A DNA stretch of 64,000 bases from Vallitalea pronyensis (GTDB taxonomy: Bacteria > Bacillota > Clostridia > Lachnospirales > Vallitaleaceae): assembly GCF_018141445.1 (NCBI RefSeq), contig NZ_CP058649.1:1879001-1943000 (forward strand). The letters are read 5' to 3'. The notes under the pieces are model-generated. The model had not been told where the DNA came from. It made no database searches and saw only the letters and a list, made by a program, of their open reading frames with translations. The translations under genes were made by a program, and so were the position numbers. Of the stretch, positions 1 to 64,000 are shown piece by piece. The stretch's first letter is position 1. The number at the start of each line of letters is the position of its first letter.

Positions 1-528
1 GCTGATACATTTTATGCTCAGTTAATGCCAAGATACACCTTTGAAGATGGCAGCGAGCTCATGTCGCTGGCTTATATGAAAGACATAACAACTTATCAAG
101 CTGATGATTATTTTGAGTTGACTTACATATTAGAGAATCTATGCCAAGTGGGTGATAGATACCCTATCATGGATCAGCGAGGTGCTTGTAGGATAAAATA
201 TGTGTTCAAGTCAGGGTATATTAAAAGAGAAGAATGGGTGACATGGCAAGAAAGTTCATGGATAGAAATCGTCATGGAATTTTTATGTTTTTCAAACAAC
301 CCTACATTAGATGAGCATGGTTTTATCCTGTTTGAGGATGGCCCTATTCAGAAGTTTAAAGTGAGCGGTTTGGATTATACAGGCTCAGAGGTTTTAGGCC
401 TTGAAGAAGTCTATCATACCTCCCATAAAGCCCTAGAAACGAAGCTTCAGTTTAGAAAGCAAGTTAAAAATTTTGACAGACCAATGAAAATTCAGTGGGA
501 AATGTTTTATGATAATAGGAGGTCATAG
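1..528 (+). CDS. C-terminal part of an unidentified protein (truncated by window start)
   Basis: The reading frame is open from the first base, so this is the 3' end of a longer gene; the first ATG at 25 is probably internal. The visible 175 or so residues have many aromatic and acidic residues and no signal or membrane segment. I do not recognise the family. The stop (526-528) lies one base before the start of the KdgF-like cupin, and the cupin's ribosome binding site sits inside this gene, so the two are translationally coupled and belong to one operon. A uronate- or lyase-related enzyme would fit the partner, but nothing in the visible residues shows this. Confidence 0.6.
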   Translation, partial: ADTFYAQLMPRYTFEDGSELMSLAYMKDITTYQADDYFELTYILENLCQVGDRYPIMDQRGACRIKYVFKSGYIKREEWVTWQESSWIEIVMEFLCFSNNPTLDEHGFILFEDGPIQKFKVSGLDYTGSEVLGLEEVYHTSHKALETKLQFRKQVKNFDRPMKIQWEMFYDNRRS

Positions 529-529
529 A

Positions 530-871
530 ATGGATAGCATTAAGCATTATTTTATGAAAGAGGACAGTTCTATGGAAGATTTAGGGAGTGGTATAAGTCG
601 TAACATTCTTTCTTATTCCGATAACCTGATGCTTGTTGAAGTGTATTTTGAAAAGGGTGCAGTAGGTTCCCTTCATAGCCATCCCCATGAACAATGTACC
701 TATATTTTAGAGGGTGTATTCGAATTCAATATAGGAGGAAAGAAGCAAATACTTAAGGTTGGGGATAGCACTTATAAGCAACCCAATGTTGAACATGGTG
801 CCGTTTGCCTTGAGACAGGGAGACTGCTGGATGTTTTTACACCAGCTAGACAGACGTTTTTAGAAACATAG
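530..871 (+). CDS. kdgF: KdgF-like cupin (unsaturated uronate ring-opening)
   Basis: A 113-residue single-domain cupin. The motif HSHPHEQ at about residues 47-53 and a later His in NVEHGA supply the expected cupin metal ligands, and the C-terminal pattern LLDVFTPARQTFL is typical of KdgF proteins. KdgF opens 4,5-unsaturated uronates released by pectate or alginate lyases to the linear keto sugar in the cytoplasm. The ATG at 530 is chosen over an upstream ATG at 509 because AGGAGG at 517-522 is correctly spaced only for 530. It is coupled to the truncated gene upstream and followed by a terminator, so it ends an operon that was probably devoted to a uronic-acid polysaccharide. Assignment rests on motif recognition; a generic cupin is the alternative. 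Confidence 0.7.
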   Translation: MDSIKHYFMKEDSSMEDLGSGISRNILSYSDNLMLVEVYFEKGAVGSLHSHPHEQCTYILEGVFEFNIGGKKQILKVGDSTYKQPNVEHGAVCLETGRLLDVFTPARQTFLET

Positions 872-887
872 TACGCCATATTTTATG

Positions 888-917
888 GGATTTGATGCAT
901 ACATCAAATCCTATTTT
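888..917 (+). terminator. Rho-independent terminator after the cupin
   Basis: A perfect 10-bp stem (GGATTTGATG, CATCAAATCC) with a CATA loop, followed directly by TATTTTTTA. It closes the operon entering from the left edge. Confidence 0.85.
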
Positions 918-990
918 TTATTGTAAAAACATAAAAAAAGGCGATTTCTTTATGCCTATCAGATGAATTTAAAAATTGAAAGTACGTTTT

Positions 991-1031
991 AAAAAATGTT
1001 CATTTACTTTCCCGAGTACAAGCATTACCAT
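991..1031 (+). promoter_or_regulatory. Promoter of GH82-like gene, shared ATTTAC motif
   Basis: The -35 TTTACT (1003-1008) and -10 TACCAT (1026-1031) are 17 bp apart. The -35 is preceded by AAAAAATGTTCA, giving the RTGNNNATTTAC block that recurs before other catabolic genes at 12252, 24194, 49949, 54700 and 59353. Confidence 0.55.
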
Positions 1032-1225
1032 TGGAGTATAAAACATATGAATTTTCGGTCTATTTTAAGGCCCTTTAGAATAGAGAGACAATCTGAATAG
1101 ATTGGATGTGTAATCCATGTATAGCTCAATATGAATGATAAATTGTCATTCATGGGATGTCTATGAATGTCAATAGTCATCTGTATATATTTGTGTTGAG
1201 AAAATACCAACAAAGGAGGAAGCGT

Positions 1226-1252
1226 ATGATTAAACCAATGATGAAAAATTGA
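1226..1252 (+). CDS. Possible 8-residue leader peptide
   Basis: A perfect AAAGGAGG (1212-1219) stands 6 nt before an ATG that opens an ORF of only eight codons, MIKPMMKN, ending in TGA. It lies in the long leader about 55 nt upstream of the GH82-like start. The ribosome binding site is stronger than that of the following gene. It may be a regulatory upstream ORF or a chance occurrence. Confidence 0.3.
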   Translation: MIKPMMKN

Positions 1253-1307
1253 GTTTAAGACATGAGGTATTCTTGAAGAATCAATTAAAAAACGAGGAGA
1301 TGGAAAA

Positions 1308-2732
1308 ATGAAAAAAAGGTTATCATTTTTAAGCTTTAGTTTAGTCGTTTTGATGTTATGTACCATTTGTAAAACGCCGGTAATGGCTGCTAATCCTGCA
1401 ACATATGACGGTATTGGTAACGTCTCATATGGTGGTAAAAGATATTTCACAAATAGGATTAACACCAGTAATAAAAAAATTGTAACGCCAAGTGATAGTA
1501 TAAGTTCCATTCAACAGAAGCTGAATACAGGGGGAATTATTCAATTTTCTAGTGGAACTTATCATTTAGGTACGTTAAAGATTAATAAATCCAATACAAG
1601 GATTGAGGTCCATGAAGATGCTGTATTTAACATGAATAGCAATATCTTGTTTGATATACGTCCTAAGACCGTGGATGATCCAAGGATACAGAACATAGAG
1701 ATTTCTTCCATTGGCCCTGGCCGTTTTACCATCAAGACCAACGGCAATAAAGGTGGGGATAAACGTCCCATTCGTTTGACCAATGTTAAGAATTTTGCCA
1801 TTGCTAAAATTAATATCCAAGGGAACTATGAAGGTCAGCCATTTGTGGTGTTAGTGCCTTATCAAGATGGTAGTCCTGGCACAATTTTGGTCAATAATGT
1901 GAAGACCTATAACCCAATTTTTGGGAAAGTACCTACTTATGGTGTGGTACAAGATGTGGCAGCTACAGGTATTCATGGTGGCTATGCTACTGTTCAATTG
2001 TTTGCAGGAAATAACGTACTATTACGTAATATTGATGGCGAGAATGGTGCAACAGTGCGCCTTGAGCCTGGCAGTGGAAAAGACACAGATAATTCAAGTT
2101 TGGCAGGACCAACCCTTGGAGCCATCCATCATGTTGCACTGGTTAATATCAAAAATAAAGAAGGCTTTTGTGCTGTGTATATGAAACCTCATGCCAAAAT
2201 ATGTCACGATATTACCTTAGTGAATATATCCGCTATCAACAGTGGTTTTGCCATCCATGCAGACGTGTCTGAGTTTACAAGGGATGATAGTGTAACGGTC
2301 AATTATCAAGGGGACACCTATACGGTTCATCGAAAGCGTGGACGTTTTGAAAATGTTAAGGTAAAAGGAAACATTAAGTTAGAGCAAAGAGGTAATGAAA
2401 AAATAGCCTGGTTTGCCTATAGTGACCTTTTATATATTGATTATAGTAAACGTGATGGTGGAGGAAGTTATGCAGATTATGAGAAATCCCTTGAAGGGTC
2501 TAAGCGTTTATCCACACCTGTCGTACCCATACTTATGATTTCCCATGAGTACCGTACCGATACCACATTCAATGTGGATCGAGGGTGTTATACATTAGAC
2601 TATTCTAATGCTAACATTCAATCAATAGGGTTTACCCACTCCTTGGCAACAGATGGTGGTGTGTTGTATCGAGAAGATGCAAGAACAAGGAACAACAGAC
2701 CATTAACTGACGAACAAATCAAGGATTATTAA
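1308..2732 (+). CDS. Secreted right-handed beta-helix hydrolase, GH82 iota-carrageenase-like
   Basis: A 474-residue protein with a Sec signal peptide (cleavage near residue 27, after PVMA) and then repeated short beta-strand rungs typical of a right-handed beta-helix. Its length is close to GH82 iota-carrageenases (about 490 residues), which cut beta-1,4 bonds of iota-carrageenan outside the cell. Gln230 and Glu253 keep the 23-residue spacing I recall for Gln222 and Glu245 (acid) in Alteromonas fortis CgiA, and a PH motif at 294-295 may match its His281. However, the residues after Glu253 are Pro-Gly, where CgiA has its general-base Asp247, so the base seems missing or moved. The start is fixed by GAGGAG 11 nt upstream. 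It is monocistronic, with its own promoter and terminator. Another beta-helix glycosidase or lyase family is the alternative. Confidence 0.6.
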   Translation: MKKRLSFLSFSLVVLMLCTICKTPVMAANPATYDGIGNVSYGGKRYFTNRINTSNKKIVTPSDSISSIQQKLNTGGIIQFSSGTYHLGTLKINKSNTRIEVHEDAVFNMNSNILFDIRPKTVDDPRIQNIEISSIGPGRFTIKTNGNKGGDKRPIRLTNVKNFAIAKINIQGNYEGQPFVVLVPYQDGSPGTILVNNVKTYNPIFGKVPTYGVVQDVAATGIHGGYATVQLFAGNNVLLRNIDGENGATVRLEPGSGKDTDNSSLAGPTLGAIHHVALVNIKNKEGFCAVYMKPHAKICHDITLVNISAINSGFAIHADVSEFTRDDSVTVNYQGDTYTVHRKRGRFENVKVKGNIKLEQRGNEKIAWFAYSDLLYIDYSKRDGGGSYADYEKSLEGSKRLSTPVVPILMISHEYRTDTTFNVDRGCYTLDYSNANIQSIGFTHSLATDGGVLYREDARTRNNRPLTDEQIKDY

Positions 2733-2744
2733 GTCATAAAAAGA

Positions 2745-2785
2745 ATGGACCTCTTTTTGTCTTAGTTGTACAAAAAGAGGTTCAT
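2745..2785 (+). terminator. Terminator after GH82-like gene
   Basis: A 16-nt stem (2745-2760 with 2770-2785) containing ACCTCTTTTTGT and ACAAAAAGAGGT around a 9-nt loop. The U-rich tail is weak. Confidence 0.65.
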
Positions 2786-2823
2786 TATCGTAAAAAAGAT
2801 AGCTTTATCATAAAAAAATGTAT

Positions 2824-2851
2824 TTGTAAAAAGTAAAATACAGATTATAAT
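2824..2851 (+). promoter_or_regulatory. Promoter of the two-component system
   Basis: TTGTAA (2824-2829) and TATAAT (2846-2851), spaced by 16 bp, lie 41 bp before the histidine-kinase start. This looks like a standard housekeeping promoter and differs from the ATTTAC type. Confidence 0.6.
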
Positions 2852-2892
2852 GAATAAGAGTACCTATGTTAAAAAGACGAGAGGGTAAGCTT

Positions 2893-4602
2893 ATGAAGCT
2901 TCGGAACAAGTATTTTTTAATATTTTTTTCTGTATTTCTTGTGATTTCTTTAGCCATGAGTTTCATTGCTTATTTTTTATCAAATCATATTCTAATGCAT
3001 AAATATGAAGAGATGAGTGATGAAAATCTTAGCTACATTATGGAAATTACAGAAAAGGAATTGAATCAATTAACCAATACCTTTGGGTTTCTTGCGAATA
3101 ATACCCTGGTTCTTGAGCGTATTCAGACGGATTATGGTCATAGGAAAGCCTTTGAAAAAATAAGAGATGACAGGATTGTGACCCATACCATAAACGCTAT
3201 GAGTACATTTGATGTTTTTGCATCTATTCAAGGTATCTATATCTATGGTTATAATGGGGAAGAATATTGGCATACCATAGGCAATGATTTTTTTGAAAAT
3301 ACAACGATACAAGAGGAATTATCAAAGGTGGAGATATCGTCTATAGGACTAACCTATCTTGGTATAGAAGAAAGTTATTATCATTTAGCTGATTCAGAAC
3401 ATGTCTTAAAGTTTGCTCGAAAACTGTACAATCATTTTGGTGCAGCTATCGGGTTAATTTACTTTGAATTAGATGCGGATTATTTTAGAAAATTATATAA
3501 TAATGAACGCATTTACAGTGATAGAAAATTGTTTTTAACAGATCATGAAGGGCGTATGATTTATCATGAATCCAAGAACTTAGTAAGTCAGAAGTTAGAC
3601 ACTGAAGGTCATGCAGGTATTACCGTTGAAAAAGAGTTAGAGGATTATGGATGGAAGCTGATAAGTATGACACCAGCAGACCGTATCTATGATGAGAACA
3701 GTTTAATCATAAAGGTTACTTTGATCACAGCAGCCATAAGTATTATACTTGAAATGTTGATTCTTATGGTGATTACAGGACGGATTGTTCGACCCATTAA
3801 TAAGTTAACCAAAGCCATGACACAAGTACGTCACGGTGACCTGCAGGTCCAGGTCGATCATAAAAGTGATGATGAAATTGGTTTGTTAACGAATAATTTT
3901 AATCGAATGACTAGGCAGTTGAAGGAAAATATGGATAAAGAAATTGCCTATAATAAAGCCATGAATGATGCGGAATATAAAGCGCTGCAAGCCCAAATCA
4001 ATCCTCATTTTATGTACAATTCCTTGAATGCTTTAAAATGGCTTGCAGGTATTCAAAAAGCAGACAATATCATCAACATTGTGGATGCGCTTTGGATACT
4101 GCTTCGCAAGACAAGTAGTCTAAAAGGTCAATTTGTTCCGTTAAAAAGTGAGATCGAGATTATTGATGCCTATGGTATGATTCAACAAGTGCGGTACAAA
4201 GGTAAGTTTGAAATCATCTATGCTATCCAAGATGAGCATATGGAAAAGATTATACCCAAGTACATTCTCCAGCCTTTTGTAGAAAATGCCATCTTCTATG
4301 GTATTGAACCCAAAAAAGGTCCTGGAATCATTCAGGTTGTTACAGAAGTGGTGGGAGACGATCTTAAGATTATGGTCATGGATGATGGTGTTGGCATAGA
4401 GAAAGAGAAATTGCGCATGATTTTAACCGATTCATCTAAGCATCAACATGAAGCTGGTCTTAATCCTATTGGTATTAAGAATGTGGATGAACGGTTAAAG
4501 CTTCTATATGGTAACCATTATGGGGTTCATATAGACAGTACGTTAGGAGAAGGGACAACCATAACCATTCACATACCAATCAATACATCTCAGGAAGGGT
4601 GA
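2893..4602 (+). CDS. YesM-type sensor histidine kinase
   Basis: A 569-residue membrane sensor. Order: transmembrane helix (about 5-27), an extracellular sensor region of about 240 residues, a second transmembrane helix (about 275-297), a HAMP linker, then the His_kinase domain with phospho-acceptor His372 in QINPHFMYNSLNAL, and a HATPase domain (FVENAIFYG, DDGVGI). Kinases of this class pair with YesN-type AraC response regulators and sense carbohydrates outside the cell. The ATG at 2893 is preferred over 2866 because GAGGG (2881-2885) is well placed only for it. The stop nearly touches the regulator gene, so the pair is co-translated. The likely target is the importer at 6396-9660 just downstream; ligand unknown. 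Confidence 0.9.
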   Translation: MKLRNKYFLIFFSVFLVISLAMSFIAYFLSNHILMHKYEEMSDENLSYIMEITEKELNQLTNTFGFLANNTLVLERIQTDYGHRKAFEKIRDDRIVTHTINAMSTFDVFASIQGIYIYGYNGEEYWHTIGNDFFENTTIQEELSKVEISSIGLTYLGIEESYYHLADSEHVLKFARKLYNHFGAAIGLIYFELDADYFRKLYNNERIYSDRKLFLTDHEGRMIYHESKNLVSQKLDTEGHAGITVEKELEDYGWKLISMTPADRIYDENSLIIKVTLITAAISIILEMLILMVITGRIVRPINKLTKAMTQVRHGDLQVQVDHKSDDEIGLLTNNFNRMTRQLKENMDKEIAYNKAMNDAEYKALQAQINPHFMYNSLNALKWLAGIQKADNIINIVDALWILLRKTSSLKGQFVPLKSEIEIIDAYGMIQQVRYKGKFEIIYAIQDEHMEKIIPKYILQPFVENAIFYGIEPKKGPGIIQVVTEVVGDDLKIMVMDDGVGIEKEKLRMILTDSSKHQHEAGLNPIGIKNVDERLKLLYGNHYGVHIDSTLGEGTTITIHIPINTSQEG

Positions 4603-4607
4603 GCGTC

Positions 4608-6185
4608 ATGTATCGTGTTCTCATTGTAGATGATGAAATTATCAGCAGGCTTGGTGTAACCAATCTCCTTAACTGGGAAGCACATGGTTTTCAGTTGGTG
4701 GATAGCGTGGTTAATGGGTATGAAGCCATTGAAAGCATGCGACAACAACCCATTGATCTTGTGATTACGGACATTAAAATGCCCGTGATGACTGGTATTG
4801 AATTAATGAAGGCTGCCAAAGAAGAAGGGCACAAAAGTGCTTTTATTGTGTTGAGCTCTTTTGATGATTATGTATTTGTGAGAGAGGCTCTTAAAATGGG
4901 AGCATTGGATTATATATTGAAATTAGATCTAGATGCAGAGCATATGGCTGCTGTGCTTGAAAAGGCTAAAGAATATATTCGGTGGCAGTCTACAGAAAAA
5001 ATGCCCACCCATGTAATGGATAAGCAAATGCTCCAAAGCGCAAGAAAAGATTATCTGAAAGAAATAATCTATGGTCAGATTCCATTTGATAAGACCTATG
5101 AAGAAAGACGAGAGCATCTTTCGCTTAAACTACCTTATAAAAATTATTGTGTCCTCATGTTCAAAGTGAAAGATTTGGATAAGACTTTGAATGAAGACGG
5201 GATTCGGCAAGTGATAGAAGAAATTCTCGAAGATTATGACTATGCCTATATATGTGAAACAGGATATGAAGAACTGAGTATTGTATACAACATGAATGCC
5301 TATAGTGAAAATGAACAATATCAGACCATACATCGGTTAACGGGCAGAATCAACTTTATTATGAAACAGTATTTTAATCAAAAAGTAACAATTTATGTGA
5401 GTCAAACCTTTGGCAGTGTAGAAGATGTCCCTCTGGCCTATCTGCAAGTCTGCCAAACCTATAGTCTAAAAAGTTTTGTTTCAGATGACATGCTTGTCTT
5501 TTATGATGAAGTCATGCGTAATCGGGATTATCGAGATTATAAAAGCTTTGAAAGCTATATTAACCGTTTTGAAAAAACCTTCCAAAAAGGCAGCGATGAA
5601 AGCGTTAATGCCATTATGGACGATTTATTTAGCTATGTAGAAAAATCCAAATACATTGAACTGGGGCAGGTTCGATTCTTTATGTCATCACTGGTATACA
5701 TTACCAATAACTATTTGGACAAATTAGGGTATGCCAACAAACTGCTATGGAAAAGTGAAGAGGAAAAATATGCAATGCTTCAGGGCATACACCGTAAGGA
5801 AGATTTCATACACTTTCTCTTGGAGCTTCAAGAGAATCTAAATGCAATCACCAAGGATAACAGTGATAATTATATTATTCGACATGTGATAAAATATTTA
5901 AAAGAGCATTATCAAGAAGGCATTGTATTAAAAGATGTTGCGGATCAGTTTGGTGTGACCAATACTTACTTAAGCATGTTATTCAAAAAAGAAACAGGTG
6001 AAACCCTAAAAGAGTATTTAACGGGTTTAAAAATAGAGAAAGCGAAAAGACTGCTTAAGGAAACACATGAACAGGTGATTGAAATTTCCAAAGAGGTTGG
6101 TTATGATAATGAACATTATTTTAGCCGGATGTTTAAACAAAAAACAGGTATGACGCCTACAAGTTATAGAAATTCAGCAGAATAA
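4608..6185 (+). CDS. YesN-type response regulator, AraC output domain
   Basis: A 525-residue regulator. The N-terminal receiver domain (about 1-120) has the acidic pair D8-D9, phospho-acceptor Asp55 in DLVITDIKMP and the conserved Lys in YILKLD. A long middle region follows, then two helix-turn-helix motifs of an AraC domain in the last 100 residues (DVADQFGVTNTYLSMLFKKETG and VGYDNEHYFSRMFK segments). A GTG at 4599 would overlap the kinase stop, but GGAAGG at 4593-4598 is correctly spaced only for the ATG at 4608. It is phosphorylated by the adjacent kinase and probably activates sugar uptake genes, by analogy with YesM/YesN and related systems. Confidence 0.9.
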   Translation: MYRVLIVDDEIISRLGVTNLLNWEAHGFQLVDSVVNGYEAIESMRQQPIDLVITDIKMPVMTGIELMKAAKEEGHKSAFIVLSSFDDYVFVREALKMGALDYILKLDLDAEHMAAVLEKAKEYIRWQSTEKMPTHVMDKQMLQSARKDYLKEIIYGQIPFDKTYEERREHLSLKLPYKNYCVLMFKVKDLDKTLNEDGIRQVIEEILEDYDYAYICETGYEELSIVYNMNAYSENEQYQTIHRLTGRINFIMKQYFNQKVTIYVSQTFGSVEDVPLAYLQVCQTYSLKSFVSDDMLVFYDEVMRNRDYRDYKSFESYINRFEKTFQKGSDESVNAIMDDLFSYVEKSKYIELGQVRFFMSSLVYITNNYLDKLGYANKLLWKSEEEKYAMLQGIHRKEDFIHFLLELQENLNAITKDNSDNYIIRHVIKYLKEHYQEGIVLKDVADQFGVTNTYLSMLFKKETGETLKEYLTGLKIEKAKRLLKETHEQVIEISKEVGYDNEHYFSRMFKQKTGMTPTSYRNSAE

Positions 6186-6234
6186 GCCCTTATCTATAAA
6201 AAAAGCAACTTTATCATAAAAAAGTATATGGCCA

Positions 6235-6264
6235 AAATGCACATGTCATCATGTGCATTTTTTA
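6235..6264 (+). terminator. Terminator after two-component operon
   Basis: A perfect 11-bp stem (AAATGCACATG, CATGTGCATTT) with a TCAT loop, running into TTTTTT. Confidence 0.85.
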
Positions 6265-6306
6265 ATAGCCATATTCAATAAATAATGAAAGGTATTCATA
6301 AGTTTC

Positions 6307-6339
6307 TTTACTAAAAATGCCAGATGCCACATGTATAAT
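6307..6339 (+). promoter_or_regulatory. Probable promoter of importer 1
   Basis: A consensus -10 TATAAT (6334-6339) lies 57 bp before the first permease gene. TTTACT at 6307-6312 is 21 bp upstream of it, too far for a normal -35, so the promoter may need an activator such as the YesN-type regulator encoded just upstream. Confidence 0.4.
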
Positions 6340-6395
6340 AGAATCAATTCAATCAAACAAAGCAACACAATATCCGTTGAGGAAGGGAAATCCAT

Positions 6396-7295
6396 ATGCG
6401 TACTAGAAGGAAAAAACACATCAAACAGAATATCGTTGGTTATACCTTTATTTTACCGTCATTGATAGGGTTTATTCTATTTATGGCATACCCATTGTTT
6501 CATTCATTGTTTTTAAGTCTCATGAATTGGAACATGTTTAAGGGCTTAGAAGGTTCCACATTTATTGGTTTTGATAACTATAAAGCGGTTTTTGAAAATG
6601 AATATTTCCGTGCAGGGATAATGAATAACATTAAATTTGTTATCATGGCTGTGCCCCTCTTATTAATTGTATCCATGCTCTTAGCAACCTTATTGAATCG
6701 GAATATATGGGGCAGAGGTGCTCTTAGAACCATGTATTTTATGCCTTATGTAGCGACCATTACTGCAGCAGCAGTTGTTTTTTCAGCGTTATTTCATCCA
6801 GAGTTTGGACCCATTAATTCTTTTCTGAGGGCAATAGGTGTCGCAGACCCACCGTCGTGGACAGCAAGTGTTAAATGGGCACTGCCTACAGTAGCACTGT
6901 TCTGGATCTGGAAGAATTTAGGTTATTGTGTGGTCATCTTTTTAGCTGGGCTTCAAGGCATACCCAAAAGTTATTATGAGGCTGCATCTATCGATGGTGC
7001 CAGTAAGTTTAGCCAATTTATGCATATAACGTTACCCCTTGTATCCCCAACAACGTTTTTCTTAGCGGTTACAACGGTGATTGCATCCTTCCAGGTTTTT
7101 GCAGAGGTTAATGTGATGACCGAAGGTGGACCTGGAACAGCTACCGTGACCCTTGTTTATCATATTTATGAAACAGCATTTAAACGTTATCAAATGGGTT
7201 ATGCATCCGCCGTATCATGGGTATTTTTTGCTCTCGTTGTTGTTGTGACAGCCATTCAGTGGATGGGTCAAAAAAAATGGGTAAAATATGTATAG
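6396..7295 (+). CDS. ABC sugar importer permease 1 (MalF/UgpA type)
   Basis: A 299-residue integral membrane protein with six predicted helices and a positively charged N-terminus. The cytoplasmic EAA loop, YYEAASIDGASKFSQF, is where the ATPase docks. It forms a heterodimeric channel with the next gene product, fed by the lipoprotein encoded at 8275. GAGGAAGG ahead of the ATG supports this start. The MalF/UgpA (CUT1) class transports oligosaccharides or glycosides. No ATPase gene accompanies it. The position downstream of the two-component system suggests inducible uptake of an oligosaccharide released by secreted hydrolases; the exact substrate cannot be read from sequence. Confidence 0.9.
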   Translation: MRTRRKKHIKQNIVGYTFILPSLIGFILFMAYPLFHSLFLSLMNWNMFKGLEGSTFIGFDNYKAVFENEYFRAGIMNNIKFVIMAVPLLLIVSMLLATLLNRNIWGRGALRTMYFMPYVATITAAAVVFSALFHPEFGPINSFLRAIGVADPPSWTASVKWALPTVALFWIWKNLGYCVVIFLAGLQGIPKSYYEAASIDGASKFSQFMHITLPLVSPTTFFLAVTTVIASFQVFAEVNVMTEGGPGTATVTLVYHIYETAFKRYQMGYASAVSWVFFALVVVVTAIQWMGQKKWVKYV

Positions 7296-7307
7296 GAAGG
7301 TGTTAAC

Positions 7308-8138
7308 ATGAATACAGTGAAAGCAAAAATCATGAGATGGTCATTAAGTATGGTATTGGGTGTTATTGGTATTGCCATGATACTACCTATTTTATGGATG
7401 GTGTCATCAGCCTTTAAATATGAAAGTGATGTCTTTAAGATTCCCATGCAGTGGATACCTGATTATGTGAACTTGAATAACTTTAAAACAGCCGTAACGG
7501 ACTTTCCTTATTTTACATGGTATTTCAATACCTTTAAAACAACCATTATTGTTGTGCTGGTTACATTGTTGTTTAGTTCCATGTCTGGTTATGCCTTTGC
7601 TAAATTGAAGTTTAAAGGAAAAGATTTTATATTTTTCTTATTTATCGCTACATTAATGATACCGGTTCAAGTGAGGGTCATTCCCCAATTTATGATGTTT
7701 AAATCATGGGACATGATTAATAAACATTGGACCATCACCTTGCCTTGGATCTACAATGGGTTTTCTATCTTTTTAATGAGGCAGTTTTTTACATCCATTC
7801 CAAATGAACTCATTGAGGCTGCAAAAATAGACGGCAGTAACGATTATTGGACATTTTTTAAAGTGGTGTTGCCCTTAGCCAAACCCTCCTTAAGTGCGTT
7901 GGGTATTCTATCTTTTACATGGGGTTGGAATGCATATTTTGGTCCTTTAATCTATATCAGTGATACCACAAAGCAAGTGTTGGCTGTGGGTATAGCCAGT
8001 TTCAAAGCAGAGTATTCCAATAACTTTTCAGTACAGATGGCAGGTTCTACTTTGGCGCTAATACCGATTATTATCGTTTACCTCATCGCACAAAAGCAGT
8101 TTATAGAAGGTATTGCCTTATCCGGTGTTAAAGGATAA
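7308..8138 (+). CDS. ABC sugar importer permease 2 (MalG/UgpE type)
   Basis: A 276-residue membrane protein with six predicted helices and the EAA motif LIEAAKIDGSNDYWTFF, followed by LPLAKPSL. It is the MalG-class partner of the preceding permease, 12 bp downstream of it, with a GGAAGGTG ribosome binding site. Membrane topology and length are normal for CUT1 permeases. Together with the upstream permease and the lipoprotein downstream it makes a complete importer apart from the ATPase. Confidence 0.9.
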   Translation: MNTVKAKIMRWSLSMVLGVIGIAMILPILWMVSSAFKYESDVFKIPMQWIPDYVNLNNFKTAVTDFPYFTWYFNTFKTTIIVVLVTLLFSSMSGYAFAKLKFKGKDFIFFLFIATLMIPVQVRVIPQFMMFKSWDMINKHWTITLPWIYNGFSIFLMRQFFTSIPNELIEAAKIDGSNDYWTFFKVVLPLAKPSLSALGILSFTWGWNAYFGPLIYISDTTKQVLAVGIASFKAEYSNNFSVQMAGSTLALIPIIIVYLIAQKQFIEGIALSGVKG

Positions 8139-8207
8139 ATAATGGTGGTAATTGACAAACATCCTATGGCATAAGACAATGAATAGAGAGAATATACATG
8201 ATTTTCT

Positions 8208-8219
8208 AGAACGCGTTCT
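8208..8219. promoter_or_regulatory. Perfect palindrome AGAACGCGTTCT, candidate operator
   Basis: A 12-bp perfect palindrome with a central CG, flanked by TCT and TAGA, in the 136-bp gap between the second permease and the binding-protein gene. The symmetry resembles LacI-family operators, but no LacI regulator is encoded here. A related broken palindrome occurs beyond the binding-protein gene at 9706-9728. Confidence 0.35.
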
Positions 8220-8274
8220 TAGATAATATAGATCACATCACATAAAAAAAGAACAAGAAAAGGAGAACATTAAC

Positions 8275-9660
8275 ATGAAAAAAATATGCAGTATTATATT
8301 GGTACTGACAATGGTATTGGGGATATTGACAGCATGTGGACAAGATGATAGTAAGAAAACAAATGATGGTACAAAAGATCAGGGGACGGCATCAAATAAC
8401 GATGCAAACGCTAATAAAAAAACAGCAGAAAAAGAACGTGAAAAACTGATTATTTCATTAGATAAGATGCCAGAAGATGTGAAACTTGCTCGAGCAATCG
8501 AAGAAGTACAAGAAATGGAAAAATACAGCCATGTGGATTTTGAGATTCATGGAAAAGAAGCTGATTTTCTTACAACCATGCCCATTACTGTTGCAGGTGG
8601 TGAACAACGGGACTTGGTGGCAGTAGCACAACCTATTCTACAGCAGCAATGGGCAGATGCTGGAACCATTCAACCTCTAACGAAGATGATTGAATCACTG
8701 GGTCTTGATTTTGAAAAAGAATTTGGACCTTATGCGGCCAATGCAATGAATAATGGGGAGTATTATACCATACCTCACAACATTACAAAATGGGCGTTGT
8801 ACTATAACAAAAAAATATTTGATGAAGCAGGCATACCTTACCCAGATCCAAAAGTGCCTATGACTTGGGATGACTATCGCGCATTAGCCAAGCAGTTAAC
8901 CAGTGGGGAAGGTGCAGAGAAAAAATATGGTGCCCTTTACTTAACATGGCCCATGTTCTGGTATGGTGAAGCCATTATGACACTTGGTGGCGGACAACAT
9001 TTTTACAACGAAGAAGGGTTATCCAATATTGAAGATCCAGCCTTTGCACATGCCTTGCAAAAAACATTTGATATGATGCATGTAGACAAGAGTATACCTA
9101 CCCATGCGGATGTGGTAATTTCCAAAACAAAACCAACAGCTTTTATGAATGGACAATATGGTATGGCTGTGCAGGGCGGCTGGATTTTGAGCTGGGCAGC
9201 TGACAAGGAAAACTATCCAAGAGATTTTGAAATTGGTATTGCACCTATGCCTGTTGATGAAGGCACTACACCCAAAACATGGGGGATTGTTAATGGTTTT
9301 GCCATAGCCCAGACTTCGGCTAATCCTGAATTGGCACTGGAAGTAGGCATGGACTTATCACGGCTTTCTGCCCAATATGCCATGGCAGCACCTGAAGCCA
9401 ACCAAACCGTTGAACAAAATCTCTTGTATACAGGTATGGGTGATAAGCTTGGGGCAGAAGGCATGACCACAGAAGTTCTATTGGATATATTCGCTAATCC
9501 AGAGACAGCATTTCTTACAGAAAAAGTCACAGGAGCCAATGCACCTACTTATGAAAAAGTCATTAATGAAGAAGTTGAGAAATTCTTAGTTGAAGAACAA
9601 GATCTCGATACCACCATTAACAATATCAAAGCACGTGGTGATAAAAAAATTCTTGATTAA
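8275..9660 (+). CDS. Sugar-binding lipoprotein of importer 1
   Basis: A 461-residue extracellular solute-binding protein. The N-terminus carries a lipoprotein signal with lipobox LTAC (lipidated Cys21), then a Lys/Asp/Asn-rich linker and a family 1 solute-binding fold (WALYYNKKIFDEAGI, GMAVQGGW, PKTWGIVNGFAIAQ segments). It is membrane-anchored outside the cell and delivers ligand to the two permeases upstream. AAAAGGAG 9 nt before the ATG supports the start. The gene is separated from the permeases by 136 bp containing a palindrome, so extra expression of the binding protein is plausible. Ligand unknown. Confidence 0.9.
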   Translation: MKKICSIILVLTMVLGILTACGQDDSKKTNDGTKDQGTASNNDANANKKTAEKEREKLIISLDKMPEDVKLARAIEEVQEMEKYSHVDFEIHGKEADFLTTMPITVAGGEQRDLVAVAQPILQQQWADAGTIQPLTKMIESLGLDFEKEFGPYAANAMNNGEYYTIPHNITKWALYYNKKIFDEAGIPYPDPKVPMTWDDYRALAKQLTSGEGAEKKYGALYLTWPMFWYGEAIMTLGGGQHFYNEEGLSNIEDPAFAHALQKTFDMMHVDKSIPTHADVVISKTKPTAFMNGQYGMAVQGGWILSWAADKENYPRDFEIGIAPMPVDEGTTPKTWGIVNGFAIAQTSANPELALEVGMDLSRLSAQYAMAAPEANQTVEQNLLYTGMGDKLGAEGMTTEVLLDIFANPETAFLTEKVTGANAPTYEKVINEEVEKFLVEEQDLDTTINNIKARGDKKILD

Positions 9661-9697
9661 TGCATAAAAATAAAATATAAATCCACACATTAAATAG

Positions 9698-9735
9698 CCA
9701 GACTCTTAGAATGCGTCAACGTTCTAAGCGTCTGG
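9698..9735 (+). terminator. Hairpin after binding-protein gene (terminator or attenuator)
   Basis: CCAGAC and CTTAGAA pair with TTCTAAG and GTCTGG, with one mismatch, around a 10-nt loop. It is followed by a short U-rich stretch (TTTAAG) and then by the sulfatase ribosome binding site, so it may only attenuate read-through into the sulfatase gene. Confidence 0.55.
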
Positions 9736-9757
9736 TTTAAGTGGTAAGGAGGTTATG

Positions 9758-11287
9758 ATGAAAAAGAATATCATTGTGTTACACACAGACCAACAGCGTT
9801 ATGATAGTCTAGGATGTAATGGAAATCTTTATGGGAGAACAGACAACATTGATGCCTTGGCTGAAGAGGGCTGTCGCTTTACCAGACATATTTCAGCCAA
9901 TACAGCTTGTATGCCATCAAGAGCAAGCTTAATGACGGGCTTATATGTACCAGGACATGGCGTATCTTCTAATGGCATACCTTTATGGCGAAGAGATAAT
10001 GGATGTGAGGATCCAAATAATGCAATCAGCAGAAGACTTTTTGGCGTGGATGTCCGGGATCGGATACCCACCATGGCAGATATTTTCGGTGACCATGGTT
10101 ATGACACCGCATTATTCGGTAAGATTCATTTACAGCCCCACTTGGCGGATAAATCCTATAACTTCTATGAGTCATGCAGTGTATGGGAGGATGAGGATAT
10201 CATCCATAGAGATGATCCTTTTTATGGTTTTAAGACAAGAAAGTTAATTCTGGGTCATGGTGAAGCACCTTGTGGGTATAATCGAGGACACTATGGCAGA
10301 TGGCTGCAAGAAAACCATCCAGAATATGCAGCTCTTGTGAATCCAGGAGAAGATGCCAATACAAAAGAAGGTTCCATTAGAAGCGATATCTATTTATCCA
10401 AAATACCTTCAAAAGTACATCATACCATGTGGTTAGCAGATGAAGCTTGTGATTATTTGGATAAGCATCAAGACAGTGAAAAACCGACCTTCATGTTTGT
10501 AGGTTTTCCAGACCCTCACCATCCATTTTCACCGCCAGAAGATATTGCCAAAGACTTTCTTGACCTTCCACTGCCAGACTTTGCTAAGCTTGAAGATATG
10601 GAAGGGGACAAACCCCAGGCAGTAATGGAAACCATACAACATTTTAACGCGGAGAAGGAAGATATACATTTAGCTTATCGCTATACAGCAGCGTCCATAC
10701 ACCTGATTGATAAAGCAGTGGGACAAATCACCCGTAAGTTAAAAGAGCTTCATATGTATGATGATACAATTATTGTGTACACATCGGACCATGGTGATTT
10801 CCTTGGCGACCTGGATATGATATGCAAATACGATACAGCTTTTCATAATCTGCTCCATTTGCCATTTATCATTAAGCCCGCTAAAGAGCATAAACCCTTA
10901 CCATCAGTTGTAGAAACATCCATGAGTAATGCGGACGTGTTACCTACACTTTTGGCCATGAGTGGCATAGAAAAAGACAGTTACATACAAGGTATAGATA
11001 TCTTTGATGAAGCTGCAGAAGGTAACATGCCCATGGCCACTTGCTACACAGCTCGAGAAGGCTATCGGAATATTTCCATTTATGATGACACGTATCGTTA
11101 TACATACTATATCGAGACGAAAGAAGAAGAGCTCTATAACCATATAGCCGACCCGCAAGAACTTAAGAATTTAGCAACCAATCCATCTGATTCTATTAGA
11201 AAAATCTGTGATGATTTTAAGAACACCTTATTCAATAAACATATTGAATCGGATCTTGGCATATTTAACCATTATGCTTTGTGGTAA
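9758..11287 (+). CDS. Cytoplasmic S1-family sulfatase (copy 1 of a paralogous pair)
   Basis: A 509-residue type I sulfatase without signal peptide. Residues: N-terminal metal site HTDQQR, activation motif CMPSRASLMTG with Cys51 to be converted to formylglycine, KIH in GKIHLQPH, and the C-terminal metal site TSDHGDFLGD. It hydrolyses sulfate esters of imported saccharides in the cytoplasm; the maturase (anSME or FGE) is not in the window. AAGGAGG at 9746-9752 suits ATG 9758 better than 9755, and the paralogue at 12394 begins the same way. The two proteins align almost end to end, both finishing HYALW. Substrate position is unknown; the carrageenan-type context suggests galactose sulfate. Confidence 0.9.
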   Translation: MKKNIIVLHTDQQRYDSLGCNGNLYGRTDNIDALAEEGCRFTRHISANTACMPSRASLMTGLYVPGHGVSSNGIPLWRRDNGCEDPNNAISRRLFGVDVRDRIPTMADIFGDHGYDTALFGKIHLQPHLADKSYNFYESCSVWEDEDIIHRDDPFYGFKTRKLILGHGEAPCGYNRGHYGRWLQENHPEYAALVNPGEDANTKEGSIRSDIYLSKIPSKVHHTMWLADEACDYLDKHQDSEKPTFMFVGFPDPHHPFSPPEDIAKDFLDLPLPDFAKLEDMEGDKPQAVMETIQHFNAEKEDIHLAYRYTAASIHLIDKAVGQITRKLKELHMYDDTIIVYTSDHGDFLGDLDMICKYDTAFHNLLHLPFIIKPAKEHKPLPSVVETSMSNADVLPTLLAMSGIEKDSYIQGIDIFDEAAEGNMPMATCYTAREGYRNISIYDDTYRYTYYIETKEEELYNHIADPQELKNLATNPSDSIRKICDDFKNTLFNKHIESDLGIFNHYALW

Positions 11288-11361
11288 TGATCTTATATGA
11301 TAACTGATAAGTAGTTGACATCCTGGGATTATTTCGGTATGATTAATCCGAGGTGAATAGC

Positions 11362-12036
11362 ATGTATAAAAAAGTTGATTTAGTACAGCAAGTTGTGGAT
11401 AAGATTGAAGACTGGATAAGAAGTGGTGACTATAAGAACATGGATTTATTGCCAAGTGAAGGCGATATTAGCAAACAGTTTGAAGTGAGTCGAGCCACTG
11501 TCAGGGATGCTATTCGGATTTTGGAAGTTCGTGGCTATGTAGAACGTATACATGGTGTAGGCATTAAAGTAAACAATCGTAGTACGGAGGTTGCCATTCA
11601 TTCACTATCAGAAATGATTGCAAGAAACGCTATTTCATATCATGAGTTATTGGATGTGAGAAGACTTATTGAACCAAGAGCGGCTTCTCTAGCAGCCAAG
11701 CATGCATCAGATGAAGATAAAGCCATTCTTCTAGCATGTGTGGAAGTAATGGAAGCTGAAAAAAGCAATACGAAGAAACATCAAGAAAGCGACTATACGT
11801 TTCATGAAACATTAGCCAAGGCCAGCGGTAATAGGCTTTTATACACCATTGTCAGTTCTTATAGTTCGCTGTTACTGAAGCAAATCCACGAAGCCGATGA
11901 GAAGGCCATATCCTTAGAAGCCAAACAACATTATCATCGAAAGATCTATGAAAGTATCAACAATAACGATTCAGAAGGTGCCATGAGGCACATGCTTATA
12001 CATTTAGAGGACACAGAGAATAACTTAAAACGATAA
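11362..12036 (+). CDS. GntR-family (FadR/FCD subfamily) transcriptional regulator
   Basis: A 224-residue one-component regulator. The N-terminal winged helix (about 10-75) shows the GntR signature LPSEGDISKQFEVSRATVRDA, followed by an all-helical FCD effector domain with a likely metal-binding set (DVRRLIEPRAA, DYTFHETLAKASGN, HLEDTENN). FCD regulators commonly sense small acids or sugar acids. A GTG at 11353 is possible, but AGGTG at 11351-11355 fits the ATG at 11362. It sits between two paralogous sulfatase genes and probably controls one or both. A strong terminator follows it. Confidence 0.88.
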   Translation: MYKKVDLVQQVVDKIEDWIRSGDYKNMDLLPSEGDISKQFEVSRATVRDAIRILEVRGYVERIHGVGIKVNNRSTEVAIHSLSEMIARNAISYHELLDVRRLIEPRAASLAAKHASDEDKAILLACVEVMEAEKSNTKKHQESDYTFHETLAKASGNRLLYTIVSSYSSLLLKQIHEADEKAISLEAKQHYHRKIYESINNNDSEGAMRHMLIHLEDTENNLKR

Positions 12037-12044
12037 CCTTAGAA

Positions 12045-12083
12045 AAGCATTAGTGAAAGGACCTTTCACTGGTGCTTTTTTTT
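12045..12083 (+). terminator. Terminator after gntR
   Basis: AAGCA and AGTGAAAGG pair with CCTTTCACT and TGCTT (two T-G wobbles), followed by a run of T. Confidence 0.88.
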
Positions 12084-12239
12084 GTGCTTTTATATGTAAA
12101 TATGTACGGTGGAGGTGGGATTGGAGCCATTTGAAAAAATGGTATCTTTCCTGAAAAAGTGTATATAGGCATGCCAAAAATTTTTTTGTACCATTAAATA
12201 AGAATGAGATTTAACTGTTGAAAAAATGAAAGGTTATAG

Positions 12240-12281
12240 AAAAAATGTATATTTACTTTATGGAACGGTGTTGGCTATGAT
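12240..12281 (+). promoter_or_regulatory. Promoter of second sulfatase, shared ATTTAC motif
   Basis: TTTACT (12252-12257) and TATGAT (12276-12281) are separated by 18 bp. AAAAAATGTATA directly precedes the -35, almost identical to the block before the GH82-like gene. Confidence 0.65.
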
Positions 12282-12393
12282 AGAGTCAGTCGCTCATGTG
12301 CAAGACAAAAATGAATCACGTCTCATAGGAAAATTAAATGTATAATGCAACCTTAATAGCGCTATAAAGATTGTTCAGTAAAGGGGAATTAAG

Positions 12394-13917
12394 ATGAAAA
12401 AAAACGTTATCATCTTACATACAGATCAACAACGATATGACAGCTTAGGCTGTAATGGAAACCAACATGCTAGAACAGAACATATTGATTCTCTAGCAGA
12501 AGATGGTTGTCGATTCACAAGGCATATTGCTGCCAATACAACGTGTATGCCCTCAAGGGCAAGTTTACTCACCGGTTTATACGTACCAGGTCATGGCGTT
12601 TGTTCTAATGGCATACCCTTGTGGCGAAGAACGAGAGAAGATGATCCTATCAGTGATAAACGGAGTATGAAGCTTTTTGGGGAAAAGGTACAAGATAAAA
12701 TTCCAACCATGGCGGATAAATTGGGTGACTGGGGTTATCAGACAGCTCTCTTTGGCAAGATACATGTTCAACCCCATCTAGCACCTAAAGGGTATGGTTT
12801 TTATGAATCCTACAGCGGGTGGCATCAAGAGGATATTGTTGACGATGAAAACTCTTATTATGGGTTTCAAACGAAGAAGTTAATATTAGGCCATGGGGAG
12901 CAAACATGTCAGTATAGTTGTGGCCATTACGGAAGATGGCTCCATCAACAACATCCTGAAATGGCAGCGTACATCACTTCAGATACAGCGAAAACAGTTT
13001 TACCACATATACGTAAAGATATCTACCTATCGAAGCTCCCATCAGCATTACATAACACCATGTGGTTGGCAGATGAAGTATGTGCCTTTATGGATCAAGA
13101 TAAAGCTGATGATAAACCCTTATTTATGTTTGTAGGATTTCCTGACCCTCATCATCCATTTACACCGCCAGAAGATATCAGCCAGGATTTTATGACCATG
13201 CCCCTGCCAGCCTTTGCTTCAAGGGAGCATATGAAGGGTGAAAAACCTTCTAAAGTGAGAAAAACAATGGAGGCAAGTCAAACATCTAAGGAAAACTGTG
13301 CTATGGCTTACAGGCATACCATGGCATCCATTTATCTTATTGATCAGGCCATTGGAAAGATTATCAACCACTTGAAAGAAAAGGGGCTGTACGAGGATAC
13401 CATTATTGTCTTTACCTCAGACCATGGTGATTATTTAGGTGATTTTGATATGTTAATGAAAAACGATATCGCCTTTCATAATTTACTCCATTTGCCATTT
13501 ATCGTAAAAGGCACAAAGGATATGAACCTACCGTCTATAAAACACACCCCTATGAGTAATGCGGATGTTATGCCCACGTTGCTGAGTATGCTGGGTATGG
13601 ATACAGACAGCTATATCCAAGGTGTGGACATATTTGATCAAGCCAATGAAGATAACACACCCATGGTTACCTGTTTTGGTGTGACGACAGAGTATCGGAA
13701 TATATCCCTTTATGATGATACTTATCGGTACACGTACTATCTGGAAACCAAAGAAGAAGAACTTTATGACCATACCACAGATATTCAAGAGCTTAATAAT
13801 TTGGTCAACGACCCAGATGTGGATGTCACAGAGATATGTAAAACATTTCGAGGGAAACTCTTGGAGAAACATGTTGAAAGTGATCTGGGTATCTACCATC
13901 ATTATGCACTGTGGTAA
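12394..13917 (+). CDS. Cytoplasmic S1-family sulfatase (copy 2 of a paralogous pair)
   Basis: A 507-residue type I sulfatase without signal peptide and clearly paralogous to the 9758 sulfatase: the opening HTDQQRYDSLGCNGN, the CMPSRASLLTGL activation motif (Cys51), GKIHVQPH, TSDHGDYLGDFDM and the terminal HYALW are shared. The metal-binding and formylglycine positions are all present, so both copies should be active after maturation. The copies flank the GntR gene and have separate promoters, which suggests divergence in regulation or in sulfate position. Its own promoter carries the regulon-like ATTTAC motif. Importer 2 genes follow 92 bp downstream. Confidence 0.9.
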   Translation: MKKNVIILHTDQQRYDSLGCNGNQHARTEHIDSLAEDGCRFTRHIAANTTCMPSRASLLTGLYVPGHGVCSNGIPLWRRTREDDPISDKRSMKLFGEKVQDKIPTMADKLGDWGYQTALFGKIHVQPHLAPKGYGFYESYSGWHQEDIVDDENSYYGFQTKKLILGHGEQTCQYSCGHYGRWLHQQHPEMAAYITSDTAKTVLPHIRKDIYLSKLPSALHNTMWLADEVCAFMDQDKADDKPLFMFVGFPDPHHPFTPPEDISQDFMTMPLPAFASREHMKGEKPSKVRKTMEASQTSKENCAMAYRHTMASIYLIDQAIGKIINHLKEKGLYEDTIIVFTSDHGDYLGDFDMLMKNDIAFHNLLHLPFIVKGTKDMNLPSIKHTPMSNADVMPTLLSMLGMDTDSYIQGVDIFDQANEDNTPMVTCFGVTTEYRNISLYDDTYRYTYYLETKEEELYDHTTDIQELNNLVNDPDVDVTEICKTFRGKLLEKHVESDLGIYHHYALW

Positions 13918-14009
13918 GCACTGTTTAGCAGTATGAAAAAGCGTATGATCAAGTTATAAACATATAAAATCCCATCAATGCTTGTTGATTTAAAGAAAGG
14001 AACATAGCC

Positions 14010-14963
14010 ATGACATCAGAAACCCACGCGTTATCCCAGGGAAAAAAAGGGAAAACATGGAAGTCATTTAAAATTGTTTTAAGACGAGATTATCAATTAT
14101 ACTTGTTGGTTATACCATCCATTATCTATTTTTTAGTATTTCATTATGCCCCCATGTATGGTATACAGATTGCCTTCAAAGATTTTTCGCCAACATTAGG
14201 CATTACAGGAAGCCCATGGGCAGGACTGAAACATTTTGAACGGTTTTTTTCATCCCATCAATTTTGGCGGCTCATTAAAAACACATTAGGTGTGAGTTTA
14301 TACCAGTTAATTGCCGGCTTTCCTATACCTATTATGTTAGCTTTGCTCATTAATCAAGTGAAGCAGAAACACTTTAAGAAGCTGGTGCAGACAGTGACGT
14401 ATATCCCTCACTTTATTTCCATTGTTGTGTTGGTAGGTATGATTAACGTCTTCTTATCACCTACATCGGGGTTAGTCAACCATGTGCTGGAGTTGTTTGG
14501 CAGGGAACCTGTTTATTTTTTGGGAGAACCCAATTTTTTTAAAAGTATATTTGTATGGTCAGGTGTATGGCAAAGTGCCGGATGGGGTTCCATTATATAC
14601 TTAGCTGCATTATCCGGTGTGAATCCAGAATTATATGAAGCAGCCAAGGTTGACGGTGCATCCAAATTCCAAACCATTAGAAATATCGATTTACCAAGTA
14701 TTATGCCAACCATCATTGTTTTATTGATTATGAACTTAGGCCGTATTATGAATGTAGGTTTCCAAAAGGCATATTTGTTGCAAAACCCGTTGAATGCAGG
14801 AGCCTCAGAAGTCATACAAACCTATATGTATAAAATTGGTTTAATAGGGATGCAATTTGAGTATTCAACTGCCATTAGTCTTTTTAATACATTAATCAAT
14901 GTCATTTTACTGGTAACAGCCAATCAATTATCCAAAAAATTCACAGAAAACAGTTTGTGGTAA
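14010..14963 (+). CDS. ABC importer 2 permease (LplB type)
   Basis: A 317-residue permease with six predicted helices, opening with a basic stretch and DYQLYLLVIPSIIYFLVFHY, typical of the LplB family. EAA loop: LYEAAKVDGASKFQTI, followed by DLPSIMPT. It pairs with the YtcP-type permease and LplA-type lipoprotein encoded next. This class imports complex oligosaccharides, with ATP supplied by a shared MsmX-type ATPase that is not encoded here. It has a close paralogue at 59427. The GAAAGGAA ribosome binding site supports the ATG. Confidence 0.9.
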   Translation: MTSETHALSQGKKGKTWKSFKIVLRRDYQLYLLVIPSIIYFLVFHYAPMYGIQIAFKDFSPTLGITGSPWAGLKHFERFFSSHQFWRLIKNTLGVSLYQLIAGFPIPIMLALLINQVKQKHFKKLVQTVTYIPHFISIVVLVGMINVFLSPTSGLVNHVLELFGREPVYFLGEPNFFKSIFVWSGVWQSAGWGSIIYLAALSGVNPELYEAAKVDGASKFQTIRNIDLPSIMPTIIVLLIMNLGRIMNVGFQKAYLLQNPLNAGASEVIQTYMYKIGLIGMQFEYSTAISLFNTLINVILLVTANQLSKKFTENSLW

Positions 14964-14981
14964 ATAAGGCAGGTGAAAGAA

Positions 14982-15866
14982 ATGCGTAAAATAAAACAAT
15001 CAAGAGAAGACAAAATTTTTGATATGATCAAAATTACTATCCTTGTGATAGCACTCATTCTTGTTCTGTATCCTCTGTATTTCATTGTGATAGCATCCGT
15101 TTCATCTTCGCAGGCTGTCAATACAGGGCAGGTTTGGTACCGACCTATCGGGTTTAACCTTGAAGGTTATCGAAGAATATTTGACCATGCAATGATATGG
15201 ATGGGTTATAGAAACACCATATTGTATACCTTTCTCGGTACTTCCATTAATGTCCTATTAACCTTAACACTGGCGTATCCCTTATCGAGAAAAACATTCA
15301 GAGGCGGAAGGTTCATTATGATCTTTTTACTCATCACCATGTATTTTAATGGAGGACTAATACCAAGATATTTAGTTGTTCAAAAACTAGGGCTTTATGA
15401 TGATTGGAAAATTATGGTGTTAATCAATGCAGTCAATGTATTCAATGTCATTATTGCAAGGACGTTTTTGAAAAGTTCCATACCCGATTCACTTTTTGAA
15501 GCAGCAACCATTGATGGTTGTTCCCATATTAATTTTCTATGGAAAATTGTCATGCCTTTATCCAAAGCGATTATAGCCGTTTTAATCCTTTACTATGGCA
15601 TTGCTCACTGGAATGAATATTTTACTGCCTTGATTTATCTGAATGATGAAAAACTATATTCTTTACAATTGGTCTTACGATCTTTACTGATAGAGAGTCA
15701 GGCACAGGATATGTTGGAAAGTGCAGATGGGGCCCAACAACAAGATATTGGCGAACTGTTAAAATATGGTCTTATTATTGTGTCAAGTTTACCGGTTTTA
15801 ATCTTATATCCACTATTACAAAAGTATTTTGTACAAGGGGTAATGATAGGATCTGTCAAAGGATAA
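14982..15866 (+). CDS. ABC importer 2 permease (YtcP type)
   Basis: A 294-residue membrane protein with six predicted helices and EAA loop LFEAATIDGCSHINFL, then MPLSKAI, ending in MIGSVKG, a common YtcP C-terminus. A GTG at 14973 is open in frame, but AGGTG at 14971-14975 is spaced for the ATG at 14982. That start also gives the same length as the paralogue at 60392 (294 residues). It forms the channel with the LplB-type partner 18 bp upstream. Confidence 0.9.
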   Translation: MRKIKQSREDKIFDMIKITILVIALILVLYPLYFIVIASVSSSQAVNTGQVWYRPIGFNLEGYRRIFDHAMIWMGYRNTILYTFLGTSINVLLTLTLAYPLSRKTFRGGRFIMIFLLITMYFNGGLIPRYLVVQKLGLYDDWKIMVLINAVNVFNVIIARTFLKSSIPDSLFEAATIDGCSHINFLWKIVMPLSKAIIAVLILYYGIAHWNEYFTALIYLNDEKLYSLQLVLRSLLIESQAQDMLESADGAQQQDIGELLKYGLIIVSSLPVLILYPLLQKYFVQGVMIGSVKG

Positions 15867-15873
15867 CTGCTTT

Positions 15874-15902
15874 TTGACAATTCCTAATTGCATTATTAGA
15901 TA
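15874..15902 (+). promoter_or_regulatory. Possible internal promoter before binding-protein gene
   Basis: A consensus TTGACA (15874-15879) and TAGATA (15897-15902), 17 bp apart, lie just after the permease stop. This would allow extra expression of the binding lipoprotein. Confidence 0.45.
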
Positions 15903-15930
15903 GCTATATTAAAGAGAGAAGGAGATTAGT

Positions 15931-17565
15931 ATGAAGAAAAAATGGATAACGTTAATGGTAGTTTTTGTATTATCGATGACAGCCATGTTCAGCGGTTGTG
16001 GTCAAAAAGACAATGCCTCATCGTCAGATGTGAAAACAAGTGGCGACGCAACAGATAACAACAAAGCAGAAGAAGCTAATTTTAACGAGACAGGTCTTCC
16101 AATCGTTCAAGAACCTGTTACGTTAAAAGTAGCAGCACGAAAAAGAGAAAGCATTAAAAAGCCTTTCGAAGAACTGGAGATGTTCAAACAGATACAAGAA
16201 GCAACCAATGTTCATGTAGAATGGCAAACAACCCCTGTTTCTTCTTGGAATGAGAAGAAAAATCTCATTCTTTCAGGCGGGAAATGGCCAGATGTTTTCT
16301 ATGGCAATTACGTGCTGAACGATAATGAAATCGTGAAGTTGGCAGCAGATGGTGTTTTTATACCCTTAGAGGATCTCATTGACAAGTATGCACCTAACAT
16401 TCAGAAAGTGTTTGAAGAATATCCTGAATTTAAAGCTTATATTACAGCGGCAGATGGTCATATCTATTCTCTACCAACCATACACGCCAATTTCCCTTAT
16501 GCCATTGGTGCTCAGTTCATTAATAAAAGATGGCTGGATGAATTAGGGTTAGAAATTCCTGAAACAACCGACGAATTTTATGAGGTGTTAAAGGCATTTA
16601 AGGGTCGTGGCAACAGTGATGAAGTGCCTTTAAGTTTTAGGTACATGAAAGGTGCTTCCGCTATACAGGGTATTGCAGGTATGTTTGGGTCATTTGGTTT
16701 AACGGATAATGATATGCATATCGTTGTCAAGGATGATAAGGTCATCTACACAGCCATTCAGCCGGAATATAAGGAAGCTGTTAAGTATATGCACACTTTG
16801 TTTGCTGAAGGACTTGTGGATGTGGAGTCATTCTCTCAAACGTACCCCGTGTATAAGTCCAAAATGAAAAATTCCAAGGTTGGTGTGGTGAATTTATGGG
16901 GACTTAATGGGGTATTCGGCGGCAATTATAAAGAATCAGATTATGTATTTATGCCCCCATTAAAAGGACCGGGTGGTGACCAAGGTTATGTATGGAAGCC
17001 TAGTGGTGCTTTATCTGGCAAAGGATCTTTTTTAATTACAAGTACGTGTCAACACCCTGAAGTGGCCATACGATGGGCAGATTATATGGTTGACCCAGAA
17101 ATAAGCTTCCAGTTATCAGAAGGCCCAATTGGTAAAACTTTTGAAAGAACAGAAGATGGAAAGTTGAAACCCATACCTGATCCTGAAGGTATGAGTCATG
17201 ATGAATTTCGACATCAGGAAACGGCTGGTGCAAACAGTTTTCATATGGTCACAGCAGAATTCTTAAAGAATGTGATACCAAGTTCAGGTGTAGCTGAAAA
17301 ACGCAGCTATGAACCAATCTATGAAAAAGTGAAAGACAGCATCATGTTCCCACCATACTATGAAAGTCCTGAGGATGCTAAGCGGGCTGCTATTATTCGA
17401 GCAGATGTGGACGAATACATAAGAGAAACCACGTCCAGATGGATGTTGTCCGGTGGTATTGAGGAAGAATGGGATGCCTATGTGAAACAGTTGAAAGCCA
17501 TGGGGGTTGATGAATTGCAAGAAATTTATCAAAGAACCTATGACACCGGTCAATCCATGAAATAG
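15931..17565 (+). CDS. ABC importer 2 binding lipoprotein (LplA type)
   Basis: A 544-residue extracellular lipoprotein with lipobox FSGC (lipidated Cys23), an acidic/Ser-rich linker, then a large solute-binding fold (VEWQTTPVSSWNEKKNLIL, LPDVFYGN-like GKWPDVFYGN, PEVAIRWADYMVD). Proteins of this size class bind oligosaccharides and work with LplB/YtcP permeases. It is paralogous to the 54809 lipoprotein, sharing segments such as ISQDFY-free ALKAFK and the terminal LKAMGVDELQEIYQ pattern. AGAAGGAG supports the start. It is likely the receptor for an oligogalactan fragment in this setting, which is an inference. Confidence 0.9.
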   Translation: MKKKWITLMVVFVLSMTAMFSGCGQKDNASSSDVKTSGDATDNNKAEEANFNETGLPIVQEPVTLKVAARKRESIKKPFEELEMFKQIQEATNVHVEWQTTPVSSWNEKKNLILSGGKWPDVFYGNYVLNDNEIVKLAADGVFIPLEDLIDKYAPNIQKVFEEYPEFKAYITAADGHIYSLPTIHANFPYAIGAQFINKRWLDELGLEIPETTDEFYEVLKAFKGRGNSDEVPLSFRYMKGASAIQGIAGMFGSFGLTDNDMHIVVKDDKVIYTAIQPEYKEAVKYMHTLFAEGLVDVESFSQTYPVYKSKMKNSKVGVVNLWGLNGVFGGNYKESDYVFMPPLKGPGGDQGYVWKPSGALSGKGSFLITSTCQHPEVAIRWADYMVDPEISFQLSEGPIGKTFERTEDGKLKPIPDPEGMSHDEFRHQETAGANSFHMVTAEFLKNVIPSSGVAEKRSYEPIYEKVKDSIMFPPYYESPEDAKRAAIIRADVDEYIRETTSRWMLSGGIEEEWDAYVKQLKAMGVDELQEIYQRTYDTGQSMK

Positions 17566-17590
17566 TGTCAAACACCAATGACAATAACAA

Positions 17591-17622
17591 GGGCTGTCTT
17601 ATTGTTTTAATGAGACAGCTCC
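17591..17622 (+). terminator. Hairpin terminator; shortest member of the GGCTGTC palindrome family
   Basis: GGGCTGTCTTATT pairs with AATGAGACAGCTCC (wobbles) around GTTTT. The outer GGGCTGTCT/AGACAGC ends also delimit the larger nested palindromes at 27165-27287 and 35356-35541. Confidence 0.7.
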
Positions 17623-17740
17623 TTATCCAATTAATGCCATCCTTTTTGTCATGGTTTATTATTTGGATATTATTTTTTTATAGCCCTAACCAATTTTAGT
17701 GGTCAACATGGTCAATCAATATAAAAATGGAGGGTACGCT

Positions 17741-19999
17741 ATGAAACGTAAAGATAGACATATAAGTTATTATTATAAATATTTACTATCTTATATTGCA
17801 ATCCTTATTATCCCCATACTGTTTCTTGCTTTATATGTGGATGTGCGTATTTTTGAGACCTTAGAAAATGAAGTCATTACCAACGATGTGAACACGTTGC
17901 ATCAAGTTAAAAATGGTATTGAATCCCACCTTATTCAGTTACAAAAAATAAGGAATGAGATTTACATGGATACCAATAAATCGTCTTTTTACTTTAAGGA
18001 AGACCCTATGCAGGCAGTCCAAAGGATTGATGAATTAAGAGCTTACCAAGTGACCAATCCTTATTTAACAGATATATTTTTATACTATTGTGGTGATGAC
18101 TATATCTATACATCAACAGGATCTTGTCGTCTTGAATTGATGATGAAAGATTTCTTTCATTATAAAGACTGGGATTATGATGATTTTTATCACACCATCA
18201 ATACGATTCAACAACCCATGTTCCGTTCTGTTGAATGGGTAAAATTATCCAATAACACAGATCATCAGTATGCCACCATGATTTATCCCTTAAGGGAAAG
18301 TACAGCTGCTCCTTATGCCATGCTCATGTTTATCATGCCAAAAGAATTTTTTGATTCACGTATGCATCATGTGATTGATAATCATGCAAAGATAACGGTG
18401 GTTATGGATGACACAGATAAAATCATTGTGTCTTCTCAACACGCATCATTCCTCTATACGGATAAGTTTAAGAGGCTTATCACATCCACCAATCGTTTAA
18501 ACAAAACAGTGATCGAACTTGAACAGAAAAAATACATTGCTGCTTTTGTTCAATCGGATGAAACAGGGTGGACTTACATCACCTTATCGCCACAAGAAAG
18601 TATTGCTTTGAAAACAAAACATGTAAGACGAGGTTTTCTATATGGCATTTTATTGGTCATTGGCATGGGTTTTCTGGCAATTTTTATATCCATGCGCATT
18701 AACTATAACCCCATTAAAAAATTAAAGAATTATTCAGCTAGTATTATCCATCACGTCAAAGGGTCTAAGGGTGAACTGGATGTGGTGAAGGAGGCCATTG
18801 ATTTTTTATCGGATCAGAATGCATTATTGACAGATGAGGTTGAACATTCCAGTGAGGCAAGCCGACAATACATGACCATGCAAATATTAAGAGGCAGCAT
18901 GCCGTTGCATGATCAAGTACAAAAAAAGGCAGAAAAATACGGCGTGTTGATTCATGATTATTGTACCGTAGCTATTTTATACGTGAATAACAATACAGAT
19001 GGTATATTAACCCGTCAAGGGATTATACAAATGCTGAAAAAGGCATTTTCACCAACTGTTAACCTATATGCTTGTGAACATTTTGACTGTAGAAAAATAA
19101 TCATGATTTTATCCTTTAAAGAGCTGGGGGATGCTGCGTTAACAGAACCCTTCAAAGATGTTCAAAAAGCCATAAAGGAGCGCTATAACATCTCAACAGC
19201 TGTTGGTATTGGCCATTGTTATGAGGATAAAAAACTCATACCCAAAGCCTATATTGAAGCATCAACGGCCGTAGACTATCGTCTGATTAAAGGAAATGGT
19301 TGTGTCATCTTATTCCGTGATATTATGGAACAGCAAATTGCATTGGCATCCTATCCACAGGAGAATCTCAAAAACATCACCCATTTTCTGAAGGCAGGTA
19401 AAATCAAAGAGATTGAAAAAGAACTGGATCACATGGTGAGTTACATTAAAAATAACAATACCCCTATCTTTATTGTCAGAGGATTGTGTTTTGATATTAT
19501 TAATCAAATCTTTCAAACAAGCCAAGAGATGGTCAATGCGTTTGATAACCATGCTAATGACGTTCCAGATGTTTTTACCTTGTCCAAATACGATACAGTG
19601 GATGAATTAGCTGCGGTGGCTAAGGATCTCAGTCATGATTTGTGTACCCAAATCATACAGCAGAAAGAAAAAGAAGAATTGTCACTTATTCGTGACATGG
19701 TTATCTATATCAAAGAAAATTATTCAGACTGTTGTTTTTCCCTACAGGTTATGGCGGATCATTTTAACATGTCTCAGTCAAGCTTGAGTATGTATTTCAA
19801 AGATAAAACAGAGCAAACCATTTTAAACTATATTACGCGGATTAAGATGGATAAAGCCAAAGAATTATTAATATCAACAGAAATACCCCTAAGTAAGCTA
19901 TCTCTAGAAGTTGGCTACAGCAATGTAACAAGCTTCATTCGTCGGTTTAAGCAGTGGGAGGGTATTACGCCTGGTGAATATAGGAAAAAGTACGTTTAG
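17741..19999 (+). CDS. Membrane-anchored AraC-family sensor-regulator
   Basis: A 752-residue one-component membrane regulator. Order: basic N-terminus, transmembrane helix (YLLSYIAILIIPILFLALY, about 10-30), an extracellular sensor region of about 250 residues, a second transmembrane helix (YGILLVIGMGFLAIFI, about 300-320), a long cytoplasmic region, and a C-terminal AraC domain with two helix-turn-helix motifs (MADHFNMSQSSLSMYF; VGYSNVTSFIRRF). It thus joins ligand sensing and DNA binding without phosphorelay. GGAGGG at 17729-17734 selects the ATG at 17741, not the GTG at 17699. It is flanked by importer 2 and the LacZ-type gene, its probable targets, and has a paralogue at 56929-59202. Confidence 0.88.
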   Translation: MKRKDRHISYYYKYLLSYIAILIIPILFLALYVDVRIFETLENEVITNDVNTLHQVKNGIESHLIQLQKIRNEIYMDTNKSSFYFKEDPMQAVQRIDELRAYQVTNPYLTDIFLYYCGDDYIYTSTGSCRLELMMKDFFHYKDWDYDDFYHTINTIQQPMFRSVEWVKLSNNTDHQYATMIYPLRESTAAPYAMLMFIMPKEFFDSRMHHVIDNHAKITVVMDDTDKIIVSSQHASFLYTDKFKRLITSTNRLNKTVIELEQKKYIAAFVQSDETGWTYITLSPQESIALKTKHVRRGFLYGILLVIGMGFLAIFISMRINYNPIKKLKNYSASIIHHVKGSKGELDVVKEAIDFLSDQNALLTDEVEHSSEASRQYMTMQILRGSMPLHDQVQKKAEKYGVLIHDYCTVAILYVNNNTDGILTRQGIIQMLKKAFSPTVNLYACEHFDCRKIIMILSFKELGDAALTEPFKDVQKAIKERYNISTAVGIGHCYEDKKLIPKAYIEASTAVDYRLIKGNGCVILFRDIMEQQIALASYPQENLKNITHFLKAGKIKEIEKELDHMVSYIKNNNTPIFIVRGLCFDIINQIFQTSQEMVNAFDNHANDVPDVFTLSKYDTVDELAAVAKDLSHDLCTQIIQQKEKEELSLIRDMVIYIKENYSDCCFSLQVMADHFNMSQSSLSMYFKDKTEQTILNYITRIKMDKAKELLISTEIPLSKLSLEVGYSNVTSFIRRFKQWEGITPGEYRKKYV

Positions 20000-20054
20000 G
20001 ATGATAAGGTATTATATATGCCAATCCTCGTGGATAGATTAGAAAAAGGAGTAA

Positions 20055-23126
<3,072 letters not shown>

Positions 23127-23214
23127 AGATGCTCAATAAGATAAGATACAACGCATATTTCTCATAACAATCCATCAACATCTGTATGCCATGATATAAC
23201 AATGAAGCATTTAT

Positions 23215-23265
23215 CGTTCCCAAGTGTGAGATGGATCGTACCATTGCCTTTCACACTTGGGAACG
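23215..23265. repeat. Long intergenic hairpin between convergent genes
   Basis: A perfect 15-bp inverted repeat (CGTTCCCAAGTGTGA, TCACACTTGGGAACG) separated by 21 nt, between the GH2 gene (+) and the XRE gene (-). There is no U-tract. It may be a bidirectional terminator or a remnant of an insertion. Confidence 0.6.
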
Positions 23266-23288
23266 TATCATGTTATGCCATATACGGG

Positions 23289-23852
23289 TCAATCCCTTTT
23301 CAATGTATGGGATAGGGTATCTCTTTTCATAAGATAATAAGCAAGACCAATAAAGGTTGTAGAAATAATCACCCAAAAGGTGGGTTTTATGTTTCTGCTT
23401 TCACAGTCACGGTATACATAGCGTAAAATTGTAACGATAATGGGTAGAAAGGAAAACAGCATGCAGCAGGCTGAAGTTATCATCAGATACAAGATGGTTG
23501 TATCATCATAGCTGCCACTAAACCGCCCATAGAGAGCCATGGCAAATGTTCCTAAAAAAAGGACAAGGAATAGACCCACAACCACCATTGTCTTTTTAGA
23601 ATTTTTTTTCATGGCAAGGACCTCCTTTCTCACATCCATCACAAGTTCTACACGTGTATTAGGATGTGTTAATTGTTCAACGGGTACATTGAAAATTTTT
23701 GAAAGGTGTATAAGATTCTCTGTTGAGGGTTTGGAAAGTCCTGTTTCCCATTTTGAAATGGCTTGCCGACTAACACTTAATAGCTCAGCCAGATATTCTT
23801 GTGACATACCATTTGTTTTTCGTATGTCTTGTATTTTTTCTCCTAATGTCAT
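23289..23852 (-). CDS. XRE-family regulator with C-terminal membrane helices
   Basis: A 187-residue protein. A classic HTH_3 domain occupies residues 1-65 (LGEKIQDIRKTNGMSQEYLAELLSVSRQAISKWE region), followed by about 25 polar residues and three predicted transmembrane helices, ending in a basic tail. GGAGGTGG (complement of 23858-23865) selects the start at 23852 rather than 23867. Membrane-bound XRE proteins of this layout are common in Firmicutes and often autoregulate; their signals are mostly unknown. It is transcribed against its neighbours and nothing ties it to carbohydrate use. A repeat-rich region directly upstream (23889-23940) is its probable operator. Confidence 0.85.
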   Translation of the reverse strand: MTLGEKIQDIRKTNGMSQEYLAELLSVSRQAISKWETGLSKPSTENLIHLSKIFNVPVEQLTHPNTRVELVMDVRKEVLAMKKNSKKTMVVVGLFLVLFLGTFAMALYGRFSGSYDDTTILYLMITSACCMLFSFLPIIVTILRYVYRDCESRNIKPTFWVIISTTFIGLAYYLMKRDTLSHTLKRD

Positions 23853-23888
23853 AAGTACCACCTCCATCTATAGGGTATCAAATACGAC

Positions 23889-23940
23889 GGTTGCACACTA
23901 CCAACTATTTGGCAACTATTGGTTGCACACGGGTTGCAAC
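23889..23940 (-). promoter_or_regulatory. Repeat-rich probable operator of the XRE gene
   Basis: GGTTGCACAC occurs at 23889-23898 and 23921-23930 (32 bp apart), and GGTTGCAAC at 23932-23940. CAACTATTTGG and CAACTATTGG are also tandem between them. The cluster lies 37-88 bp upstream of the XRE start, as expected for an autoregulated promoter. Confidence 0.5.
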
Positions 23941-24183
23941 GGTATTTTCTTAGTTATTATACTACACAATGAACGGAATGAATAATGATTATGATAAAAG
24001 CCCTAAGTTTTTTTATTCTGTCTGCTAATGTTGAATCATACTCACATTTTTTCTGCTTGGTTGACATTATTTCAAATGAATCGGGTAAATTTGTTTAGAG
24101 TGATACATAAAAAGACTAGCTATTATAAATAAATGTAAAAAATAGCTGATCTTCATGGATGATAAATTGATAACCCATGTGAA

Positions 24184-24222
24184 AAAGTGTAAATTTACGC
24201 TGTTCCTTAGGTGTTTTATGAT
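24184..24222 (+). promoter_or_regulatory. Promoter of GH42-like gene, shared ATTTAC motif
   Basis: TTTACG (24194-24199) and TATGAT (24217-24222) are 17 bp apart, and AAAAGTGTAA precedes the -35, giving GTGTAAATTTAC. Confidence 0.65.
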
Positions 24223-24268
24223 GGTTATGTACAATTTAATGTACAAAATAATATTAAGGGAGGCATTT

Positions 24269-27079
24269 ATGCGTAAACCAAAAGGTAAAATAATGACAAT
24301 GATTTGCATCCTATTATTACTAATGAATGGATTCACATTATCAGCCTATGGAAAAGAAAGGGTGAGGGATTGTCATGTCACGAAAGACGTAACACTCCTG
24401 GAAGAGGTACTGGTTAAGCTGCAACTATTAAGGGAATTGAAAGATGTAGCAGAACAGGAAGGGTATGATGTTGAGAGAGAAAAGGCTGCCATATGGATGG
24501 CAGAGCAATTTCTTAAGTTTGCAGATTGGGATGAAGCACATATTGAAGAGAATGCAACGGCTTTTGGATCGGCACCCATGTACAAAAACAGTGATACCCA
24601 AAAGATGGCAGAAGAATTACCGGACTTTGAGCGTCGTGAAGTGTTAAAAATGGTGGAGAAATCCTTGCTAGACTTACAACAGGTGATGGCAGGTACAGTG
24701 AGCCGAGAACCTGTTAGGTTAGTGGAGTGGGATAAAGTCACTGTACAAAACGGCCAATATGTCAACAGTGATGGCAAACCCGTCTTCTTATATGATTATT
24801 TTTCTAAAGCACATGGAGCACCACAAAATGACCCTGAATTATATAATGATTACTTGGGAAATATTGTGCATCCATTATCATTGAGTACCTTAATGTGCGC
24901 CACTGAAGAGGGGGACTTAAATGACAGAGCCATAAATGAAGTTATACATTTTGACACGTATTATCCAGGTGCTGGGGACAATATTGGGTATATGTTTTTA
25001 TGGCATAAAGGAAACTTAATTCCTAAATGGGCTCAAGAAAAATATGGTGTAGAAAACTTGAACCAAGGCATATCAACGTATACATCCTATGACATTGATA
25101 ATCCTTATATCCGGGACATGTGGACAAAAATCTTTGATAAGCTAATTCCTCAAATAGCAGGTAGAAAACAAGATACTTTAGGGTATGTACTCACCAATGA
25201 GCCCCATTGGGTAACGGATCAAAACAACAAATGGTTTGCCGTTAAAAATGGTATCAGTGACCATACATTAGCGTATTATAGAACTTGGTTGCAGGAAAAG
25301 CATGGTGATATTGCAACGCTTAATCAATTATGGGGAACGGCGTATAACGCATTTGATGAGATTACAGTTGAAGTACCTATGGATATCCCGGCTATTCGAG
25401 GTACACCTATGGGTTATGATTGGCAAAGGTTTAACATGGACCGTGTCATGAACTGGTTCACCTTTTTACATGATGGCATTCTAGAGAATGACCCCACAGC
25501 AACAACCCACTTTAAGATTTTCCCACGTTTTATTACCGGTGAATCAGGGTATCGGGATCATGGTATTGATGTAGAAGCTATTTCCATGATGACTGAAATG
25601 GTTGGACATGATGCCACCATACGAAAAGCAAACAATCTTGCTGTGGAGCCAGAAGCTTGGGAGACGAATTATGTGTACTACTGGCGTGAAGCAGCCATGA
25701 TGAATGATTTATTAAGCTCTTTTGGGCCAGACAAAATCAACATTAACTCCGAGTCACATTTTGCATCCACATCCAATTATAGGGATTTAGAAATGGCACC
25801 AGAATATGTGCGTTCAGCCTATTGGCTTTCTACCATTACTGGCACCCATGCAAACTTAACATGGTGGTGGCCAAGATATGCCGATGGTTCCATTGAACCA
25901 AGACATCTTAATAACTTATCTAAAGCAAAAAGTTACCCAGGTTCAGTGGTGCAACAGCCAAGAGTAGCCAATGAAATCACACAAACATTCTTTGACATGA
26001 ATGCCCATTCTGAAACACTTGTTAAGTTCCAACAGCAAGAAAAGCCTATACGGTTATTCTATTCAGAAACGGCCAATATTCAGGATAAAGAGCAAATTAA
26101 CAAACTGTTTGATGCATATGAGTCCATGTATTTTGAAGGCATGCCAATGGGTTTTGCCACACAGAGAATTTTGGATGAAGAAGTTGGTGCCTTTGATGTG
26201 GTGGTTATATATGATACACCAACGGTGACAGACGCAGAATTCGAAGCGGTTCAAAACTATCTGAATGCTGGCGGAACGGTTATCATGGATGAAGTCAGTC
26301 TGGTAGCTGATGAATATAAAAAAGAGCGTCATGAATTGTTGATGGCTGGTAACGGACAGCTGGTTGTTGTGGAACAAAATACCTTAGAAAACATGAAAGC
26401 AGAAGCATTTAAAATTGTCCAACATAAAATGCCCACTGTTATTGTAAAAGAAGACAATGGTTTAGCACAAAAAGGTTGTATCTGGCGTGTTGTTGATGGC
26501 GATGATGAAGACAATAAAGTGGTGACCGTTATCAATGTGGGTAAAAACACAGCTCAACTAACCATTGAAGGCATAAACAGGGATAACACAAAAGTCATTG
26601 ATTTATTAACAGGTCAAGCATTGCCTCATAAGATACAATTACCACCAGAAGGTGTATTGTTCCTAAATGTAGGGAATAAGTCAGCTTGGGCAATACATGA
26701 TCCTGTTAAAGGTCTCAAAGAGCCGATCACAGCAGTTGTTACCGTTGGTGATTCAACAATCATGAGTTGGATGGGTGGTGAAAATGAAAAGTATCATGTA
26801 TATGCCAATGATCAATTGGTAGCCAGCAACATCCATGCAACCACCATTAAGTTGTCAGGCATGCTACCAGAAGAGGGTGTTAACTTTGTTGTGAAACTGG
26901 CTAAGGGCAAACCTGTAGCAGCAACCCTGACGAAGCCATACAAAGTGGTAAAAGGAGATACCTTAGCTAAAATAGCCAAAGGATACCATACTACTTTGCA
27001 GGTACTGCAACAGATCAATGACATAAAAAATCCCCATTACATTCATGTAAACCAGATAATCCTTGTACCAACACAGTAG
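24269..27079 (+). CDS. Secreted GH42-like (possibly GH167) glycoside hydrolase with C-terminal LysM
   Basis: A 936-residue exported enzyme. Order: signal peptide (about 1-28), a helical N-terminal segment, a clan GH-A TIM barrel from about residue 150 with candidate acid/base Glu311 (TNEPHW) and nucleophile Glu495 (NINSESHFAS), a GH42-like Rossmann domain (about 590-720, IRLFYSETANIQD, FDVVVIYDTPT), beta domains, and a LysM domain (about 890-936, YKVVKGDTLAKIAKGYHTT). LysM should hold it on peptidoglycan. Distant GH42-like enzymes classed as GH167 act as exo-beta-carrageenases in marine Pseudoalteromonas; I propose but cannot prove that relation. The ATG at 24269 follows AAGGGAGG (24256-24263); an upstream ATG at 24155 has no ribosome binding site and would bury the signal peptide. 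It is monocistronic. Confidence 0.75.
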   Translation: MRKPKGKIMTMICILLLLMNGFTLSAYGKERVRDCHVTKDVTLLEEVLVKLQLLRELKDVAEQEGYDVEREKAAIWMAEQFLKFADWDEAHIEENATAFGSAPMYKNSDTQKMAEELPDFERREVLKMVEKSLLDLQQVMAGTVSREPVRLVEWDKVTVQNGQYVNSDGKPVFLYDYFSKAHGAPQNDPELYNDYLGNIVHPLSLSTLMCATEEGDLNDRAINEVIHFDTYYPGAGDNIGYMFLWHKGNLIPKWAQEKYGVENLNQGISTYTSYDIDNPYIRDMWTKIFDKLIPQIAGRKQDTLGYVLTNEPHWVTDQNNKWFAVKNGISDHTLAYYRTWLQEKHGDIATLNQLWGTAYNAFDEITVEVPMDIPAIRGTPMGYDWQRFNMDRVMNWFTFLHDGILENDPTATTHFKIFPRFITGESGYRDHGIDVEAISMMTEMVGHDATIRKANNLAVEPEAWETNYVYYWREAAMMNDLLSSFGPDKININSESHFASTSNYRDLEMAPEYVRSAYWLSTITGTHANLTWWWPRYADGSIEPRHLNNLSKAKSYPGSVVQQPRVANEITQTFFDMNAHSETLVKFQQQEKPIRLFYSETANIQDKEQINKLFDAYESMYFEGMPMGFATQRILDEEVGAFDVVVIYDTPTVTDAEFEAVQNYLNAGGTVIMDEVSLVADEYKKERHELLMAGNGQLVVVEQNTLENMKAEAFKIVQHKMPTVIVKEDNGLAQKGCIWRVVDGDDEDNKVVTVINVGKNTAQLTIEGINRDNTKVIDLLTGQALPHKIQLPPEGVLFLNVGNKSAWAIHDPVKGLKEPITAVVTVGDSTIMSWMGGENEKYHVYANDQLVASNIHATTIKLSGMLPEEGVNFVVKLAKGKPVAATLTKPYKVVKGDTLAKIAKGYHTTLQVLQQINDIKNPHYIHVNQIILVPTQ

Positions 27080-27164
27080 CTATAGGGTATCTGTCAAGAC
27101 ATCATCATGAAAATAGAATGAGGTGTAGTTTACCAAACAACCAATGTTATAGCTTGAAGGTTTA

Positions 27165-27287
27165 GGGCTGTCTTGTCAAAGCATCACCATGTCATTATGA
27201 GAGGAAAAAAATAAGAGGTTAAGCATAAAGCCTAGCCTCTTATTTTTCTAAAATTCTGAAGTCAAAATTGCTTTGATGGGACAGCCC
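27165..27287. repeat. Nested palindromic repeat element, medium form
   Basis: Outer imperfect inverted repeats GGGCTGTCTTGTCAAAGCA (27165-27183) and TTGCTTTGATGGGACAGCCC (27268-27287) enclose a second hairpin (AATAAGAGGTTAAGC, GCCTAGCCTCTTATT, about 27209-27245). It lies between convergent genes. The 35356-35541 element has the same outer arms and the same AAGAGGTTAAGC stem, but with an extra internal module. Confidence 0.75.
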
Positions 27288-27300
27288 CTTTAATGATCCA

Positions 27301-29172
27301 TTAAGCTCTTGGCAGCCACACACTCATATCGCTTTCTTCTCTGTTTGCCCAAGCAAAATAAGGGATGAAGCGAACGGGTACTTTTTTATCATCATCTTTT
27401 GTAAGAGGGTGATAAAGGGCGTCACCTTTTGGTCTTCTTACAAGCTCCGCTTTTAACCCAACCATATGATAAGGCAGATCGGTGATGATTTCTTCCTCAA
27501 ATTCAGTGTCAGTGGACAGGGCTAACTCGTCCATGGATATGCCATCAGCAATATCACAACCTTCTAGGCAGTAGACAACGGGACCCCTTTTGACAGCTAC
27601 CATACCGTTAGCTTGTTCAACCAGTGGATTAGCCGTATACAATGTTGCCTTCATTGGTAAAAGAATAGTCAGTGTGTCATCTGATTGAACCATCACATCA
27701 TGCATACCCGGTTCAATAGGCTTACCGTTGCATGTTGCTTCATGACACCAAGATGGAATACGGAATGAAAGAGTCATATTTTCAGGTGCTTCTATAATAT
27801 GAATGTTCACTTCTTCATCCCAAGGATAATTAGAGGTCATGTTTATCTTAACAGGTGCTCCACTAGATAGCTTTGTATCCAGTTCACTTCCAGCGAAGAG
27901 ATTAATGGAAACCCCATCTTCAGCTAATGAATAGATCCACTTAGGCATGCCTGTGTAGGTACGCCATAATTGTGGCGGGCAGCACCAACAGTCAAATGTA
28001 AAGAAGCGCTCATTAGGTACATGGGAATATTGTTCAAAAGTAGGTTTGATTCGTTCATTTATCCGGTGAGATAGAGGATTAGCATAGAAATAACGGAGCA
28101 TATCAAGACTGGAGCCAGATATACCTGCGTTATAAAGAATATTTTCCATCCAGTCCCCGTAGGTTGCTTTGTTGGTTAAGGCCAGCATACGTTTCGCCCA
28201 CATGGCTACAGCTATATTGGCACAGGTTTCATTATACGCGATACGATGAGGTAAGTTAAATTCATCACTAAACGCTTCGTGAACATGATCGCCTCGCTCT
28301 GAAATCCCCACATAGAGAGGGCACACGCCACCTGTAATGTAGATGCGTCTGTCAACCATGTCATCCCAAATGCGCTCAAGAGCTGTCATAAGGGCTTCTT
28401 CTTCTGTATGGGCATAAACATCAGCAGCACCTGCATAGAGATAGGCAGCAGTCACTGCATGACCTACAGGTTTGATTTCATCACGAAGTGCTACACGGTT
28501 TTGGTTCTGATCCCCATTACCTAACTTAGTACCACGCATGGTCACAAAGATATCAGCAAGTTTAAGATAGTTAGCTTCTTTTGTTAAGCGATACAGTTCA
28601 ACAAGGCCCATAATCTGACTGGGATTGAAACCAAAATCACCTAACGCAGGATTAAGAGGTATAAAGACGGTACATAAATAATCAGCAGCACGTTTGGCTA
28701 CATTTAAAAGGCGTTGGTCACCTGTGGCTTCATAATGGACACATGCACAAGAAAAGAGATGACCATAATTGTACAGCTCGTGGAAATTAGGATTTGCCCA
28801 ACGTGCTTTATCCGTTAAGGTTATCTGTGTACATATGTATCCATCAGCCTCTTGAGCAGCTTCAATCCAAGGAATATATTGATTCATGATACGAAGAATG
28901 TCAGGATCTTTTGTAACAGCATATTGGTTGGCACAACCTTCGATGAATTTATAACAGTCTCCATCCGACCAGTCGTTCCTATAAAATTCGCCTTTGACTT
29001 CACCTGCTGCAATTCCAAAGTTCAGCATTCTTGCCGCATTTTTTTCATTTAATAGTGCCGCTTCCAGATTTTTAATGATATGCATGTAGTCTTTCACTCT
29101 GTTGCCCCAGAAACCAGACGTTAATTTGGCTTCTCCCGTTTTAATCGGTTGGAAATTTCGTTGTTTATTCAT
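27301..29172 (-). CDS. GH127 glycosidase, probable 3,6-anhydro-D-galactosidase
   Basis: A 623-residue cytoplasmic enzyme (no signal peptide) with the GH127 (alpha/alpha)6 barrel and C-terminal beta-sandwich. The metal/catalytic set of beta-L-arabinofuranosidase HypBA1 is conserved: Glu299 (Glu322), Glu315 and Cys317 in YNETC (Glu338, Cys340), and Cys395/397/398 in CWCC (Cys415/417/418). GH127 contains beta-L-arabinofuranosidases, and in Zobellia also alpha-1,3-3,6-anhydro-D-galactosidases acting on carrageenan oligosaccharides. Divergent transcription from the anhydro-sugar catabolic genes favours the second activity. A shared promoter region with the 29352 sulfatase supports co-regulation. 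Arabinofuranosidase remains the alternative. Confidence 0.85.
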   Translation of the reverse strand: MNKQRNFQPIKTGEAKLTSGFWGNRVKDYMHIIKNLEAALLNEKNAARMLNFGIAAGEVKGEFYRNDWSDGDCYKFIEGCANQYAVTKDPDILRIMNQYIPWIEAAQEADGYICTQITLTDKARWANPNFHELYNYGHLFSCACVHYEATGDQRLLNVAKRAADYLCTVFIPLNPALGDFGFNPSQIMGLVELYRLTKEANYLKLADIFVTMRGTKLGNGDQNQNRVALRDEIKPVGHAVTAAYLYAGAADVYAHTEEEALMTALERIWDDMVDRRIYITGGVCPLYVGISERGDHVHEAFSDEFNLPHRIAYNETCANIAVAMWAKRMLALTNKATYGDWMENILYNAGISGSSLDMLRYFYANPLSHRINERIKPTFEQYSHVPNERFFTFDCWCCPPQLWRTYTGMPKWIYSLAEDGVSINLFAGSELDTKLSSGAPVKINMTSNYPWDEEVNIHIIEAPENMTLSFRIPSWCHEATCNGKPIEPGMHDVMVQSDDTLTILLPMKATLYTANPLVEQANGMVAVKRGPVVYCLEGCDIADGISMDELALSTDTEFEEEIITDLPYHMVGLKAELVRRPKGDALYHPLTKDDDKKVPVRFIPYFAWANREESDMSVWLPRA

Positions 29173-29240
29173 GATATACGACTCCTTTTTAAGTTTGATG
29201 TGTTCATAAGTAGTGCTTGTTGGTGTATAAGAAAAGTTTA

Positions 29241-29283
29241 AATGTAAAACGTCCTTGCAAAAAAAGTAAATATCCGTTACAAT
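29241..29283. promoter_or_regulatory. Overlapping divergent promoters, GH127 (-) and sulfatase (+)
   Basis: Plus strand: TTGCAA (29255-29260), 17 bp, TACAAT (29278-29283). Minus strand: GGATATTTACT with TTTACT (29270-29265), 17 bp, TTACAT (29247-29242). The two promoters interlock, so polymerase at one should exclude the other unless a regulator arbitrates. Confidence 0.6.
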
Positions 29284-29287
29284 AGTT

Positions 29288-29301
29288 ATATGATATCATA
29301 T
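29288..29301. promoter_or_regulatory. 14-bp perfect palindrome ATATGATATCATAT, candidate operator
   Basis: It lies immediately downstream of the plus-strand -10 and 51 bp before the sulfatase start, followed by a partial copy TATCTGATA (29301-29309). The size and AT-rich symmetry suit a GntR-type regulator such as the one at 11362, but this link is an inference. Confidence 0.4.
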
Positions 29302-29351
29302 ATCTGATAACAATGCAAGATATAACGATAGTTAGTGAGGAGAAATGTATA

Positions 29352-30902
29352 ATGAATATTTTTATGATCATGTGTGATGAATTAAGAGCCGATGTAATGG
29401 GCTATTTAGGTAATGACACCATCAAGACACCTCATTTGGATGCATTAGCAGAGGATTCCATTATCTTTGAAAACGCATACTGCAATACACCCATGTGTGT
29501 ACCATCAAGAGTGAGCATAGCTACTGGTCGGCATGCCTTGAGTCATGGGGCGTTAGACAATATGCTTAGGCCACTGGATGATGAAGTTTCTATCTATAGT
29601 ATGCTTCAAAAAGAAGGTTATATAACCTTTAATCATGGAAAATGGCATAGTAATATTGCACCTGAAAAATTTGGTGTCACTTTTTCCAATAACGGTAGCC
29701 ATCGAACACAAGGAGCAGAAAAGCAGGTCACATGTTTTGGTATCACCGATCGTGAGTTAAGAAAAGAAACCACTTATAAAAGAAATGATGGCGAAATTCC
29801 ACTCATTATATATGGTACAAGACCTTCCCATAAAGATCATACACTGGACAGTGTGGTAACAAAAAATTATTTAGATGTGCTTGATCATTTAGATGAAGTA
29901 GGTCAGCCTGTTTTTGGAAGGTTGTCCATCATGGACCCTCATACACCCTATTTCCCATCTGAACCTTACGCATCCATGTATCCTCCTGATGCACTGCCAT
30001 TACCTGACAGTATCCAGGAAGACCTTCATACGAAACCTGTCTTACAGCGTTATTTTCACAAAGTAAGAGGGTTTGATTTATTAGAAGAACAGGATTATAG
30101 ACAATGTAAGGCGGCCTATTATGGCTTAGTCACCCATGTGGATGATCGGATAGGTCAGGTGATTGACCGGTTAAAGGCATTGGATTTATATGATGACAGT
30201 TTGATTATTTTTACATCGGACCATGGCAGTATGTTAGGGGAACACGGTTACATAGAAAAATGGGGGCATATGTATGAGCAGGTCATGCGAACACCTTTAC
30301 TCATTAAACCGCCTCATAATCCCTACAAAGGTAAACGCTTGGATAGTTTTGTGGAGTCCATTGATATCATGCCAACCATTCTTGAACTGCTGAACTTGGA
30401 GATACCTGATGGCGTACAAGGAAAAAGCTTGGTGCCTTATATGACTGGGAAAACGTCAGTGCATAAGGAAGAAGTCTATGGGCAGTATTATTGCGGTTCC
30501 TTGCAAAATACACCTGCATTAATGGTAAGAGATGAGACATGGAAATTGACTTATTACCCAGAAGGCAATGCCATGGAAGACAAATTATTAAATGACCATC
30601 CCCTTAAAATGTCCCCTATGTTTGAAAAGAAAGATGTGTTTGGTGAGTTATACCATATGGGCAATGACCCAGATGAGATTCATAATCTGTTTGATGATCC
30701 AGCTTATGCCACCATAAAAGAGTCGTATATGGCCAAGTTAGAGAATTGGAAAAAAGACCTTGAACCCATAGTTGTTGCAGATACCATGCCATCCCATAAT
30801 GACTTAAGCCTTCACGTGTTAACCCAAGGTGAAAACATGACAGCAGCTCAGGACTTACTTCGAGGTGAGGGACGATTAAGGCAGTTAAAACGAAAGTCAT
30901 GA
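29352..30902 (+). CDS. Cytoplasmic S1-family sulfatase
   Basis: A 516-residue type I sulfatase with no signal peptide. Motifs: MCDELRADVMGYLGN (metal), CVPSRVSIATG with Cys49 as formylglycine precursor, GKWHSN, and TSDHGSMLGEHG (metal). It is distinct from the 9758/12394 pair. GAGGAG at 29337-29342 selects the ATG at 29352 over 29313. It is the first gene of the probable operon 29352-35313 encoding anhydro-sugar catabolism, so it probably removes a sulfate from galactose or anhydro-galactose units of imported carrageenan oligosaccharides before GH127 or GH2 attack. The exact sulfate position cannot be read from sequence. Confidence 0.92.
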   Translation: MNIFMIMCDELRADVMGYLGNDTIKTPHLDALAEDSIIFENAYCNTPMCVPSRVSIATGRHALSHGALDNMLRPLDDEVSIYSMLQKEGYITFNHGKWHSNIAPEKFGVTFSNNGSHRTQGAEKQVTCFGITDRELRKETTYKRNDGEIPLIIYGTRPSHKDHTLDSVVTKNYLDVLDHLDEVGQPVFGRLSIMDPHTPYFPSEPYASMYPPDALPLPDSIQEDLHTKPVLQRYFHKVRGFDLLEEQDYRQCKAAYYGLVTHVDDRIGQVIDRLKALDLYDDSLIIFTSDHGSMLGEHGYIEKWGHMYEQVMRTPLLIKPPHNPYKGKRLDSFVESIDIMPTILELLNLEIPDGVQGKSLVPYMTGKTSVHKEEVYGQYYCGSLQNTPALMVRDETWKLTYYPEGNAMEDKLLNDHPLKMSPMFEKKDVFGELYHMGNDPDEIHNLFDDPAYATIKESYMAKLENWKKDLEPIVVADTMPSHNDLSLHVLTQGENMTAAQDLLRGEGRLRQLKRKS

Positions 30903-30969
30903 CTTAAGGGATAATGGGTAACTATAATGATATAATGAAAAAGGATGGGCAGTCACAGGGAGGACTTAG

Positions 30970-32112
30970 ATGAAAATAAAAAATGTAGAAACCATTGTAC
31001 TCAAACAAACATTGGATGAAGGGGTTTCCTTTGCTTATTCTCAAGCATGGTATAACACCAGAACCATTATGATTCTTAAAGTCACAACAGATACAGGTAT
31101 TGTTGGCTGGGGGGAATCCTTTGGGCCAGCTTTTGTTAATCAGGTGATTATTGACAAATACTTTAAAGACTACTTAATTGGTAAAGACCCTTTGGATATC
31201 GAAGTCATTTGGGAAGGACTTTACAACATGATGCGGGATCATTGTTCCAAGGGTAATGCCATAGAAGCTATCAGTGCAGTAGATATTGCATTATGGGATA
31301 TTAAAGGTAAGTATTTTAACCAACCCATTTATAAACTCCTTGGAGGTACACCAAGAAAGAAAATTAGGCCTTATGCCACTGGATTATATAGGCATGTATT
31401 ACCTACAGACATGGATGTTCTGGTTGAAGAAGCAAAAGGCTATCAAGAAGCGGGTTTCAAAGCCATGAAAATCAAAATTGGTTTTGGAATAGAAGACGAT
31501 ATTCATGCAGTAAAAGCCATTCGAGAGGCTGTTGGTGATGAGATGATGCTCATGGTGGATGCCAATCATGCCTATAATGCCAGCACAGCATTAAAAATCT
31601 GCCAAGGGATTGAAAAGTATGATATAAGATGGTTTGAAGAGCCTGTTCCACCAGAGGACATTGAAGGCTATAGGGAAGTCAAGCGTCATACGAGCATTCC
31701 CATAGCAGGCGGGGAGGCAGAATTTACCCGATTTGGGTTCAATCATCTTCTTGGAAAACGGGCAGTAGATGTGGTGCAGCCGGACTGTGGTGTAACTGGT
31801 GGTATCTCAGAATTTAGAAAAATAGCTGTCCTGGCATCGGTGAACAATATCCAATGTTACCCACATGTATGGGGAAGTGCTATTGCCCTCTATACGGGCA
31901 TTAACTGTGCCTTTGCATTACAAGATTTTCCCAACAAGCTGGTTCAAGAAGATATGTTGCTGGAATATGACCGTACGGAGAATATATTTCGAGAACGTTT
32001 GGCAAAAGAGCCATTGGAATTAGTGGATGGTTATATATTGCCCCCAACCAAACCAGGGCTTGGTATTGAGATTAATGAAGCACTATTGGAAGAATATCGG
32101 GTTGAAGCATAG
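30970..32112 (+). CDS. Enolase-superfamily cycloisomerase, probable 3,6-anhydro-galactonate cycloisomerase
   Basis: A 380-residue mandelate racemase/muconate lactonizing enzyme-type protein. Catalytic pattern: K167-x-K169 in MKIKIG, metal ligands Asp197 (MVDAN), Glu223 (FEEP) and Glu249 (GGEAEF), and His299 in PHVWGSAIAL. In red-algal galactan metabolism a member of this superfamily converts 3,6-anhydro-galactonate to 2-keto-3-deoxy-galactonate. Encoded between a sulfatase and an aldehyde dehydrogenase, followed by aldolase and kinase, it fits that step better than generic sugar-acid dehydration. Galactonate or galactarate dehydratase is the alternative. Confidence 0.8.
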   Translation: MKIKNVETIVLKQTLDEGVSFAYSQAWYNTRTIMILKVTTDTGIVGWGESFGPAFVNQVIIDKYFKDYLIGKDPLDIEVIWEGLYNMMRDHCSKGNAIEAISAVDIALWDIKGKYFNQPIYKLLGGTPRKKIRPYATGLYRHVLPTDMDVLVEEAKGYQEAGFKAMKIKIGFGIEDDIHAVKAIREAVGDEMMLMVDANHAYNASTALKICQGIEKYDIRWFEEPVPPEDIEGYREVKRHTSIPIAGGEAEFTRFGFNHLLGKRAVDVVQPDCGVTGGISEFRKIAVLASVNNIQCYPHVWGSAIALYTGINCAFALQDFPNKLVQEDMLLEYDRTENIFRERLAKEPLELVDGYILPPTKPGLGIEINEALLEEYRVEA

Positions 32113-32127
32113 AAGGAGGTAGAGAAA

Positions 32128-33555
32128 ATGTTGTATCAATGTTATATTAATGGTAAGAGAGTAGCAGGTCGTGACGGTGAAAAGAATGTGATTAATCCCG
32201 GTACAGAAGAAGTCATCGGGCAAGTATCCTTAATTGATGAAGAACAAGCAAAAGAAGCACTCATAGCAGCCCAAAAAGGGTTTGCCTATTGGTCTGGACT
32301 GACCATCCGTGAAAGGGAAGAGTGGATTAATCGATTAAAGCTGGCTGTCATGGATGAAGAAGAAGAGATTGTTGATTTATTAATGATGGAAACAGGTAAG
32401 CTATACGATAGTGCGAAGGAAGATTATCAGATGCTTATTGACTGTTTTGACTTTTTCACAGATGAAGCCAAAAACATGGAAGATGAAATCATCCGTGACG
32501 CAGAAGGAAGTCATCACAATATCATCACACGCGAACCTATTGGTGTGGTTGTTGCCTATTTAGCTTGGAACTTTCCATTATTGAACCTTGGCTATAAATT
32601 AGGACCCGTATTGGCATCAGGCTGTTCTTGTGTTATTCGACCATCCGAATCCACACCTTTAGCCACTCTTAAAATAGGTGAAATTCTTGAAAAAATCAAA
32701 TTCCCTAAGGGGGTTGTTAATTTAGTCCTTGGTGATGTAAGTAAGATATCCCATGTATTGAACAGTAGTGATATTACCCAGCTTATCACCTTAATAGGGT
32801 CCACCAATACAGGTAAAAAAGTAATCAACGATTCGACCACATCCATTAAGCGGTTTTCATTGGAATTAGGTGGCAATGCTCCAGCAATTGTGCTAAAGGA
32901 TTACGATGAAAAGAAAGCGGCAAGAACCTTAACCCATTTCAAATTTGCAAACTGCGGGCAGGTATGTGTCAGTCCCAATCGTATATTTGTTCATGAAGAC
33001 CAATACGAAAGCTTTGTCCACGAAGCCCTAGAAGTGGCTCAGACCATCAAAGCAGGTTGGGGGAAAGAGAAAGGGGCATCCATAAGCCCGATGATTTCAA
33101 AACGAGCAAGAGATAGGATGTTTGATATCGTTGAAGACGCCCTTCAAAAAGGAGCAAGGCTTGTATATGGCGGTAAAGTGCCAGAAGAAAAAGATAAAGG
33201 ATTCTACATGATGCCTACCATCTTAGCAGATGTCACAAAGGATATGAAGTGCTATCAAGAGGAGATATTTGGACCCATTATGCCTATTTTAAAGTATAAT
33301 GAACAATTGGATTTAATTGAGGCAGGTAACGATACAGAGTATGGGCTGACTTCCTATGTATTCTCTAACGACATGAAGGCCATCAACCAAATAGCAAAAG
33401 GACTAAAAGCAGGTACGGTTTGTGTCAACAAGCCTAAATATGCTGTTGAATTACCTCATGGAGGTATTAAAGAGAGCGGTATTGGTAAAGATTGCTCTAA
33501 ATATTCGTTGGAAGAATACTATTATATTAAACGTATTTCCATTGCCATGGACTAG
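32128..33555 (+). CDS. NAD(P)-dependent aldehyde dehydrogenase, probable 3,6-anhydro-galactose dehydrogenase
   Basis: A 475-residue aldehyde dehydrogenase of normal length. Catalytic Cys280 lies in NCGQVCVSPNR and the general base Glu246 in SLELGGNAP; a Rossmann cofactor site (GSTNTGKKV) is present. It would oxidise 3,6-anhydro-galactose to the aldonate, the first cytoplasmic step once GH127 has freed the anhydro sugar. Support comes from gene order: 15 bp after the cycloisomerase and before aldolase and kinase. Succinate-semialdehyde- or lactaldehyde-type dehydrogenases look similar, so the substrate is inferred from context. AAGGAGGT precedes the ATG. Confidence 0.8.
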   Translation: MLYQCYINGKRVAGRDGEKNVINPGTEEVIGQVSLIDEEQAKEALIAAQKGFAYWSGLTIREREEWINRLKLAVMDEEEEIVDLLMMETGKLYDSAKEDYQMLIDCFDFFTDEAKNMEDEIIRDAEGSHHNIITREPIGVVVAYLAWNFPLLNLGYKLGPVLASGCSCVIRPSESTPLATLKIGEILEKIKFPKGVVNLVLGDVSKISHVLNSSDITQLITLIGSTNTGKKVINDSTTSIKRFSLELGGNAPAIVLKDYDEKKAARTLTHFKFANCGQVCVSPNRIFVHEDQYESFVHEALEVAQTIKAGWGKEKGASISPMISKRARDRMFDIVEDALQKGARLVYGGKVPEEKDKGFYMMPTILADVTKDMKCYQEEIFGPIMPILKYNEQLDLIEAGNDTEYGLTSYVFSNDMKAINQIAKGLKAGTVCVNKPKYAVELPHGGIKESGIGKDCSKYSLEEYYYIKRISIAMD

Positions 33556-33633
33556 GTAATCCTATACAATAACAATAAGAGATGACATGCATGTTCAGTA
33601 GGTTAGATGAAGGTGTTGTGGAGGAGAATTAGA

Positions 33634-34278
33634 ATGACCATTATCGATCGAGTTAAGCAAGAAAAAATAATTGCCATTGTGAGAGGCATTGAACCAAACA
33701 GAATCATTGACACATGTGAGGCATTATATGCTGGTGGTATTTCCATGATTGAAATTACCTTTGATCAATCCAGCCCAACAGGTAATAAGGATACGTATCA
33801 TGCCATTAAAAAAGTAGCAGACACCTTGGGGAAGGAAGTGTGTGTTGGCGCAGGAACAGTGATGACCATTGAACAAGTCTCCCTAGCTATTGAAGCAGGA
33901 GCAACGTACATCATATCCCCTAATTTTGATAAGGCAGTTGTAGCGAAGACTCTTGAAGGAGGGGCTGTATCCATGCCTGGGGTCATGACACCTTCTGAAA
34001 TCGTTGATGCTTATCAAGCAGGAGCAGGAGCCGTGAAGATATTTCCCATAGATCGTTTGGGTACAGGCTATTTAAAAGCTGTCAAATCCCCCATTAGTCA
34101 TATTCCCATCATTGCAGTTGGTGGCATCGACCTTGATAATGCTTCAGACTATATAAAAGCTGGTGCTATAGGTCTGGGTATTGGCTCTAGCCTTGTTGAC
34201 AAGCAATTAATCCAGGCAGGCAAATATGACGCATTAACACAACGGGCTAAGGCATTCGTTCATAAAGTCCAAATGTAA
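33634..34278 (+). CDS. eda: KDPG/KDPGal-type aldolase
   Basis: A 214-residue class I aldolase of the KDPG family. Glu40 (MIEITFD) and Schiff-base Lys135 (AVKIFPID) are in their expected places, and the phosphate-binding GGI region is present (AVGGIDLDN). It splits 2-keto-3-deoxy-6-phospho-sugar acids into pyruvate and glyceraldehyde-3-phosphate. GGAGGAG at 33620-33626 selects the ATG at 33634 rather than 33607. With the kinase 12 bp downstream it completes the lower part of the anhydro-galactose route; in that role its substrate would be KDPGal. Confidence 0.9.
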   Translation: MTIIDRVKQEKIIAIVRGIEPNRIIDTCEALYAGGISMIEITFDQSSPTGNKDTYHAIKKVADTLGKEVCVGAGTVMTIEQVSLAIEAGATYIISPNFDKAVVAKTLEGGAVSMPGVMTPSEIVDAYQAGAGAVKIFPIDRLGTGYLKAVKSPISHIPIIAVGGIDLDNASDYIKAGAIGLGIGSSLVDKQLIQAGKYDALTQRAKAFVHKVQM

Positions 34279-34290
34279 AGGAGAGTAATT

Positions 34291-35313
34291 ATGGCAAACA
34301 TTGTATGTTTTGGTGAAATTATGGGTAGGCTGTGTCCACCTGGCTACAAGAAAGTATTACAAACAACAAGTTTTGATGTAACCTTTGCAGGTGGTGAAGC
34401 CAATGTAGCTGTATCCCTTGCCAACTATGGTCTAGATGCAACTTATGTAACGAAAGTGCCCAATAATGATTTGGGAAAACTGGTAAAAAGAATATTGAAG
34501 AGCTATGACGTCAATGTGAATCAAATCCTTACCGGCGGTGATAGGCTGGGTATGTACTACGTTGAAAAAGGTGCATCACAGCGGCCATCAAAGGTTATCT
34601 ACGACCGAAAATACAGCGCTATTTCCATGGCAGATCCAAGTGAATTTAATTGGGACCATATCCTTGAAGGTGCTGATTGGTTTCACACCACAGGCATTAC
34701 ACCGGCCCTATCAGATACGTGTATTGAGATAACGCGAGATGCTCTACAAGCCTGTAGAAAAAAAGGTATTACAGTCAGTTGCGACTTGAATTATCGAAAG
34801 AATCTCTGGGACTGTGATAAAGCCAAGGCGGTTATGTCTGACCTTATGCAATACGTTGATGTATGCATTGGCAATGAGGAGGATGCTGAAAAGGTATTAG
34901 GTATCTCCGCATCAGAAACAGATGTAACAGCAGGTGCATTAAACAAAGCAGGTTACACAGAAGTTGCTCAGGCAATCACGGAGCAATATGGATGTAAAAC
35001 AGTTGCCATTACCCTTCGAGAAAGTTACTCAGCCAGTGTTAATGGCTGGTCAGCCTTACTCTACACAGGCGGTAAGAGTTATTTCTCCAAAAAATATGAT
35101 ATTCAATTAGTGGATCGTGTAGGCGGTGGCGATAGTTTCGTAGGGGGTCTGTTGTATGCCCTTCTTGAAAGAACCGAACCACAAGACCAAGTGGACTTTG
35201 CTGTAGCGGCAAGTTGCTTGAAACATACCATCGAAGGGGACTTTAATCAGGTGACCATTCAAGAGGTTGAAACACTCATGAACGGGGATGGGTCAGGCAG
35301 GGTACAAAGATAG
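34291..35313 (+). CDS. kdgK: PfkB-family 2-keto-3-deoxy-sugar-acid kinase
   Basis: A 340-residue ribokinase-fold enzyme of the KDG kinase group. The N-terminal motif FAGGEANVAVSLANYG and the C-terminal GGGDSFVGGLLYAL with catalytic Asp281 are PfkB hallmarks. It phosphorylates 2-keto-3-deoxy-gluconate or -galactonate for the aldolase encoded just upstream. It is the last gene of the run starting at 29352 and has AAAGGAG before the ATG. About 40 bp after its stop begins the long nested palindrome that probably terminates the operon. Confidence 0.88.
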   Translation: MANIVCFGEIMGRLCPPGYKKVLQTTSFDVTFAGGEANVAVSLANYGLDATYVTKVPNNDLGKLVKRILKSYDVNVNQILTGGDRLGMYYVEKGASQRPSKVIYDRKYSAISMADPSEFNWDHILEGADWFHTTGITPALSDTCIEITRDALQACRKKGITVSCDLNYRKNLWDCDKAKAVMSDLMQYVDVCIGNEEDAEKVLGISASETDVTAGALNKAGYTEVAQAITEQYGCKTVAITLRESYSASVNGWSALLYTGGKSYFSKKYDIQLVDRVGGGDSFVGGLLYALLERTEPQDQVDFAVAASCLKHTIEGDFNQVTIQEVETLMNGDGSGRVQR

Positions 35314-35355
35314 CCTAATGGGCTGCTAATTGTATATAAACATTATTTCTTAAGA

Positions 35356-35541
35356 GGCTGTCTCACCAAAGCAAAATAACGTCAATATCGTAGGAAACTA
35401 TAAGAGGTTAAGCGTAGAGCGCAGCCATGGACGGCGAAGCGCAGACCCTCTAAACACGGATGTTTAGGGGTCTGAAAAGCTTAACCTCTTATAGTTTCCG
35501 AAAACTTCTAGCCAACAAAATTGCTTTAATTAGTCTGTGCC
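35356..35541. repeat. Nested palindromic repeat element, long form with conserved core
   Basis: Three nested layers. Outer: imperfect arms GGCTGTCTCACCAAAGCA (35356-) and TGCTTTAATTAGTCTGTGCC. Middle: a perfect 21-bp stem (35393-35413 with 35479-35499) containing AAGAGGTTAAGC. Inner module (about 35414-35478): AGCCATGGACGGCGAAGCGC, then a hairpin CAGACCC.CTAAACA-CGGA-TGTTTAGGGGTCTG. The inner module recurs at 56728-56790 inside an unrelated outer stem. Confidence 0.8.
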
Positions 35542-35709
35542 TTAGCTCATATATCATATGTTTAGCATCAATGCTATTCACATATCTATCACAAGACATA
35601 TCTAATCTTTCTAAAATGAATTATTTTAAAACACCATAAAGCTTTGGCAGAATGTCCTTTTTTGACATGTTATATTGTCTGTTTGGACATTTTGTTATGC
35701 ATGTGATTA

Positions 35710-35718
35710 TGCTATAAT
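35710..35718 (+). promoter_or_regulatory. Extended -10 promoter of second GH2 gene
   Basis: TGCTATAAT (TG at 35710-35711, TATAAT at 35713-35718) with a weak TTTTGT at the -35 position. The inverted repeat ATGTCC ... GGACAT (35652-35657, 35685-35690) just upstream may bind a regulator. Confidence 0.5.
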
Positions 35719-35783
35719 GTTTGGCATATAGCCATCTTTGGTTTGATGGCATAATGTGGAAAAACAAGTATAGGAGGAGCGAT

Positions 35784-38183
35784 ATGGAAAACCAAGTGCG
35801 GAAAATAATCAATTTGGATAACGATTGGACGTTTAAAAAGGGTATGGATCTTGCTGGATTTAGTGATAGAATAGATGACGCTGATTGGTGCTCCATTCAT
35901 CTACCACATGATTGGAGCATATTTGGACCCTTTAAAGAAGATAATCCAAGCGGTCCACGAGGCGGATACGCACCAGCAGGAATTGCTTGGTATCGTAAGC
36001 ATCTCCATGTACCCCAAGACTATGCTAATAAAAAGATATACATTGAATTTGACGGGGTTTATATGAACAGTGAAGTGCACATGAATGGTGAGCGGGTAGG
36101 AAAGTACCCCTATGGGTATACAACCCTTTATTACGATATCACATCGTATCTTAAGTATGGTGAGGATAATCTACTGTCCGTAAAGGTGGATACATCCACT
36201 CAGCCAAGTTCAAGATGGTACAGTGGTTCAGGGATCTATCGCCATGTGCGGCTAATTGTGACGGATAAACTTCATATAGGCCAATGGGGGACTTATGTGA
36301 CAACACCTGAGGTTCATGAGAAAGAAGCATGGGTGAAGATTGATACAACCCTTGTGAATGAAGCAAATGAGCACAAGAACGTGACCATTCAAGTAAGTCT
36401 TCTCAATGAAGCTCAATTAGTTGTTGGGAAAGTGAGCAAAGAAGTAGTAATTGAGCCAAATAGTGAAGACGTATTCAGCCAAGAGATATACGTTCAGCAG
36501 CCAGAACTTTGGTCCATCGATAATCCCTATCTGTATCACGTGAAGACGGAGATTATATCTGAGGGTTGCGTTGTTGATGATGACTTGGTTGCCATGGGCA
36601 TCCGTTCCATTGTATTTGATGCAGATAAAGGCTTCTTCCTTAATGGCACATACACCAAGATTAAAGGGGTATGCCTTCACCATGATGGTGGTGCGTTAGG
36701 AGCAGCTTGTCCGGATCGAGCAAAAGAAAGGCAGCTTCAAATACTAAAAGAAATGGGTTGTAATGCCATAAGAACAAGTCACAACCCGCCATCGCCTGTG
36801 CTCCTTGATCTATGTGATCAATATGGGATGCTTGTCATGGATGAAGTATTTGATGAATATCAAATTGGAAAAAGGCCAAGGGTGTTTGATGAGGTGCATG
36901 CCTTAGATAAGCAGATAAGAAGACCCATATTTGCTTATGCGGAAGTATTTGATGCCTATCATGAAAAAGACCTGACCACCATGATTAAGCGAGACCGTAA
37001 TCATCCTTCCATAATATTATGGAGTATTGGTAATGAAATCACGGAACATATGCGACCAGAAGGTGTTGAACTGACAAAGGGTTTGCATGATTTGGTAAAA
37101 GCATATGATACAACAAGACCAACCATAACAGGCATCGTTCATCTTGAAGGGGCTAATACATATGGCATACCTGATATGGTGGATATAGCTGGGTATAATT
37201 ACAAGGAAACTTTATATGAAAAGGAACATGCAAAATACCCTGAAAGAATTATATTAGGTAGTGAGACCAGTTCAGCAGCGCCATTTGAGATGCGAGCCGT
37301 TTACGATGATTTTTTACAAGCCGATACCCAACTAAAAACCTTTGATGATGTTACAAAAGAGCTTGGGGATATTGTGAGCATTCATTCAGACCACCGTTAT
37401 ATTCGAGGGGAGCATTCATGGAAAATAACAAATGATTTAGACTATATATCAGGACTCTTTATTTGGACGGGATTTGATTATATAGGAGAACCATCACCTT
37501 ATGCATGGCCATCTAAAACATCCTATTTTGGGGTGATTGACACCTGTGGCTTCCCAAAAGATGCTTATTACATGTACCAGAGTCAATGGACAACAAAGCC
37601 AATGCTCCACGTATTTCCTCATTGGAACTGGGAAGATAAGGCTGGTCAACACATACCCGTTTGGTGCTATACCAATTGTGATAGTGTTGAGTTGTTTTTG
37701 AATGACCGTTCATTAGGTGAAAAACATTGTAGCGATACAGAATTATTGCATGTAAGTTGGGCGATACCTTACGTAAAAGGTACCCTAAGAGCAGTCGGTA
37801 AGAAAGAGAATAAGATTGTACTTGAAAAAATCGTGAAAACAGCAGGGGATCCTTATGCCATTGTTTTAGAAGCCGATAGAAAAGCAATACAAGCCGATAG
37901 TCAAGATTTAGCCTACATCACCGTTAAAGTGGTGGATAAGGAAGGTACATTAGTGCCCACGGCAAAAAATCTGATTCATTTTCGTGTAGAAGGTGAAGGT
38001 CGCTTAATTGGTGTAGACAATGGTGACCCTACATCATTAGAAGCTTATAAGGGGGCTGAACGTTCCACTTTAGGCGGATTATGCCTTGCCATTGTTCAAT
38101 CCACATATAATAAAGGTAAACTTGTGGTTACAGCTGAATCGGAAGGTTTAGTGGGATGTCAACTTGTCCTGACATCCATATAG
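35784..38183 (+). CDS. GH2 glycosidase with C-terminal DUF4982/Ig-like domains
   Basis: A 799-residue cytoplasmic GH2 enzyme (no signal peptide), shorter than LacZ. Order: jelly roll, Ig-like domain, TIM barrel with acid/base Glu418 (WSIGNEI) and nucleophile Glu494 (LGSETSSAAP), then a DUF4982-like domain and an invasin/Ig-like domain (about 690-799, DPYAIVLEADRKAIQADSQ). This architecture is typical of GH2 beta-galactosidases in polysaccharide loci. AGGAGGAG (35772-35779) selects the ATG at 35784 over 35721. It stands alone after the anhydro-sugar operon and probably processes a different linkage or oligosaccharide size than the LacZ-type enzyme. Confidence 0.88.
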   Translation: MENQVRKIINLDNDWTFKKGMDLAGFSDRIDDADWCSIHLPHDWSIFGPFKEDNPSGPRGGYAPAGIAWYRKHLHVPQDYANKKIYIEFDGVYMNSEVHMNGERVGKYPYGYTTLYYDITSYLKYGEDNLLSVKVDTSTQPSSRWYSGSGIYRHVRLIVTDKLHIGQWGTYVTTPEVHEKEAWVKIDTTLVNEANEHKNVTIQVSLLNEAQLVVGKVSKEVVIEPNSEDVFSQEIYVQQPELWSIDNPYLYHVKTEIISEGCVVDDDLVAMGIRSIVFDADKGFFLNGTYTKIKGVCLHHDGGALGAACPDRAKERQLQILKEMGCNAIRTSHNPPSPVLLDLCDQYGMLVMDEVFDEYQIGKRPRVFDEVHALDKQIRRPIFAYAEVFDAYHEKDLTTMIKRDRNHPSIILWSIGNEITEHMRPEGVELTKGLHDLVKAYDTTRPTITGIVHLEGANTYGIPDMVDIAGYNYKETLYEKEHAKYPERIILGSETSSAAPFEMRAVYDDFLQADTQLKTFDDVTKELGDIVSIHSDHRYIRGEHSWKITNDLDYISGLFIWTGFDYIGEPSPYAWPSKTSYFGVIDTCGFPKDAYYMYQSQWTTKPMLHVFPHWNWEDKAGQHIPVWCYTNCDSVELFLNDRSLGEKHCSDTELLHVSWAIPYVKGTLRAVGKKENKIVLEKIVKTAGDPYAIVLEADRKAIQADSQDLAYITVKVVDKEGTLVPTAKNLIHFRVEGEGRLIGVDNGDPTSLEAYKGAERSTLGGLCLAIVQSTYNKGKLVVTAESEGLVGCQLVLTSI

Positions 38184-38432
38184 ATACATATATAAGGTTA
38201 TGAATTGTTTTGAAGACAAGATTCCGAATAGCATAAAAAAGTAATTTGTAGATAGATGGAGTCTTATTTGTTTTTATGTATAATAATAAAAAATAAAGTA
38301 TTCAGAAAATAAAAAATTCATCTTGACTTTTTTTCTTCCCATTGTCTCCTGTAAGGGATTATGATAGGGTGATTGGTACAAACGAGCCTATCCGGTCCGT
38401 TTGATACTAATTTAAAGAGGAGGAAGAGAAAA

Positions 38433-39620
38433 ATGAAAAAGGTAATACTATCTTGTTTGACAGTTATGTTTGTCTTACTGATGCAGACAAAAACGGTTGA
38501 GGCAGCTCCACCCGGTTCAGGTTGGACTCAAGTGTTTGGTGACGAATTTAATGACTACACCGTTGACACAAATAAATGGCGCGTATCTGACAATCTTGAC
38601 TACGATAAAGACGGCAATAAATGTTGGTTTTATCCAAGTAATGTAAAAGAAGATGGCAACTCCCTTGTTATTGAAAATCATTGGTATGCAAGTCCAGGTG
38701 CACATGGTGAAGTTTACTCCGGTGGCTGGATTACATCCAAGAAGGAATTTAACAAAGGTTATTTTGAAGCACGTATTCGTTTAGATTGGGCAGACCAGCA
38801 CTTCTGGCCAACTTTCTGGATGTGGAAATGGCAACCTACATCCCCTAATGAATTTGACATTATGGAGTATACCCATTGGCACACCCATCCAAGTCAATCC
38901 CATCACTATCCTAACAAAACTGGTAAAACCTCACAAGCTTCTAATACCCCTGTTAGTGAGTGGCATGTTTGGGGATTACTTTGGACGGATACAGAAGTCT
39001 CCTTCTATATTGACGGTGTTAAACAGTTTAGCTCCGAAAGACCAGATGTAGCACAGACCGATTGGCTCCCTATGATTTTTAGCTGTTCACCTAATCGAGA
39101 TAATCAACCTGCACGTACAGGTAAATACCCAAGATTGTTTGTTGATTGGGTACGTGTATGGCAGGGGGGAAGTGCTCCTCCAGTCACTACAGCACCTATT
39201 GGAAAAACCATCGCCCTTATTGCACAAGGTCCTAACAAGTATATCAGTGCCAGTCAGAGTCTAGATAGTGCCAATTGGCCAGTGGTCGCTAACAAGTCAA
39301 GCGTTGGTAATGCAGAAAAATTCAAGGTAGTGGATGCAGGTAATGGTTATATTGCCTTACAAAATGTTGCTAATGGGAAGTATGTGTGTTCTGACGAACA
39401 TCTAGATGCTACTAATTGGCGTTTATATGCTAATCGCAGCACCATTGGTGATTGGGAAAAATTCACATGGCATCCTGTGAGCGGTGGTGTTGCATTAAGA
39501 GCCAAAGGTAATGGAAAATATATTTGTTCGGATCGTTATCTTAACGCTACCAATTGGCCTTTAGCAGCTAATCGTAATACCATTGGCGCTTGGGAAAAGT
39601 TTAGCTGGGAAATAAAGTAG
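38433..39620 (+). CDS. Secreted GH16 endo-hydrolase with C-terminal beta-trefoil (fascin-like) domain
   Basis: A 395-residue exported enzyme. Signal peptide to about residue 24 (TVEA), GH16 jelly roll about 28-245 with the catalytic E-x-D-x-x-E motif at Glu140, Asp142 and Glu145 (EFDIME), then a fascin-like beta-trefoil (about 255-395) with three repeats of the KYI/VCSD ... ANR..IG..EKF pattern, probably carbohydrate-binding. GH16 includes kappa-carrageenases, agarases, porphyranases and laminarinases; the E-x-D-x-x-E beta-bulge form does not separate these. Context favours a galactan. AGAGGAGGAAG before ATG 38433 fixes the start; the TTG at 38373 has no support. It is monocistronic. Confidence 0.88.
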   Translation: MKKVILSCLTVMFVLLMQTKTVEAAPPGSGWTQVFGDEFNDYTVDTNKWRVSDNLDYDKDGNKCWFYPSNVKEDGNSLVIENHWYASPGAHGEVYSGGWITSKKEFNKGYFEARIRLDWADQHFWPTFWMWKWQPTSPNEFDIMEYTHWHTHPSQSHHYPNKTGKTSQASNTPVSEWHVWGLLWTDTEVSFYIDGVKQFSSERPDVAQTDWLPMIFSCSPNRDNQPARTGKYPRLFVDWVRVWQGGSAPPVTTAPIGKTIALIAQGPNKYISASQSLDSANWPVVANKSSVGNAEKFKVVDAGNGYIALQNVANGKYVCSDEHLDATNWRLYANRSTIGDWEKFTWHPVSGGVALRAKGNGKYICSDRYLNATNWPLAANRNTIGAWEKFSWEIK

Positions 39621-39694
39621 TTATCGTTCATAGCATAATAGCATAAACGCGTCATGGGTGCTTAAGATGTGAAGCATGTAACCCATGGCCTGTC

Positions 39695-39736
39695 ACATGA
39701 TAAAAACCAAGGGTATAACCTTGGTTTTTATCATGT
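39695..39736. terminator. Bidirectional terminator between convergent GH16 and DUF5060 genes
   Basis: A perfect 18-bp stem (39695-39712, 39719-39736; ACATGATAAAAACCAAGG) with a 6-nt loop. T-rich flanks inside the stem serve both strands. Confidence 0.85.
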
Positions 39737-39756
39737 AAATAAAAAATAAAGAAAAG

Positions 39757-42054
39757 CTATTGAAGTGATAATGTCAGTTTAGGTTTTCCATTTGCAGCTT
39801 CTGAAGCGTTGAACCATGCATCATTGGAACCATTGTTACCTTTTATAATCAATGTATAAGTACCGTTACCGGTAATATGCTTACCTAGATCAAGTGATAC
39901 CGATTGACCCACTGCAATTGGGCTATCATAAGAAGCTAACAGTGCACCCGTTGTTGGCGCATTACCACTGTTTATTGAAGCTTCAGTCCAGTTGGAAGAG
40001 GACCCTGCATATACCCTTAATTTTGGCGTACCACCATCACTTGTACAAGTAAGGGTAAGGGTATTGGCATCAACGGTTTTAGTGACACCCGTTACATTAA
40101 ATTTGAGATATACGGTACGTTGTGAAGATGACTGTTGTACTTTCAGCACATTCACGTTATGGGTGGTTGTGTTTTCAATATAAACATCCTCAGTAGGTGT
40201 AAAGTCCAGTATATCAGGTGTTGGTCCGGCTTCTTTTAAGGTGACCAGTGCCACCCAATCGTATGACGTATTGTTAGGTGGGTAACCGATGGCTTTATTA
40301 CCAAAGCCAGTAATGGTCGTTACCGTACCATTTTGCAGGTTGCCACCTTGGCGAGGATTATACCATTTAACGTCATAAGTGCCATTGTAAGATTCTAAGT
40401 TTAAGTTGGTTGTGCCACCACTTGGAAGATAGATGGCATATACTTTACCAGGTTTGGCAAAGCAGTAGTCCGATCCATGGGATGTAAGACCGTCATTATG
40501 GGACATCTCTGTAAAAGGAAGATGCTTCTGGAAGAATTCAAGGGCATAACGGGTTAAGTCCCACATATGATCACGGCTTCTCCAGTCTTGACAGTCCAGG
40601 TCATCATGATCATAATGATAGCCAAAGTACCATTCACAGCCTGCACCACCAGCCATGAGGGTTCCCCATAAAGCTTTTTTACGGATGTCGTCATGCCAGT
40701 AATCATCTTTATCTGGTTTAACACCTACGTTAGCAGGACCTTGTTCATCAAGGTTAACAACCCAAGGTCGTCCTGCATTGGCTGACTTATCCAACCACTT
40801 GATAACGGTAGCGTGTGTATCGTTCACACTACCCATTTGTAGGGATGGACCATCAAGGTATTGGTAGCCTAGAAGAGGCGTAAACACTTTGTCCTTTTGG
40901 CCAGGATAAGTATGTACTACAACCATATGTTTATAGGGGTCATGTTCTTTGAAGTATTTAGAAAATGCTTTTAGTTCAGCATCGGTATTGGTGTTTTCTT
41001 CTCCAAGATTCCATACAAGCCCTAGATGGTGACTAAAGCGCGCAATCAATTCTCGATAGTACAGCTTACGTTGTGTACCTAACGCACCACCGTTTAGTAG
41101 TTGGTCATTTTCTGTTTCCTGGGTAATCACGTGCATTAACAGCCCCAGCTTATCCATATGGGAAAACACGATTTCCCATTGATCCAGCTTGCTGCAGTCA
41201 AAACGATTGTATGCATTACTGCTTGTCCAAGGCCATACATCTTTACCATCGCCATTAACGTTCATTGTTAGGAAGTAAACCGAATTCATGCCTTTACCAG
41301 CAAGATAATTCAATGCACCTATGATATTTTTGCCCTTTGTACCCTTCCATGTTGGATCACCATTTTTCCAATCATTGGCATGGGGATTATAGTGATGCTT
41401 ATTGGTTGGCGTTTGGTCAAAGTCTTTAAAAGCAAGGAAGTTCTCAGGACTATCCGCGCCGCCTTTGATATAGTACTTGCCCGTACCTTCAAATTGCAGA
41501 TAGTTTTCCCCAACATAATTTAGTCGGCCTTTAGCTCTAAAATCACTACCGCTCTTATCTGTTTGCGTAATGTTAAAGCTGCCTGTTTCCCCATCAAATG
41601 AGACAGGCTGACCTGCATTAACGTCGTCATTAATGGCTATATTATTACCCTTCCTAAAGGACACCTTATAGGTCCAAGTTCCTGTTTTATTTGGTGTAAA
41701 CTTGACACGCCATTTATTACCGCTGTCAGCACTGGTATTTGAAGCATTACCATCAGCAGCATAATAACCTGGTACCACATAGGATGTATTGCCATTGGTG
41801 AAAGTTACGTTTAATCTATAATTAAGAAATGGGTTATCCGATGCCTGTTCATTGGTGTTCGGTCCATCAAATGTAATGGTCACCGTATGCCATACTTTTA
41901 ACTCACCGTCAATAACACCTGTGGCAGCATAAACCTTCCCGACTATCATATGGGCAAAAATCAACACAAGACATAGTAATAGCGCAATTCTTTTATTGAC
42001 CCTGCACGTCTTTCTAATCTGTGGAACATGGTTTTTTTGACTCTGGTTTTTCAT
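39757..42054 (-). CDS. Secreted DUF5060 glycoside-hydrolase-like protein with CBM96-like domain
   Basis: A 765-residue exported protein. Order: basic N-terminus and signal peptide (cleavage near Ala43), DUF5060 beta-sandwich (about 45-155), a TIM-barrel-like region (about 190-540) with WNLGEEN (Glu352/Glu353) and NLDEQG (Glu437) as candidate acid/base and nucleophile, a C-terminal beta domain (about 545-610, KVYAIYLPSGGTT), then a DNRLRE/CBM96-like module (about 615-765, DVYIENTTTHNVNVLKV ... FNASEAANGKPKLTL). DUF5060 proteins occur in marine polysaccharide loci and few are characterised. Convergent with GH16 and separated by a shared terminator. AGGAGG upstream supports the start. Catalytic function is likely, substrate unknown. 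Confidence 0.8.
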   Translation of the reverse strand: MKNQSQKNHVPQIRKTCRVNKRIALLLCLVLIFAHMIVGKVYAATGVIDGELKVWHTVTITFDGPNTNEQASDNPFLNYRLNVTFTNGNTSYVVPGYYAADGNASNTSADSGNKWRVKFTPNKTGTWTYKVSFRKGNNIAINDDVNAGQPVSFDGETGSFNITQTDKSGSDFRAKGRLNYVGENYLQFEGTGKYYIKGGADSPENFLAFKDFDQTPTNKHHYNPHANDWKNGDPTWKGTKGKNIIGALNYLAGKGMNSVYFLTMNVNGDGKDVWPWTSSNAYNRFDCSKLDQWEIVFSHMDKLGLLMHVITQETENDQLLNGGALGTQRKLYYRELIARFSHHLGLVWNLGEENTNTDAELKAFSKYFKEHDPYKHMVVVHTYPGQKDKVFTPLLGYQYLDGPSLQMGSVNDTHATVIKWLDKSANAGRPWVVNLDEQGPANVGVKPDKDDYWHDDIRKKALWGTLMAGGAGCEWYFGYHYDHDDLDCQDWRSRDHMWDLTRYALEFFQKHLPFTEMSHNDGLTSHGSDYCFAKPGKVYAIYLPSGGTTNLNLESYNGTYDVKWYNPRQGGNLQNGTVTTITGFGNKAIGYPPNNTSYDWVALVTLKEAGPTPDILDFTPTEDVYIENTTTHNVNVLKVQQSSSQRTVYLKFNVTGVTKTVDANTLTLTCTSDGGTPKLRVYAGSSSNWTEASINSGNAPTTGALLASYDSPIAVGQSVSLDLGKHITGNGTYTLIIKGNNGSNDAWFNASEAANGKPKLTLSLQ

Positions 42055-42412
42055 ACTTCAATTCCTCCTTTGATCTGTTAATGGTACAAACTTATTGACA
42101 AATTTGTCGACAATTAACAATATATGGCCATGGATAAAGTATAGCACGATAATACTAAAAAGAAAATACTTTTTTGCAATTAAAATAAATTAGTATATTT
42201 TGCATAAAAAACATAAATAAACTAAATTATATAAAATAAACAGATTAAAAACTTATTTTTCAATCATAGGATATCTGATATCAATGATTCCAATAAGCCT
42301 GAAGCATTGCTTTTTATAACAAAATATATTATGGTAGATGTATATAATCTTGACATCATGTTATAAGACTTAAAAGATGCATTCATCAACATATACGAAG
42401 GAGGTTGATTAA
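42055..42412. other. Gene-free 358-bp divergent interval
   Basis: It lies between the DUF5060 gene (-) and the acetyltransferase gene (+). It contains the overlapping palindromes at 42097-42117, a very AT-rich middle, and GATATCTGATATC at about 42270-42283, similar to the palindrome at 29288. A TATAAT near 42345 may serve the acetyltransferase. Confidence 0.4.
42097..42117 (-). promoter_or_regulatory. Overlapping palindromes in DUF5060 leader, candidate operator
   Basis: GACAAATTTGTC (42097-42108, perfect 12 bp) overlaps TTGTCGACAA (42104-42113, perfect 10 bp), about 45-60 bp upstream of the DUF5060 start. Confidence 0.4.
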
Positions 42413-43648
42413 ATGAGTCAAACAAGGAAGCTGTTAGAGAAAGAGATAGAAGACTTTACTTGGATTGCAACAAATGCTTATTGTGGTTTTGGGGATTTAG
42501 ATAAGCTTCGTCATTCCTATCAAGAATTTTTTACTTATCTCAATCAACTTGAAGGGGACAGTATATTTGGATTATTTAGGGACGAAAAGCTTCTGGGTGG
42601 TATGCGTCTAACAGATTTTAACATGAAGCTTTTATCCACAAAAGCAAAAGTAGGAGGTATAGGCTGTGTAGCAGTGGATTTGGTACATAAGAAAGAAAAG
42701 GTTGCAAAGGAATTAATTGAATTTGCTTGCACATATTTTAAAGAGAAGGGCATGAGTATGGTCACGTTGTACCCTTTTAGAGCAGATTTTTACAAGAACA
42801 TGGGTTTTGGATACGGTGTGGCGTTAAGACAATATAAGATTGAGCCATCCTATTTTCCAAAGGGGACAACCAAAGAACACCTTGGGTGGTTGAAGGAAGA
42901 AGAAAAAGATGCAGTGGTGGCATGTTATCATCGCTTCGCTGATAAACACCATGGAATGATGGATAAGACGGAAGCATGTATAAAAAGGTTATTTCGAAAG
43001 GATACAAGAATCATATGCTACAAAAAAGGTGATGCTATTTTAGGCTATATGAGCTTTTCATATAAGAAAAAACACCTTCTTAGGAACGATTTAATTGTCC
43101 ATGAGCTGATTTATGACAATCACCATGTGCTTTTAGAGTTTTGTACATTCTTACATGCACAGGCTGATCAATTCGACAGAATTATCATGAATACCCCGGA
43201 TGAATATTTCCATTACCTCATCAGCAATCCTAATAATGGCCAGTATCAAGCTTTTGATTCTGTAAAAAATGAATACAACGTAACGGCTATAGGGCTTATG
43301 TACCGCGTTCTTGATATGAAAAAGTTATTTAAGGTTTTAAGCAGTCATAACTTTAATCATCAACATTGTACACTTAAGATCACCATTAAAGATGACTTTT
43401 TCAAAGCCAATGATGGAAGTACCATCATTGATTTTAAAGATGGCAGAGCATCTATTTCCAATGACAAAGATGCGGATGTGGTCATAGAACTGAATAATTC
43501 AGATTTCTCATCCATGATCATGGGAGCAGTAACATTCAGAACACTTATCCAGTATGGACTTGCTAAGATAAGCCATGAAAGCTATATAGAAAAAGTAAAT
43601 AAGATATTCTTAACAGAGCAGAAACCCCAATGTAAAACAGAGTTCTGA
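42413..43648 (+). CDS. Eis-like GNAT N-acetyltransferase
   Basis: A 411-residue protein with two GNAT folds and a C-terminal SCP2-like domain, the layout of the Eis (enhanced intracellular survival) family. The N-terminal GNAT contains the acetyl-CoA segment VGGIGCVAVDLVHKKEKVAKELI (cut here by family convention) and the pattern TLYPFRADFYKNMGFGYG typical of Eis. Such enzymes acetylate amines, including some aminoglycosides and polyamines. GAAGGAGG precedes the ATG. It has no evident link to polysaccharide use and may be a bystander between two carbohydrate blocks. Confidence 0.82.
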   Translation: MSQTRKLLEKEIEDFTWIATNAYCGFGDLDKLRHSYQEFFTYLNQLEGDSIFGLFRDEKLLGGMRLTDFNMKLLSTKAKVGGIGCVAVDLVHKKEKVAKELIEFACTYFKEKGMSMVTLYPFRADFYKNMGFGYGVALRQYKIEPSYFPKGTTKEHLGWLKEEEKDAVVACYHRFADKHHGMMDKTEACIKRLFRKDTRIICYKKGDAILGYMSFSYKKKHLLRNDLIVHELIYDNHHVLLEFCTFLHAQADQFDRIIMNTPDEYFHYLISNPNNGQYQAFDSVKNEYNVTAIGLMYRVLDMKKLFKVLSSHNFNHQHCTLKITIKDDFFKANDGSTIIDFKDGRASISNDKDADVVIELNNSDFSSMIMGAVTFRTLIQYGLAKISHESYIEKVNKIFLTEQKPQCKTEF

Positions 43649-43784
43649 TGCATAGGAACATGTGAAGCTGGCAAAACGTAAAATATTCACATCAAATGTA
43701 AATGATTCATATATCCAAGCATCCCTTAGTTAGGTATACTTAACAGTAGATGATTTTATCATCACAGATAAGAAGGAGGCTACT

Positions 43785-45413
43785 ATGATTGAGAATCCAA
43801 TACTACCAGGATTTAATCCTGATCCATCCATTCTAAGGGTAGGAGAAGATTATTATATTGCAACATCCACGTTTGAATGGTTCCCCGGTATTGCTATCTA
43901 CCATTCAAAAGATTTAAAACACTGGCAGCTTATTAATCATGCTTTAACAAGGAAAGAGCAAGTCGATTTAAAAGGTTTAGCACCAGCACTAGGCGTGTGG
44001 GCACCAGCTCTTTCCTATCATGCACCTTCCAAAAGGTTCTATATGTGCTATTCTGTCATTCACAGTGTGGTGGATAATTTCTTTGATTTGGACAACTACA
44101 TGGTGACAACAGAAGACATACGTGGTGAATGGTCGGATGCCATCTATTTGAATAGCAGTGGCTTTGACCCATCCATTTTCCACGATGATGATGGCAGAAG
44201 CTGGGTCATTAATCTTGAGTGGGATTTTCGTCAAGGCTATGAACATCCAGGATGTATTGTACTTGAAGAATTCGACCTGACCCATAACGTCCTTATGGGA
44301 AATCCTGTGGAAATATCTAGGGGTGGTACAGATAGAGGGTGTCTTGAGGGACCCTTTATATATAAACGAAAAGGATGGTATTATTTAATTACCGCAGAAG
44401 GCGGAACAGGTTACGGACATGGTGTGGTGGTTCAAAGGTCAAGGCAGATACAAGGACCATACGACATCCATGAGAAAAAACCTGTGATTACATCTCAGCC
44501 AAATGATTTTAATGAGCGGGGAATTGGTGAATCCATGAAATTGCACTGGTATAATCCAGATAGTTACCTGCAACGGTCAGGGCATGGATACATTGTGGAA
44601 ACCCCTGGAGGCGAAGTGTATATGAGTCATTTATGTTCAAGACCCATTATGCCTCAACAACGCTCTATACTTGGGCGTGAGACAGCGATTCAACGTTGCT
44701 GTTGGACAGATGATGATTGGATTAAGCTTGATGGTGAAGATAATCTTGCAGGCAGGTATGTGAAAGAGCCTGATCTGGAAGAGGTGTTTGTTGAACCCTT
44801 GCCAGAAAAAGACAATTTTGATGGAACAAGTTTAACATTAGACTATTATACCCTTAGAGAACCTGTAGAACCTCATTGGTTGAAGCTGGAGGATGGGCAG
44901 CTTAAGTTAAGAGGAAGAGAGTCTTTACTATCAAGGTATCAGCAAAGTTTTATCGGTAAGAAATTGACAACTTTTAAATCTATGACAGAAACATGCCTGC
45001 ATTTTACACCAGAGAATTTCATGGAAATGGCAGGGCTGTGCTGTTACTATAACCATACACATTTTTATTATCTAAGGTATTATTACAGTGAGTCATTTGC
45101 CAGTCCTTGCCTGGGTATTATGCTGGCAGATAAAGGAAAAAAAGTGGAATTATTAGAACATCGTATGGCTATCGGTCAAGTAGATAAGGTTTATCTTAAA
45201 GCAGAAATAGATAGAGACCAGTTACAATTTTCTTACGCAACCTCAGAAAACAACTGGAAAAAGATTGGTCCTATACTAGATGCTTCGATTTTATCCGACG
45301 AGTACGCTCATGGCTTTACAGGTGCTTTTGTTGGGTTGAGCGCACAAGACCAGTATAAGAAAAACAAGTGGGCTGCTTTTGATTATTTTGACCATAGAGC
45401 AGGAGGCATATAA
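43785..45413 (+). CDS. GH43 beta-xylosidase/arabinofuranosidase
   Basis: A 542-residue cytoplasmic GH43 enzyme. The N-terminal five-bladed propeller starts directly (NPILPGFNPDPS, base Asp13), with the modulating Asp in SGFDPSIFHDDDG and acid Glu188 in CLEGPFIY. The last 200 or so residues form a concanavalin-like GH43_C2 domain. No signal peptide. It removes beta-xylosyl or alpha-L-arabinosyl ends from imported oligosaccharides. Its stop overlaps the GH31 start by one base (TAATG), so the two are translationally coupled and act on one substrate. This pair resembles xyloglucan or xylo-oligosaccharide modules and is not obviously part of carrageenan breakdown. Confidence 0.9.
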   Translation: MIENPILPGFNPDPSILRVGEDYYIATSTFEWFPGIAIYHSKDLKHWQLINHALTRKEQVDLKGLAPALGVWAPALSYHAPSKRFYMCYSVIHSVVDNFFDLDNYMVTTEDIRGEWSDAIYLNSSGFDPSIFHDDDGRSWVINLEWDFRQGYEHPGCIVLEEFDLTHNVLMGNPVEISRGGTDRGCLEGPFIYKRKGWYYLITAEGGTGYGHGVVVQRSRQIQGPYDIHEKKPVITSQPNDFNERGIGESMKLHWYNPDSYLQRSGHGYIVETPGGEVYMSHLCSRPIMPQQRSILGRETAIQRCCWTDDDWIKLDGEDNLAGRYVKEPDLEEVFVEPLPEKDNFDGTSLTLDYYTLREPVEPHWLKLEDGQLKLRGRESLLSRYQQSFIGKKLTTFKSMTETCLHFTPENFMEMAGLCCYYNHTHFYYLRYYYSESFASPCLGIMLADKGKKVELLEHRMAIGQVDKVYLKAEIDRDQLQFSYATSENNWKKIGPILDASILSDEYAHGFTGAFVGLSAQDQYKKNKWAAFDYFDHRAGGI

Positions 45414-47446
45414 TGAAGTTTACAGATGGTTATTGGACCCAAAAAGAGCGTTACAACCTATCAAAACCCGTTGAGGTGGTTCATCATACATGGGATGGGT
45501 TAGCATTAGTTGTTTATGTATCCCATAAGTTCATTCAATCTAAGGGGGATTTTTTGAATCAAGCCGTAACAACAGTAACCATTTCACCCATTAGAAAGAA
45601 TGTCATACGGGTAAAAAACGAGCATTTTAGAGGTAAATATCCTGTGGGTCCTGAATTTGCTCTGAACCAAGAAAATGCCATGGATACGCTTACTTTTATG
45701 GAAGATGAGGATACCCTTACCCTAATCAATGATCATGTAAAAGTGGTGGTCAATAGAAAACCCTATCACTTGACATATTACTATAAAGAAGACTATATGA
45801 CCCAAACTTACCCAAACAGTTGTGCGTACATAAAGGATTTAGAAACATCACATAAACAACCCTATTATCGTGAACAGTTAGGATTGAGTGTTGGGGAATC
45901 TGTCTATGGTCTTGGTGAGCGTTTTACACCTTTCGTTAAAAATGGACAGGTTGTTGATATGTGGAACGAAGATGGTGGGACGGGGTCAGAAATAGCCTAT
46001 AAAAATGTGCCTTTTTATATCACATCAAAGGGTTACGGTGTGTTTGTCAATCATTCTGAAAAAGTGTCTTATGAGATTGGATCAGAGCTTGTCAATAGGG
46101 TACAGTTCAGTGTAGAAGGTGAAACGTTAGATTATTGTATCATTGGTGGAGAAGGCATGAAGGGTGTTATGGACAACTATACCGCATTAACAGGACGACC
46201 TGCCCTTCCGCCAAAATGGAGTTATGGGTTATGGTTAACCACCTCTTTTATTACGGATTATGATGAAGCCACCATTAACCATTTTATTGATGGTATGGAA
46301 GAAAGACATATTCCTTTACAAACATTCCATTTCGATTGCTTTTGGATGAAAGGTTACCATTGGTGTGATTTTGAATGGGATAAGTCATGTTTTCCAGATC
46401 CCGAAGGTATGCTTAAACGCTTAAAAGCCAAAGGGCTGAAGATCTGTGTATGGATTAACCCTTATATAGCAGGCATGTCACCATTGTTCAAAGAAGGTAT
46501 GGATAAAGGGTATTTGTTAAAGAACAAGGAAGGGGATGTATGGCAGACGGACTTGTGGCAAGCAGGTATGGGCATTGTTGATTTTACTAATCCAGAGGCT
46601 TGTTCTTGGTACACCTCTCAATTACAGCGATTGATTGATATGGGTGTAGACAGTTTTAAGACGGATTTTGGAGAGCGTATACCTACGGATGTTGTCTACT
46701 TTGACGGCTCTGAACCTGTTAAAATGCACAATTACTATACCTATCTCTACAATAAGGAAGTCTTTGATTTATTGGTTAGAAACTTTGGGGAAGGAGAAGC
46801 CGTTGTCTTTGCTAGGTCTGCAACGGCAGGCTGTCAGCAATTCCCTGTACACTGGGGCGGTGACTGTAGTTCCAATTATGGCTCCATGGCTGAAACGTTA
46901 CGAGGAGGCTTATCCCTAGCCCTCAGTGGATTTGCTTTCTGGAGTCATGATATAAGCGGTTTTGAGAAATCAGGAACACCGGATTTATACAAGCGTTGGG
47001 TTGCTTTTGGTCTATTATCCTCTCACAGCAGATTACATGGTGCAAGCTCCTATCGGGTACCTTGGTTATTTGATGAAGAGGCAGTGGATGTACTCCGGTT
47101 CTTTGTCCAGTTAAAAGAACGGTTAATGCCGTACTTAATGGGGGTAGCAGAAGAAGCCAAAACCAAAGGTTTACCCATGATGCGCCCAATGGTCATGGAA
47201 TTTCCTGAGGATAGAAATTGTCATACCTTAGATCAGCAATATATGTTAGGGGACCAGTTGCTCGTTGCACCTATTTTTAACGATAAACATACGGCTAGTT
47301 ATTATCTGCCTAAAGGGGAGTGGGAGCACCTACTGGATCATCGTGTGCTGGTAGGCGGTCAGTGGTATGAAGAAACATATGACTACATGAGTTTACCTCT
47401 CTTTGTAAGAAAAGGTCATCTTCATCTTGTTCTCGAAGATGCATAG
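45413..47446 (+). CDS. GH31 alpha-xylosidase (YicI-like)
   Basis: A 677-residue cytoplasmic GH31 enzyme: N-terminal mutarotase-like beta domain, TIM barrel (about 240-580) and C-terminal beta domains. Nucleophile Asp418 in FKTDFGERIPTDV and acid/base Asp484 in HWGGDC keep the same 66-residue spacing as YicI Asp416/Asp482. The segment after KTDFGE, with PTDVVYFDG and MHNYY, is characteristic of alpha-xylosidases. It releases alpha-xylose from isoprimeverose-type units. Translationally coupled to GH43 (ATG within TAATG; AGGAGG at 45401-45406). Confidence 0.9.
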   Translation: MKFTDGYWTQKERYNLSKPVEVVHHTWDGLALVVYVSHKFIQSKGDFLNQAVTTVTISPIRKNVIRVKNEHFRGKYPVGPEFALNQENAMDTLTFMEDEDTLTLINDHVKVVVNRKPYHLTYYYKEDYMTQTYPNSCAYIKDLETSHKQPYYREQLGLSVGESVYGLGERFTPFVKNGQVVDMWNEDGGTGSEIAYKNVPFYITSKGYGVFVNHSEKVSYEIGSELVNRVQFSVEGETLDYCIIGGEGMKGVMDNYTALTGRPALPPKWSYGLWLTTSFITDYDEATINHFIDGMEERHIPLQTFHFDCFWMKGYHWCDFEWDKSCFPDPEGMLKRLKAKGLKICVWINPYIAGMSPLFKEGMDKGYLLKNKEGDVWQTDLWQAGMGIVDFTNPEACSWYTSQLQRLIDMGVDSFKTDFGERIPTDVVYFDGSEPVKMHNYYTYLYNKEVFDLLVRNFGEGEAVVFARSATAGCQQFPVHWGGDCSSNYGSMAETLRGGLSLALSGFAFWSHDISGFEKSGTPDLYKRWVAFGLLSSHSRLHGASSYRVPWLFDEEAVDVLRFFVQLKERLMPYLMGVAEEAKTKGLPMMRPMVMEFPEDRNCHTLDQQYMLGDQLLVAPIFNDKHTASYYLPKGEWEHLLDHRVLVGGQWYEETYDYMSLPLFVRKGHLHLVLEDA

Positions 47447-47599
47447 AAGGGAAAGAAACGTTATCATAGGGACAATTTAGCAAAGCCTATGGTAAAGCTA
47501 ATATACGATTTCTATAAAGCCATTATAGAGCTATACATAGAAGAATGTGAAAAATATGATGTAGACTACACTATAAATGATTAAGCAACAGATAAATGA

Positions 47600-47627
47600 A
47601 CCCCGACTGCAATAATGTAGTCGGGGT
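47600..47627. terminator. Hairpin between convergent GH31 and URO-D-like genes
   Basis: A 12-bp stem, ACCCCGACTGCA with TGTAGTCGGGGT (one wobble) and a 4-nt loop, GC-rich and without a clear U-tract. Probably a bidirectional terminator. Confidence 0.65.
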
Positions 47628-47667
47628 CACTTATAGGGCATGTATACAACATGGAGTCAAGTGATGC

Positions 47668-48900
47668 TTAATAATTCTGGACCATCTCCATAGCAATTTG
47701 CTCCCACCTTATAATATTTTGGGGGTTATGGGAAGTGGTACTAATATCTTTTAGAACAATATCCATATGACAGCCATTTCGTTTACCTGCATTAAGAATA
47801 CGTTTTAATTCTTTTCTGAGTCCATCTTCATTTAAAATAGGTACAGCAACAGATGAAGGATTTGGCTTGGATGACAAGACATATTGACTGCCTATGGCTT
47901 CAGCAGCGATATCCACGTCAGCCCAAGGGGTAATGGATATTTTTCTTAAGTTGTGTATTTTCTCCACCACATCAATCATTTTGTCTAAGGGTTCACAACA
48001 ACCATAATAAACAAGACCGCATTGCCCAACGGTTTCCTGCATATAGGATATATCAAATTCATCCCGCATGACACCTGAGACGGAAGCAAGGATCTGGGCG
48101 GCACCTCGACCCCAGATATTTTTACGGGTCACATTTCCTTCTTCTTCATGAGGCTTAAGGGTGCTATTCACAATGGGTGTACAATGTAAACTCAAAGGGT
48201 CTGTATCGAACAGTCCCAGTTCTTCGTAGCGTTCAAGTTTATGCCGTGCAATATCGGTTAATTTCCTTAATATTTTGTGGCTATGCTCCGGCCTGTCAAG
48301 GAGGTCCATGAGTAATGGCGTCACACCTCGATACCTTGAAATATCATCCCATGTCACCACACTCATGTGGTCACGACCTTTGATTTTAATAGGGATTATA
48401 TCCCCTAAAACGTCACCTACTAATTGATAACGACGCATGGTTTCTTGTTGATTATAAGTAATCTCTGGTAATGTAATATTTTCCACATCTTCATCCGTTG
48501 CTAATTGATCATGGTATTCGTGGGACACGATATGATTGCCTTGTTCCGTTTCAATAATATCTTCTTGAACACGAATGCCAAAATCACCTTCAACAATAAT
48601 TTTATGTATAGGTAGGTAGGGTTTCAGCACCATATCACCGGGAAAATATTTGTATTGAAAAATCTTTTTTCTTAGATAATCTTCGCAGGCTCGTAAAACG
48701 GGATCTTCACAAACTAAGGTCAGTTCATGGTTCATGTTCATTTCTACCCATGGAATTTCATCAAGTAATACCACAGGTCGTATAGCATTGAGATCATTGA
48801 CAGACTGGTGAAGTTTGAGCTTTTCTTGATGACGATCTTCTTGTGCATAGGCGTAATACGTTTTTGCCAGTTCTCTTAAGGTTCTGATGGATTGATTCAT
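47668..48900 (-). CDS. URO-D-like protein (uroporphyrinogen decarboxylase fold)
   Basis: A 410-residue cytoplasmic protein with the URO-D/CmuA/MtaA TIM-barrel pattern in its C-terminal half (DISYMQETVGQCGLVYYGCCEPLDKM, KISITPWADVDIAAEAIGSQYVLSSKPNP). True heme enzymes are shorter and carry a different N-terminus; many URO-D relatives are corrinoid methyltransferases or of unknown role in clostridial sugar loci. GGGGGT (complement of 48907-48912) favours the start at 48900 over 48930. It is divergent from an AraC gene across a region with repeated TTGCGC sites, so it is probably that regulator's target. Function uncertain. Confidence 0.65.
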   Translation of the reverse strand: MNQSIRTLRELAKTYYAYAQEDRHQEKLKLHQSVNDLNAIRPVVLLDEIPWVEMNMNHELTLVCEDPVLRACEDYLRKKIFQYKYFPGDMVLKPYLPIHKIIVEGDFGIRVQEDIIETEQGNHIVSHEYHDQLATDEDVENITLPEITYNQQETMRRYQLVGDVLGDIIPIKIKGRDHMSVVTWDDISRYRGVTPLLMDLLDRPEHSHKILRKLTDIARHKLERYEELGLFDTDPLSLHCTPIVNSTLKPHEEEGNVTRKNIWGRGAAQILASVSGVMRDEFDISYMQETVGQCGLVYYGCCEPLDKMIDVVEKIHNLRKISITPWADVDIAAEAIGSQYVLSSKPNPSSVAVPILNEDGLRKELKRILNAGKRNGCHMDIVLKDISTTSHNPQNIIRWEQIAMEMVQNY

Positions 48901-48969
48901 AGTTTTACCCCCATATATTGAATAATACATTTAGTATATCAACTTTTATAATGCTTTACTAACATGAGG

Positions 48970-49022
48970 TTGCGCAAAATTTGTACCAAATTGCGCTCAA
49001 CCATGAATTATCTTGCTCAAAA
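48970..49022. promoter_or_regulatory. Direct repeats TTGCGC(A/T)(A/C)A, AraC-type binding sites
   Basis: TTGCGCAAA at 48970-48978, TTGCGCTCAA at 48991-49000 and TTGCTCAAAA at 49013-49022, spaced 21 and 22 bp (two helical turns) on one face. This is the usual arrangement for AraC-family regulators. It lies between the divergent URO-D-like and araC genes. A further perfect TTTTGCGCAAAA lies inside the araC coding region at 49093-49104. Confidence 0.6.
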
Positions 49023-49060
49023 TGAGAAAATATTGTATGGTATTGTTAGGAGGTGGTAAC

Positions 49061-49879
49061 GTGATTTATAATGATTTTAAGACACCATCAACTTTTGCGC
49101 AAAAAAATCTATATTTTTCAGATGGTATGGGCATTATATCAAACGCTGATTTTAGAATTGAACGCCAGAGTTTTAGGAATTGCTTGTTCATGTACGTGAC
49201 GAAAGGGACATTGTATGTGGAGCAAAATGGTTTGCACAAGCTTGGCCCCGAAGAGATGGTTGTGATGCGATTAAGTGAACCCCATAAATATTATTCCAGT
49301 AAACAAGATGTTGCCACCATATTATGGATGCATTTTGGTTATAAAGGACCGATTGATCTCCTTAACTATATAGAAGATGAAATGGGTTTACCCTATATTG
49401 TCACAAGTTCAGATGCCAAGAAATTCATAGAAACATGCCTTGATGCATCAGAGCACAATAAGCCAAATAGAGAATATATCTATTCGGAGATGGTGTATAA
49501 AACACTCTTGTTATTAAGCCAAATGGTGAACATCAATAAAGTGAATAAAGACCAGTCCTCAAAATCAAATTTCATGAAGCTGGTGAATGACTACATTAAT
49601 CAACATTTAACAGAAAAACCCCGCTTGGATACGTTTGCAAAAACATGTGGTATCAGCAAGTATCACTTTATTAAATTGTTTAATAAATACTTCCATTGTA
49701 CACCGATTACTTACTATTATAAAATGAAGGTGGAAAACTCCAAGAGTCGTTTAAGCTATACGGGAGACCCCATTGGTCTCATCGCTTATAATCTGGGTTT
49801 TGACAGTCAGAGTCATTTTTCAAGAGTGTTCAAACGGTTTGTGGGGATGAGTCCAAGTAAATATCGTCAACAGCATTAA
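49061..49879 (+). CDS. AraC-family regulator with cupin-like sensor domain
   Basis: A 272-residue cytoplasmic one-component regulator: an N-terminal cupin-like ligand domain (about 15-110) and a C-terminal AraC domain with two helix-turn-helix motifs (FAKTCGISKYHFIKLFNKYF; LGFDSQSHFSRVFKRF). The GTG at 49061 follows AGGAGG at 49048-49053 and is preferred; the in-frame TTG at 49013 has no ribosome binding site and would overlap the operator repeats. Likely targets are the divergent URO-D-like gene and possibly the sulfatase/PL8 pair downstream. Confidence 0.88.
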   Translation: MIYNDFKTPSTFAQKNLYFSDGMGIISNADFRIERQSFRNCLFMYVTKGTLYVEQNGLHKLGPEEMVVMRLSEPHKYYSSKQDVATILWMHFGYKGPIDLLNYIEDEMGLPYIVTSSDAKKFIETCLDASEHNKPNREYIYSEMVYKTLLLLSQMVNINKVNKDQSSKSNFMKLVNDYINQHLTEKPRLDTFAKTCGISKYHFIKLFNKYFHCTPITYYYKMKVENSKSRLSYTGDPIGLIAYNLGFDSQSHFSRVFKRFVGMSPSKYRQQH

Positions 49880-49908
49880 AAGCTATGCCTTTGGGTATGG
49901 CTTTTTTT
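49880..49908 (+). terminator. Terminator after araC
   Basis: AAGCTATGCC pairs with GGTATGGCTT (two G-T wobbles), loop TTTG, followed by a T run. Confidence 0.82.
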
Positions 49909-49936
49909 AATTCATTATATTATTGTATATCACCAA

Positions 49937-49981
49937 AATTAATGGATATTTACATACGTTATTGACGAATGTTAATATGAT
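49937..49981 (+). promoter_or_regulatory. Promoter of fourth sulfatase, shared ATTTAC motif
   Basis: AATGGATATTTACA contains RTGNNNATTTAC, with TTTACA at 49949-49954. A -10 TAATAT (49973-49978) gives an 18-bp spacer; TATGAT (49976-49981) would give 21 bp. Confidence 0.55.
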
Positions 49982-50052
49982 ATTGTTTTAAGTAAATGGG
50001 CTTGCTGTAGCGTATTTTCATGATACAGCCCACTAAATTCAAGGAGGTTAAA

Positions 50053-51450
50053 ATGAAAAAGAAGAATATTTTATATATTTTTGCAGACCAATGGAGGAAA
50101 AAGGGCATGGGCTTTGAAGGTGAACCTGTAGCAACACCTGCTATGGATAAATTTGCCAGTGAGAGCATGGTATTTGATCATGCGATCAGTACATATCCCT
50201 TATGTTCACCCCATCGTGGTGCACTGATGACAGGTAAATACCCATACAGTTTGGGCCTTTGGACCAATTGCAAGATTGGTCTTGATGAAGTGGTTATGCT
50301 GAAACCACAAGAAGTTTCCATTGCGAATGTATTAAAAAAAGAAGGTTATGCCACAGCCTATATTGGCAAGTGGCATTTAGATGGCAGTGAGAAAAATTTT
50401 CAGGATACCCCTGAATCCGGTGCTGATAACTGGGATGCTTATACACCAAAAGGGGAAAGGCGACAAGGCTTTGACTATTGGTGCTCTTATGGTGCTATGA
50501 ATGCTCACCTTGACCCTCACTATTGGCAAGATAACAACAAAAAGGTTAAACCCAAAATCTGGTCCCCCGAATTTGAAACCAATCTAGCACTTGATTACTT
50601 GGAAAATCGTGACCAAGACAAACCCTTTTGTATGTTTATCTCTTGGAATCCGCCCCATCCCCCTCTAGATAAGGTGCCAGATAAGTATTTGAAAACAATC
50701 CATCAACATCAACTCATGGCTAATGTACCCGATACATTGAAAAATGACCCAGCCTATATAAAACGTGTAGAACAATACTATGGGGCTATCGCAGGACTTG
50801 ATCATAACTTTGGGAGAATCATGGCTTATTTAAAAGAACATAATTTGGTGGAGAATACCATTGTTGTGTTATCGGCAGACCATGGCGAAATGCTCGGTGC
50901 TCATGGAAGAACGGGCAAAAACATATGGTATGAAGAATCCATTAATATTCCATTTATTATACGTGGTGGAGGCATAAAAGCTGGACGTACAGATGTGTTA
51001 TTCTCCAGCATTGACCACATGCCCACACTGCTTGATTTACTTGGTATTGACATACCTTCAACTGTTCATGGGCGCAGCTTTAAGCATGTCCTCATGCACC
51101 CATCTAATAGAGCTGACAAGCAACAGGATACAGTAGAGGATGAACCAAAAAGTATCTTCTTATCCATGATTCCAGGACTGCCAGAGCTTGTAGAACCTTA
51201 CCGAGAACGTGGATTAAACAACAAAGCTTTTGGATGGAGAGGACTCAGAACGAAAACACACACCTATGTGGTGGATAATGGGTGCCATCCTGAGGATAAG
51301 CAGGTACGTTACATTTATCATCTGAAAGATGACCCCCTTCAATTGAATCCTGAAATGGTAAGTCAGGATGATTCACGCTGTATGGCTTATGATCATGTAC
51401 TCAGAGGCTATTTAGCTAAAATAAAAGATCCATTTTTATTAAACCGATAA
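50053..51450 (+). CDS. Cytoplasmic S1-family sulfatase, next to PL8-like lyase
   Basis: A 465-residue type I sulfatase without signal peptide. Motifs: IFADQWRKKGMGF (metal), CSPHRGALMTG with Cys51 for formylglycine, GKWHLDG, and SADHGEMLGAHG (metal). The CSPHR form and overall sequence differ from the three other sulfatases, indicating another substrate. AAGGAGG before ATG 50053 is preferred to the ATG at 50020. It lies 131 bp upstream of a PL8-like lyase, so the pair may act on a sulfated uronic-acid oligosaccharide. It has its own regulon-type promoter. Confidence 0.92.
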   Translation: MKKKNILYIFADQWRKKGMGFEGEPVATPAMDKFASESMVFDHAISTYPLCSPHRGALMTGKYPYSLGLWTNCKIGLDEVVMLKPQEVSIANVLKKEGYATAYIGKWHLDGSEKNFQDTPESGADNWDAYTPKGERRQGFDYWCSYGAMNAHLDPHYWQDNNKKVKPKIWSPEFETNLALDYLENRDQDKPFCMFISWNPPHPPLDKVPDKYLKTIHQHQLMANVPDTLKNDPAYIKRVEQYYGAIAGLDHNFGRIMAYLKEHNLVENTIVVLSADHGEMLGAHGRTGKNIWYEESINIPFIIRGGGIKAGRTDVLFSSIDHMPTLLDLLGIDIPSTVHGRSFKHVLMHPSNRADKQQDTVEDEPKSIFLSMIPGLPELVEPYRERGLNNKAFGWRGLRTKTHTYVVDNGCHPEDKQVRYIYHLKDDPLQLNPEMVSQDDSRCMAYDHVLRGYLAKIKDPFLLNR

Positions 51451-51463
51451 TACAGGAGCAGCT

Positions 51464-51544
51464 ATGATAAAAGAGATTAAGATTAAAAAGGGGATACTCG
51501 TCTACATTCATGGAGGGGATTACATGAAGCTGATTACCCTTTGA
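51464..51544 (+). CDS. Possible 26-residue small ORF
   Basis: An ATG with AGGAG 6-9 nt upstream opens 26 codons (MIKEIKIKKGILVYIHGGDY then MKLITL) between the sulfatase and the PL8-like gene. It could be a remnant of a hydrolase (YIHGG resembles an oxyanion motif) or a translated spacer peptide. Low certainty. Confidence 0.25.
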   Translation: MIKEIKIKKGILVYIHGGDYMKLITL

Positions 51545-51581
51545 ATGGAATATATATAAGCTTTCAAATAGGAGGAATACC

Positions 51582-54500
51582 ATGTCAGATACACCATTTA
51601 AGGATGTACCTTATGACTGTATAACATTTGATGAACCATTTGTACCCAAAAACATCACAGCAGAGTATGGTACCCTATCCATTACCAACAGGCATTATCT
51701 TACCAACTATGCCCTGCAATGGGATTATACCAAGGACGATACACTCATCATTTATCAAAAGATGATCTATAAAGAACCAGAAGTGATGGCGACTTATGTT
51801 GTGGGTGGTAAAGTCTGTTCTGTCATGGGGAAACCTTTAGGCTTTCAGTGCTATCTCTATAGTGAAGCACCATCGGAAACGGTGCTTACTTTTGAATTTG
51901 GTGAGAATGATGTGGAAGGATTGCCAAAAGTCCACTGTACATTTGATTTTTTACTGAATCATGAAGGGTGGCAGGAAATTAAATTACCCTTTAACCGAGG
52001 TATCATGGAAGGGCATATAGGGAAAGACTTATCCTGGTTAAAGATTCAAGCAGCGGCTAAAACCTCTGGAACTGTATACCTTGCAAACATTGCCTGTATG
52101 AAGCCCATTGAACCCAATAACATTGGAGCTTCGAAGCAAATGCCCAATATTCCCATGCATCCTAGGCGCCGTTGCCACGGAGATTGGTACCGAAATGACC
52201 ACCTACTGAACAGACCTCTTTTTCCAAAACCCCCTAAAGTGACGTGTCATGAAAAAGAAGGCTTCAAACATATCACACATGGCTATAAAACCCTATCAAA
52301 GGAAATGGATTGTCGGCACTATCCTTGGGAGAATGGTGATGAGGACCTAATCATCAAACAGTATGCATCATATGATCTAACCGATGAACAAGGCATCATA
52401 ACAGGCAGGTACATAGATATGCCAGAGTCCTACCGATTTAACTCACTCATGGGTATCATCGGGTTAAAATACAATGAAACCCATCAGCCTATATACAAGC
52501 AGATGTTCATGATGATGCTGCGCCATGCATGGGATCAGAACTACCGTCTAAGGTGGTATAATAATCGAGGGTTTGCAACAGGCCTGCTGTATATGAAAGA
52601 TGTGTTAATAGAAGAAAACCTGCGTGATAAAGCCATACAACATCTGAGGGAGCAATTTGATATGCATCGCATCTATGATAGCACAGGGGCTAATGGCAGG
52701 GTCAGGGCCAAAGGAGAGAATACAGATGATACGTTTTTTTCCTTGCCAAGTATGCTGGTAAGTGTTCTACTGATGGACGATACACCTGAGAAAGTACAGG
52801 AAATGCGCGCTTTGATAAAGCACATAGAAGAAAAGAATCTAGGCTATGGACCTGGATTAACCAGCAGTTATAAACCCGATGGTACATCTTTTCATCATGG
52901 TACCTTTATCTATCAGTATCATGATGTGGCCAATTTCACTCTGGCAAGGTTATTTCGCATGGTCCATGGAACAGCCTTTGATTTTGCCCCTTCGGCTTAC
53001 CAGCGTTTTCGTTATATCCTAGAAACAGAGTACTTTATTCGAAACGGTTTGTATGAACCGTTTACCACCAGTCATTACGCCTTTAACCATAAGCGGTCAA
53101 CAGGTTTATGGCATTTTGCCAACTTTGGTTCCATTGACGGTGAAGAACAAACTGCTGCTATGTATATGTACCTTACTAAAAGTAGTCAAGTACATCAAGA
53201 GGATTCCTATTATCAAGCCTTTGAAGCAAAAGGCATTCAACCATGGATAGCACCTGAGGGACACAAAACATTAACTTATTCAGCCGCTGCCTTTCATCGA
53301 AGAGATCAATGGGCTGTAGGTGTGAAAGGTCACAGTCGTTATGTGTATCCAATGGAGGTTTGGTTTGGTAAGCGTTATGTGGCTTATAGTATGTTCCGTT
53401 CTTATGGGTTTATGGAGATTTTGTACCCTGCATCGGAAGCAACGGGAGGGCTTAACAACGGTCTAGCTATTGATCAAGGATTTGACTGGCGACGATGGCC
53501 CGGTACCACGTCCATGTACATGCCTCTTGATAAAATCAAGTCCATACCACTGAATTTGGATGATGAATGGGCGGAAATGCTTCTATCGGATCAGCATTTT
53601 GTAGGTGGTTTGGATACCAGTGATGGAAATGGTGTCTTTGCACTAAAACTAAGAGGTCATGATAAATACAATATGGCATCTTTTTATGCCACCAAAACAT
53701 ACTTTTATGCAGACGATTATGTGTTGTGTTTAGGTTCGGATATTCATAGTGGTCTTTCGGAATATCCTGTGGAAACAACACTTTTTCAAAATCATTTGGA
53801 ACACCAGCAAGACAAACTATACATCAATGATACCCAAGGGCATGATGACTTTGGGTTCACCTATCAATTGGATGAGAATCAGGTCAATTGGCTAATAGAT
53901 AATCGGGGCAACGGTTATTATGTTTTTGGTCATCAAAAGCTATGGGTTGCCAAGGAGCATTGTGTATCAAGAGACAGCGCTGATTGTATTACAACAGAGG
54001 GAGACCGTGCTATGGCATGGCTTGATCACGGTCATGCACCCGATTATGCGGCTTATGCTTATATCCTGAAAGTGGGTACAACCCTTGAATCCATGATGAC
54101 TTTTGTGGATGCAATGGGTTCAGATGATCCCCCTTTTCAAATGCTACAACAAAATAAACAAGCCCATATTGTAGGCATAAGGCCCACTGAAACCATTGCC
54201 TATGTCTTATTTGAGAAAAATTATACCTTAGAGCAGCATTGGGGTACATGGTCAAGTCCCATACTGGCTGTTACCATGCCAGCCATCCTAACAGTGAAGG
54301 CATTGGATGATACGTTAATCTTGTCCATCTGTGACCCTGATTTAAGATTTTATGAGGGGATCTGTGAGGATTACAATCTGGATTATACCAGAACTGAAAA
54401 GTCCATCTACGGACGATACTGGTACGGTTCAGAAAGCAAGGCATCTGTGGTAAGAGTAAAACTAAAAGGATGCTGGTATCTAGATCGTATTCAACAGGGA

Positions 54501-54617
54501 AATGGACACCTTATTAGCCAGACGGGTTCCTGTACAATTGTTGAATGCATGTGTAAGGACGGATTAACCAATGAATTGATGTTGTCAAAACATAGGTGTA
54601 CGTCTGAAAAATATTGA
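51582..54617 (+). CDS. PL8-like polysaccharide lyase without signal peptide
   Basis: A 1011-residue protein with the order of chondroitin ABC-type PL8 lyases: N-terminal jelly-roll (about 10-175), alpha/alpha toroid (about 200-520), central beta-sandwich (about 540-820) and small C-terminal beta domain. In DGTSFHHGTFIYQYHD, His439 and Tyr446 keep the 7-residue spacing of chondroitinase ABC His501/Tyr508, and FDWRRWPGTTSMYMP matches the family PGTT signature. PL8 enzymes cleave hyaluronan, chondroitin or xanthan by beta-elimination and are normally secreted; this one starts MSDTPFKDVPYD with no signal peptide. It would thus act on imported oligosaccharides. AGGAGGAAT precedes the ATG. The KdgF-like cupin at 530 could handle its unsaturated product. 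Confidence 0.8.
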   Translation: MSDTPFKDVPYDCITFDEPFVPKNITAEYGTLSITNRHYLTNYALQWDYTKDDTLIIYQKMIYKEPEVMATYVVGGKVCSVMGKPLGFQCYLYSEAPSETVLTFEFGENDVEGLPKVHCTFDFLLNHEGWQEIKLPFNRGIMEGHIGKDLSWLKIQAAAKTSGTVYLANIACMKPIEPNNIGASKQMPNIPMHPRRRCHGDWYRNDHLLNRPLFPKPPKVTCHEKEGFKHITHGYKTLSKEMDCRHYPWENGDEDLIIKQYASYDLTDEQGIITGRYIDMPESYRFNSLMGIIGLKYNETHQPIYKQMFMMMLRHAWDQNYRLRWYNNRGFATGLLYMKDVLIEENLRDKAIQHLREQFDMHRIYDSTGANGRVRAKGENTDDTFFSLPSMLVSVLLMDDTPEKVQEMRALIKHIEEKNLGYGPGLTSSYKPDGTSFHHGTFIYQYHDVANFTLARLFRMVHGTAFDFAPSAYQRFRYILETEYFIRNGLYEPFTTSHYAFNHKRSTGLWHFANFGSIDGEEQTAAMYMYLTKSSQVHQEDSYYQAFEAKGIQPWIAPEGHKTLTYSAAAFHRRDQWAVGVKGHSRYVYPMEVWFGKRYVAYSMFRSYGFMEILYPASEATGGLNNGLAIDQGFDWRRWPGTTSMYMPLDKIKSIPLNLDDEWAEMLLSDQHFVGGLDTSDGNGVFALKLRGHDKYNMASFYATKTYFYADDYVLCLGSDIHSGLSEYPVETTLFQNHLEHQQDKLYINDTQGHDDFGFTYQLDENQVNWLIDNRGNGYYVFGHQKLWVAKEHCVSRDSADCITTEGDRAMAWLDHGHAPDYAAYAYILKVGTTLESMMTFVDAMGSDDPPFQMLQQNKQAHIVGIRPTETIAYVLFEKNYTLEQHWGTWSSPILAVTMPAILTVKALDDTLILSICDPDLRFYEGICEDYNLDYTRTEKSIYGRYWYGSESKASVVRVKLKGCWYLDRIQQGNGHLISQTGSCTIVECMCKDGLTNELMLSKHRCTSEKY

Positions 54618-54687
54618 ATATAATAATTGTCAATACCCTCAGACATGTTGAAGATTACAGGGTTTACAATAATTGCATACATCAAAA

Positions 54688-54728
54688 AATGAATGTATAT
54701 TTACAGTACGAATGGATGGTTATATGAT
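54688..54728 (+). promoter_or_regulatory. Promoter of binding-protein gene, shared ATTTAC motif
   Basis: TTTACA (54700-54705), 17 bp, TATGAT (54723-54728); GAATGTATATTTACA contains the full RTGNNNATTTAC block. Confidence 0.68.
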
Positions 54729-54808
54729 ACATATATAGTATTCACGCATGCATTGGATACACGTTCATAGGACATAACCATGTATAATATTAGCGGGAGG
54801 AGCTTAAT

Positions 54809-56413
54809 ATGAAGAAAATAGTAGCATTAACCATTGTATGGGTATTGACTGTCAGTGTATTTGCTGGCTGTGGTTCTAAAAAAACAGTGGATAGCAAAGA
54901 AGGAGCAGATACACCAAGTACGTCCCATAATAATAAGGATAAGGAACAAGGGGATGAGGTTGAGCCTTTAGACTTTGCCGTTGTTTTATTAGATGCAGAT
55001 TTAAGCCCTAATGAGATACAAATCTATCAAGAATTAGAAGAAAAAACAGGTGTAAAGATTAATTGGCAGACGGTGCCTGATGCAGGATGGGAAGAAAAGA
55101 GATCCCTGTTATTTGCAAGCAACAATTTACCGGATGCTTTTTTCGGTAACTTTATTCTAACGGATAATGATGTGCTAAAATATGGCACACAAGGTATGTT
55201 GATTCCCTTAGAAGACTATATTACCCCAGAGATTATGCCTAATTTATCCAGTACCTTTGAGAAGTATCCAGAACTCAAAAAATCCGTTACAGCCCCTGAC
55301 GGCCACATTTATGGTCTGCCATCCTTTGATAACGGTTCGGTGACCACCACCACCAATGTCCACTACATCAATAAAGACTGGCTAGAAGCGGTTAACATGG
55401 AAGTGCCTACAACCACAGAAGCCTTCTATCAAGTGCTGAAAGCCTTCAAAGAAAATGATGTGAACGGAAATGGTGACCCTGACGATGAAATTCCCTATTC
55501 CTTTCAAAAATCAACCAATTATATATCCGATTTATTCGGTGCATTTGGTATCATTGATGATTATAAAACCCATATTGATGTCCAGAATGGCAAAGTCATC
55601 TTCACAGCTGCCGACCCAGCCTATAAAGAAGCCATTATGTTCTTCAACAGATTATTCAAAGAAGGTCTAATCGACCAAGAAGCTTTCACCCATGATTCAA
55701 AAGCATTCAAAGCCAAGCTTAAATCGGAAGAGCGGATCGTAGGCTCCTTCCAGTCATGGCGCAGTACAGGTTGGGCTATTGAAGAAGGTGACGACACCTA
55801 TGTACCCGTGCCACCACTCGTAGGACCCAAAGGCCATCAACTGTATCCCGAAAGAATAAACGGTGTAAAAAGTAAGGGCGCTTTTGCCGTATCCTATGAA
55901 GCCAAAAACCCAGAGTACATCATGGCATGGGTCGATCATATCTACGAACCCTTCTTTGGTTTACAGATATCCTATGCCTTAAAAGATGGTGTACATATTG
56001 AAGATAAAGATGGTGATGGCAAATACGAGACCTTAGTGGAAGCCACAACAGATAACCGCACAGGCGTCATCCCACAAGGTAAAGTCCGAATCGATAACGT
56101 CACACCAGAAGCATCCGCCATGTTAGCCGAAAAGCCCAAACATCTCGCCGAAAAACACATGCTGGATGCCTATTACAATCAACACTATCGCGGGGAGTAT
56201 TATCCAAAAGTATTCTTCACCCTAAAAGAAGTCGAGAGACTATCCATCCTTCGAACAGACATCGTGGACTATAGCAACGAAATGTATGCAAGGTGGATGC
56301 AAGTAGGCGGTATAGAAGATGACTGGGACAGCTATTTGGACCGTCTAAACCAAATGGGACTAAAAGAACTCATTCAAATTCATCAAGATGCCCTCGACCG
56401 TTTCAACAACTAA
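54809..56413 (+). CDS. ABC importer 3 binding lipoprotein (LplA type)
   Basis: A 534-residue extracellular lipoprotein with lipobox FAGC (lipidated Cys21), a polar linker, then a large solute-binding fold (INWQTVPDAGWEEKRSLLF, LPDAFFGNF, PEYIMAWVDHIYEP). It contains a calcium-like loop DVNGNGDPDDE. It is paralogous to the 15931 lipoprotein. Its likely permeases are at 59427 and 60392, separated from it by a regulator on the other strand, an unusual split. It has its own regulon-type promoter and terminator. The third quarter of the gene has visibly fewer A/T-ending codons than its start. Confidence 0.9.
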   Translation: MKKIVALTIVWVLTVSVFAGCGSKKTVDSKEGADTPSTSHNNKDKEQGDEVEPLDFAVVLLDADLSPNEIQIYQELEEKTGVKINWQTVPDAGWEEKRSLLFASNNLPDAFFGNFILTDNDVLKYGTQGMLIPLEDYITPEIMPNLSSTFEKYPELKKSVTAPDGHIYGLPSFDNGSVTTTTNVHYINKDWLEAVNMEVPTTTEAFYQVLKAFKENDVNGNGDPDDEIPYSFQKSTNYISDLFGAFGIIDDYKTHIDVQNGKVIFTAADPAYKEAIMFFNRLFKEGLIDQEAFTHDSKAFKAKLKSEERIVGSFQSWRSTGWAIEEGDDTYVPVPPLVGPKGHQLYPERINGVKSKGAFAVSYEAKNPEYIMAWVDHIYEPFFGLQISYALKDGVHIEDKDGDGKYETLVEATTDNRTGVIPQGKVRIDNVTPEASAMLAEKPKHLAEKHMLDAYYNQHYRGEYYPKVFFTLKEVERLSILRTDIVDYSNEMYARWMQVGGIEDDWDSYLDRLNQMGLKELIQIHQDALDRFNN

Positions 56414-56481
56414 AAGCACTGTATCAACTAAAATAGTCCCATATCATAGTTAAGAGACAATCATTAAACATGATAAACCAA

Positions 56482-56524
56482 AAAAAGGTTATCTGAAATA
56501 ACGCATTTCAGATAACCTTTTTAG
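56482..56524. terminator. Strong terminator after binding-protein gene
   Basis: A perfect 18-bp stem (56482-56499 with 56505-56522; GGTTATCTGAAAT core), loop AACGC, A-run before and T-run after. It could work in both directions. Confidence 0.9.
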
Positions 56525-56709
56525 CCTTATAACATATCAAAGGGCATTATTCATTACACAACGTACATATCCTCCAGTTAAATGCCATTAATTAAAGCTA
56601 ATTACAATACTAAACTAAAAAAGAATATAGTATGTTAATATACAGTTCTCAACATTCTAGCAGGGTCAAGGCTATATCATCCATCTTTATACCCCACAAC
56701 CCCAGCGGA

Positions 56710-56808
56710 AATGGTATAGGGTAATATGGAGCACGAGCCACGGACGGCGAGTTCAGCAGCTTAAACACGGACGTTTAACCTGCTGACGTAATATTACCCT
56801 ATACCATT
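56710..56808. repeat. Conserved-core palindromic element, second copy
   Basis: A perfect 18-bp outer stem (56710-56727 with 56791-56808; GGTATAGGGTAATAT core), unrelated in sequence to the 35393 stem. It encloses the same inner module: GAGCCACGGACGGCGAG (copy 1 reads AGCCATGGACGGCGAA) and a hairpin CAGCAG.TTAAACA-CGGA-CGTTTAA.CTGCTG. The inner hairpin loop CGGA and the TAAACACGGAYGTTTA block are conserved; the flanking stem sequences differ but still pair. Confidence 0.8.
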
Positions 56809-56928
56809 GGAGCGGAAACACCACAATAACTCAACCTCCACAATAACTTAAACATTACAAATCCTTAAACGCCAAAATAACCCAAACTTTCCAAAACCAC
56901 AACCCTAAACAAATACCAACAACCCTAG

Positions 56929-59202
56929 CTACCCTACATTCAACGACCGATACTGCCCCGGCGTAATACCATAATACTGCTTAAACCGACGAATAAAACT
57001 GGACACATTATCATACCCAATTTTACTACAAATCTGATTCACAGGTAATTGACTCGTCATTAACAACTCACTGGCAGCAGTCATCCTCAGCTCCGTCACC
57101 ACTTCAAAAATATTATTATGGGTATTTTCTTTATAAAAAGAACTTAAATTAGGCGGCAGGGTATTATAATGATCCGCCATGGTTTGAAGCGAAAAATTAG
57201 CATCCATATAATTATCCTGTATGTAGGTGTTCATATTGGCAATGAGGATTTTATTATCATTATCGTAGGATTTACTTAAGGATTTACACACATCATAACT
57301 GATCAACTTCACAATTTCTATAATCTTATCAATGGACTCATACTTGGTAATGGAAAAGATATCCGGATATTTCGAAAAAATATCCTGATGTTCTTGCCCT
57401 AACTCCTCATAACTGTTCACAACGGTATGAATGATTTCATAGCAAATGGTACGGGCTATAAAAATAGGTATGGTATTGGAAGCAAATTGGCTCACAATGT
57501 TATTTAAAATGGTATCAATATCCTGTACATTCCCTTTTTTAATGGACAATCGAAAAAGTTTAAGGTCAGCAAGTGGGTAGTTGGTAACCTTCTTCATATT
57601 GCCCACAATCTCATCATAGAGAATCATGGAGCCGTTACCAACCATTAAACGATAATCAATGGCTGTTGACGCTGCCATATAAGATTTTGGCAAATCATCC
57701 AAAGACGTGAAGCTGATACCGAGTCCCAGAGTGACATCTTCCTTCCATTTAAAAGATAACCCTTGAAGGACTTCGTTCAAACGTTCATGCAACAGATGAA
57801 CATAGCTGTCATCGTATAAACATAACACAGTGATGCTGTTTGCCACAATGCTCTCCTTACATAAAAGCACCATATGTTCATTGGAGTAGTTCTCAATATC
57901 CCCTATAAGTTCTAACTTCATATCCGACCATATGTGTTCATCCTGAGAAATATTCACGATAAAGACAACATAATGATGATGATGGGGGTTCATCACCTTT
58001 TTAATAACGCCCGAGTCCATAAGATCACTTTTCATGGTTTGTCCAGACAAAAGCTGTCCAATGACATAATCCTTGGAAGCAATTTTTGTGTCATCCATGG
58101 CTTCTACTAAAGCGGTATTTTTATCACGTAAAAAGGTGATGGCGTCTTCAATATATCGAAATTCATTTTTATCCATTTGATTTTTATTGGAAACAATGGT
58201 TTTTGCTGTGTTTTGCAACTTTCGTATAGGGCTGTAATTGATGGTCATAAGAAATGAAATGATGACGATGCCCACTAGTAACAGCAGAATAACCATGGCG
58301 AAAAATTGCTGCTGCATCTCAACAGCTACTGCCAATGCGGCATTAACCGATGTAAAGTTGATATACTGCCATCCCGTTTCTGGCGATAAGGTGGATGATA
58401 GGAGATAGTCGGAACCATTAATGGGCACAATCACCGATGAGTTGGGGGCTTTTAATGCATTCAGGTAATCTTGTAAGTGAGCATGATCAATTAAACCATT
58501 GGACTGTTTGGATGTAATTAAGTCGCCATTATCACCTAATATAAATGTGTAATGATTATTAGCAGCATAGATGGTGTCAATCATGGAGGTGATGGCTTCT
58601 TCAGGAATGAAAAAAAGAAGCTTTCCATAATGATTAATGCCATCATGGGAAATGCCGTACATAAGCACTGTATAAGTCTTGGCTTCTTGTTTCGTATAAA
58701 CACTTAACTTTTTATGTACTTTAATGGTTTTATATGCCGATGATTCCAAATCTTGAACAAAGGTTTCCAGGGGCCAGTTTTCAAAAGAATACACTTTGCC
58801 AAAGGTGTTATCAAGGGATAGAGAACCGGTTGATGAGTAGATAAATGGATCACCATGATAATGCAGCATCATCTCATAAATAAAGGGATTGGTAGATGTA
58901 TACTGGTCTAGTATCTCTATCCGTTTTAGAGCTTCAAGGGGCATCAAATTGAAATGAAAAGGCACCATATTCTGACTAAAAATTGTTTGATTAACAATGG
59001 CCTGTAGTTGTTCAAGTTCATCGTCTACCGTTGTTTTTAAAGCGGATAATTGTTTAAAATTATTGTCAATCAGTTCTTCTTGTAGGGTTGTCCGAAATCG
59101 AAGTTGATAGATTAAACTAAATATCAAGAAAGGTAGAAAAAAAATAATGAAGTATGAGATGAGGTTCCTGCGAAAATAGGTTGTTCCTTTAGAAATGATC
59201 AT
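56929..59202 (-). CDS. Membrane-anchored AraC-family sensor-regulator (paralogue)
   Basis: A 757-residue protein with the same layout as the 17741 regulator: transmembrane helix (YFIIFFLPFLIFSLIY, about 17-33), extracellular sensor of about 250 residues, second transmembrane helix (MVILLLLVGIVIISFLM, about 300-317), long cytoplasmic region, and C-terminal AraC domain (MADHYNTLPPNLSSFY; IGYDNVSSFIRRFKQYYG). AAGGAGG seven nt before the ATG supports the start at 59202. It is divergent from the importer 3 permeases and convergent with the importer 3 binding protein, so it probably controls both. Confidence 0.88.
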   Translation of the reverse strand: MIISKGTTYFRRNLISYFIIFFLPFLIFSLIYQLRFRTTLQEELIDNNFKQLSALKTTVDDELEQLQAIVNQTIFSQNMVPFHFNLMPLEALKRIEILDQYTSTNPFIYEMMLHYHGDPFIYSSTGSLSLDNTFGKVYSFENWPLETFVQDLESSAYKTIKVHKKLSVYTKQEAKTYTVLMYGISHDGINHYGKLLFFIPEEAITSMIDTIYAANNHYTFILGDNGDLITSKQSNGLIDHAHLQDYLNALKAPNSSVIVPINGSDYLLSSTLSPETGWQYINFTSVNAALAVAVEMQQQFFAMVILLLLVGIVIISFLMTINYSPIRKLQNTAKTIVSNKNQMDKNEFRYIEDAITFLRDKNTALVEAMDDTKIASKDYVIGQLLSGQTMKSDLMDSGVIKKVMNPHHHHYVVFIVNISQDEHIWSDMKLELIGDIENYSNEHMVLLCKESIVANSITVLCLYDDSYVHLLHERLNEVLQGLSFKWKEDVTLGLGISFTSLDDLPKSYMAASTAIDYRLMVGNGSMILYDEIVGNMKKVTNYPLADLKLFRLSIKKGNVQDIDTILNNIVSQFASNTIPIFIARTICYEIIHTVVNSYEELGQEHQDIFSKYPDIFSITKYESIDKIIEIVKLISYDVCKSLSKSYDNDNKILIANMNTYIQDNYMDANFSLQTMADHYNTLPPNLSSFYKENTHNNIFEVVTELRMTAASELLMTSQLPVNQICSKIGYDNVSSFIRRFKQYYGITPGQYRSLNVG

Positions 59203-59339
59203 GTAAATACCTCCTTACCTGATGTCTTATTGTATCATAGAAGATTTATCGCCACAATATACGGATAATTATTGACAACCCTATAATTTTGGTACATTGA
59301 CAGCTATGATTAAACACGCCAATAATTGTATACCTGTAA

Positions 59340-59382
59340 AAATTAATGTGCATTTACTTACAAGGGATTTATGTTTTATGAT
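59340..59382 (+). promoter_or_regulatory. Promoter of importer 3 permeases, shared ATTTAC motif
   Basis: TTTACT (59353-59358), 18 bp, TATGAT (59377-59382); AATGTGCATTTACT carries the RTGNNNATTTAC block. Confidence 0.68.
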
Positions 59383-59426
59383 ATGGCTAGAATTGGTGTC
59401 CCATGACATTATAGGAGGTTAAGTTT

Positions 59427-60377
59427 ATGGAAGCATATGCAGCATTGAACCAAAAAAAGCCCAGACTTAAACGTAAAAAAATCATCAGACAGTTGAAAAA
59501 GGATTATCAGTTATGGTTGTTAGCCCTGCCGGTGATTATTTACTTTATTGTGTTTCACTATCTACCCATGTACGGTATACAGATTGCCTTTAAAGATTTT
59601 ATTGCCATGAAGGGGATTACGGGTAGTCCTTGGGTAGGGTTTCAGCATTTTGAAAGGTTTATCACATCCTATCAGTTCAAGCGGTTAATTCTCAATACCT
59701 TGGGTATTAGTTTTTATCAATTGGCCGTTGGTTTTCCAGCGCCCATCATTTTAGCGTTGATGCTCAATCAAACAAAGAATTTGAAATTCAAGAAATTTGT
59801 TCAGACGGTTACCTATGCACCCCATTTTATATCCGTTGTGGTCATGGCTGGTATGATTATTCTCTTTCTTTCGCCTACCAGTGGCGTCATTAATCATCTT
59901 ATTGGAGGACTTGGTTTTGACAAAGTGAATTTTATGGCGAACCCGGGCTATTTTAAGACCATCTATGTGTTTTCAGGTATTTGGCAGAATGCAGGTTGGG
60001 GAGCCATTATTTATTTAGCGGCCCTTTCTGCCATTAGTCCATCGTTATATGAAGCGGCAAGAATAGATGGTGCCAATAAGTGGCATCTAATTCGATACAT
60101 TGATATACCTTCCATTATGCCCACGGCTGTCATTCTTCTTATTATGAATGTGGGTCGTATCATGAATGTAGGTTTTCAAAAAACATTTTTGTTACAGAAT
60201 GATCTTAATCTGGCATCGTCAGAAATTATATCCACCTATATTTATAAGGTAGGTTTGTTGGATGCTCAGTACAGTTACTCGGCAGCTATTGGTTTGTTTA
60301 ATACAATCATTAATATCCTACTACTGGTCAGTGTCAATCGTATTTCAAAAAAAGTAACGGAAACCAGTTTATGGTAG
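59427..60377 (+). CDS. ABC importer 3 permease (LplB type)
   Basis: A 316-residue membrane protein with six predicted helices, starting with a basic stretch and DYQLWLLALPVIIYFIVFHY. EAA loop: LYEAARIDGANKWHLI, then DIPSIMPTA. It is closely paralogous to the 14010 permease, ending in the same TSLW/NSLW-type tail. It forms a channel with the next gene product. TAGGAGG precedes the ATG. The ATPase is not encoded here. Confidence 0.9.
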   Translation: MEAYAALNQKKPRLKRKKIIRQLKKDYQLWLLALPVIIYFIVFHYLPMYGIQIAFKDFIAMKGITGSPWVGFQHFERFITSYQFKRLILNTLGISFYQLAVGFPAPIILALMLNQTKNLKFKKFVQTVTYAPHFISVVVMAGMIILFLSPTSGVINHLIGGLGFDKVNFMANPGYFKTIYVFSGIWQNAGWGAIIYLAALSAISPSLYEAARIDGANKWHLIRYIDIPSIMPTAVILLIMNVGRIMNVGFQKTFLLQNDLNLASSEIISTYIYKVGLLDAQYSYSAAIGLFNTIINILLLVSVNRISKKVTETSLW

Positions 60378-60391
60378 AAAGGATAAAGCCT

Positions 60392-61276
60392 ATGAATTCA
60401 ATTGCAAAACAAAGTGATAAGACCATTGATATCATCATCTATATTTTACTGGGGATTGTTGTTCTTAGTGTTGCCTATCCTTTGTATTTTATTGTCATTG
60501 CGTCTTTTTCAGACCCTACTTTGGTCAACTCAGGAAAAGTGATTTTACTACCCAAAAAAATATCCTTTGAAGGGTATACATTATTGATTAACCATAAAGA
60601 CCTATGGACAGGTTATCGCAACACCATTTTCTACACCATTACAGGAACCTCTATCGGTGTCATCATGACCATGATGATTGGTTACGCATTATCCATCAAG
60701 AAATTTATGGGCGGGAAATTCCTCATGATGTTTTTACTCATTACATTGTATTTTCATGGTGGTCTGATTCCCACATATCTATTGGTTCAGAAACTAGGGT
60801 TGTACAATACACCGACCATCATGATACTTTTTGGTTCTGTCAGTGTGTTTAACATCATTTTAGCTCGAACGTTTATCCGTTCTACTTTATCCCAAGAATT
60901 ATATGAGGCAGCTGTTATCGATGGCTGTACCCATATACAGTATTTTATTCGGGTGGTTCTGCCTTTGTCAAAGGCCATTATAGCCGTATTGTCTCTCTAT
61001 TATGGAGTTTCCTATTGGAATGAGTATTTTAAAGGTCTTATTTACTTAACCGATAAAGAATTATACCCATTGCAACTGTTTTTACGAAGCATTCTTATAG
61101 AAAATGCCATTGATACAGAGCTGTTAGACGTAGAAGAAGCCCTCCACCAGCAACGATTAGTAGAGATTATAAAATATGGTTTAATCATTGTATCCAGTAT
61201 ACCTGTACTGGTCATTTACCCATTCTTACAAAAATATTTTGTTAAAGGTGTTATGATTGGCTCTGTGAAGGGTTAA
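60392..61276 (+). CDS. ABC importer 3 permease (YtcP type)
   Basis: A 294-residue membrane protein with six predicted helices, EAA loop LYEAAVIDGCTHIQYF followed by LPLSKAI, ending MIGSVKG like its paralogue at 14982. An ATG at 60371 overlaps the upstream stop, but AAAGGA at 60378-60383 suits the ATG at 60392, which also equals the paralogue's length. It is in an operon with the LplB-type gene and followed by a terminator. Confidence 0.9.
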   Translation: MNSIAKQSDKTIDIIIYILLGIVVLSVAYPLYFIVIASFSDPTLVNSGKVILLPKKISFEGYTLLINHKDLWTGYRNTIFYTITGTSIGVIMTMMIGYALSIKKFMGGKFLMMFLLITLYFHGGLIPTYLLVQKLGLYNTPTIMILFGSVSVFNIILARTFIRSTLSQELYEAAVIDGCTHIQYFIRVVLPLSKAIIAVLSLYYGVSYWNEYFKGLIYLTDKELYPLQLFLRSILIENAIDTELLDVEEALHQQRLVEIIKYGLIIVSSIPVLVIYPFLQKYFVKGVMIGSVKG

Positions 61277-61306
61277 AAGCATAAACGTTCTTTTCATCAT
61301 CAAAAT

Positions 61307-61348
61307 AAAACGATACGTCAAATTTCATCGATTTGGGTATCGTTTTTT
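61307..61348 (+). terminator. Terminator after importer 3 permeases
   Basis: AAAACGATAC (61307-61316) pairs with GTATCGTTTT (61337-61346); an inner AAATTTC-type hairpin extends it; followed by TT. Confidence 0.82.
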
Positions 61349-61404
61349 ATGATAGTCCATTTATATGAGGGTTATCAGCTATCGTCGGTAGCAAATCTAA
61401 ATGA

Positions 61405-61434
61405 TTTACGAAAGAAGGGGAGGACGTCTATAAT
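61405..61434 (+). promoter_or_regulatory. Promoter of GH150-like gene
   Basis: TTTACG (61405-61410), 18 bp, TATAAT (61429-61434). AAATGATTTACG resembles the shared motif, but the ATG-to-ATTTAC spacing is shorter. A perfect 10-bp hairpin (ATTCAACAAC 61441-61450, GTTGTTGAAT 61460-61469) follows at the expected transcript start. Confidence 0.6.
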
Positions 61435-61620
61435 ATAACTATTCAACAACTTGCTAGCGGTTGTTGAATCTCTTACATCTTTGATACCGATAAAAAACTC
61501 TTCATTAACTGGACATTTATAGCTGAGCAATGCATGCTACCTAAAAGATTCCATGCAAAATAAGCTTTTAGTTACATGTATAGGTAATTTTGATGATTTT
61601 AGGAAGAGGAGATAAGAAAT

Positions 61621-64000
61621 ATGAATAATCGAACATTTAAGAAATTAATGGCTGTCGTGATGATAGCTATGTTTGCTTTTTCCATAATGAGGATGGGTCA
61701 AGATCATTATGTTCATGGGGCTAGTCCCATCATCACTGGATTTTCCACCAATCACCATATCTATCATGTTAAACCAGCTACCTTAACCAATGGAAGAGGG
61801 GTTATTGCAGCCTCTTATGACGGAAAAGTACTTGCCTATAAGTCCAATGGGAGACACCTGTGGACGGGTAAAACCAATGGCAGTTTTATATTTGATTTAT
61901 ATGTCGATGATATAGACGGTGATGGCTTTGATGAAAGCATGGCCGCATCAGCAGATGGTTCACTGTATGTCTTTGATAAGAGAGGAAAACTATTGTGGCA
62001 GCACAACACAAAAGCACCCCTCTATTGTGTCAATACCATCCAAGCAGACCATAACAAGAAACATATTCTTGTAGGGGGGATTGACAGAACCATTTATAAG
62101 CTATCTCATGATGGGGCCGTGTTGGATACTTTTGAGAGTGAAACAGGCATCATCAGACATCTTGAAACGGCGGATATGTATGGTACAGGAAAGGAATACC
62201 TGGTAGCGGTAACCACTGTAACGGATAACAGTACTACCCATGCATTAATGTTGGATGTGGATACCATGCAAGCTGAATGGACCATTTCACTTAACGCCAT
62301 TAAAAAGGATAAATACATAGGGCGTATGGTGTTGGCAGATATCAATAAGGATGGTCAATGTGAAATCCTTCTGCCTCACAGCCGAAAAGTGACACCAGGT
62401 CAATATATAATCCTTAACTGTCATGGTGACTATATCAAGTCATCTACCAGTTCAGATGAGGTGGTAAAACGAGATTACAGAATGAATTTCCTTTCTCATA
62501 TTAAAATGTCTTCCATGGGTGAGGAATATATACTGGGGCTTAATCAACATCAAATCATTGTCAATGATCTTGATGGCAATCTTAAGGCCGTTTATTCCGG
62601 ACCTGCATCCTTTGCAGGGGGCGCATTTGACCCTGAGACCAACACCTATTACATGGCCAGTGAAACCTCAGGTGGTGATGCCATATATGCCATGCGGTTG
62701 GATCATAATCAATGGGGAGAAGCTTTTGAAAACATGGAACTCACTGGACGGATTAAGGATGTACAACGTAACATAGAAAAAATTGACCGTCAGTTGGAGA
62801 GTTTTGTGAAGCCATCCTATCAAGATACCATTTCCAGCGGCATCCACATAGCTCTACTGGATGTACCCCCAGAGCTGGATGAAATGACCCCTAATGATGC
62901 CATTCAATTTGCTGATTTTTCTGCTTCATGGCAAGAAGATTATGACCGTTCTGGGTTATCTCCTTATTGGCAGACCCATAAGGATAAACGAAAAACCTAT
63001 GATAAATCCGCTGAAGAATTAATCGCATTAGCGGCCGAATGGGAAGCCAAGGGACAGGATTTTTCCATGTGGGCAGGTCACGGATCAGACCCGTTTTATA
63101 TGCAGCTATCCACCTTGGAAGGTATCTTAAAAGCGGCTCCTAATCATTGTAAAATGTTTATATATTCGGAGCTATCCATTAAAAATGAGCACATGGCTTA
63201 TGCCATCAACAACCAGTTAGTGCCTTTGGCAGAACTGTGTCAAACTTATGGGTCCGCTAAAATCTTCTTGAGGTTTAAGGGCACATTCTGGAATGGACAG
63301 TACTACGATGAGGCGTGGGCACCTCTCTTTGATGAAAAATATAAAGATGTGGTCATACCGTCCATGGAAGAGACCAATTCAAGAACCCAAGAACTCAGTG
63401 TGGCTGGTAGAGTAGGTCTATGGATGACAGGAGCCTTTGATGATTGGGGCGGCAGGTTAATTGAGGATAATGCATCCTATGCACGACAATTTGAGTGGAG
63501 TGCTCAAAAAACCCAAAGCACCTATATACGGAATTTGGTTTATAATCTATCCCTTGGCGCCACATATTTTCAAAACGGCTTAGGTACAGGCAGAGACCAA
63601 TGCGAATTGGTGTATAAGCTGGTTGATAAAGGAGCCTTGATCGTACCAGAGAATGATCAGATATTGTCCATAGCACCTATCGCTTTAAGCATGACAACCC
63701 CTGATCCAGACTATATTAAACACAGCATTAATGGTCACAATATGATAGGCTTTGACCCCAATAATACGGAGAAATATGTTTTTGACCATATAGACCCTTA
63801 TTGGGCAGGTTATCCCATTGCGGAACATGATATTTCCAGATATGGTTATGGTGCTAGCAGTAGAATGCTTAATTTTCTACCCACAACACCTTATGGGTTC
63901 ATACCCATTATTTCGGATAACGCTGGTGATCATTCCTATTTTGATAACAAAATTGTCACCGATGGAAAATATTTTTACAACAACCTGGGTGAGAAGCAAT
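61621..64000 (+). CDS. Secreted beta-propeller glycoside hydrolase, GH150 lambda-carrageenase-like (truncated by window end)
   Basis: The frame is open from the ATG at 61621 to the last base: at least 793 residues, no stop. An N-terminal hydrophobic signal (about 8-25) is followed by a beta-propeller of PQQ/FG-GAP-like repeats (AASYDGKVLAYKSNGRHLW, AASADGSLYVFDKRGKLLW, ILGLNQHQIIVNDLDGNL) with Asp-rich loops DIDGDGFDE and DINKDGQCE to about residue 370. A larger unrelated C-terminal region follows (from about 385), containing IHIALLDVPPELD and MWAGHGSDPFYMQL. The lambda-carrageenase CglA (GH150, about 940 residues) has this layout: secreted, N-terminal propeller, unique catalytic part. The match is by architecture and context, not alignment; a lyase with a propeller is the alternative. 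GAGGAG precedes the ATG. Confidence 0.55.
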   Translation, partial: MNNRTFKKLMAVVMIAMFAFSIMRMGQDHYVHGASPIITGFSTNHHIYHVKPATLTNGRGVIAASYDGKVLAYKSNGRHLWTGKTNGSFIFDLYVDDIDGDGFDESMAASADGSLYVFDKRGKLLWQHNTKAPLYCVNTIQADHNKKHILVGGIDRTIYKLSHDGAVLDTFESETGIIRHLETADMYGTGKEYLVAVTTVTDNSTTHALMLDVDTMQAEWTISLNAIKKDKYIGRMVLADINKDGQCEILLPHSRKVTPGQYIILNCHGDYIKSSTSSDEVVKRDYRMNFLSHIKMSSMGEEYILGLNQHQIIVNDLDGNLKAVYSGPASFAGGAFDPETNTYYMASETSGGDAIYAMRLDHNQWGEAFENMELTGRIKDVQRNIEKIDRQLESFVKPSYQDTISSGIHIALLDVPPELDEMTPNDAIQFADFSASWQEDYDRSGLSPYWQTHKDKRKTYDKSAEELIALAAEWEAKGQDFSMWAGHGSDPFYMQLSTLEGILKAAPNHCKMFIYSELSIKNEHMAYAINNQLVPLAELCQTYGSAKIFLRFKGTFWNGQYYDEAWAPLFDEKYKDVVIPSMEETNSRTQELSVAGRVGLWMTGAFDDWGGRLIEDNASYARQFEWSAQKTQSTYIRNLVYNLSLGATYFQNGLGTGRDQCELVYKLVDKGALIVPENDQILSIAPIALSMTTPDPDYIKHSINGHNMIGFDPNNTEKYVFDHIDPYWAGYPIAEHDISRYGYGASSRMLNFLPTTPYGFIPIISDNAGDHSYFDNKIVTDGKYFYNNLGEKQ

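Follow-up and report, generated by a model that had tools for sequence, protein, structure and literature searches.

A probable D-3,6-anhydrogalactose operon in a carrageenan-degrading region of Vallitalea pronyensis

Introduction

Some bacteria feed on the unusual anhydro-sugar found in the carrageenan of red seaweeds. In Zobellia galactanivorans the locus for carrageenan use (ZGAL_3145-3159) comprises dagA and dauA-D, and its route uses a GH127 enzyme (PMC5698469). A 2017 survey listed 29 species with a carrageenan locus, among them Firmicutes (Clostridia), with Epulopiscium named; the shared core was dagA, dauA, dauB and dauD, and a missing dauC was ascribed to a non-phosphorylating route (PMC5698469). 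The carrageenan locus (CarPUL) of Pseudoalteromonas PS47 contains GH167 (PMC6923384). The L-anhydrogalactose (L-AHG) pathway, whose cycloisomerase is represented by PDB 5xd7, runs the same chemistry on the mirror-image sugar, that of agar.

Here we analyse 64,000 nucleotides of the V. pronyensis genome (contig NZ_CP058649.1, positions 1,879,001 to 1,943,000; hereafter the window), in which a sequence-only reading had proposed a full 3,6-anhydrogalactose route. Very probably the locus is an operon for D-3,6-anhydrogalactose (Dau), set within an extensive region for carrageenan degradation in this large-genome clostridium. It would be of a known kind, Firmicutes carrageenan loci having been reported in 2017 (PMC5698469) and being likened to ours by the survey's description rather than by sequence; some of its parts would be swapped.

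Results

Six open frames lie between 27301 and 35313, all on the forward strand except that of GH127. The latter (27301..29172, -), a candidate alpha-1,3-(3,6-anhydro)-D-galactosidase (DagA-like), stands head to head with an S1 sulfatase (29313..30902, +) at a distance of 140 bases. An MR/MLE cycloisomerase (30970..32112, +), an aldehyde dehydrogenase (ALDH; 32128..33555, +), a KDPG/KHG-type aldolase in the putative DauD role (33634..34278, +, frame open from 33607) and a PfkB-type sugar kinase in the putative DauC role (34291..35313, +) follow, with intergenic gaps of 67, 15, 51 and 12 bases from sulfatase to kinase, and the run is therefore operon-like. Pfam E-values were 9.8e-82 (GH127 catalytic domain, with the M and C domains also matched), 1.7e-46 (Sulfatase), 1.3e-65 (MR_MLE_C), 8.2e-140 (Aldedh), 7.8e-38 (KDPG/KHG aldolase) and 1.5e-35 (PfkB), so that the frames and their families bear out the divergent arrangement first proposed. 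The perfect palindrome TATATGATATCATATA (29287-29302), directly after a promoter-like site, was considered as an operator and rejected, with 3 matches at up to 3 mismatches against 1.47 expected and hence no enrichment. Of 124 loci, six contain its core, and two of these (L002, L108) represent the window's own site; no similar site was noticed when the operon promoter of the related genome G003 was read.

The ALDH has as its top structure 6pnu, from the DauA study of Pseudoalteromonas PS47 (445 bits; next 325), and carries the predicted catalytic residues Cys280 and Glu246. A tree built on 24 chosen loci, with L049 as a very long branch, placed it in the DauA-type clade, apart (100/99) from GabD, AldA, a Peribacillus enzyme and L049, and the suggested phylogenetic comparison thus groups it with the DauA of carrageenan loci; it sits at the base of this clade together with the G003 enzyme, which had been set as outgroup. 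Thirty alignment positions carry a residue that is typical of DauA-type rows and not found in three other ALDHs; the window enzyme shares it at 18 of them, and the leave-one-out controls gave 3/33, 7/37 and 9/39. We infer that this ALDH oxidises anhydrogalactose, presumably in its D form, and is a candidate DauA.

For the cycloisomerase, the nearest structure is Zobellia DauB (5olc; 349 bits, 44% identity), followed by galactarolactone cycloisomerase (GCI; 4ggb, 314 bits) and, at only 157 bits, the L-AHG cycloisomerase 5xd7, with which it is therefore not to be identified. All residues named beforehand are present: the enolase-superfamily metal ligands D197, E223 and E249, the Lys base K167/K169 and the His acid H299. 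Phylogeny agreed less well with the expected kinship to Dau enzymes. A first tree (80 relative-bearing loci plus L004, the window, 5olc and 4ggb) was followed by a final one with 38 of 81 locus rows plus eight (L094 twice, L095, L096, L097, L099, L100 and L101; L098 was left out because of an internal stop). In the best tree the Bacteroidota DauB clade did not include the window enzyme, which grouped (88/75) with GCI, soil enzymes and the Pseudoalteromonas carrageenovora branch, although an AU test did not reject its joining 28 Bacteroidota-side rows (p 0.17). Fourteen positions distinguish GCI-type rows from the Bacteroidota DauB clade; the window enzyme shows the DauB residue at 3 of them, the GCI residue at 6 and another at 5, and P. 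carrageenovora DauB splits 6/6/2. Judged from these comparisons, its orthology to DauB is not clear. The closest relative by identity (55%; L005, Methylomirabilota) has no Dau neighbour within 15.8 kb, and the contig of the next-closest (L006) is 5.7 kb long and ends at the gene.

The position in the tree near GCI and soil enzymes, together with kinase and aldolase types common to such routes, favours another reading, in which the MR/MLE protein would act on D-galactonate or galactarolactone and the run would process the polymer's galactose half by a DeLey-Doudoroff-like route. We consider this unlikely: the enzyme scores 234 bits with galactonate dehydratase model NF010624, under the cut-off of 311, whereas a separate D-galactonate dehydratase (DgoD) elsewhere in the genome, accompanied by a KDPG-type aldolase, reaches 500 bits, and the adjacent DauA-type ALDH would be superfluous for a galactonate route.

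The aldolase is of class I KDPG/KHG type (TIGR01182, 164.9 bits, cut-off 156.05) and has the Schiff-base lysine, K144 in the longest frame. The number given earlier, Lys135, is correct for a start at ATG 33634, which is preceded by GGAGGA. The kinase has the expected Asp281 and matches NF041633 (552 bits) and the KDG/KDGal kinase model NF041332 (265 bits), both below cut-off. By its domain (PF00294) it is a PfkB and not a DGOK family member, whereas the kinases of P. carrageenovora, Flammeovirga and Sulfitobacter have PF05035; the single PF05035 match in the genome lies 1.2 Mb from the operon. Among 80 comparison loci with a cycloisomerase relative, a PfkB relative occurs in 16, a DGOK in 15 and both in none; 58 have an ALDH above 300 bits, directly downstream on the same strand in 54, and the window's order cycloisomerase-ALDH-aldolase-PfkB kinase recurs in seven.

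GH127 has E315 and C317 within NETCAN, and CWCC at 395-398, which we take to be the active-site Glu/Cys set, and lacks a strongly hydrophobic N-terminus. Its best structure is 5mqo and its best NCBIfam model that of an aceric acid hydrolase (576 bits, cut-off 950), which could speak for a beta-L-arabinofuranosidase or aceric-acid hydrolase unconnected with the operon's sugar. This we regard as very improbable. In a tree from which L062 (partial) and other matches below 300 bits were omitted, the window enzyme grouped with 5mqo and GH127s from Bacteroidota loci (100/99), and a GH127 from an E. coli plasmid, 4qjy and 6ex6 fell on the other side of a 100/99 split. Moreover, a search of 59 genomes gave relatives with at least 67% identity in G003 and, as two copies, in G000, but in no other; these lie close to genes for lambda-carrageenase or GH167, and the other GH127 matches among those listed are at most 36% identical. 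Among 391 genomes sampled from the class, five have a GH127 at 1e-100, four of them only 36% identical. Within its clade it forms a long branch weakly tied to Bacteroidota GH127s (81/37) in a tree that holds no Zobellia DagA sequences, and its orthology to DagA likewise appears unclear. The operon sulfatase, whose true start is perhaps 29352, has the C-V-P-S-R motif at 62; its best carrageenan match, the exo-2S-iota sulfatase 6pt4 (157 bits), is slightly below its top structure overall, the phosphonate monoester hydrolase 4upk (161 bits).

Adjoining the operon is a GH167 exo-carrageenase homologue (24155..27079, +; 9whd and 6ptm, E about 1e-148), akin to exo-carrageenases that release beta-neocarrabiose. 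The match covers residues 80-839 and includes the catalytic Glu pair motifs NEPHW (348) and NSESH (531); the protein also has a hydrophobic N-terminal segment at 46 and a C-terminal LysM (929-972). Further upstream is a LacZ-type GH2 beta-galactosidase assigned by Pfam (20058..23126, +), whose counterpart next to the G003 GH167 is 60% identical. Beyond it come genes assigned by family matches to two permeases and the solute-binding protein of an ABC importer (14010..17565, +), which are likely to serve oligosaccharide uptake and are conserved in G003 within its GH167/GH127 block, and another S1 sulfatase (12394..13917, +), 74% identical to its counterpart in the corresponding locus of G003. 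Downstream lie a GH2 of GalA/GalB beta-galactosidase type (35721..38183, +; 808 and 798 bits, cut-offs 900) and a secreted-looking GH16 with a hydrophobic N-terminus, also a Pfam assignment (38373..39620, +), which resembles other GH16s more than carrageenases, as models and structures such as EglC and 5wut outrank the carrageenase ones. A lambda-carrageenase family gene (GH150; 61621..64000, +) runs off the window; the whole gene matches CGLA_M at 1.2e-89, and its in-window part has no PDB match at 0.001. The GH167 and lambda-carrageenase genes near the operon point to carrageenan as the substrate.

G003 has a conserved counterpart of the block upstream of the operon, with identities of 53-78%. 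A DauA-like, a DauB-like and a GH167 gene were each found in G000 and G003 and in no other of 59 genomes, the window's own being one of the 59; in the class sample the DauB-like gene was found at 1e-90 in G000 only. In G003 the ALDH and cycloisomerase genes lie apart from GH127, alongside a GarL-like aldolase and DgoD; its genome yielded no lambda-carrageenase domain, which among the 59 was found in G000 only.

A second cycloisomerase gene of the V. pronyensis genome, at 5.337 Mb, gives 499 bits to 5xd7 and 155 to 5olc and is accompanied by an AldA-type ALDH and a GH43-like gene, presumably GH117, with relatives in eight plasmid records (Persicobacter, Catenovulum, Bacteroides, Microscilla, Phocaeicola). 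With so much better a candidate there, and GH167 and lambda-carrageenase genes indicating carrageenan here, it is scarcely credible that L-3,6-anhydrogalactose, whether of agar or of porphyran, is the sugar of the window operon, even if the reaction types are the same and 5xd7 is a detectable relative. The separate 5xd7-like cycloisomerase and D-galactonate dehydratase favour D-anhydrogalactose for the window operon. As far as sequence can tell, the anhydrogalactose reading therefore withstood the objection that these enzymes might prefer galactonate intermediates, better-matching galactonate and L-AHG genes lying elsewhere; the D form fits every gene by nearest relatives and neighbours.

Discussion

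From the genes observed, their catalytic residues and closest relatives, and the way they co-occur in related genomes, we would predict the following activities, stereochemistry and cell locations for a D-anhydrogalactose route. Outside the cell, the secreted lambda-carrageenase, the LysM-bearing GH167 and perhaps the GH16 would cut the polymer, and the neocarrageenan oligosaccharides would be taken up by the ABC importer. Cytoplasmic sulfatases, GH127 and GH2 would yield sulfate, D-anhydrogalactose and D-galactose. The ALDH would oxidise D-anhydrogalactose to 3,6-anhydro-D-galactonate, whose ring the MR/MLE enzyme would open to give 2-keto-3-deoxy-D-galactonate; the PfkB kinase would phosphorylate this, and the KDPG-type aldolase would cleave the product to pyruvate and glyceraldehyde-3-phosphate.

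The proposed match to the Dau pathway of Zobellia holds for the reaction set and the gene families: in both loci GH127, S1 sulfatases, ALDH, MR/MLE cycloisomerase, KDGal kinase and KDPGal aldolase are clustered. It does not extend to the kinase, which is PfkB in the window (that of Zobellia is known here by name only; PMC5698469), nor clearly to orthology of the cycloisomerase and GH127, which the best trees place outside the Bacteroidota clades. The window also differs in having ABC importers, with no TonB/SusCD-type domain in 36 scanned ORFs of the 38 listed (those of at least 150 aa; the scan covered all but ORFs 25-528 and 1025-1510). That GH127 replaces GH117 is correct only relative to the agar route, because GH127 is already the enzyme of Zobellia (PMC5698469). 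The Pseudoalteromonas CarPUL (PS47, PMC6923384; P. carrageenovora plasmid, L094) is similar in its ALDH, 45% identical and next to MR/MLE, kinase and aldolase genes, and in the GH167 of PS47, but has a DGOK kinase, TonB receptors and a DauB of a third branch. The L-anhydrogalactose pathway, of which this genome likely holds a copy at 5.337 Mb, employs other MR/MLE and ALDH branches and has the GH43-like gene where the window has GH127.

We tentatively suggest that the clostridial route may have been built from parts other than those of Zobellia and Pseudoalteromonas: a cycloisomerase drawn separately from the GCI branch, a deep-branching GH127, PfkB in place of DGOK, and a DauA-type dehydrogenase. 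If so, at least three branches of one MR/MLE subgroup would have acquired or retained DauB activity, and part of the 'missing dauC' of the 2017 survey would be explained by PfkB kinases. Should the locus be the Dau operon proposed here, the organism would catabolise carrageenan by means of an ABC importer, in place of TonB-dependent uptake, and of a kinase from a different family. One clostridial genome would hold separate D- and L-anhydrogalactose routes besides a galactonate route, and would offer a natural set for learning how ALDH and MR/MLE enzymes distinguish mirror-image sugars.

Architecture of the locus

The V. pronyensis genome (G000) comprises 6,325,483 bases in two contigs, with the window on C1. 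The six genes that the sequence-only reading had proposed as a D-3,6-anhydrogalactose (Dau) route are confirmed as open frames, with the families and residues assigned to them. Along the plus strand, sulfatase, cycloisomerase, aldehyde dehydrogenase (ALDH), aldolase and kinase are separated by gaps of 67, 15, 51 and 12 bases, and GH127 (27301-29172) is oriented away from this operon, its first frame and that of the operon lying 140 bases apart. The intervening region contains a promoter-like site closely followed by a perfect palindrome, TATATGATATCATATA (29287-29302); a partial likeness to it precedes a GntR/FCD gene (11294), and the palindrome showed no enrichment over chance.

On the far side of GH127 from the operon, the plus strand encodes a 974-aa relative of GH167 (best solved relatives 9whd and 6ptm, E about 1e-148), a family described in PMC6923384 as freeing beta-neocarrabiose at the non-reducing end. 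Because it has a LysM domain and a hydrophobic N-terminal segment, this homologue is probably anchored to the cell wall. Judged by a crude hydropathy measure, not equivalent to a signal-peptide prediction, GH127, the Dau enzymes and the GH2 genes have no such segment, and the operon sulfatase has a milder hydrophobic stretch at its start.

The outer window genes include two GH2, GH16, three ABC importer gene sets, three more sulfatases, a PL8-type lyase, GH43 and GH31, as well as a lambda-carrageenase family gene (frame start 61621; CGLA_M 1.2e-89, scored on the whole gene), whose family name we take to be GH150. The PL8-family lyase (51582-54617) adjoins a sulfatase (50020-51450) with a C-S-P-H-R motif, near the GH43 and GH31 genes, and the minus strand at 39757-42054, inside the carrageenan region, encodes a DUF5060/collagen-binding-like protein with CBM96 and a hydrophobic N-terminus. 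Genome-wide there are 40 sulfatase matches, 17 of them at C1:1.69-1.97 Mb, and the middle domain of lambda-carrageenase is matched four times, across three frames. One of these frames, 1878 aa long (C1:1751895-1755686; loci L085 and L086), has two such domains; close to it are the genome's other GH127 and an ABC importer that shares 54-70% identity with that of the window.

Enzyme assignments and alternative routes

The cycloisomerase matched the structures 5olc (349 bits) and 4ggb (314) best, with the remainder at 192 or below, including 157 for 5xd7, the L-3,6-anhydrogalactose (L-AHG) cycloisomerase. Passages of PMC5698469 identify 5olc as DauB and 4ggb as galactarolactone cycloisomerase, and describe catalytic residues common to both. 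For the ALDH, the top match was 6pnu (445 bits; next, 325), a structure deposited with PMC6923384, where the aldehyde dehydrogenase described is DauA; we read 6pnu as this DauA since it is close to the P. carrageenovora gene. The aldolase passes the eda model (164.9 versus a cut-off of 156.05), and the kinase is a PfkB whose nearest models, a KDPG-aldolase/kinase fusion and KDG/KDGal kinase, both score below their cut-offs. The operon sulfatase matched phosphonate monoester hydrolase (161 bits) just ahead of exo-2S-iota carrageenan sulfatase (157).

A galactonate or L-AHG route as the role of the operon appears unlikely, since G000 has separate candidate enzymes for these at 5.827 and 5.337 Mb. 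The preference for galactonate that the sequence-only reading had named as counting against its proposal is disfavoured at the level of sequence: the window cycloisomerase scored 234 against the model for galactonate dehydratase, whose cut-off is 311, versus 500 bits for the enzyme at 5.827 Mb, which adjoins a KDPG-type aldolase. At 5.337 Mb, an enzyme with 5xd7 as top structure (499 bits; 5olc, 155) is flanked by an ALDH passing the PRK10090 cut-off (510 versus 500) and by a GH43-like gene, presumably GH117, with relatives in eight plasmid records (Persicobacter, Catenovulum, Bacteroides, Microscilla, Phocaeicola). This stretch (L133:7781-12382; C1 about 5.336-5.340 Mb), with the 5xd7-like cycloisomerase, AldA-type ALDH, GH43-like gene and a GntR regulator, is likely a separate L-anhydrogalactose operon.

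Phylogeny

In the ALDH tree, the window enzyme pairs with that of G003, a second genome with related genes (96/90), at the base of a DauA-type clade split from GabD, AldA, a Peribacillus enzyme and L049 at 100/99. In the cycloisomerase tree, the Bacteroidota DauB clade (100/100) excludes the window enzyme, which clusters with galactarolactone cycloisomerase, soil enzymes and the P. carrageenovora DauB branch at 88/75; forcing it to the Bacteroidota side was not rejected (p-AU 0.17). Its top identity among the matches listed was 55%, to a protein from Methylomirabilota; the locus around that gene, 15.8 kb long, is without Dau neighbours. In the GH127 tree, the window enzyme and its G000 paralogue (67-68% identity) share a long branch, which groups with 5mqo and the GH127s of Bacteroidota loci at 100/99, the tie to the latter being weak (81/37). 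Context strongly supports a Dau function for these genes; given the tree placements, the cycloisomerase and GH127 are candidate orthologues of the Zobellia enzymes.

Kinase families among related loci

We compared the best 80 of 268 loci with cycloisomerase relatives from one scan (by record title, 67 Bacteroidota and 13 not). Among these 80, a DauA-type ALDH (>300 bits) occurs in 58, directly downstream on the same strand in 54 of the 58, GH127 in 22 and a GH167 relative in six. The window order cycloisomerase-ALDH-aldolase-PfkB kinase on one strand recurs in seven (L011, L014, L026, L030, L037, L040, L064). PfkB relatives of the window kinase, sharing 45-48% identity with it in 11 cases and 29-36% in five, are present in 16 of the best 80, a DGOK relative in 15, and both together in none, so that the two kinases are mutually exclusive across this set. 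About four loci with both would be expected if they were independent (16 and 14 among the 58 ALDH loci), a figure that is no test as the loci are related. The PfkB side includes the seven loci named together with L056, L059, L070 and L073; the DGOK side includes L018, L027, L061 and L078. The P. carrageenovora plasmid has the order ALDH-cycloisomerase-kinase-aldolase with DGOK as kinase, whereas the window has cycloisomerase-ALDH-aldolase-kinase with PfkB. PMC5698469 notes that dauC is absent from some species and proposes a non-phosphorylating route; a PfkB kinase could offer an alternative explanation.

On two Rhodobacterales plasmids (L105:3923-10135 and L100:7841-12564), genes for a GMC oxidoreductase and a subunit of gluconate dehydrogenase precede a DauA-like ALDH and an MR/MLE gene. 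Both runs include an ABC importer, and L105 also has DGOK and an aldolase; they perhaps serve to scavenge the sugar when it is free or reduced.

Occurrence and relation to known loci

Among 59 genomes, G000 included, only G000 and G003 have a DauB-like gene (1e-60), a DauA-like gene (1e-100) and GH167 (1e-40). GH127 above 60% identity is likewise confined to G000 (two) and G003, and any GH127 (1e-60) occurs in 13 of the 59. The two genomes are of one genus, hence these are not independent gains. G003 keeps the sulfatase-importer-regulator-GH2-GH167-GH127 block at 53-78% identity, with GH167 and GH127 head to head, versus tail to tail in the window, and a search for the lambda-carrageenase domain in G003 gave no match. 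The G003 ALDH and cycloisomerase are encoded on a different contig (L087:4667-12540), in a run that also contains DgoD, a GarL-like aldolase and an ABC importer; no kinase was seen within this run, which is possibly a non-phosphorylating variant.

In PMC5698469, Firmicutes (Clostridia) are among 29 species with carrageenan loci, with dagA, dauA, dauB and dauD as common core. Two studies of Kyphosus gut bacteria, PMC11077953 and PMC11333855, describe enzymes for algal polysaccharides in Vallitalea and in Clostridia, the latter study applying the name GH150 to carrageenases, and PMC13168452 deals with carrageenan loci of ruminant Bacteroides. No title on the window locus was found among the matches listed in open-licence literature. 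Although only partly secured, the new element would be the swaps of parts within a kind of locus that is already known.
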